From Candidatus Thorarchaeota archaeon (lineage in GTDB: Archaea > Asgardarchaeota > Thorarchaeia > Thorarchaeales > Thorarchaeaceae), in assembly GCA_016840855.1 (NCBI GenBank), contig JAEORO010000116.1, forward strand, positions 1-34,124: a stretch of DNA of 34,124 nt, read 5' to 3'. This document shows positions 1 through 34,124 of this stretch, in pieces (the stretch's first letter is position 1; each line of letters opens with the position of its first letter). Both the position numbers and the translations under genes were made by a program. The notes beneath the pieces are model-generated. The model saw nothing but the letters and a program-made list of their open reading frames with translations. It had not been told where the DNA came from and did not search any database.

Positions 1-87
1 ATAGACTCAAGTCTTGCATCCCTCAAAAAAGGGTGAAAATCCCTCTTAGACTGTCGCACCACCACGCATCCGTCGGAGTTCTAAGAA

Positions 88-255
88 ATGGCTGAAACCT
101 ATGTCATCCCAATAGGCAACATTCCTTCGCGCAAGTTGAGGAAGACTGTCAAGGTCTTCATCAAAGGAGAGGATGTTTTCCTATTTGATGATGATGGGCA
201 TGAATTTGGAGTCACTCTTGAAAAGAATCAGCTTATTCTCAAGCATGATGTATAG
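88..255 (+). CDS. small hypothetical protein (55 aa)
   Basis: Read directly: ATG at 88 to TAG at 253-255, MAETYVIPIGNIPSRKLRKTVKVFIKGEDVFLFDDDGHEFGVTLEKNQLILKHDV. Codon usage and composition look coding; not in the supplied ORF track (too short). Confidence 0.5.
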   Translation: MAETYVIPIGNIPSRKLRKTVKVFIKGEDVFLFDDDGHEFGVTLEKNQLILKHDV

Positions 256-323
256 CTAGGATACCTGGGACCCCATCTGTAGGTTTCGGCCTAAATCCGA
301 TATTTTATTCTGGTTTCTAAGTA

Positions 324-403
324 ATGTGGCAAATCTCAGCTTGCTCTTGGCTCGTCATTGCTTTCGCTCAGCCAGGGGTAACAGCTTCACAGAAATGCCA
401 CGT
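324..403 (+). ncRNA. candidate structured RNA, unclassified
   Basis: Intergenic. Base stem 324-331/396-403 (8 bp, 1 GU) and 12-bp stem 341-352/370-381 (3 GU), with a short AGC/GCT helix (338-340/384-386). GU pairs favour the + strand. Confidence 0.35.
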
Positions 404-511
404 ATTAATTGCTTATCATTTTGCTATATAGTTGTTCATTTCAAGATTCTAGGTCAACTGTCGTAAGCTTCATAGCATCGGTTTGAGGTGAAATCCTTGG
501 CGTTGTGAGTC

Positions 512-1639
512 ATGAAAAAATCCCGTATGCTAACACTGCTGAAAGAGCTCGTAGCGACGAACTCTGAAAACCCCCCTGGACATGAACTCGAAGTAGCAAA
601 AGTCTTGTGTAATCATCTTGAAGCCTATGGCATTAAGTGTACATCCATTGGTCCAGCAACGCGTCCGAACTTAATTTTCTCAAGCCATGATGGACAGAAA
701 GGCGATATCATCATGCATGGACACATGGACACTGTCCCAAGTGGTCCGATACAAAATTGGTCTCACGATCCATTCTCACCTGCGATAGTAAATGGTCGAC
801 TATACGGGCTTGGCGCTTGTGATATGAAAGGCGCAGTAGCAGCTCTTGCTGAAACCCTCATCATCTACACTGAGGAAAGACACAAAAAACCGCTCATCTT
901 TCTAGCAACTTCGGATGAGGAGAGTGGGTGTTCAGGTGCTGAAGAAGTTGCGAAGAGTGGACTTCTCAATGGGATTACATTTGGTGTCTGCGCGGAACCA
1001 ACCAACCTGCAGGTGTTAGTTGGCGAGAAAGGAATGTTTTGGTCAAAAGTCATTGCTAAAGGGAAATCTGCGCATGGATCTCGACCTGAGGACGGTATCA
1101 ATGCTATCCAAGCATGTATTGAAGCAATACATCACCTTACAGAAGAGCCCTTTCCATATGAGCCTGATGACCTCTTTGGTACTCCAACAATGAACATTGG
1201 AGTTATCGAAGGTGGCATCAAGATCAATGTTGTACCTGATAGGTGTGAGGCTCAGCTTGACATGCGGACTGTTAAAGCTCAAGAACCTGATACTCTTCTC
1301 AAGGCAATGAACGCCAGACTTGATCAGGCAGGACTATCTGACAGAGTCAGGGTGGATTATATCCATGGAAAGCCAGCGGTATTTACACCAACAGATTCTA
1401 AAATCGTTGGCTTAACAAAGACTGCTGTAGAACATATTACTGGTAAGAGTCCCTTAGTGGGAACTGCCACCTATGGAACAGATTGTTCGGTATTGCAACC
1501 AAAAATTGGTATTCTAAATGTTATCTGTGGACCCGGCTCCATTAAACAAGTTCATCAGCCAAATGAGTACATCTCGCTCGAAGAACTGTATCAATCAGTT
1601 AATGTTTATCTGGAGATTGCTCGTCATTTTGGAGATTGA
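512..1639 (+). CDS. M20 family peptidase/deacylase (ArgE/DapE/ACY1-like)
   Basis: Motifs HGHMDTVP, GACDMKG, TSDEESG, GEKG, and C-terminal GPGSIKQVHQPNEYI are typical of M20 metallopeptidases. Confidence 0.9.
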   Translation: MKKSRMLTLLKELVATNSENPPGHELEVAKVLCNHLEAYGIKCTSIGPATRPNLIFSSHDGQKGDIIMHGHMDTVPSGPIQNWSHDPFSPAIVNGRLYGLGACDMKGAVAALAETLIIYTEERHKKPLIFLATSDEESGCSGAEEVAKSGLLNGITFGVCAEPTNLQVLVGEKGMFWSKVIAKGKSAHGSRPEDGINAIQACIEAIHHLTEEPFPYEPDDLFGTPTMNIGVIEGGIKINVVPDRCEAQLDMRTVKAQEPDTLLKAMNARLDQAGLSDRVRVDYIHGKPAVFTPTDSKIVGLTKTAVEHITGKSPLVGTATYGTDCSVLQPKIGILNVICGPGSIKQVHQPNEYISLEELYQSVNVYLEIARHFGD

Positions 1640-1698
1640 GAACTTTGATGTCCCATCAGGAATAACCTTAAAGTTCACATTGTATGAGGAACAATAGA

Positions 1699-1721
1699 CT
1701 GATGTCATTAAAAAACATCAG
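1699..1721 (+). promoter_or_regulatory. hairpin upstream of the 1736 start
   Basis: CTGATGT (1699-1705) / ACATCAG (1715-1721), perfect 7-bp arms, followed by GAGGGGCGATC (extended Shine-Dalgarno-like) and ATG at 1736. Confidence 0.35.
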
Positions 1722-1735
1722 AGGGGCGATCACAA

Positions 1736-2260
1736 ATGCAAATACCAGAGCTTTTCGAAACAATCCTTGAGTTCATATTAAGCCCGATCTTTCTATTCGC
1801 TGTTGTTATGATTATTGTTGTGGTCGCTGTTCGTTATGGGACGAGATCTAAATCATCATCTGGTGTTCCGGTTTTGAAACAAATGCGTCGAATGGCTACT
1901 GAAATCGATAAAGGAAAAACCATCTCTGAGCCTAGTGTAAAATCTCGCCAAGACATAATTACACAGAAATTCAATTCCCAAATGAAAGCAATCGGTCTTG
2001 AACCAGCAACCGAAAGTGGTTATATTCCAGTTTCATACACACCTCTTGCTCGCTTTCTTAAGGAACGAGGCGTGCAAGATGATACTGTTAGTGCTATCCT
2101 TGCTGGTCTAATGGAGGAAGAAAACGAAACAGACGTTAGAGCTATAATAACTGCAGCTTCTGAAACGCCTGGTGTAGATCTTACCGGAGCTGAATTGGCA
2201 AAAGCTCAAGACTTAGCAGTGTCTGAATGGACAAACGTTAGAAGGTCCAGAAGTGTTTAG
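1736..2260 (+). CDS. hypothetical membrane-anchored protein
   Basis: N-terminal hydrophobic segment FILSPIFLFAVVMIIVVVAV then soluble domain; strong SD; closely followed by alaX. Confidence 0.75.
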   Translation: MQIPELFETILEFILSPIFLFAVVMIIVVVAVRYGTRSKSSSGVPVLKQMRRMATEIDKGKTISEPSVKSRQDIITQKFNSQMKAIGLEPATESGYIPVSYTPLARFLKERGVQDDTVSAILAGLMEEENETDVRAIITAASETPGVDLTGAELAKAQDLAVSEWTNVRRSRSV

Positions 2261-2272
2261 GGGTCTTCAATA

Positions 2273-2995
2273 TTGACTGAACTTCTTCATATGAATGACA
2301 ATTACCTTAGAGAGTTTGATGCAATTGTTGAATCAGCTGGTAAGGATTACGTGGTTTTGAACAGGACTGCTTTTTATCCAGAAGGTGGAGGTCAATCCTC
2401 TGATCATGGGACTTTAACAAATGGTTCAAGAACTGTGAAAGTCTTGGATGTTCGAAAAGAAGAACGCGAAATACGGCATAAGCTCGATGGTCCGCCTTTC
2501 AAGATTGGAAGCAAAATACACGGTGAAATTGACTGGACTCGCCGATACGAATGCATGCGCTTTCATACATGCCAACATATACTCTCTCGATATCTTCAGT
2601 TAAAGTATAACGTGGAAACAGTTGGGAACATGATTAAACCTGAAGAGAGCAGGGCCGACTACTCCCCCTTAGAGGCTTTTGATGATGAGATGAAGCGTAA
2701 GGTCGAAGTAGGAGTAAATGAAATCTTAAATCAGAATATTGATGTTAAAATTCAGTTTATGCCGCGATCCGTAGCAATTGTTTTTCTTCAAGAGCGTGGT
2801 TATCAAACAAGATACCTCGAGATGGTGCCAAATTCGGTACAGGAGTTCAGAGTTTTGATAATTGGCGATTTTGATGCGGCATCATGTGCTGGTACTCATG
2901 TTAGGAACACTCGTGAGATTGGCCACATACAGATTGGAAAGTCAAAAAATGTGGGAGCTGGCAAGAGACGAATCTATTTCAAATTGATAGATTAG
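2273..2995 (+). CDS. alaX: alanyl-tRNA editing protein AlaX
   Basis: AlaRS editing-domain features: FYPEGGGQSSDHG, HTCQH (HxxxH), CAGTHVRNTREIG. TTG start at 2273. Confidence 0.9.
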   Translation: MTELLHMNDNYLREFDAIVESAGKDYVVLNRTAFYPEGGGQSSDHGTLTNGSRTVKVLDVRKEEREIRHKLDGPPFKIGSKIHGEIDWTRRYECMRFHTCQHILSRYLQLKYNVETVGNMIKPEESRADYSPLEAFDDEMKRKVEVGVNEILNQNIDVKIQFMPRSVAIVFLQERGYQTRYLEMVPNSVQEFRVLIIGDFDAASCAGTHVRNTREIGHIQIGKSKNVGAGKRRIYFKLID

Positions 2996-3061
2996 TACTA
3001 TTCTGCATCACAGCCAACAGTTTTATGTTTCATGTGTTGAGTAGAGATAGTGTGACTCACA

Positions 3062-4357
3062 ATGAAGGCACTCGTGCTAACAGCTGGAGAAGGTAAGCGA
3101 CTTCGGCCTATTACTACAAATCGCTCTAAGTCGATGTTGATGATTGCAGGACGCCCGGTTCTTCAATACATAATCGATAGTCTTGTAGAAAATGACATTC
3201 GTGACATCGTAATTGTCGTTGGACATGGACGTGAAGAATTGATTGATCATTTTCAAATGGGTGGAGATCAGGGAGTCAGAATTCGTTATATGATTCAGCA
3301 TAAGCAAGAAGGTGCAGAACACGCAATATTGACAGCGAGAGAGGAGCTAAATGGAGAGGAGGAATTCCTGCTGGTCAATGGCGATGTCCTTGTTGAACCC
3401 GAAATGGTCACTCGTACGCTTAGCAACCACCAGACTATGGGCAGCGATGTCACAATGTTGGTCACTTTGGTTTCTAATCCTGAACAATTTGGTACTGTTA
3501 AGATTGGTCCAAATGGTATTGTTGAAAAATTGGTAGAGAAAGGTGGTCCTGAGCGATATGTTAGTAATTATGCAGTAGCTGGAGTTTCTGTTTTCAGTAC
3601 GGATGTTCTTCCACTTCTTGAAAAGCATCACGCAATGGAACTCGCTTTTGAAGAATTCATTAAAAGTGGCAATCAAGTATCCGCTACAGTGTGGGAGAAA
3701 GAGTGGGCTGAGTTCACATGGCCTTGGGATATGCTCAATGCAAATCGGATAGTCATGGATCGTCTCCTGAAGGGAAAAGGAAGCTTCATTGCGGAATCAG
3801 CAAATGTACATTCAAGTGTGGTTATAGAAGGATCGGTCTATATCGATAAGGGTAGCATCATCCGTCCTAATACAACTCTACGTGGTCCAATATATATTGG
3901 TAAGAATGTCTATGTTGGTAACAACTCTCTTGTTCGAGATTACAGCAGTCTTTGTGATGGAGTTCGTATAGGTTATGCTGTAGAGATTCGTAATAGTATG
4001 ATCTTCGAAAGAGTCAATTTAGGAAGGATGACATATCTAGCAGATTCCATCATCGGTGCTGACACATGCATTGAAGCAGGTGCTCAACTCTGGAACTGGC
4101 GTCCTGGGGGTGAACCACTTTATCTCAAACAAAAAGAGGAGACAGTAAAAGTCCCCCTTAACAAATTTGGAGTCATTGTTGGTGATAATGTTGTCATTGG
4201 CGTTAATGCATCAATATATCCTGCTACCAGGATTGGAGAAGATAGTGTAATTTCAGCAGGATGTGTGGTGCAAGAAGATATACCGCCGCGGAGTGATGTA
4301 ACACTCCAACAAAAGCTAAAGATTACAGAACGTAAGGATCTGAAAGGACGTGATTAG
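3062..4357 (+). CDS. bifunctional sugar-1-phosphate nucleotidylyltransferase / acyltransferase (GlmU-like)
   Basis: N-terminal LTAGEGKRLRPITTNRSKSMLMIAGRPVLQYII and LVNGDVLV (nucleotidyltransferase); C-terminal left-handed beta-helix hexapeptide repeats. Confidence 0.9.
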   Translation: MKALVLTAGEGKRLRPITTNRSKSMLMIAGRPVLQYIIDSLVENDIRDIVIVVGHGREELIDHFQMGGDQGVRIRYMIQHKQEGAEHAILTAREELNGEEEFLLVNGDVLVEPEMVTRTLSNHQTMGSDVTMLVTLVSNPEQFGTVKIGPNGIVEKLVEKGGPERYVSNYAVAGVSVFSTDVLPLLEKHHAMELAFEEFIKSGNQVSATVWEKEWAEFTWPWDMLNANRIVMDRLLKGKGSFIAESANVHSSVVIEGSVYIDKGSIIRPNTTLRGPIYIGKNVYVGNNSLVRDYSSLCDGVRIGYAVEIRNSMIFERVNLGRMTYLADSIIGADTCIEAGAQLWNWRPGGEPLYLKQKEETVKVPLNKFGVIVGDNVVIGVNASIYPATRIGEDSVISAGCVVQEDIPPRSDVTLQQKLKITERKDLKGRD

Positions 4358-4361
4358 AGAA

Positions 4362-5072
4362 CTAGAATTCACTCAATGATAGCTTTGCTACTAAAATCTC
4401 ATCAGCATAAACATTCATTGCATTTTCACATTCAACTAACTTGATATCTGGGTTGTCCATATCTTCTGGTAAAAAGATTCGATGCCCTTCAATAATCATA
4501 CTAGTTCTGTATTCGTTATCCAGAATTATGATATCATGACTAATCCTGATTGGCGCAGATGGTTTTACTGGAATAAGTCCAACTTTGTAAAGAAGTGCAT
4601 CAAGTTGGCGAGTTTCAAGGTCTGTCAGTTGTAATCTGATTGATTCATAACCTAGGTACCTATCTTTCCCTGAACGTATTTCATGATCCTGATACTTTCC
4701 TGCAAATAATCTCTCTACTGCTAAATAAGGCCCCAGCCCTCTAGAAAGCACATCTCCATCGGTATTGAGTTCACTCATTCCTTTGTCTTTAGTTGCTGGA
4801 TGACTCAGTTCATGCGAGATTAATCCTGTCACTGCTGCATCATGCCAATCTTTCACATCTCTGCTGATTCTTATTGATATTTTATTGCTTGATTCTTCCC
4901 ACCGAATTTGCGCGAAGCTCGATGTTTTTCTCCAAGTAACATCTATTGTATATCTTTGAAGTTCTGGATATGCTAGTCTAACAAGTTTCTCAGATAATAT
5001 ACCAATATCCAGAACTTTAGTCAAAGCATTTAGAGCTCCTTCGTTATTTCTAAAAAAGCGAGCAATGAGCAT
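4362..5072 (-). CDS. hypothetical protein with HExxH (possible zinc metalloprotease-like)
   Basis: GLISHELSHPATKDKG contains HELSH (HExxH). Ends 4 nt from the convergent upstream gene. Confidence 0.6.
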   Translation of the reverse strand: MLIARFFRNNEGALNALTKVLDIGILSEKLVRLAYPELQRYTIDVTWRKTSSFAQIRWEESSNKISIRISRDVKDWHDAAVTGLISHELSHPATKDKGMSELNTDGDVLSRGLGPYLAVERLFAGKYQDHEIRSGKDRYLGYESIRLQLTDLETRQLDALLYKVGLIPVKPSAPIRISHDIIILDNEYRTSMIIEGHRIFLPEDMDNPDIKLVECENAMNVYADEILVAKLSLSEF

Positions 5073-5138
5073 CTTTAAAAGTCAATCCCGGATTTTCCGC
5101 CGTGAACCTAGTAACAGGTATCTAGGAGAGTAATTACT

Positions 5139-6020
5139 ATCAGCCGTAAAAAGTGGGGCAAAACAGCCACAAAGACCGAGAGAGTTATTCGAGATGCAAT
5201 TCCAAAACCTGATACTCAATCAGGAATCGAGGAATATCTCATGAAGGCAAAATCCGTAACATGTTATGATTTAGCTAATCGGTTCAATATTCGAATGAGC
5301 ATAGCACGTAGAATTCTAAAAGAAAAAGAGGCTGAGGGATCTGTTGTCCCTTATATCCGTGAAGGTGGATTTGTGGTCTATACTACACCCTCTGAATTAG
5401 AGAAGCGAGAAGGTGGCTCTCCAATAATGGTGGCTGATGCTCTCGAGGAAATCGCATCAAGTGTTCATAAAGAACCTGTGATTACCGAAGAGATGGATCT
5501 TGCTCTTGCTGCCGCATCAAGTCCAGAATTAGTTAAGCCAAGCAAACTTGCTTTCAAACGCAGAGAGGCTGGTGAGAAGAAGGAGCGTAAAGACACTCGT
5601 CCGGAGATTATTGTTGAGCCTTTGGAAACCCCTGCCCCTAGAGCAGAACCAAGAATGGAGAGAGAGGAAGAGGACGAGATTTCTAAGAAGAAACCAGCTC
5701 CCAAGAAAGCTCCAAGGAAAAAACCTGAGGATAAACCTGCTCCTAAGAAAGAAGCTGTAAAGAAAACTGAAGAAAAGAAGGCTGAAAAGAAAGCGGCTCC
5801 TAAAGCTAAAACAAAGAAGGACGCCGAGAAGAAGGAAGTTCCTAAGAAGACCGCTAAGAAGGAAGCCGAGAAGAAGGAAGCTCCTAAGAAGACCACTAAG
5901 AAGAAAGCTGATGAGAAGAAAGCTCCTAAGAAGACCACTAAGAAGGAAGCTGAGAAGAAGGAAGCTCCTAAGAAGACCACTAAGAAGAAAACTGATGAGA
6001 AGAAGTCTACAAAGAAATAG
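5139..6020 (+). CDS. S25e-like ribosomal protein with long lysine-rich, histone H1-like C-terminal tail
   Basis: ORF track starts at ATG 5241, but in-frame coding-like sequence ISRKKWGKTATKTERVIRDAIPKPDTQSGIEEYL begins at 5139, followed by wHTH VTCYDLANRFNIRMSIARRILKEKEAEGSVVPY, similar to eukaryal/archaeal S25e. Tail rich in KKAPKKTTKK. Confidence 0.7.
   Translation: MSRKKWGKTATKTERVIRDAIPKPDTQSGIEEYLMKAKSVTCYDLANRFNIRMSIARRILKEKEAEGSVVPYIREGGFVVYTTPSELEKREGGSPIMVADALEEIASSVHKEPVITEEMDLALAAASSPELVKPSKLAFKRREAGEKKERKDTRPEIIVEPLETPAPRAEPRMEREEEDEISKKKPAPKKAPRKKPEDKPAPKKEAVKKTEEKKAEKKAAPKAKTKKDAEKKEVPKKTAKKEAEKKEAPKKTTKKKADEKKAPKKTTKKEAEKKEAPKKTTKKKTDEKKSTKK
5838..6005 (+). repeat. four tandem 42-nt (14-aa) coding repeats, [AV]PKKT[AT]KK[EK][AT][ED]xKK[EK]
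   Basis: Units at 5838-5879, 5880-5921, 5922-5963, 5964-6005, in frame. Confidence 0.9.
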
Positions 6021-6119
6021 TGCAAAAATACATTCATGCGCAATCCTTTGTCTTCTTCCTAGAGTGGATGGTCACCACTTATTTTGATAAGCTGAAATAT
6101 AAAAAAAAGATATTTTGGT

Positions 6120-6162
6120 CTCGCACTCATCTATCAAAGACTGAAAGATACACTAGTGCGAG
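6120..6162. other. stem-loop in convergent intergenic region
   Basis: CTCGCACT (6120-6127) / AGTGCGAG (6155-6162), perfect 8 bp, with inner TATC/GATA (6132-6135/6147-6150). A second hairpin AGTGG/CCACT lies at 6063-6079. Confidence 0.45.
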
Positions 6163-6191
6163 CCAATAATGTTGTCTTATACTGACTGATG

Positions 6192-6788
6192 TTACTTCAG
6201 AGCAGCAATCTGCTTATCAACGTCTTCTAGCTGTGTATCTAACTCGGACTCTTTGGTTTTATATTCATCTTCGGGAATGTATCCTCGCATGTAGTCAAAA
6301 CGCAAGTCAGTGAGTTGAGCTTTAAGTCTATCTTTTTGCTGAAGCAGGAAGTCCAACTGGTCACTACCTTCTGCTGGTGTAGCTTCTACAGATGCTACTG
6401 GCTCAGGTTCTACTGCAGGTTCTGGCTCAGGCTCTGGCTCAGGTTCAAGCGCCGGTTCAGGAGCCGCCTCAACTACTGGTTCTGGAGTTGGTGCGGTAGC
6501 TGTGGTCTTAATCTCCGGCGCAGGTGCAGGCTTAGCTGCAGAGGCCGGAGTCTCAACTTTTGGGGCATCTGTTTTGATGCTTTCCATTTTCTCCATATTC
6601 TGCCTCAGAGCTTCTATCTGATTGGCTATCTCTGTGAAGCTATCATTAATCGTTTTGTTGATAGACATCTTCATTTTCGTGAAGTTTTCAGCCAATTGGT
6701 CCGCAAGCTTTTTGGTTTCAGCCACGTTATCGGCGAAGTCTTCGATTTCCTTTAGTTTCTCCATTATAGCGTGAATATCAAAGGACAT
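6192..6788 (-). CDS. coiled-coil protein with Pro/Glu-rich linker and C-terminal helical hairpin
   Basis: N-terminal coiled coil, PEPALEPEPEPEPEPAVEPEP linker, C-terminal LRFDYMRGYIPEDEYKTKESELDTQLEDVDKQI (SHOCT-like or steadiness-box-like pattern). Confidence 0.75.
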   Translation of the reverse strand: MSFDIHAIMEKLKEIEDFADNVAETKKLADQLAENFTKMKMSINKTINDSFTEIANQIEALRQNMEKMESIKTDAPKVETPASAAKPAPAPEIKTTATAPTPEPVVEAAPEPALEPEPEPEPEPAVEPEPVASVEATPAEGSDQLDFLLQQKDRLKAQLTDLRFDYMRGYIPEDEYKTKESELDTQLEDVDKQIAALK

Positions 6789-6879
6789 GTATAGTCACCC
6801 AAGTGCGCTAGTTACGTGGTTTATCCCCGTATTTAGTTCTTAACCTTTGCCTTGACGGATACATAAAGTGATTATTATC

Positions 6880-7731
6880 TCAAGCAGCTTTTGCTTCAGC
6901 CTTACCCTCAAGAATAGCTCTTCTAATTAGCTGAATTAATCTGTCACGATATGAAATATCAATGGCTACAAGTTCATAGGTTGGAATTCCAAGAATTTGC
7001 CCAACTCTTTCTGGAGTTAAGGCAGTTGGCAGATCTTGTTTGTTTGCTATACCGAGAACCTTAGCATCAGGAACCTCGTCTTTCACAAGAGTAACTAGCT
7101 TCTTACTCCTCAATACATTCTCCAGCGTACTGTCTGTAACTATTATCACAACTTGTGCGTTAGCAATCATCTTCGCCCAGAGGATGCTAAATCGCGATTG
7201 GCCTGCCAAATCCCACAGAACTATGTTTGCATTCTCAACCTCTTCGGGTAACTTCTTGATAGACACACCTATTGTTGGATCGTGAACAAGTGGAAGTGTT
7301 TCTCCTCGAAGAAGATGCAGAGTAGTGGTTTTTCCAACACCAGCAAAACCAAGAATTGCTACTTTCACCATTGTGACCGCAATCTCATCGACTTTCTCAT
7401 CGAATCCATCCAAAGGTTGATTCGCCGCAGCTAGGTTCGCATAATCCCGCATAAATGAATCAACCAGCTGACCCATTTTTTCTTCAATTTGAGTGGCATC
7501 ATCTGCTTTGTCAGCAACAAACATGAATGTGAAATCATCCTTCTTCGCGTAGAAGATTCGTGAAATTGCAGCATTCATGAACTCTGTTTTATTTTCAAGA
7601 TCGATATTCCTCAAGAAGTGCGTGAGGTTAACTAGAAATTCAACTAAATCTGCTTTAGATTCACTCTTGGCATAATCTTTGGAATAGAGCATATTTCCCT
7701 GTTCACCAAGAACATAGACACTTCTGATCAT
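6880..7731 (-). CDS. Arf-like small GTPase fused to an N-terminal longin-like domain
   Basis: GTPase motifs GFAGVGKTT (G1), PTIG (G2), WDLAGQ (G3), NKQDLP (G4). N-terminal MIRSVYVLGEQGNMLYSKDY...ISRIFYAKKDDFTFMFVAD resembles longin folds (AP sigma, SRX). Overlaps the upstream gene by ATGA. Confidence 0.88.
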   Translation of the reverse strand: MIRSVYVLGEQGNMLYSKDYAKSESKADLVEFLVNLTHFLRNIDLENKTEFMNAAISRIFYAKKDDFTFMFVADKADDATQIEEKMGQLVDSFMRDYANLAAANQPLDGFDEKVDEIAVTMVKVAILGFAGVGKTTTLHLLRGETLPLVHDPTIGVSIKKLPEEVENANIVLWDLAGQSRFSILWAKMIANAQVVIIVTDSTLENVLRSKKLVTLVKDEVPDAKVLGIANKQDLPTALTPERVGQILGIPTYELVAIDISYRDRLIQLIRRAILEGKAEAKAA

Positions 7732-8873
7732 GCTGGTTCACCACAATTTTCTATCAAGAGTTCAAGATGTCTGCGTGCAACTTGAGGTGTTATTTCTTTC
7801 TCTGATAACTTCTTTCTTATTATTGGCAGAACATATTCAGGAATGAATGATTCAATTCTTGGATTCGTGAGAAGCGCCCACACATCCTCTTCTTCGAAAT
7901 GCACAATAACTTTTTCTGATTCAAGTGTCCAGAGAACCTTTTTCACAATAGAAATAGGAAGTGCTGTCTTCAGCGATACATCGCTTGCGGAGAGTGGTTC
8001 AGCTCTTAATGAGTCGAGAACCATGTAATTTAGGCTGTCAGCAAGTAGTCGAGAAAGTTTCTCTCTATCTTCAAGAATGGGAGAGTTTGGTTCAGTTATA
8101 GGTAAGGTTGGATTATATCCCTTACCAGGTGGTGGAGGGGAGAAAAATGTAGAAACATATTCTCTGTATCTTTCTGCAATTTCCGGTATGGTATTACTAG
8201 CTTTCTTGATCGATTCTATTGGAGGTGCACGATATCCGAAGATATCCTTTACAAGAAACACCATCTCTGAAGCTTTTCCAACTAATTCTACTTTAACAAC
8301 ACCCGAATTCATTAGAGGCGTCATTGCCTCTCGCAGGTCCACTTCATCTTGAACCTGATTCTTAAGCCAAATCGAGAGTTTTGCGGCTTTCTCTACTCCT
8401 TCAGACTGCATGCGTTCAAGAATTAGTGCTGATGATGGAGTCACAAAAATGCTCGCGAGTTTCTGTTCTTCACTTGTCTTTTCTAAGATGCTTCCTGCTT
8501 TGACAATCTCCTCTAGGTTTACTAAATCGGCATCTTCATTCATTAGTGCAAGAATTAATCGTCCTGATCCTGCAAGACCATCACTTACTAAGTCGAAATC
8601 TTCATCGGCACCGAGGATTGTACAAACCATCCACTTTGGATATTCAGAGCTACCGAATATGGCTATTCTTAAGCCTTCAATCTCTGCTAAACTAAGATTA
8701 TCTCTATTCTCCTTCTGTTGCTCATAGAATATTAGATTCAGTACCTTCTCATTAAGGGTCAGTGTAGAAGGGTATCTTTGCTTAACAAGGAATCCTTGAA
8801 AGTCATCAAGATGAACCACAAATGTTGCTTCTGGCATATGCCGTCCCACTCTAAGGAGTTGCAGTATAGACAT
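7728..8873 (-). CDS. hypothetical protein, possible longin/roadblock-like N-terminus and C-terminal winged helix
   Basis: Long ORF translationally coupled (4-nt overlap) to the Arf-like GTPase. C-terminal LSASDVSLKTALPISIVKKVLWTLESEKVIVHFEEEDVWALL looks like wHTH. Confidence 0.8.
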   Translation of the reverse strand: MSILQLLRVGRHMPEATFVVHLDDFQGFLVKQRYPSTLTLNEKVLNLIFYEQQKENRDNLSLAEIEGLRIAIFGSSEYPKWMVCTILGADEDFDLVSDGLAGSGRLILALMNEDADLVNLEEIVKAGSILEKTSEEQKLASIFVTPSSALILERMQSEGVEKAAKLSIWLKNQVQDEVDLREAMTPLMNSGVVKVELVGKASEMVFLVKDIFGYRAPPIESIKKASNTIPEIAERYREYVSTFFSPPPPGKGYNPTLPITEPNSPILEDREKLSRLLADSLNYMVLDSLRAEPLSASDVSLKTALPISIVKKVLWTLESEKVIVHFEEEDVWALLTNPRIESFIPEYVLPIIRKKLSEKEITPQVARRHLELLIENCGEPA

Positions 8874-8918
8874 AAATGTTTGACCCTCATGTAATGCTTT
8901 CTATGAGGTACAGAAAAA

Positions 8919-9305
8919 TCAATGAGATTCTCGGTCTTTCTCGAGATGTACAAGACATACAATGTCCCCATTTGGATTTAGAATCCAACATTTTTCACAG
9001 ACATTATGATTGCACTCAACACAAGTTCCTATTCGTTGATGAAAACTTCCGAGGTTATTCAATTCAGCACCAACACTATGTGTTTCACAATAACCAGTTC
9101 CACACTGAATACATGTGACCACCTGACTTTGCCCACAGATAGTGCATTTTTGATTTGTGTATCGTATAGCAATCTTTTTTCCATTATCAGACCCTGAACA
9201 TGATGGATTTCTACATTCCCCTACACCCTTGTATTCTCCACAGGATTGGCATACTGGAAGTAATAAAGGATCATCCCTTGTCATCTTGTTCACCTTGAAC
9301 ATCAT
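8919..9305 (-). CDS. cysteine-rich zinc-binding protein (cross-brace/treble-clef-like)
   Basis: 14 Cys in spaced CxxC pairs: CQSC, CRNPSC, CTIC, CIQC...CETH, CVEC, CEKC, CLVH. Confidence 0.75.
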   Translation of the reverse strand: MMFKVNKMTRDDPLLLPVCQSCGEYKGVGECRNPSCSGSDNGKKIAIRYTNQKCTICGQSQVVTCIQCGTGYCETHSVGAELNNLGSFHQRIGTCVECNHNVCEKCWILNPNGDIVCLVHLEKDRESH

Positions 9306-9366
9306 CGTTTAAGGAAGTAGCGCGCTTGAATATGCGATTGTCTCTCCATAAGAAAGTATGAAAAGC

Positions 9367-9392
9367 ATTCCTATGACTTGAACCATAGGAAT
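9367..9392. promoter_or_regulatory. perfect 9-bp inverted repeat ending 4 nt before the start of the EAP30 gene
   Basis: ATTCCTATG (9367-9375) acttgaac CATAGGAAT (9384-9392); ATG at 9397. AGGA (SD-like) lies in the 3' arm. Confidence 0.6.
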
Positions 9393-9396
9393 CACG

Positions 9397-11730
9397 ATGA
9401 ACCTTGACCTCTGGAATCTCATAGTACCCTCAACAGCTACGAGGAGACTTCAGTTAGCAGGCGGTCAACCTATGGAACAATCTGTGCCAGAGGATTATGT
9501 ATTAGCAGGCATGGTTCTTCGTGCTATTGAAAAACGTGATGGCCGTGAGTTCGAATTCATTCTGAAATGTTATCTACCAGTAGTTATCGCTGAATCACCC
9601 TTCCCAAATCGGAGCTTTCTTGTTGAACTACTCGGTCTAACTAGTGAAACAATAATCAGACATAAGGAATACAACACAACAGCAATTCTTGAGAAACTCA
9701 ATTCTAGTACTGAACTAGAGGCAATCTCAAGATGTGTTAAAGATGCTCGTGATTTGGTTGCCTCTTTGAGAACATCTGAACGGTCCGAGGTAATCGGCTT
9801 AATGAGTGGTTTAATGTCTCGTGGAATTGCACAGGTGCTCGAAAGACCTCTTCGTAATCAAGTTCAGGATTATGAGGTTATTCTTTCAGGTCTTCTAAAA
9901 CAAAAAGAATTCCAAAAATCAATAGATACTCTACAAGAGACTGCCATATCATTAAGTTCTGTTGAAGAATCTCTTTCCCATCTTGTCTATATGATAATCT
10001 CAAAGATTGAAACTACCGTAGAACGAAGCGAGGTGGAGTCTGAGCCAGTTCTTTCAAGATTGAATTTGAGAATTGAGTCATTGCAACGACAAATCGAGAA
10101 TCTAGAATCTGAGATAGTCAAGATAAAAGCATCAACTTCGGATACAAAACAGACTCGACTCGCAGAAGTAAAACAGGCAATAGCAGCAAGACGAGCTGCA
10201 TTTGACAGAGATACGGCTAGACGAAATGAAACTCTTTCTGATATTCAAGGAACATCTCGCTCTTTACTTATTGAACGAGATAATTTGAGTGCTGAGTTTC
10301 AGGCTGCAAATACCACTATCCATGATCAACTCGTTTCTATCATTGATATGTCAGTACCACTATCCCCCGTCAACACTGGAGAAAAAGGCGCACTTGTTTT
10401 ACTACCATTCTTCTTTGCTGGTTTCTCTAAAAAAGGGCAGTTGCAGATTGAGGTCTATCCTATCTCTCAACTGACTACAAATGGAGAGAAAGTAAGTCGC
10501 AGGCGTGATTTTGTTGATGGTTTCACAAGCCCTTCACGAGCTGTGGATGCAATAACCTCCATACTAAGTGAAAGAGCAAATAATGATGTAGCATTAAGAA
10601 AATTCATTCGCGAATCATCTCAAAACTTCAATCTTTTAGCTGTTAAAGAATCAAGAAACCTTATTCTTGAGGGGGCTGAATCCCTAAAGGGCGATGGACT
10701 TGTGAAACAGCCGCTTGTCAATGAATTACAGGCTATTCTTTCAGGAACTCCTGAATTGAAAATTAAGCCACGCATGAAACGTCGTGTGACGCCACTAGTA
10801 ACAGAAGCGGAACTTTGTCGAATACATTTTCATATTCAAAACGAAGCTGGGCGTCCTATTGAGGGAGCTGAGCTTGAGCTAGGTGCGCTCTCTGCAAAAT
10901 CTGACAATAAAGGAGTCATTGTGGTTTCCATACCGATGAGTAACTATGAAGGAGTTGTCCGTGCTCCAGGATATTTCGATAAATCAGTGGAATTTGCACT
11001 TACCTCAAAGAGCGATGCTGCAATTCCAATAATGCTTAATTCACTCTCACACGAAGACCAGCTCTCAGCACGATTGGATGAGCTTGTTGATAGATCGCGT
11101 CGTCTTGATATGATTCGAGATCGATTATGGAGTGCCTTCGAAACTCAAGGAAGTACCTTGTTGAGTATTCCTGCGTATCGATCTGCACTCTTTGAGCTTC
11201 TTGCTGAATTAGGATACGAACCCGAATCATGGATTGCTGAAGCGAAGAAGCAAAAAGGAATGGTGAAACGACTTCTTAAGAGAGATAATAGAACCGATGG
11301 ACTTCGCCGTGATATTTTAAAAATGGCTGAGGAATCTAAAACGTTTGGAGGAATCATGCTTTTCTCAGAACTCCTTGTTCGATTAGATACTGCTGGCTGG
11401 GCGACTCATGCTGACGAGATTGAGCGCATCATTGAAGATATGACAAAGGAGGGCTTAATTCAAGGTCTCTCATCTATCGAGGGAGGTGCGCTTCTAGTCG
11501 AGTTTGTTCCTGTCGCATTAACTCATGATCCACAAGAGATACTTAGCCTTGCTGCAACTCATGATGGACGTCTTAGTATAGAAGATGTTGTTGTAGGACT
11601 TGGTTGGACTGAAGAACGAGTAAGAAATGCTCTTGAGCTTCTTGTTAAGAATGGTGTAGCTAAGGAACAACGAAGTTATTCAAAAAGCACACAATATTGG
11701 TTCCCTGGACTGAGAGGGGGAAAGAAATAA
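9397..11730 (+). CDS. EAP30-domain protein (ESCRT-II Vps22/SNF8-like) with long coiled-coil N-terminal extension
   Basis: C-terminal GGIMLFSELLVRL...LVEFVPVALTHDPQEILSLAATHDGRLSIEDVVVGLGWTEERVRNALELLVKNGVAKEQ...YWFPGL closely parallels human SNF8 GGLITLEELHQQVL...LIQSVPAELNMDHTVVLQLAEKNGYVTVSEIKASLKWETERARQVLEHLLKEGLAW...YWLPALF (recalled from memory). Central coiled coil LNLRIESLQRQIENLESEIVKIK. Confidence 0.85.
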   Translation: MNLDLWNLIVPSTATRRLQLAGGQPMEQSVPEDYVLAGMVLRAIEKRDGREFEFILKCYLPVVIAESPFPNRSFLVELLGLTSETIIRHKEYNTTAILEKLNSSTELEAISRCVKDARDLVASLRTSERSEVIGLMSGLMSRGIAQVLERPLRNQVQDYEVILSGLLKQKEFQKSIDTLQETAISLSSVEESLSHLVYMIISKIETTVERSEVESEPVLSRLNLRIESLQRQIENLESEIVKIKASTSDTKQTRLAEVKQAIAARRAAFDRDTARRNETLSDIQGTSRSLLIERDNLSAEFQAANTTIHDQLVSIIDMSVPLSPVNTGEKGALVLLPFFFAGFSKKGQLQIEVYPISQLTTNGEKVSRRRDFVDGFTSPSRAVDAITSILSERANNDVALRKFIRESSQNFNLLAVKESRNLILEGAESLKGDGLVKQPLVNELQAILSGTPELKIKPRMKRRVTPLVTEAELCRIHFHIQNEAGRPIEGAELELGALSAKSDNKGVIVVSIPMSNYEGVVRAPGYFDKSVEFALTSKSDAAIPIMLNSLSHEDQLSARLDELVDRSRRLDMIRDRLWSAFETQGSTLLSIPAYRSALFELLAELGYEPESWIAEAKKQKGMVKRLLKRDNRTDGLRRDILKMAEESKTFGGIMLFSELLVRLDTAGWATHADEIERIIEDMTKEGLIQGLSSIEGGALLVEFVPVALTHDPQEILSLAATHDGRLSIEDVVVGLGWTEERVRNALELLVKNGVAKEQRSYSKSTQYWFPGLRGGKK

Positions 11731-11775
11731 GACATATAGCTTGTCAGTACATGGCAATCTGACGAGGTTTGATGA

Positions 11776-12549
11776 ATGAATCGCGTTTCTCATATTGTAT
11801 TTGCTTTTGCTCTCTTTGTAGGTTTGTACTCCTTAATCTTCTCCTTTAGTGTCTGGCTCTCTGACATAGGCACCCTTAGTGAACTTCTAGAATATTATGT
11901 CATTGGTGGGATTCTAACCAGCATTATCTGTGTACCAATTCTTTACTACAAAGCACCTAACAAAGATATGAAAGCAAGAACATCGAGCAATAGAGGCGCT
12001 GTAGGTGCAATGTTCTTTGTCACATTTTGTATAGGTTCCTTGATTGGTTCGATTGTTTTCCAATGGCTCACAGGTGTGGCAATTATTGGAAACATCTCCA
12101 TCTTTATTGGTGCAATTATTACAGTTGCCGGTGCTCTAATGCCTGATTGGGATATACCATTCCTTGGAATTTCACGACATCGGAACATTATCTTTCACTC
12201 TATCGTTTTACCGATTTTTGCGGTGCTTGCAACATTATTGAATGTGGCTAGTAGAACTGGTACAATACTTGCTGCTGGAGCTGAGATTGAGTACTATATA
12301 ACAGCGCTTTTCCTTCTTGGGTATGCTTCTCATCTCTATCTTGACATCTTCCCAAGTGACGCAAATCCACTTGAAATACTATGGATTGCTTCAGATATTG
12401 ACCATAAAGCACCCACAGGCTTGAAACCATTAGGGCCTATAAAGATAAACCAAAAACATGCTCGTAGTTGGTTAGTTCTAAATGCTACAATGCTAGTGAT
12501 AATAGCTGCTATGCTCTTTGGTTGGTACTTCTTTAACCTCGGAACCTGA
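11776..12549 (+). CDS. YdjM/DUF457-like membrane-bound metal-dependent hydrolase
   Basis: Several TM segments; motifs MPDWDIP, SRHRNIIFHS, GYASHLYLDIFPSDANPLE typical of the family. Confidence 0.8.
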   Translation: MNRVSHIVFAFALFVGLYSLIFSFSVWLSDIGTLSELLEYYVIGGILTSIICVPILYYKAPNKDMKARTSSNRGAVGAMFFVTFCIGSLIGSIVFQWLTGVAIIGNISIFIGAIITVAGALMPDWDIPFLGISRHRNIIFHSIVLPIFAVLATLLNVASRTGTILAAGAEIEYYITALFLLGYASHLYLDIFPSDANPLEILWIASDIDHKAPTGLKPLGPIKINQKHARSWLVLNATMLVIIAAMLFGWYFFNLGT

Positions 12550-12587
12550 TGATGTCTTTATCCAGTCAAGCCGAATCATGACGGTCC

Positions 12588-12923
12588 TTACCAATCATCA
12601 TCGTCATCGTCGAAATCGTCATCCTCATCCTCAGTATCGAAATCGTCATCCTCATCGTCACTTGAATCGCGTTCGGGAGGAAGGCCAGTTAAATCCTCAT
12701 CCTCATCATCATCTTCAAACAAAAACGTGTCTGGGTCCACCTCAAATTGACCCTCTTGTTGTTCCTCTCCCTCACGCTTCTCTGGTTTTGTACTCTTTTT
12801 ATCTGGTACAGCCATGCAGAGGTTATCAATTGGATCAAACCATTCGCACTCAGGGCAACATTCACCTTTAGTGGTGCATGTTAAGAATGCTCCACATCTC
12901 TTGCAACATTTAAGTTCAGACAC
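12588..12923 (-). CDS. zinc-ribbon protein with hyperacidic C-terminal tail
   Basis: CCKRCGAF...CCPECEWF then an Asp/Glu-rich tail (DDEDDDFDTEDEDDDFDDDDDDW). Confidence 0.75.
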   Translation of the reverse strand: MSELKCCKRCGAFLTCTTKGECCPECEWFDPIDNLCMAVPDKKSTKPEKREGEEQQEGQFEVDPDTFLFEDDDEDEDLTGLPPERDSSDDEDDDFDTEDEDDDFDDDDDDW

Positions 12924-13065
12924 TATTTTTGCACCTAAACGCTGTCACTACAATATTCACCCCAAATTGTCCAAATAAGCCTAACCATGGTGCACTTTGT
13001 TATACTTTTGCACGAAATGTCTGCTGTTTCCAGTCAAAGTTAAATGAAATACTTAGACGTACCTA

Positions 13066-14817
13066 TTGGAGCTGTTTCCATTGGATGACTTGGAGCTAGA
13101 AATTCGTAAGGCTGTTCTTGATAATGCTGTAAAGTATGACGGAATACCAACTGTAAGCTCCGTGATGAGTGCGTTACTTGGGTCTAGATCAGACTTGCGA
13201 TCTCGCGCAAGTGAGGTTAAGCAACTTGTTCAAAGGCTTGTTGAAGAGATTACTAAAATGTCAAAGGAAGACCAGATTAGAGAGCTCAAGAAGTTAGCTC
13301 CAGAGCTCCTTAAGTCCCATGATAAAACTGAAACGCTTGAAGACAAAGAGCCTCCTGAACTTCCGAATGTTGATAAATGGTCAAAGATAGTCATGCGTCT
13401 TGCGCCATTTCCTTCAGGTCCATTACATGTAGGTAATGCTCGCATGGTCATTCTAAATGACTATTACGTGAAAAGATACAATGGTGAACTAATTCTTGTT
13501 TTCGATGATACGATTGGTTCAGCTGAAAAAATTGTTGAGCCTGAAGCTTTTGATTTGATACCAGAAGGTTTAGAGTATCTAGATGTGAAAATACACAAGA
13601 CTGTATACAAATCTGACAGGTTAGACCTGTTTTACAAATACGCCGTTGACTTACTGAAGAAGAAAGAAGCGTATGTCTGTGATTGCGATGCCAGAATCTG
13701 GCGTACAGAACATAAGATTAAGGGAATCCCTTGCGCTTGCCAATCTCTGAGTGTAGAGGATAATCTATCAAGGTGGGAGAAGATGCTCGATGGGACATAT
13801 CCAGAGAGAGCAGCAGCAGTTCGGCTTAAAACAGGAATGAAGAATCCCGACCCAGCGATGCGTGATCATGTGATTCTTCGGATATCAGAAACTGAACATC
13901 CTCGAGTTGGTACAAAATATCGAGTCTGGCCTTTGCTTGAATATTCTTGGGGCATTGATGACCACGAACTGGGAATTTCCCATATCATTCGCGGTAAGGA
14001 TTTAGTGAAAGAAGGCAAGATAGAACAACACATCTGGAATATATATGGCTGGAAACATCCTGAGTTGCTATACTATGGTCGATTAAAGTTTGAAGATGCT
14101 ACACTTAGTAAAAGTAAATCCAGCAAGGAAGTTCGTGAAGGTACATATTCTGGCTGGGATGACCCTCGAACTTGGAGTCTTCAGTCACTTGAAAAGAGAG
14201 GTATAGATCAAAGAGCTCTCAGAAAAGTAATGCTGGATTTGGGTCTTAGCATTGTTGATATCTCAATTTCAATGAAGTCTGTCTATTCCGAAAATAGAAA
14301 ATTAAGAGACGCGGAAACTCCTCGTGTTTTCTTTGTCCGAAACCCCGTATGGATTGAAGCTAATGGACTTCCAGCTGACATTAAGATTGCGAAAGTACCT
14401 ATCCATCCTGATTTTCCTGAACAAGGCTTTCGGGAAATTCCACTTGGAGTTCATAAGGGGAAAGCGACATTTGGGATATCTGAATCTGATCTGAAGAAGA
14501 TGACAAAAGGAAGCATGTTCCGACTCAAGGACTTAGCAAACTTTATCCTCCAGGAGTTAAACCCAGTATCCATTCAACTGCACAGTCTCGATGTCGACGA
14601 GGTCAGGAATGTTAATGGTCCCATAATTCATTGGATCCCAAAACTCAATAGCATTCCTCTTGAGCTTACAATGGTTGATGGTTCCGTGGTGACTGGTTTT
14701 GGTGAACCTAGCATAGGCCAGCTCGCTGAAGGAACGTTCGTTCAGTTTGAAAGAGTTGGATTTGCCAAGTTGAATGATATAGGTATTCCAATAAAAGCCG
14801 CTTTTGCTCATAAATGA
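13066..14817 (+). CDS. gltX: glutamyl-tRNA synthetase (archaeal type)
   Basis: APFPSGPLHVGNAR (HIGH-region), SWGIDDHELGISHIIRGKDL, SKSKSSKEV (KMSKS-region); TTG start. Confidence 0.93.
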   Translation: MELFPLDDLELEIRKAVLDNAVKYDGIPTVSSVMSALLGSRSDLRSRASEVKQLVQRLVEEITKMSKEDQIRELKKLAPELLKSHDKTETLEDKEPPELPNVDKWSKIVMRLAPFPSGPLHVGNARMVILNDYYVKRYNGELILVFDDTIGSAEKIVEPEAFDLIPEGLEYLDVKIHKTVYKSDRLDLFYKYAVDLLKKKEAYVCDCDARIWRTEHKIKGIPCACQSLSVEDNLSRWEKMLDGTYPERAAAVRLKTGMKNPDPAMRDHVILRISETEHPRVGTKYRVWPLLEYSWGIDDHELGISHIIRGKDLVKEGKIEQHIWNIYGWKHPELLYYGRLKFEDATLSKSKSSKEVREGTYSGWDDPRTWSLQSLEKRGIDQRALRKVMLDLGLSIVDISISMKSVYSENRKLRDAETPRVFFVRNPVWIEANGLPADIKIAKVPIHPDFPEQGFREIPLGVHKGKATFGISESDLKKMTKGSMFRLKDLANFILQELNPVSIQLHSLDVDEVRNVNGPIIHWIPKLNSIPLELTMVDGSVVTGFGEPSIGQLAEGTFVQFERVGFAKLNDIGIPIKAAFAHK

Positions 14818-14892
14818 AAGGCCAAACCATAAGCTAAATACAGCCAAAGAGGACAAATAGTTAACAATATTCTATCAGTGTAGTGATTCGTT

Positions 14893-15639
14893 ATGGCAAA
14901 GAAGAAGACAAAGAAAAAGCAAACAATAAGCCCTTCAATGTTCAAAGTCACAGGTGCTAATGCAAAAATGAGTACTGACAGTAGTAAAGGTAAATTATAC
15001 TACTTCGGTACAAAGATAAATCTCGACAAAGCAAAGAAGATAGCTGAAACTGAAAGCGCTGGTATTCTCGGAGTAACTCCTAGCGAGGTCAGTATCGGGA
15101 AACCCTCCATCAAATATGATTTCTATTGTATATATGATGCTGAGTTAAAAGTGGAATTCCTACGACTCAGATCTCAAGACATTGGTGTTACTGAGCAGGT
15201 AAAAGGCGCATTAGTTGGAAAGGATGTTTACACTCCCAAGAAGAAAGGAGATTTCTATTCTATCAAACTAGACATGATTGAGCTATTTGAAATTAAACGA
15301 TCTGATGGCATGATTCTGGATGGTATGACTGGAGGTCCTGCACGTGCATTTGAATCGCTTTTGAAAGGTCCAGGGAAAAAGACCGCTAGTGCATCATGGA
15401 TTAAAAAGAATAAAATTAGTTCTGGAAAATTTAATAGTCTTGAGAAGGTTGTAAAGGTCGTTTCCAAGATGGCTGGGCAAAAACCATCTGGAGCAAAACG
15501 GATAACATCACATTCACTTGTTTTTAAGAAACTAGAGGGTTACTATGTGCCTATCTATTATGTTAGTGTGAGTGCAGGAGCGAAAAAACAAACACTGAAG
15601 ATCAATGCTCTTGATGGATCTCTATCAGTATCTGTGTAG
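14893..15639 (+). CDS. hypothetical protein, basic N-terminus
   Basis: Complete ORF, MAKKKTKKKQTISPSMF...; no family recognised. Confidence 0.7.
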   Translation: MAKKKTKKKQTISPSMFKVTGANAKMSTDSSKGKLYYFGTKINLDKAKKIAETESAGILGVTPSEVSIGKPSIKYDFYCIYDAELKVEFLRLRSQDIGVTEQVKGALVGKDVYTPKKKGDFYSIKLDMIELFEIKRSDGMILDGMTGGPARAFESLLKGPGKKTASASWIKKNKISSGKFNSLEKVVKVVSKMAGQKPSGAKRITSHSLVFKKLEGYYVPIYYVSVSAGAKKQTLKINALDGSLSVSV

Positions 15640-15657
15640 ATGTAATCTATGTGTCTC

Positions 15658-16060
15658 TATAAGGAGGAGAACTCCAACCTCCTCCTCCAAGTGTTTCAAT
15701 TCTCACAATAGCTCTTTTTGGAGCTTGGATGTCCTTGGATTGCGTAACGAGCTTCCCGATCACCTCCTGTTTTCATTAAACAAGGCGCAACTACAATCAC
15801 ATCGTTCTTTGATATTGGACCAAATGATAATCTCTTTAGAGCTTGGGCCATCTCTCCTGCAATGGATGTTAGAAAATAACAGAAGAATTGATCTGATGTG
15901 CTTCAAGAATTCCAGTCAGGCCCTTCGTGACTGCCCTATCTTGGCTCTCTGGAGTTGATGGTAATCTGTGCACATATTGTTCACAGGTTTCAGAGCGTAA
16001 CAGAACTAAATCTGTGAAGGTGCCACCTACCTGAACTCCGATTACTTTCATATTGAACAA
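15658..16060 (-). pseudogene. remnant of hydantoinase/oxoprolinase hyuA-hyuB
   Basis: Minus strand: MKVIGVQVGGTFTDLVLLRSETCEQYVHRLPSTPESQ (HyuA N-terminus, then stop); SIAGEMAQALKRLSFGP and, in another frame, SNIKERCDCSCALFNENRR (HyuB N-terminus); then RAIVRIETLGGGGWSSPP (HyuB C-terminal GGGG motif). Frameshifts, stops and large deletions. Confidence 0.8.
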
Positions 16061-16138
16061 TTCCTAGTAGATGGAACAGAAACATGAGCACTTGGTATTG
16101 AGGACAGTTCCTGAATACTTATATTCATCATTACAAGC

Positions 16139-17566
16139 ATGAGTTTGGTTACATCGATGAGAGCCTCCACATCACCAGCAAAACTATTGATTGTGATACT
16201 AATTGTATCCTTTCTTTCTGTTCCCTCAGTTCGAACTTTTTCTGATGTTGTATTAGTACACAACTCAACTACTGCTAGCGAAGAGCCTCTAAGTATCATT
16301 CTAATGATTGGTGATGGAATGGGTTCTGAGCACGTGGAACTGGCACGTCTTGTTGAGGTTGGTGAATTTGGGTCTTTGAATATGCAAGATTCTGATTGGA
16401 ATGCATCTGCGACTACTCATTCTGCAAATGCTGCTGTTACGGATTCTGCAGCTGCAGCCACTGCAATTGCAACTGGAAGTAAAACAAATAATGGATACGT
16501 AGCGGTAAGTCCTTCACTGGTGGACCTTGAAACAATTTTAGAATATGCTCAAACGCTAAACAAGTCCACTGGGGTAGTATCCACTAGCACTATAGCTCAT
16601 GCAACGCCAGCTAGCTTTATGACTCATGTTAATGATCGAAATGACGACACTGAAATTGTTCGTCAAATTGTAGAGGAGGCTGGTGTAGATGTATTACTTG
16701 GGGGTGGAAGTGGTTTGTTCACTGGTGCCCAAATCGCTTCAATGGCTTCCAATGGTTACTCAATTGTATATAATAGAACTGAGTTATCCACTGTGATTTC
16801 AGGAAAAGTTCTTGGACTCTTTGCAGCTTCTCATTTGGTTTATGAATATGATCGAGATTTTGCAATTCAACCATCTATTTCGGAGATGACAAACAAATCA
16901 ATTGAGCTACTCTCACAGGATCCTGATGGTTTCTTCCTTATGGTCGAAGGAAGTCAAATCGATTTTGCAGCTCATAATAAAGACAAAGTTAGGAATGCAC
17001 TCGAAACCATCGCTTTCGATGACGCTGTAGATGTTGCTATGGATTATGTAAAAGACCACAATAATACAATACTCATCGTAACTGCTGACCATGAAACAGG
17101 AGGATTAGTAGTTCTGAGTCACAATTTAAGCTCTGAACTTCCTGAAATTCTTCTTTCAGAGGAGGACAAACGAACTCTTCGAGCTGAACGTGTAAATAAT
17201 GTGACTGTCGATTGGACTACAACCTCTCACACTGATGCACATGTGCCCTTCTTTGCAACTGGTGATGCTTTCTTGAATATGCCTGAAGACCTCACTATCG
17301 ATAACACAGACATATACGATCTCATGAAGGACTTCTATTTAGGTAATCCACTCAACGAAACAGAACTCACTACTACCACAACTACCACAACTGAATCAAC
17401 AACGACAACAACCAGCGGGACTGAAACAACAACGGATACTACCTCTACAACAGAACCTACAGGTGGACCCAATGTCCCACTTGACTCATATCTGGTACTA
17501 GCAATATCAATAGCATCTGTCATAGTGATCTTGGTTGTACTCATGCAGATTAAACGGCGGCAATAA
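16139..17566 (+). CDS. secreted, membrane-anchored alkaline phosphatase (PhoA-like)
   Basis: Signal/TM, IILMIGDGMG, TDSAAAATAIATG, LGGGSGLF, TADHETGGL, TSHTDAHVPFF; Thr-rich linker and C-terminal TM SYLVLAISIASVIVILVVLM. Confidence 0.92.
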   Translation: MSLVTSMRASTSPAKLLIVILIVSFLSVPSVRTFSDVVLVHNSTTASEEPLSIILMIGDGMGSEHVELARLVEVGEFGSLNMQDSDWNASATTHSANAAVTDSAAAATAIATGSKTNNGYVAVSPSLVDLETILEYAQTLNKSTGVVSTSTIAHATPASFMTHVNDRNDDTEIVRQIVEEAGVDVLLGGGSGLFTGAQIASMASNGYSIVYNRTELSTVISGKVLGLFAASHLVYEYDRDFAIQPSISEMTNKSIELLSQDPDGFFLMVEGSQIDFAAHNKDKVRNALETIAFDDAVDVAMDYVKDHNNTILIVTADHETGGLVVLSHNLSSELPEILLSEEDKRTLRAERVNNVTVDWTTTSHTDAHVPFFATGDAFLNMPEDLTIDNTDIYDLMKDFYLGNPLNETELTTTTTTTTESTTTTTSGTETTTDTTSTTEPTGGPNVPLDSYLVLAISIASVIVILVVLMQIKRRQ

Positions 17567-17572
17567 ACCAAC

Positions 17573-18562
17573 TCAGGTATCAGATGCTTTCCACGAAAAC
17601 CGTACAATCCTTGAGATTGCTTCGAACCCAAATTGCTCATAGAGCTGGACAGCTGGTACATTCATAGGGTCAACTCCGAGTGTTAGAGTCTTTGCATTCC
17701 TGCCCTGAAGCACTTCTGTTGACTTGGCAAGCAATATTTTTGCTAGCCCTCTCCGTCGATATTTTGGATGAACGCCCATAAACTCTAGATGCTCCTCATC
17801 ATCGGATCGTGTCACAATTAGAATAAATGCGACAATCTTACTATCTGATTCAATAACCAATGATGCTTCTTGATTGATATTACGAGACCTATCAAAGGTC
17901 TTATCGAATTCCTGCCTTCTTTGTTCTTTCGTCATGTCGTATATCCATCTTGCATCGCTTGTGGTGAAGGTTTCGTGGTAACACTCGAAGATTTCGTCAT
18001 TCTCATAATCTGTCATAGGTCGTATCTTATACTCCGCATTTGAGGGAGTTATCTTTAACGCATATTCCAATAGATCTTTTACCATGAAATTGGTGTCCTC
18101 AATCTTCTTCCAACCTTCTGCTTCATACCATGACTTTCTAGTATCGAATGTTGCAAGGTTTTCTTCTGATATTCCCCCAAAACCAACCTCAACTCTGGTC
18201 ATATCATTAGATATTGCGTAGTCGATCGCATTTGAAATAAGAATTCGTGCTACTCTCTCTCTATTCGTGTTGAAGTCAACGAAAGGTTGCCAACGTCCCA
18301 CATTTCCAATGCTTTTGGTTGCACGTTCAATACCCATCCACCCAACTAACTGATTGTCGTGAAAAGCTAGTATAACCACTTCAATTGGGAAACGCTCATT
18401 CATTGTTTTTAGGTGCCTTTCCATTTGCTGAGCTGTATACTTTCCCAGACCCTCTTGCTCTCTGACTCTTGCAGATAGTTCTGCTAATATCTTAATGTCA
18501 AGGTCTGCCCATTTCCAGCATACAATTTTTACATTATTCTGTTTGGTTTCTGTGTCGCTCAT
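17573..18562 (-). CDS. tandem GNAT-domain N-acetyltransferase
   Basis: C-terminal HLEFMGVHPKYRRRGLAKILLAKSTEVL...VPAVQLYEQFGFEAISR; N-terminal second GNAT-like region. Confidence 0.85.
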   Translation of the reverse strand: MSDTETKQNNVKIVCWKWADLDIKILAELSARVREQEGLGKYTAQQMERHLKTMNERFPIEVVILAFHDNQLVGWMGIERATKSIGNVGRWQPFVDFNTNRERVARILISNAIDYAISNDMTRVEVGFGGISEENLATFDTRKSWYEAEGWKKIEDTNFMVKDLLEYALKITPSNAEYKIRPMTDYENDEIFECYHETFTTSDARWIYDMTKEQRRQEFDKTFDRSRNINQEASLVIESDSKIVAFILIVTRSDDEEHLEFMGVHPKYRRRGLAKILLAKSTEVLQGRNAKTLTLGVDPMNVPAVQLYEQFGFEAISRIVRFSWKASDT

Positions 18563-18829
18563 AATATCACACTCCTAAACCTCTGAGGGGCTGACAAGTA
18601 TTTTTAATTGAGAAGGTGTCTGGATGGCTGGTTCTTGAAGCAGACAAGCTTAGAGTACATCTTGTTTTATTCATCTCACTCCAAAGATAGACCCAAGCCA
18701 ATGATGAATGTGCCTAAATCAACAATAATTTTCATCGTCTTCAGCCTACCTCCTTGTGAGTTGTAATGAAGTCACACTTGACTACATTCATAAGTATTGT
18801 CAACTGCGCGTATCTGTCAGGTGGATGGT

Positions 18830-20020
18830 ATGAGTCAGGTGAGATGTACATCTGTGATACTTCGCTTCGGAGAGATTGGTATCAAGTCAAACCAGACTCG
18901 ACGTCGCATGACTAGTCTATTGATTAGTCATGTGGAGTCCGCTCTACGAGAGAAAAAAATCCCCTTCGAGAAGATTCATTCGGTTTATGGCAGACTCTAT
19001 ATCGAAACGCGTGAAGCGGAAAAAGCTGCAATGGTTGCAGCTCGAGTATTTGGTGTAGTTTCTACATCCCCTGCTATTCAGACTTCTGCTGAAATGGATA
19101 AGATTCTTGATATCGGTGAGCAGTTAGCTCGTACTCAGTTCAAGAAAGGACTATCATTTGCAGTTGGCGCAAGAAGGATTGGGCAACATCTTTTCTCTAG
19201 TCAAGATATCAGAGAACAACTTGGCGAGAGAATTTTAGACAACCTCTCTGAACTTGAGCTTAATGTCAATCTCTCCAATCCTGAACAGTCTATCTATATC
19301 GAAGTCCGTGAAAATAAAGCACACATCTTCACTCAGACAATAAAGGGAGTAGGCGGGATGCCTACCGGGTCTCAGGGTAAAGTCGTATGTACAATTTCAA
19401 CAGGACTTGACTCCCCAATCGCTGCTTACAAAGTCATGAAACGAGGATGCATTCCTGTCTTTCTACATTTAGATAATATGCCCTATGCTGATAATCAATG
19501 TTCCGAGATTGCAGTGAAACAAGCGCAGCTACTGGCTAACTACATCCATGGCTTCGAGGTCAAACTGTATATTGTCCCTCATGCTCCCGATATCGAAGAA
19601 GCCCGTAAACATGCTCCAGAGAAAATGACTTGTCTTTTCTGCAAGCGAAACATGCTACGGATTGCTCGTGAGATTGCTATACAAGAAAATGCAGATGCCA
19701 TAGTGACTGGTGAAATCATTGGGGAGCAAGCTTCACAGACTACAGCGAATTTGCGAGTCATAGAGCAAGCAGTAACTGATTTTCCTATCCTACGACCAAA
19801 TGCTGGAGATGACAAAGTGGACATAATGCATTTGGCACAAGAGATTGGAACCTATGACTTTGCAAATGAAGGCGCATCCTGTTGCACCCTTAATCCACGT
19901 TATCCCTCTGTGCGAGCAGACCCTGATCAAGTGAAATCCTGTGAGGAACCAATGGACTTCGGAATTCTGAAGGACGAGCTCAAAAACGCTCGGATTATGG
20001 TTTTACGAGAGGGTAAATAA
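18830..20020 (+). CDS. thiI: tRNA 4-thiouridine synthase ThiI (start 18830 preferred over TTG 18797)
   Basis: THUMP-like N-terminus (VILRFGEIGIKSNQTRRRM), STGLDSPIAAYKVMKRGC PP-loop, CLFCKRNMLRIA, TGEIIGEQASQT. ATG at 18830 follows ggtgg. Confidence 0.9.
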   Translation: MSQVRCTSVILRFGEIGIKSNQTRRRMTSLLISHVESALREKKIPFEKIHSVYGRLYIETREAEKAAMVAARVFGVVSTSPAIQTSAEMDKILDIGEQLARTQFKKGLSFAVGARRIGQHLFSSQDIREQLGERILDNLSELELNVNLSNPEQSIYIEVRENKAHIFTQTIKGVGGMPTGSQGKVVCTISTGLDSPIAAYKVMKRGCIPVFLHLDNMPYADNQCSEIAVKQAQLLANYIHGFEVKLYIVPHAPDIEEARKHAPEKMTCLFCKRNMLRIAREIAIQENADAIVTGEIIGEQASQTTANLRVIEQAVTDFPILRPNAGDDKVDIMHLAQEIGTYDFANEGASCCTLNPRYPSVRADPDQVKSCEEPMDFGILKDELKNARIMVLREGK

Positions 20021-20189
20021 CGAAAGCACCTATAATTGCTATTAACGACGAAAAACCGCTAAAACATCGCTATATTCTACATTCAAGCATTGGAAGAATT
20101 CTTTCCGGTAATACAAAGTTCTTAAAGAAATATGGTCTTGAAAACGGTGTATAACGGCTGTAATTAGCAGTTAGAGGTGTAAAAAGGTC

Positions 20190-20420
20190 GTGCCGCGATC
20201 AAGAAAGGAACGAATAATCCCAGTAGCCCCGATTGATCGACTCATCCGAAAGGCTGGAGCTGGACGAGTGAGTGATAAGGGAGCAGAAAAGCTAGCAATG
20301 ATTTTGGAAGAAGTTGGAGAAACTCTCGCTCGAAGGGCTTTTGAAATAACAGAGCATACCGGACGAAAGACGATTACAGACAAGGATATTGAACTAGCCT
20401 ATAAGCAATGGAATAGGTAG
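20190..20420 (+). CDS. archaeal histone
   Basis: Histone fold: IPVAPIDRLIRKAGAGRVSDKGAEKLAMILEEVGETLARRAFEITEHTGRKTITDKDIELAYKQ; GTG start. Confidence 0.95.
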   Translation: MPRSRKERIIPVAPIDRLIRKAGAGRVSDKGAEKLAMILEEVGETLARRAFEITEHTGRKTITDKDIELAYKQWNR

Positions 20421-20496
20421 CTCTGAATCGAGGTATAAGTTTTCAAGGCGGCATTTGTATAATATTTTATTCAATCACAGATATTGGTGATTAACC

Positions 20497-21189
20497 ATGC
20501 AAAAGAGAGCTGAGACTGTAGAAGATATGACAGTACTGCTCTCTATTCATGATATTTCCCCGATTTACGAAGATGACATTGTCGCGACATATGATCGACT
20601 CTCAGATTTGAGCATATCAAAATTGACAATATTAGTGACGCCATTTTACGGTTTCAAGAAGAGCAATATGATATCGGAAGATAGTATCTTCACCAAGTTT
20701 CTCAAATCTCTTGACCTTGAGATTGCTATGCATGGCTATTCTCATTTTTCTAAATCAGGATCGTTGTTCGAGTTCGATGGACTGATGCAACCTAAGGTCA
20801 CTACTCGACTCAAGGATGGCGTTTCAATTCTCAAGAAAGCTTTCGGAATGAAACCAACGGGTTTTGTTCCCCCATCATGGGAATCTCCTTCTAAAGTAGT
20901 TAGAGCAGTCAAAGAGATTGGACTTGGATATTGCGTCAACGGGAATAGTATACATCGACTCTCCGATGGAATGATATTCAGCACCGCTGAGAAAATAATC
21001 AGTGAGGGAAAAAGAGCTCTTAATTTAGAACCATCTCTGATTGAGATCGAGCTTGGTGGCTCCCTACAGATTGGTATTCACCCTCTTGATTACTGTACAA
21101 ATGAAATCTTCGTGATTTTGGAAGATCTAAAGGACCGTCTTGGATACAAATTTCAAGCATATTCTGATTTCTTGTCATCTAAAGCATGA
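20497..21189 (+). CDS. DUF2334-like polysaccharide deacetylase
   Basis: VLLSIHDISPIYEDDI, LTILVTPFYG, EIAMHGYSHF, FVPPSWE motifs. Confidence 0.85.
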   Translation: MQKRAETVEDMTVLLSIHDISPIYEDDIVATYDRLSDLSISKLTILVTPFYGFKKSNMISEDSIFTKFLKSLDLEIAMHGYSHFSKSGSLFEFDGLMQPKVTTRLKDGVSILKKAFGMKPTGFVPPSWESPSKVVRAVKEIGLGYCVNGNSIHRLSDGMIFSTAEKIISEGKRALNLEPSLIEIELGGSLQIGIHPLDYCTNEIFVILEDLKDRLGYKFQAYSDFLSSKA

Positions 21190-21233
21190 CCCGTTCGTCA
21201 ACTCTCGAAATCCTCTTTGGTATCAATTTGGAG

Positions 21234-21257
21234 GTGCTAGTTAAACTCGACTAGCAC
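21234..21257 (+). terminator. hairpin followed by pyrimidine/T tract
   Basis: GTGCTAGT (21234-21241) / ACTAGCAC (21250-21257), perfect 8 bp, then tctctctttt. Lies between convergent genes. Confidence 0.5.
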
Positions 21258-21283
21258 TCTCTCTTTTCATCCTCTATTCTCTC

Positions 21284-24200
21284 TCAGTCTTCTATTCCAA
21301 GACTCTTGATGAGTTCATCAACTAGCTCACGTGGTAAACGACTAGCTTGCTCAATAATCATATCGATTTCATGCAGGGGTACTCCTTTTTTGAGCAGATC
21401 TGCTTTGAGTTCCTGAAGCTCGAACTGAGAGAGTTTCTCGCCTAGTTGTTTTTCTTCAACCTCTGGTGTTTCGATTGTAACTTCTGGTTCCTTAGCCTCT
21501 TCCTCTACCAAGAATATCCGATCCTCAGGTGCTTCTTTTTCAGCTTCTGAAATCTCTTCAACTTCTTCTGGAGCAGAAACCCTTCTAGATGCTTCAATAG
21601 CTACTTCTTCAAGAATCTCTTCGACAGTCTTTCCTCTTGAACGAGCAGCACGGATTGCCTCTTGCATGATAACTTCTTTCACGAAGGCAGCTTGCTCACT
21701 CATCTTCATCTTAGATATATCAGCGTTGAATTCATCCAACTCCTCAGGACTCAAATTAGTCAATATCGATAGTTGGATGAGGAGTTCTCTGATCTCAGGA
21801 ATTTCAATTGGTACTGAAGCCTCTGGCATGTCAGTTGACACTCTTGTGATCGCGAGCTTCTGGAATGTATCATTAAATAGGTCAGCAACTAGTTGTTGTC
21901 TAGTCTTGCTATCTGTAATTGGCTTTGGAATCTTTCCTTTTTGAAGTGCTTTGATTTGACTATTTATTTGTCTCAACCGTTTTGGAATGCTGAAGTATCT
22001 TGTCCAAAGAACCCCAATCAAAAACACTAGGAACAATAGAGGAGTTGCATAAGATATCACTGTTCCCATTGTTTTTTGTTCCTCAGTAGGTATTATTGTT
22101 ACGCTTAGCTCAAGTTCTTTCTGTTCATAATTGTCAAGGCTAAGAGTTATTGTTAGGTCAACATACTGGGTATCGATACCAACAGGAACGAGTGGAGCAT
22201 CGACTCGAATGGTGAGAACATATACGCCGGGGTCTGTTGTTGATCTGTTGGATACAATCTGAACAAGGGCTCTTTCACTTGTCACTGTGAACTTCGCGTT
22301 CGTAATACCTTCACCCGGGACATTCAGCCAGCTCTCATAGTAATAGACATAGACATCAATTGTTTCTCCGTAGTACATTGATATCGTACCATCAATGATA
22401 TTATCCGAACTGAATTCGAGCACAGTTGGACGTTCGATGACTGTGATTGTAATCGGAATGTCGCTATGTGACTGTCTATTTCGCAGATCTACACTTATCC
22501 TTATGAAGAATGGACTATTGGGTAGAGCTCGAGGTACACCAGGTTGCAACTCAAATAGCTCATCTGCAGTTGAATCAAATACAAAATAGTATGTTCCATT
22601 TCCGAAGTCCATGGCATCAAAAGTGATACTTGATACTATTCCTCCGCCATATACTATCACAGTGACTGCTGCTTCCACAAGACCTCCAACATATCCATCT
22701 GAGTCATCTGTATCGTTATAGAAGAAACTAATTAAAATTGCATCACCAAATGGTATTTCCAAATCGTCTGTATGATTGTCTATTTGGTTGTCAGTTGGTG
22801 TGGATAGGGTCAACTCAGTCGGTACTTCTTCAATAATGAGAGAAATAGAGCCAGTACTGACCTGATAGTTTAGCTTATCAAAATCGATAGTGACTGGATA
22901 TCTGATACCTGTTTCCAAGTATGTTGTGTTGATTAGGATTGAATAATACCCATTCCCAAGGTCAATTGCATCACCACTAAAGGGTCCCCATTGGTATTGT
23001 GCTGTTGCATTGTTTATTCCTTTATCAAAATCGATGTCGTGATAATAGAATGTGAGGTTCCCAATCCAGCCCCAGTAAATCACACTTGGAATTGGACTTA
23101 CTACTTCTGTCTTGATTTTTCGTATTGTAATGGCAAGATCAACATAATCCTCTGCCAAGTTACTATCATCAGGTATGCCATGGAATGTCACTCCCCAAGT
23201 TCCAAAAGCCATTTTTGATGTATTAAAAGTGAGTTCCCATAGACCTGATATTGGATTGAAGGTAAAGGTTTCATTGATTTCAAATGCGGAATCAATCCAT
23301 TCAATTGTGGCATTATTAATAGTCAATCCAGATTCACTTTCAGTGAAATTCAGGTAGAATGTAGTCATGTTATTGTAGACTGCATCCATTCTAGTCATCG
23401 TGGGGGTTACAAGATAAATCGTTGTGGAAGTTGCTTGAAGATCCATTTTGAAGACTGCGCTAGCTGGATCATAATTGGTAGCTGATGCTATTACCCTAGC
23501 TGAGTAGATTATGCCTGGTTGCAAAGTAGCAGTTGCATCTGGCAGCAGGGTTGTGTACCATGTGTAATCAGTTGAGTTTTGAATAAGATCATATCTCTTA
23601 CCTAGAAACATCAAATAGACCTCCGATATTCCAGACTCAATCATGATTCCACCATTATACTCATCAGTCAGGTAGACAACAACATCAATAGGATCACCTC
23701 TTGGATGTTCAAATGCTAATTCTGGAGAGTCGATTACTAATTCACTCGGCAAAGAAAGAACAATGAGAGTGAAAGTTGTGGCCGCAATCTTGTATTTGTC
23801 TTTCTCAGCACGCACTTGAACAACTCGAGTACCTGAATCCTGAAGCGAAGTGTCGATGTATGCTTCATATGTTCCAGCTGGGATAATTTCAGAGAAATTA
23901 CCAGAAAATGGACCATAGGTCCAAGTTACAATAGCTCCCGATGTACTATTGAGGTTGAGAAGATCTCTGTAATCAACAACGATGCGTACTTGTTCGGTCC
24001 AATTAAGTGCTATTTCGGATTCTCCTATTGGTACTAAACTGGTTGAGATTCTCTCAACGGTGAATGATGGATTAACAGACATTGTTGTATAGGGGTAATA
24101 ATCGATGGTAATATTCAAGGAGTGACTACCAAATTCATTGAGATCCCCAGTACTGAACTCTATTGAATAAACACCCAACCCTAGATATTGGATAGTCATA

Positions 24201-27200
24201 GGACTGGGAACTATACTTGTTCCGTAGTAGTGGACTTCAAACACACTAATTGGTAGGTTGACTCCCTGGTCATGGTCAAGATCTGTTAGTGTCACTTCCA
24301 CTGTAACGTTACCAGTAATCTGGACTGACGAAGGCGTCGGCACTCCCGCTTGCATATTTGACCATATGAGGTCGACTCCACCGTTTAATTTAATGGGTGA
24401 CCTATTCTTGTAGTATGGCGCATTAGCTTGATTCCACTGCACCTCGAGTTCGAACACGAAGTTACCAATATCACTTGGTCCAAAAACAAGTGCATTGGTA
24501 TCAATTGATATGGTGTATTTGCCTGGTAGACTCTCAATGAGTGTATACTCGCTTCCTTCACTCAATATCCTTACTGGATTCACACAACGAAATATGATGA
24601 TGGCACCAGAAACTGGATTATCGTTATCTTCATCAGTCAAGAAGAAGGTGATATTCATTCGGTCTTTAACTGGCGTTGTTTCAATCTGTTGCGGTTCGAC
24701 AAGGATTATTCGCTGTGTTGTGGATACTTTCATAGAAGTTCCATCATCTGTGTAGAAGGGGGATGTAGTAACAGGCCAATTTACAAAGACTGTGATGTTG
24801 AAATCTTTGACCAATTTAGTAGATAGAACTGTTGAGTTAATTGACACAATAAATATTGAACCAACTGGTGTCAAGACATACTGATTTGAAGCCAGAAGTG
24901 TTCCATTTGAATAGATTAAGACATAGTTCGATGCGATGCCTGAGATCTGAAGTCCACTAATTGCATCAACATAAGCAAAAGTGAAGGTCATATTGTCTAG
25001 ATATCTTGGTTGATTTGCAGGCTCTAATATGTCAACGGACGCAGTCCTTTCTATTGATTTCACTGACACGAGCCTTTGTGCATTATTATGATACGGAGCT
25101 CCTCCAGGCCAGACTGCAGTCACATTAATACTATGGGTACCCAGTGAACCAAGAGCTGACGAATCAATGTAGATTGTATAAACTCCTGGCTCATCTTCGA
25201 CAACGAAGAAATTAACATCCAAAGTTAGCACTCCCGAATTGAGAATGAAGTCCGCACCTGATATCCCAGCTGTGACATCAGCATCCCAATAATAGACCAC
25301 GAAGCTTGCATTTTCACCAAATGGTGCTGGTATTGCAGCTTCTTGAAGATCAAGAGCTGAAGTTCTTGTCCTTATAGTGAAATGAACATAGACATCATCC
25401 CACCTATAGAACGGGTCCACATATGCATAGCTCATATTGAGCCAGAGGGCATGATCTCCCAAGGTAAGAGTTGTCTGTCCGATAGTTGTGATGACAACCA
25501 GATAATCACTGGTCGCTGGTCGCCATGTGATAGTGTAAACCCATGGAGTTCCCGTGTCATTCAGAATACTGAATGATGTAAAGGTATCATCGATATTAGC
25601 CAGCGTCAATATGTCTTGGTATGCCAGTGTGATGTCAATCTGAGTTTCATAACCAACTTGGCCTACTGGATTTGCTGAGAGAATTGTTGTTCTAAATCTC
25701 ACATTGAGTGTCCGAACTGCTGAAGCATCATTCCTGAAGTATCCACCAGTATATACTATACTTACATTGAGGTTGTAAAATCCTGGCACTGAGAAATATC
25801 CTGTGTCGAGTGAAATCTCGAAGTTGCCAAGACCGTCTGGTGTAAGAGTATAATATGCTCCTGGAATCTGGACTCCAAGATAGTAGATTGAGAGAGTGGC
25901 ATCAGGAATGCCCACCTCTGTGACACCACTAATGTCTATGTATGAAACATCGAAGGTAACAAAATCACCATATGGTGTTGGAGCTGGAGCATCGAAATTG
26001 ACTTGTGTCTGTCTCATTGTGATAGTGAAGTAGACAAGCTGAAGCGTTTTGTTCGCATAATATGGCGATCCTGCCCACGTCACATTGATGTAAAATATGG
26101 CAAGCCCAACATCACCAAACTGTGCTGTATTGAAAGACATTGTGAAGATATGGGATGCTACATCATAACTCAAAGACGGGCTTTCAGTGAGGTTGGTTAA
26201 AATCGACATCTCACTTGAAAAGACTACGAGGACCTCCGGTAGTGTCGTTGAGTCAACAAAGGAGAATGTGAAGGTTGCATTTTCACCATAAGGAGTATTC
26301 AAAGGTCTATCTACTGAAACATATGTGCTCCTCGCAATTGTAGTAGCTTTCGTTGATGATGAGTCATCTTTATAGTAATTTGGACTATCTGGCCAATCAA
26401 TTTGAACAGAAATGATTCTGTTCTTGACTAGTCCATCGCTCAAGACAGTAGAACTAATACTAATCTCATATGTATAGCCTGCACCAATTTGAGTCATCGA
26501 AAATTCAGAAGGATTAAGCATGATTAGGTCATTATAGATTGTCACCAAGTCTTTCGTCGCTTGGAGTTCTTGTCCAGTTTCAATATCAATGAAAGAAACC
26601 GTAAAAGACACATTTTCCAAGTAGGGTGTCTGAACTGGAGGTGTGATTACCTCGACATTGGTCGGTCTTCGGGTGACTGAAAGGTCGATATCAATATCCG
26701 CATCATCATGGAATGGAGCTCCTCCTATCCATTCGACTTGAACTGTAACAGTAGTTACACCAATTCCATCTAGCGCTGTTGTTTGTACAATTACTTCAAA
26801 GACTCCTCCACCAACATGAGAGTAGAAATAATCTGTTCCATAGACCAAAGGTGTAACGCCTTTAAGAATGAATATATTGGCACTTGTAATTGGTGACAGG
26901 TCATCTGCATCACTATAATACACTGTGAAGGAAACATTGTTCAAATATGGTGTTGGAACCGGAGCTTCCTGTCGCTCTAATGACGATGCGCGGCTTCTGA
27001 TTTCGAACGTAATATACGCATCATCAAATTTGTAGAAAGGCGTTGAAAAGGCATAGCTCATATTGATGTGGAGGGAATAGACTGAACCTATAGCAAGTGA
27101 GAGCTGGTTTGAAGTTTCTACTGTCAATTCGTAGTATCCCATTGAAGGGTTCCAATCAATAACATAGATCCAGCTGGAACCATTCAGGATCTCGAATGCT

Positions 27201-30200
27201 ACAAGCGATGAATCCTTTCCAATAATATCTAGAGTAGTGTTATCCTGATAGTATAGGATGGTAGTAATTGGTGAGGAATATGGTACAGAGGTGACCGGCT
27301 CAGACGATGTTATTGTTGACCTGTACCTGATTGTGAATGAACGGGTGTCTACTCTGCTCACATAGTAGAATTGTGTTGAAGTTATATTGACAATAATATT
27401 GTATGTTCCAGGATTTGTTTTGTAAGTGGTATTGAGCACAACATTGTATGCTCCTGAACCAATCTCATAGACTGTATAATAGACAGATGGGAGTAGTGAT
27501 GCTCCATCGTATAGTGTGATAGTAGCCCCTTCTATCCCTGCTGCTGTTTCTGCGACATCGGTCCAAGTGACACTGAATGTGACATTGTCAAGATACTGTG
27601 TGGGAGATGGTGTCTGATAATCCAAGACTGTCTGACGTGCTATGACTCTTACTGAAATAGCACGACCTGTTTGATTTGCATAGAAGGGAGTTCCTTCCCA
27701 TCTAACATCCAAGGTGAAACCTTGTGTTCCAAGTGCGCCAAATTGGGAAGTATCAAATGAAACAGTGAAGGTCTTGGTAGGATCATAATATGTGATGGAG
27801 TAGTCACTCAGACTGATAGTAATAGTAAGTTTGGCATCATTTGCAATCGGTACATTGAGCGCCCCTGTCACATCATCAAAAGTAAATGAAAATGTGGCAT
27901 TCACACCATATGCAGTCTGAATTGGAGGACTAATTGAAACCAAGGTGTCACGTGGGAGTATCCTAACTGAGATTGTGTCTGTTCTATTGCTATAGAATGG
28001 TTCCACTCCCTTAGCCCAGTTGATATAGACCTTCATGTAGATTAATCCAGTCTTTCCAAACAAGTCCGTGTTGAATCTGATAGAGTATTTTCCACGGTCT
28101 GTAACTGGGTTGACTTCCCAAATCTCGACCTGGTTGAGATCTACGGTTTCTCCTACGAATTCAACAAAAATATACACATGACCTGTTATGTTGGCTATTC
28201 CCGTACCATTAACAGCTGAGTAGAACAAAGTGTATGTCATGTTCTCGAGGTATGGTGTTGGCTCTGCGGTCACAACAAGTGTAAGTCTAGAATCTTCACC
28301 GAGGATGTTGGCTGCTGCGAACAGGTAGCTATCCTTGTACGTACTAACTGGTCCCGTCCAGTTGAAATAAATCGTGAAGTTCTGAAGTCCTAATCCGCCA
28401 AACTGCTGTGCTGGAACAATTATTGTGTAATATCCTGGTTGCCCAGTGACATTGAATAGGTAGGATATGACATTGACTGTCCCATTCCATACTCTGTGGC
28501 TAACATATTGAGACGCAATTCCTTCACCACTATCAATGTCGCCAAAGAATAGCGATATACTGATGTTGCTAGTGTAACTAACTGGTTCAATGGCACTGAC
28601 CAATCTAAAATCTGTATTATGAGTTCTAATTGTGATGGAGATGTTGAATAGACCAAATTGATAGTTTTCACCTTTACTAAAGTTGAATGAAACAACAAAG
28701 TTCTGACGAAGTTCATCATCATCAAATGTGATGAAAGTTACTCGATATCTCTCCTGAGCTGGTATGTATGTGATTGTCACTGAATGAATCCAAGTTGATG
28801 CAGCTAAGAATGGTGCTTCATCTGTTACTGGTAAATCATGATCGATGTCCCAGTACTCAACGTAAAATACAGGATCATCGCCAACTGGAATGTCCAAAGC
28901 GCCAACAGAAGGTATAGCGTAGGTGAAGGCTATACGAATCACCACTTTGAAGGAAATTGTCTGAGGTTCATACCCTACCTGATCTGCGGTAAGTTGGTAC
29001 AGATGTTCACCTTTTGCTAGACCACTTACATCAACCGTGACCTGATAGACGCCACTTCCAAGGTTTTGTTGATTATAGATTGTTATTCCTATTGCAGTGA
29101 TAATTGCGCCTTCTATACCTTGGTTTCTATCAATATCTAAGAAGGTCAAGGTAACGTCAAAATCGGTGTTGTATGGTGTCACTGCAGCTCTATCTGGCGA
29201 TGACAGTTCACTCCTTGCAGGTCTGTACTCGAAGATGAGAATCATGTGCGACTCCGCATATCGATTGTCAGCTGGAGTGACAGTAATGAAGATCGTATAG
29301 TCTCCTTCAGGGAAGTAGGAAGCATCGATTGTGATGTTATATCGTCCATTCGTCAGATCATGGAATTCTTTGATAGGAATAATGTGAGTAGTGTTCGCGA
29401 TTGAGAATTCTCCTTGAAGCAAACCTGTGATTGGATCTCCATATAGACTGCCTTGCTCACTTACATTCACTGTCACAATAACTTGGAAGTCATCTCCTGT
29501 CGGATACCGATAGTCTCCTGGTTCATTGATTATGTGAGTGGTTACTGACCTAATTGTAATTGTGAATACATAGTCTACTGGATCTTCATAGTTGCCTGTC
29601 ATTACTAGGGATAGTGTCACTGATACATCCTCAACTAACCAAGTACTCGTACCCAAACTATATAGCAAATCTGAAGGACTAGATTCCCCTTCAGAACCGT
29701 AGCTTGAGCTGAAGCTGAAGCTAGAAACATCAGTTGCACTAAGCGTAATTCCAGAATCTAGGTCAGTTATCACAATTGTGAGTTGTGTAAGGTTACCATA
29801 TGGTGTTTCCAAATTCCCTTTGATTGTGACAGAAGTATAGTGGTTTCTAATTTCAATATCAAAGACATAGTTAGAGGGATTATAGAAGTTTCCAGTCATC
29901 ACCACCGAGAGGGTGACTGTTTCAGTTCCAACCGCCCAAGTGCTTGTATCCAACACCACAATCAAATCTGTAGGGTTGGTTTCTTGAGTGTCCCCATAAC
30001 TTGCTGGATTGAGGATGAACCCAGACACATCGGATGCAGTCAGAGTATCTCCTGTATCGCTATCTCTAATTACTATCGTAAGAGTGGTCATCTCTCCATA
30101 TGGCGTAATCAAGTCACCAATCACTGTGACTGACGTGTAGTGATTACGAATCTGGATGTTGAACTGGTAGTTGTCAGGATTATTATAGTTCCCATTCATC

Positions 30201-33200
30201 ACCACCGAGAGGGTAACTGTTTCGGTTCCTACAGCCCACGCGCTTGTATCCAAGTCAACGATGAGGTCTGTTGGGCTCGACTCAGGATGGTCTGAGTAGC
30301 TTGCTGGATTAAGGAGGAAACTTGACACATCAGACGCGGAAAGAGAATCGCCAGTGTCTGTGTCGCGAATGATAATAGTTAGTTGCGTAGATTGACCATA
30401 GGGTGTGATGAAGTCACCGACCACAGTGACAGATGTATAGTGATTCCTAATTTGGATATCAAATTGGTAGTTGGTAGGATTGTTGTAGTTCCCACTCATC
30501 ACCACTGAGAGGGTGACTGTTTCTGTAGCAACGCTCCATAAACTAGTATCAAGTATGAAATCAAGATCACTTGGACTTGGATCGCTCTGCGAGCCATAGG
30601 TACTTGGTGTGAAAGTGAAACTTGAAACCGATGTGGATGTTAATGTCAATCCTGTATCCAAGTCAGTAATAACAAGAGTAAGAGGTGTTGATTGACCATA
30701 GGGTGTGATTAAGTCACCAATCACAGTGACTGACGTGTAGTGATTGCGAATCTGGATGTCAAACTGGTAGTTGACTGGATTATTGTAATTTCCACTCATT
30801 ACCACTGAGAGGGTAACTGTTTCAGTTCCTACAGCCCACGCGCTTGTATCCAAGTCAACGATGAGGTCTGTTGGGCTCGACTCAGGATGGTCTGAGTAGC
30901 TTGCTGGATTAAGGAGGAAACTCGACACATCAGATGCACTGAGCATAGTATCTGTATCTGTGTCAACAATTACTATTGTTAGAAACGTAGTAGTTCCATA
31001 GGGACTAATTAAATCTCCAATTACAGTGACAGATGTATAGTGGTTTCTAATTTGAATGTCAAACAGGTAGTTTAGTGGATTATGGTAAATTCCACTCATC
31101 GAAACCGAAAGTGTCACAGGTTCTGTCCCAACATCCCATCCACCAGTTGTAAGTGATACAGCAAAATCAGTTGGATTTGTTTCACTTATTGGGGAGTAGC
31201 TTGAAGTAAAGCTCCATGAATTAACATTGCTTGTAGTTGCTAATGCTAGTCCTGTGTCTGTGTCAACTATGATGACAGTCACAGGAGTTGGGTCACCATA
31301 TGGTGTAACTAGGTCGCTGACGACTGAAACTGATGTAAAGTGTTTTCGAAGTGTGAAAGTTATCGTGACAGTACTCTCTTCTAAATAGGAGCCTGCTTTA
31401 GTAGCTTTGAAAACAAATACATGATCTCCATAGCTTAGTCCTCCAGTGTTCAACGAGATATTATATCGTCCTGCTCCTTCTGCAACGACATTTACAAGGG
31501 TACCATTCTCAAATGCGATGGTTGCACCTGTTATTGGTACTCCATTATAGCTATCTTCGAAGATCAATGTCGCCGTAAAGTCAAAACCTACTGGTGTGGT
31601 ATCTACATCGGTGAAATCAAGTTCTGTTGTATGATACAATTCCAAGTCGAAGTAATCTGTTGCATTATTGTAGTATTGATGATATGAGTTGATGTTGATT
31701 CTATACTTTCCAGCAACATCTAAATCAGAAGTGTTGACTGATTTTCCATACCTGCCATTTCCTATATCGTTGAGAGTTAATTCAGTTGGCGTACCAGATA
31801 CTGACCAATTCATCTTGACAACAGCGCCTGCTATCTTGTTTGAATTTGCATCATCAGTCAGTTCCATCTCAATGTACAGGATCTCTCCAGCTACACCATA
31901 AGCTGTCTTGTCACCTACAGCATCTGCTGGATTGATAATTGTGAGCGAACTATCATGTTTTACTATGAAGTTTCTTTCAAAGAGTCCTGTCCCGTAAGAA
32001 ACTGTGCTTCCGGTGTCATTATAGTATACGGATGCTGTCCAAAGTCCTGCGGGAGCGGTAGAATCAATTATCTTTGATAATGTATGTTGAGGTGAAGTTC
32101 TTGACTCCTCTGTTCCTCTACCAATAAATGCGCCAATGTTAGCAACATTATCATACTCGACAGCGTACCATCCTACAGCTCTTGGGGTAGTAGCAATCCT
32201 CAACTCATCAACTCTACCAGTATGGAATGCCTGCGCAGTTGGAAATTCAGAGGTGTCAACATACCCACCACCAATTCCCCAGTTTCCATTAAAAGCCATA
32301 TTTATTGATGCCGCGCCTCCTGAAGAACCTGCATCAGTATTATCTGCGCCATTGATGTATATCTTGTTGTTTGATGGTGTATCTGCATCCATCACACAGG
32401 CGAAGTGATACCAACCAGCCGCCCAACTTACTCGAGTTGTCCATTTCACCCATTCTTGACCATTGATTTCAAATCCAAAAACTAGACCTCCTGCTGAAGT
32501 AAAACCCGTTTCAGTATAGTCTGACCCTGTTAACGCAATGTGGAAGTTGTAATCTCCATCAAGATATTTTGCTGCAAGTACTCTTGAGGGTGATGATGTA
32601 GCACTCCAAGTGCTAGCAATATAGAACCAACCAGAGATTGTGACATCACCTGTTGGATTAAGATTTTGAGTAGAATTGATTTCTATCCAATCATTTCCAT
32701 CAAAATTCTGACCATATCCATTTACAATGCCAGTTGTTCGGGAGTTACCAAACTGGTTTCCGATATATCCGTTAGATGTTGAGTCGAAGTGAAGCCCACT
32801 TGAACCTTCATCTGTCACATCCTCATTAAGCAGCCAGACTGCCTCATACCCATCTGACCAGAGTGTTTCTGGAGATTCAGTTGACCCAATAACCGGGTTT
32901 CCATAATATAGCAAAAGTGTATTGTCGACAGAGCTAGAAAGATTTGCTTGGACCCATGCTACTAATCTACCTGTGCTTTGATCGAATCGATCAATCTCAT
33001 GTGCCAAAACTTTACCATTTTGAACAAAGACAAAGTCATCCCCGTCAGCTTGTACCTTTGTTTGAAAATCAGTATCTGCAAAACTAACCAATAATGGGAA
33101 GTTTGAAACAGTATAATCAACTTGCGCTGCAGGTATTGTGAGTTGCATGCGATAGGCAAATGATGGAATGTCCCATGTTGTTCCAGGAACTCCTGTTGTT

Positions 33201-34124
33201 ACATAATTAGTGTACCAGATGCTGTTATCCGGAGCTGTCAACACGAGACCAGTACGTGCATTCTCTATCCATGGTGATGAAATGTTAAACTCAGCATTAT
33301 CATCGACATTGAATGTGTATGTTTCATAATTTGATTGACCACTTGGTCCCAGTTTCAAATCATAGACATAGTTCCAGCTATTGAACCCGATAGTCCAGAC
33401 TCCCCAAATATCTACAGCATCAGAATAGATAACTACACTACCATCATGAAATGTCCAGTCCGTTCCATACGTCTTTACTTGGCCAATTGGGTTCGTGACT
33501 GTAATCGGCTTCCACTCAGTCAGCGGATAGCCAATTCTTACGTTGAGCGATTCGGCATCCACAGGTGGTGAAACTAGAACATTTGCAGTCCATTCAACAA
33601 CAGTGTCATTCGCTACATAAAATGAGGTTCCTTCCTCCATATTCTCATCGAGACTTTGTCCTCCACCAACAATATCCATAGTTACAATTGGGAATATCGA
33701 AACCGGGATGGGTGATGTGGTGCTGAATCTTACAGTTGTTGATTCTGCATCTGTCCAAGTACTCTGTATTGCTCTCTCGGTTCCCACGCTCACAAATGAT
33801 GCTGGATTTGCTTGGTTATTGTATTCTGTCTCAATCCAAGCAAAGCTCCGAATACTCCGAGTTAATCGAATCTCATCAAGCATTCCGTCGAAGAATCTCT
33901 CATTCGAAGCATCTGTTGCCATGTTATTGTTTGCTATCACAAAGACGTCATTACTATCATAGAGATTGGTCCCTGTCCGAGAGACTTGTATAACTGGTAA
34001 CGCATTCATATAGCCTACAACATTAAGGTCGGAAGTGGAGGTAGAGGCATACCAACTCCATGAAATGTACTGCCAACTACCTAGAGAGAATGATGTATTC
34101 GCATTCGTCGTAATCCCACCATAA
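21284..34124 (-). CDS. giant cell-surface protein (partial; N-terminus beyond window)
   Basis: Single frame open to the window edge: codons upstream of the listed M (34009) read YGGITTNANTSFSLGSWQYISWSWYASTSTSDLNVVGY with no stop. LamG- and DUF2341-like modules, many beta-sandwich repeats, N-glycosylation sequons, C-terminal TM VISYATPLLFLVFLIGVLW and ~240-aa cytoplasmic tail. Confidence 0.93.
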   Translation of the reverse strand, partial: YGGITTNANTSFSLGSWQYISWSWYASTSTSDLNVVGYMNALPVIQVSRTGTNLYDSNDVFVIANNNMATDASNERFFDGMLDEIRLTRSIRSFAWIETEYNNQANPASFVSVGTERAIQSTWTDAESTTVRFSTTSPIPVSIFPIVTMDIVGGGQSLDENMEEGTSFYVANDTVVEWTANVLVSPPVDAESLNVRIGYPLTEWKPITVTNPIGQVKTYGTDWTFHDGSVVIYSDAVDIWGVWTIGFNSWNYVYDLKLGPSGQSNYETYTFNVDDNAEFNISSPWIENARTGLVLTAPDNSIWYTNYVTTGVPGTTWDIPSFAYRMQLTIPAAQVDYTVSNFPLLVSFADTDFQTKVQADGDDFVFVQNGKVLAHEIDRFDQSTGRLVAWVQANLSSSVDNTLLLYYGNPVIGSTESPETLWSDGYEAVWLLNEDVTDEGSSGLHFDSTSNGYIGNQFGNSRTTGIVNGYGQNFDGNDWIEINSTQNLNPTGDVTISGWFYIASTWSATSSPSRVLAAKYLDGDYNFHIALTGSDYTETGFTSAGGLVFGFEINGQEWVKWTTRVSWAAGWYHFACVMDADTPSNNKIYINGADNTDAGSSGGAASINMAFNGNWGIGGGYVDTSEFPTAQAFHTGRVDELRIATTPRAVGWYAVEYDNVANIGAFIGRGTEESRTSPQHTLSKIIDSTAPAGLWTASVYYNDTGSTVSYGTGLFERNFIVKHDSSLTIINPADAVGDKTAYGVAGEILYIEMELTDDANSNKIAGAVVKMNWSVSGTPTELTLNDIGNGRYGKSVNTSDLDVAGKYRININSYHQYYNNATDYFDLELYHTTELDFTDVDTTPVGFDFTATLIFEDSYNGVPITGATIAFENGTLVNVVAEGAGRYNISLNTGGLSYGDHVFVFKATKAGSYLEESTVTITFTLRKHFTSVSVVSDLVTPYGDPTPVTVIIVDTDTGLALATTSNVNSWSFTSSYSPISETNPTDFAVSLTTGGWDVGTEPVTLSVSMSGIYHNPLNYLFDIQIRNHYTSVTVIGDLISPYGTTTFLTIVIVDTDTDTMLSASDVSSFLLNPASYSDHPESSPTDLIVDLDTSAWAVGTETVTLSVVMSGNYNNPVNYQFDIQIRNHYTSVTVIGDLITPYGQSTPLTLVITDLDTGLTLTSTSVSSFTFTPSTYGSQSDPSPSDLDFILDTSLWSVATETVTLSVVMSGNYNNPTNYQFDIQIRNHYTSVTVVGDFITPYGQSTQLTIIIRDTDTGDSLSASDVSSFLLNPASYSDHPESSPTDLIVDLDTSAWAVGTETVTLSVVMNGNYNNPDNYQFNIQIRNHYTSVTVIGDLITPYGEMTTLTIVIRDSDTGDTLTASDVSGFILNPASYGDTQETNPTDLIVVLDTSTWAVGTETVTLSVVMTGNFYNPSNYVFDIEIRNHYTSVTIKGNLETPYGNLTQLTIVITDLDSGITLSATDVSSFSFSSSYGSEGESSPSDLLYSLGTSTWLVEDVSVTLSLVMTGNYEDPVDYVFTITIRSVTTHIINEPGDYRYPTGDDFQVIVTVNVSEQGSLYGDPITGLLQGEFSIANTTHIIPIKEFHDLTNGRYNITIDASYFPEGDYTIFITVTPADNRYAESHMILIFEYRPARSELSSPDRAAVTPYNTDFDVTLTFLDIDRNQGIEGAIITAIGITIYNQQNLGSGVYQVTVDVSGLAKGEHLYQLTADQVGYEPQTISFKVVIRIAFTYAIPSVGALDIPVGDDPVFYVEYWDIDHDLPVTDEAPFLAASTWIHSVTITYIPAQERYRVTFITFDDDELRQNFVVSFNFSKGENYQFGLFNISITIRTHNTDFRLVSAIEPVSYTSNISISLFFGDIDSGEGIASQYVSHRVWNGTVNVISYLFNVTGQPGYYTIIVPAQQFGGLGLQNFTIYFNWTGPVSTYKDSYLFAAANILGEDSRLTLVVTAEPTPYLENMTYTLFYSAVNGTGIANITGHVYIFVEFVGETVDLNQVEIWEVNPVTDRGKYSIRFNTDLFGKTGLIYMKVYINWAKGVEPFYSNRTDTISVRILPRDTLVSISPPIQTAYGVNATFSFTFDDVTGALNVPIANDAKLTITISLSDYSITYYDPTKTFTVSFDTSQFGALGTQGFTLDVRWEGTPFYANQTGRAISVRVIARQTVLDYQTPSPTQYLDNVTFSVTWTDVAETAAGIEGATITLYDGASLLPSVYYTVYEIGSGAYNVVLNTTYKTNPGTYNIIVNITSTQFYYVSRVDTRSFTIRYRSTITSSEPVTSVPYSSPITTILYYQDNTTLDIIGKDSSLVAFEILNGSSWIYVIDWNPSMGYYELTVETSNQLSLAIGSVYSLHINMSYAFSTPFYKFDDAYITFEIRSRASSLERQEAPVPTPYLNNVSFTVYYSDADDLSPITSANIFILKGVTPLVYGTDYFYSHVGGGVFEVIVQTTALDGIGVTTVTVQVEWIGGAPFHDDADIDIDLSVTRRPTNVEVITPPVQTPYLENVSFTVSFIDIETGQELQATKDLVTIYNDLIMLNPSEFSMTQIGAGYTYEISISSTVLSDGLVKNRIISVQIDWPDSPNYYKDDSSSTKATTIARSTYVSVDRPLNTPYGENATFTFSFVDSTTLPEVLVVFSSEMSILTNLTESPSLSYDVASHIFTMSFNTAQFGDVGLAIFYINVTWAGSPYYANKTLQLVYFTITMRQTQVNFDAPAPTPYGDFVTFDVSYIDISGVTEVGIPDATLSIYYLGVQIPGAYYTLTPDGLGNFEISLDTGYFSVPGFYNLNVSIVYTGGYFRNDASAVRTLNVRFRTTILSANPVGQVGYETQIDITLAYQDILTLANIDDTFTSFSILNDTGTPWVYTITWRPATSDYLVVITTIGQTTLTLGDHALWLNMSYAYVDPFYRWDDVYVHFTIRTRTSALDLQEAAIPAPFGENASFVVYYWDADVTAGISGADFILNSGVLTLDVNFFVVEDEPGVYTIYIDSSALGSLGTHSINVTAVWPGGAPYHNNAQRLVSVKSIERTASVDILEPANQPRYLDNMTFTFAYVDAISGLQISGIASNYVLIYSNGTLLASNQYVLTPVGSIFIVSINSTVLSTKLVKDFNITVFVNWPVTTSPFYTDDGTSMKVSTTQRIILVEPQQIETTPVKDRMNITFFLTDEDNDNPVSGAIIIFRCVNPVRILSEGSEYTLIESLPGKYTISIDTNALVFGPSDIGNFVFELEVQWNQANAPYYKNRSPIKLNGGVDLIWSNMQAGVPTPSSVQITGNVTVEVTLTDLDHDQGVNLPISVFEVHYYGTSIVPSPMTIQYLGLGVYSIEFSTGDLNEFGSHSLNITIDYYPYTTMSVNPSFTVERISTSLVPIGESEIALNWTEQVRIVVDYRDLLNLNSTSGAIVTWTYGPFSGNFSEIIPAGTYEAYIDTSLQDSGTRVVQVRAEKDKYKIAATTFTLIVLSLPSELVIDSPELAFEHPRGDPIDVVVYLTDEYNGGIMIESGISEVYLMFLGKRYDLIQNSTDYTWYTTLLPDATATLQPGIIYSARVIASATNYDPASAVFKMDLQATSTTIYLVTPTMTRMDAVYNNMTTFYLNFTESESGLTINNATIEWIDSAFEINETFTFNPISGLWELTFNTSKMAFGTWGVTFHGIPDDSNLAEDYVDLAITIRKIKTEVVSPIPSVIYWGWIGNLTFYYHDIDFDKGINNATAQYQWGPFSGDAIDLGNGYYSILINTTYLETGIRYPVTIDFDKLNYQVSTGSISLIIEEVPTELTLSTPTDNQIDNHTDDLEIPFGDAILISFFYNDTDDSDGYVGGLVEAAVTVIVYGGGIVSSITFDAMDFGNGTYYFVFDSTADELFELQPGVPRALPNSPFFIRISVDLRNRQSHSDIPITITVIERPTVLEFSSDNIIDGTISMYYGETIDVYVYYYESWLNVPGEGITNAKFTVTSERALVQIVSNRSTTDPGVYVLTIRVDAPLVPVGIDTQYVDLTITLSLDNYEQKELELSVTIIPTEEQKTMGTVISYATPLLFLVFLIGVLWTRYFSIPKRLRQINSQIKALQKGKIPKPITDSKTRQQLVADLFNDTFQKLAITRVSTDMPEASVPIEIPEIRELLIQLSILTNLSPEELDEFNADISKMKMSEQAAFVKEVIMQEAIRAARSRGKTVEEILEEVAIEASRRVSAPEEVEEISEAEKEAPEDRIFLVEEEAKEPEVTIETPEVEEKQLGEKLSQFELQELKADLLKKGVPLHEIDMIIEQASRLPRELVDELIKSLGIED
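24713..27952 (-). repeat. two consecutive 1620-nt (540-aa) five-domain blocks
   Basis: Block 1 27952-26333 and block 2 26332-24713 carry five domains in the same order, e.g. INMSYAFSTPFYKFDDAYITFEIRSRASSLERQEAPVPTPYLNNVSFTVYYSDAD vs LNMSYAYVDPFYRWDDVYVHFTIRTRTSALDLQEAAIPAPFGENASFVVYYWDAD. Confidence 0.85.
29552..31348 (-). repeat. six tandem ~300-nt in-frame repeats in the giant surface protein
   Basis: Unit starts (RNHYTSV or RKHFTSV) at 31348, 31048, 30748, 30448, 30148 and 29848; five units of 100 aa and one of 99 aa. Confidence 0.95.

Follow-up and report, generated by a model that had tools for sequence, protein, structure and literature searches.

In eukaryotic ESCRT-II, whose Vps22/SNF8 subunit consists of a helical hairpin followed by tandem winged helices (WH1 and WH2), WH2 is the part that contacts Vps25. 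Vps36 (GLUE plus EAP30) places an N-terminal targeting module before the hairpin and tandem winged helices. The canonical Asgard Vps22 (cog.002769; Makarova 2024; Hatano 2022) is usually encoded in an ESCRT cluster. According to the main text of Hatano 2022, each Asgard genome has one Vps22/36-like gene, and Thorarchaeia lack ubiquitin (PMC9192718). Asgard genomes also encode EAP30/winged-helix-type copies with extra domains outside the standard set, such as cog.002441 (SB, zinc ribbons, two wH), and Eme 2023 described a fusion specific to Thorarchaeia, Vps5-BAR with Vps28 (PMC10307638). Here we report another ESCRT-type fusion from this lineage. Neither the main text of Hatano 2022 (PMC9192718) nor the section on ESCRT diversity in Makarova 2024 (PMC10936438) describes its architecture; the protein may already be listed in their supplements as an unlabelled COG.

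The protein, T777, is encoded in a 34,124-nt stretch of thorarchaeal DNA (hereafter the window). A preliminary description of this DNA had proposed a 777-residue open reading frame with a Vps22/SNF8-like C-terminal part and a coiled coil in an unrecognised N-terminal half. The frame indeed begins with ATG and contains zero internal stops, and its features are as follows.

9397–11730, forward strand: T777, a Vps22-type fusion protein of 777 aa (open reading frame, family conservation, SNF8 profile match, AF2 model and Foldseek)
9397–9900, forward strand: first half of an alpha/beta unit, residues 1–168 (AF2, pLDDT mostly 75–93)
9901–10350, forward strand: antiparallel coiled-coil hairpin, residues 169–318 (AF2 and coiled-coil database matches)
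10351–10773, forward strand: second half of the alpha/beta unit, residues 319–459 (AF2)
10816–11034, forward strand: transthyretin/CarboxypepD_reg-like beta-sandwich, residues 474–546 (Pfam, Foldseek)
11050–11712, forward strand: Vps22/SNF8-type EAP30 domain (profiles, AF2, Foldseek)

As modelled, the domain order is thus an N-terminal alpha/beta unit, a coiled coil, a beta-sandwich and a Vps22-type EAP30 domain. The AF2 model, built from 26 relatives, had a mean pLDDT of 83.3 and a pTM of 0.55. In it, the alpha/beta unit (residues 1–168 plus 319–450) was modelled confidently and is interrupted by the long coiled-coil hairpin, which confirms the proposed coiled coil and consists of helices 169–244 and 251–318. 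G134 and P151 are invariant in the family alignment of the first half of the unit; the second half comprises strands at 332–359 and helices at 381–450. Residues 460–471 are disordered in the model. Pfam CarboxypepD_reg matched 15 of the 26 family members (best 3e-9), and Foldseek matched the sandwich to 9hfj, 6hif_Y and 5aq0. The description of the N-terminal half as unrecognised therefore stands for the alpha/beta unit, which had no counterpart among the Pfam and PDB matches listed, and fails for residues 474–546, a separate sandwich that had gone unnoticed. The EAP30 domain divides into a helical hairpin (552–628), WH1 (629–706) and WH2 (707–772). Mean column identity in the family was 75% for this domain and 49% for the N-terminal half (residues 1–470). 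A hydropathy scan of T777 revealed no transmembrane segment, so the protein is probably cytoplasmic. An assembly chimera was ruled out, since the full-length architecture was found again in independent genomes; relatives with 75–79% protein identity have been published as 'Candidatus Thorarchaeota archaeon' MAGs.

Homology to Vps22/SNF8 had been claimed over nearly the full length of SNF8 on the basis of an alignment (IPAYRSALFELLAELGYEPESW to NPEFRVQFQDMCATIGVDPLAS; YWFPGL to YWLPAL), and HMMER reproduced that alignment. Searched alone, T777 scored 21.9 bits against Pfam EAP30 (residues 592–754), below the gathering cut-off of 26.8. The family matched EAP30 and SNF8 significantly: EAP30 was found in 24 of 26 members (best E = 1.2e-9), and the family profile searched against the PDB retrieved human SNF8 at E = 1.9e-12, aligning T777 residues 561–772 with SNF8 7–215, almost all of the solved chain; yeast Vps22 followed at 5e-4. 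A profile of the C-terminal domain alone improved these values to 9.4e-16 for SNF8 and 2.6e-8 for yeast Vps22. Vps36 was found in the PDB by neither profile, and PDB entries for TAL-effector, apolipoprotein and viral coiled-coil proteins were set aside as low-complexity or helical chance matches.

Structural comparison gave the same order. Foldseek with the T777 model ranked 3cuq_A, 2zme_A and 1u5t_A (SNF8, SNF8 and yeast Vps22) first to third in the PDB, with Vps36 after the Vps22 chains, and both AF2 and Foldseek placed tandem winged helices after a helical hairpin in T777. The rigid TM-score against the Vps22 chains was only about 0.3, so the modelled packing of hairpin, WH1 and WH2 is not to be trusted; the low score may reflect domain packing that differs in T777 or is mis-modelled. 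WH2 is the best-kept part: 30 of its 66 residues agree with the Asgard Vps22 consensus and 21 of 66 with SNF8, and the terminal Y-W/Y-FPGL motif is retained. T777 and the eukaryotic Vps22/SNF8 chains (3CUQ and 2ZME, chain A; 1U5T, chain A) align end to end over hairpin and tandem winged helices, although identity is low, T777 has about 550 additional N-terminal residues and its assembly into an ESCRT-II complex is putative.

The preliminary description had further suggested that T777 may be a paralogue of Vps22 type, encoded away from the ESCRT cluster and perhaps having another job. No ESCRT genes were present within the window, in line with the reported absence of partners. The source genome comprises 259 contigs, with T777 on contig C53 and a canonical ESCRT cluster on contig C19. 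The cluster encodes ESCRT-III (Snf7, 8.9e-10 in Pfam), Vps4 (AAA, MIT and Vps4_C domains), Vps25 (ESCRT-II, 7.1e-16; the sole Vps25 match found in the genome), a 255-aa Vps22 that scores 52.3 bits against EAP30, a Ras-type GTPase and a 526-aa protein that resembles the published Znr/PH/coiled-coil/SB type. T777 is thus not the sole, already described Vps22/36 of its genome: a separate Vps22 sits in the cluster, and T777 belongs to a distinct conserved clade. T777 may do a job different from that of canonical Vps22. A third EAP30 match, on contig C236, falls within the C-terminal portion of a frame for an MCM-type helicase, and we discarded it as a generic winged-helix match. A Pfam search for Vps28 matched nothing in this genome; as its control matched nothing either, we draw no conclusion about Vps28 from it.

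The two Vps22-type proteins share a domain family and a genome and differ at the N-terminus. The profile of the thorarchaeal cluster Vps22 family covers only the winged helices of SNF8 (67–217, E = 1.9e-18), whereas the T777 profile also aligns the SNF8 hairpin region. This retained hairpin, which was not seen in the cluster Vps22, together with an overall plan like that of Vps36, in which an N-terminal module precedes the EAP30 domain, could mean that T777 heterodimerises with the cluster Vps22 as the Vps36-like half of thorarchaeal ESCRT-II. We regard this pairing as unlikely: the T777 profile finds SNF8 and not Vps36, neither a GLUE/PH domain nor an NZF or other zinc finger was matched in T777 by Pfam or among the Foldseek matches listed, and several thorarchaeal genomes have the cluster Vps22 without T777. 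Moreover, thorarchaeal Vps22 self-associates in the yeast two-hybrid assays presented in the main text of Hatano 2022 (PMC9192718).

We then surveyed the family across genomes. A search with the N-terminal profile found T777 in 35 of the 47 genomes of the Thorarchaeota family, and none of the 181 other genomes of the phylum that were searched contained a full-length copy. Some well-assembled thorarchaeal genomes lack it (G019, G024, G025, G027 and G035), so T777 is dispensable. Because two genera (g5 and g10) each hold genomes with and without T777, nested losses are likely; in loci without T777, the YdjM-like gene that otherwise follows it faces the NPRL2-like and GTPase genes described below directly or almost so.

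Phylogenetic analysis of Asgard EAP30 domains placed those of T777 in a single, distinct clade (support 100/96 to 100/100) on a long stem of 1.0–1.6 changes per site, a length consistent with a changed function. The placement of this clade among Asgard Vps22s shifts with sampling, and the trees give it no fixed sister group. It and the thorarchaeal cluster Vps22 do not group in the best trees, although a joint clade was not rejected (AU p = 0.11); a recent duplication within Thorarchaeia is accordingly neither supported nor rejected. A grouping of T777 and the second EAP30 proteins from other Asgard lineages, supported at 94/92 and 84/80, dissolved with denser sampling and is not claimed here. 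Proteins such as cog.002441 have different N-terminal domains, and putative relatives of this kind in the trees did not group reliably with T777. Many other Asgard genomes in our sample contain at least two EAP30-type genes, so the rule of one Vps22 per genome stated in the main text of Hatano 2022 (PMC9192718) does not hold generally here. Eight second copies (L199, L201 and L203–L208, from families f15, f17, f18 and f22) form a separate clade (100/100), and their profile matches SNF8 (1.7e-12) and, weakly, Vps36 (1e-3).

The N-terminal arm has relatives of its own. Our search for them covered Asgard archaea and recovered stand-alone proteins of about 540–600 aa in other Asgard families (L097–L112, for example L102:5845–7467), which match the arm and contain no EAP30 domain; Pfam gave no domain of clear meaning in them. 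Several genomes of family f2 (probably Lokiarchaeia) have matches to T777 residues 377–450, the best at E = 8e-9; residues 48–367 or 85–432 were matched in L098 and L097. Judged from sequence, these matches are probably homologous to the T777 arm, whereas several weaker ones that rest mostly on the coiled coil are weak evidence and were not counted as homology. Since proteins without EAP30 match parts of the arm, T777 looks like one of these proteins fused to a sandwich and a Vps22 domain.

T777 lies beside a conserved set of genes, whose positions in the window are given here.

6880–7731, reverse strand: 283-aa GTPase, a longin-Arf fusion (Arf in Pfam at 1.6e-19; Clat_adaptor_s weakly at residues 1–99)
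7728–8873, reverse strand: P381, an NPRL2-like protein with longin and winged-helix parts (AF2 pLDDT 84.8, Foldseek)
8919–9305, reverse strand: B-box/RING-like zinc-binding protein, 128 aa, between P381 and T777 (weak Pfam ANCHR-like_BBOX, 4.8e-4)
11776–12549, forward strand: YdjM-like membrane protein, 45 bp 3' of T777 (Pfam YdjM, 1.4e-8; hydrophobic segments)

The GTPase gene is a conserved neighbour of T777, and family-wide the G domain of its product is almost invariant, with a mean column identity of 84%. The P381 stop codon overlaps the GTPase start at an ATGA (7731–7728). Foldseek with P381 returned chains from GATOR1/SEA on top (8fw5_C at 7e-4, 9v0j_A, 9o5d_D and 8adl_S), which we take from complex and chain length to be NPRL2/Npr2; further matches were BLOC-3, Fuzzy–Inturned, zeta-COP and AP sigma. 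P381 resembles NPRL2 in having winged helices behind a longin fold (seen in the AF2 secondary structure and by Foldseek, at modest E-values such as 7e-4), although TM-scores to NPRL2-type structures were low, about 0.2, sequence comparison gave no match to NPRL2 and any GAP activity on a Rag/Arf-type GTPase is hypothetical. NPRL2-like longin domains have already been listed in Asgard archaea (PMC9834061), and longin–GTPase fusions are also known (PMC10933270). Gene order is suggestive of a candidate GTPase/regulator pair, which would give one GTPase a named candidate regulator; in the Asgard genome studied by Tran et al. 2024, such pairing was reported to be hard to infer from how the genes are arranged (PMC10933270).

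In 30 of the 30 T777 genomes with the flank on the contig, P381 adjoins T777 divergently, across a gap of 170–705 bp. The 128-aa zinc-binding protein gene is kept in at least 14 syntenic loci, and the YdjM-like gene is retained also in loci without T777. GluRS and several other neighbours are, however, as syntenic as the GTPase and P381 genes, and the syntenic block may be kept for reasons other than a link between T777 and the GTPase. Adjacency alone therefore says little, synteny does not serve as proof of joint function, and the functional link between T777 and the GTPase is putative. The pair also occurs without T777, in five thorarchaeal genomes and, as adjacent genes, in several other Asgard families (L141, L142, L144 and L147). 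In other Asgard genomes, the P381 homologues at L145 and L149 (G170 and G040) have very large neighbouring genes (1288–1584 aa) in tandem arrays.

Two further frames in the window were recorded. One, of 4241 aa (21284–34009, reverse strand), went unmatched in Pfam at E ≤ 0.001; a hydrophobic segment lies near residue 4021, and the product is possibly a giant surface protein. The other (16139–17566, forward strand) encodes an alkaline-phosphatase family protein with a hydrophobic segment at its C-terminus.

This gene neighbourhood bears on the possibility that T777 descends from Vps22 and now works outside ESCRT, as a GTPase effector or tether whose winged helices would bind NPRL2-like/longin partners instead of Vps25, while the coiled coil and sandwich would bridge membranes or cargo. 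Such a role is possible, if on the doubtful side. It would fit the location of T777 with the longin-Arf GTPase and NPRL2-like genes and away from ESCRT genes, the long stem of its EAP30 clade and the presence of a canonical Vps22 in the same genome. Against it, WH2 and the terminal motif are still Vps22-like and strongly conserved, the GTPase/P381 pair persists where T777 is missing, both in Thorarchaeia and in other Asgard families, and no domain specific for GTPase binding was recognised in T777.

Upstream of T777, two short elements were found.

9351–9366, forward strand: 16-bp conserved element AGAAAGKRTGAAAAGS (aligned upstream regions)
9368–9391, forward strand: inverted repeat TTCCTATG-N8-CATAGGAA, immediately upstream of the T777 start (sole copy in window and genome)

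The element AGAAAGKRTGAAAAGS lies about 31–46 bp before the T777 start in 24 aligned upstream regions, a few of which carry one or two mismatches; it has a single exact copy in the genome and is absent from five loci without T777. A seven-codon frame of the window begins within it and stops ahead of T777. The ATG of this frame is in frame with T777 in several relatives and out of frame in others, so we treated AGAAAGKRTGAAAAGS as a candidate cis element and the T777 start codon as provisional. The inverted repeat is conserved only in close relatives, within the genus. A conserved element in front of the T777 gene, together with weak matches of its winged helices to the transcription-factor models DUF7343 and TrmB, could be taken to indicate a DNA- or RNA-binding protein with no membrane role. 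We consider this very improbable, because the order of hairpin, WH1 and WH2 follows SNF8 and because SNF8/Vps22 are the best matches by both sequence and fold.

Taking these observations together, our favoured reading, held tentatively and somewhat short of an even chance, is that T777 is a second, lineage-specific Vps22-type scaffold subunit of ESCRT-II, whose arm would pick the site and which would recruit Vps25 and ESCRT-III. The C-terminal domain would still pair with Vps25, for which WH2 and the terminal Y-W/Y-FPGL segment could provide the docking surface, by analogy with eukaryotic ESCRT-II and the findings of Hatano 2022, and Vps25-bound T777 would then nucleate ESCRT-III; both contacts are predicted. 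The N-terminal arm might take over the targeting role of the Vps36 GLUE domain and select the site; less probably, the longin-Arf GTPase and the NPRL2-like protein, both encoded divergently from T777, might switch this recruitment.

In favour of an ESCRT-II role, the SNF8 match covers the whole domain, hairpin included; the EAP30 domain is more conserved than the N-terminal half, with WH2 best kept of all; the same genome provides ESCRT-III, Vps4, one Vps25 and Vps22; and T777 stands divergently beside the NPRL2-like and GTPase genes at every readable locus. We also counted for it the two-hybrid links between ESCRT-II and ESCRT-III presented, with the self-association of thorarchaeal Vps22, in the main text of Hatano 2022 (PMC9192718). 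Its position outside the ESCRT cluster, the occurrence of the GTPase/P381 pair without T777 inside and outside Thorarchaeia, the long EAP30 stem and the well-assembled genomes that lack T777 argue against this role. A further reading, in which an Arf-like longin GTPase together with an NPRL2-like regulator would gate recruitment of the Vps22-type scaffold and so tie Arf/longin signalling to ESCRT in archaea reported to lack ubiquitin (PMC9192718), strikes us as rather unlikely on present evidence.

This thorarchaeon is a relative of the ancestors of complex cells, and Vps22 is an adaptor of the membrane-cutting machinery. A second conserved, fused Vps22 in Thorarchaeia suggests a second ESCRT-type pathway in these archaea and indicates that, inside the archaea, duplicated subunits of ESCRT-II type acquired new N-terminal modules. 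If T777 recruits ESCRT-III through a ubiquitin-independent arm or an Arf-like GTPase, the steering of ESCRT before eukaryotes would become directly testable.
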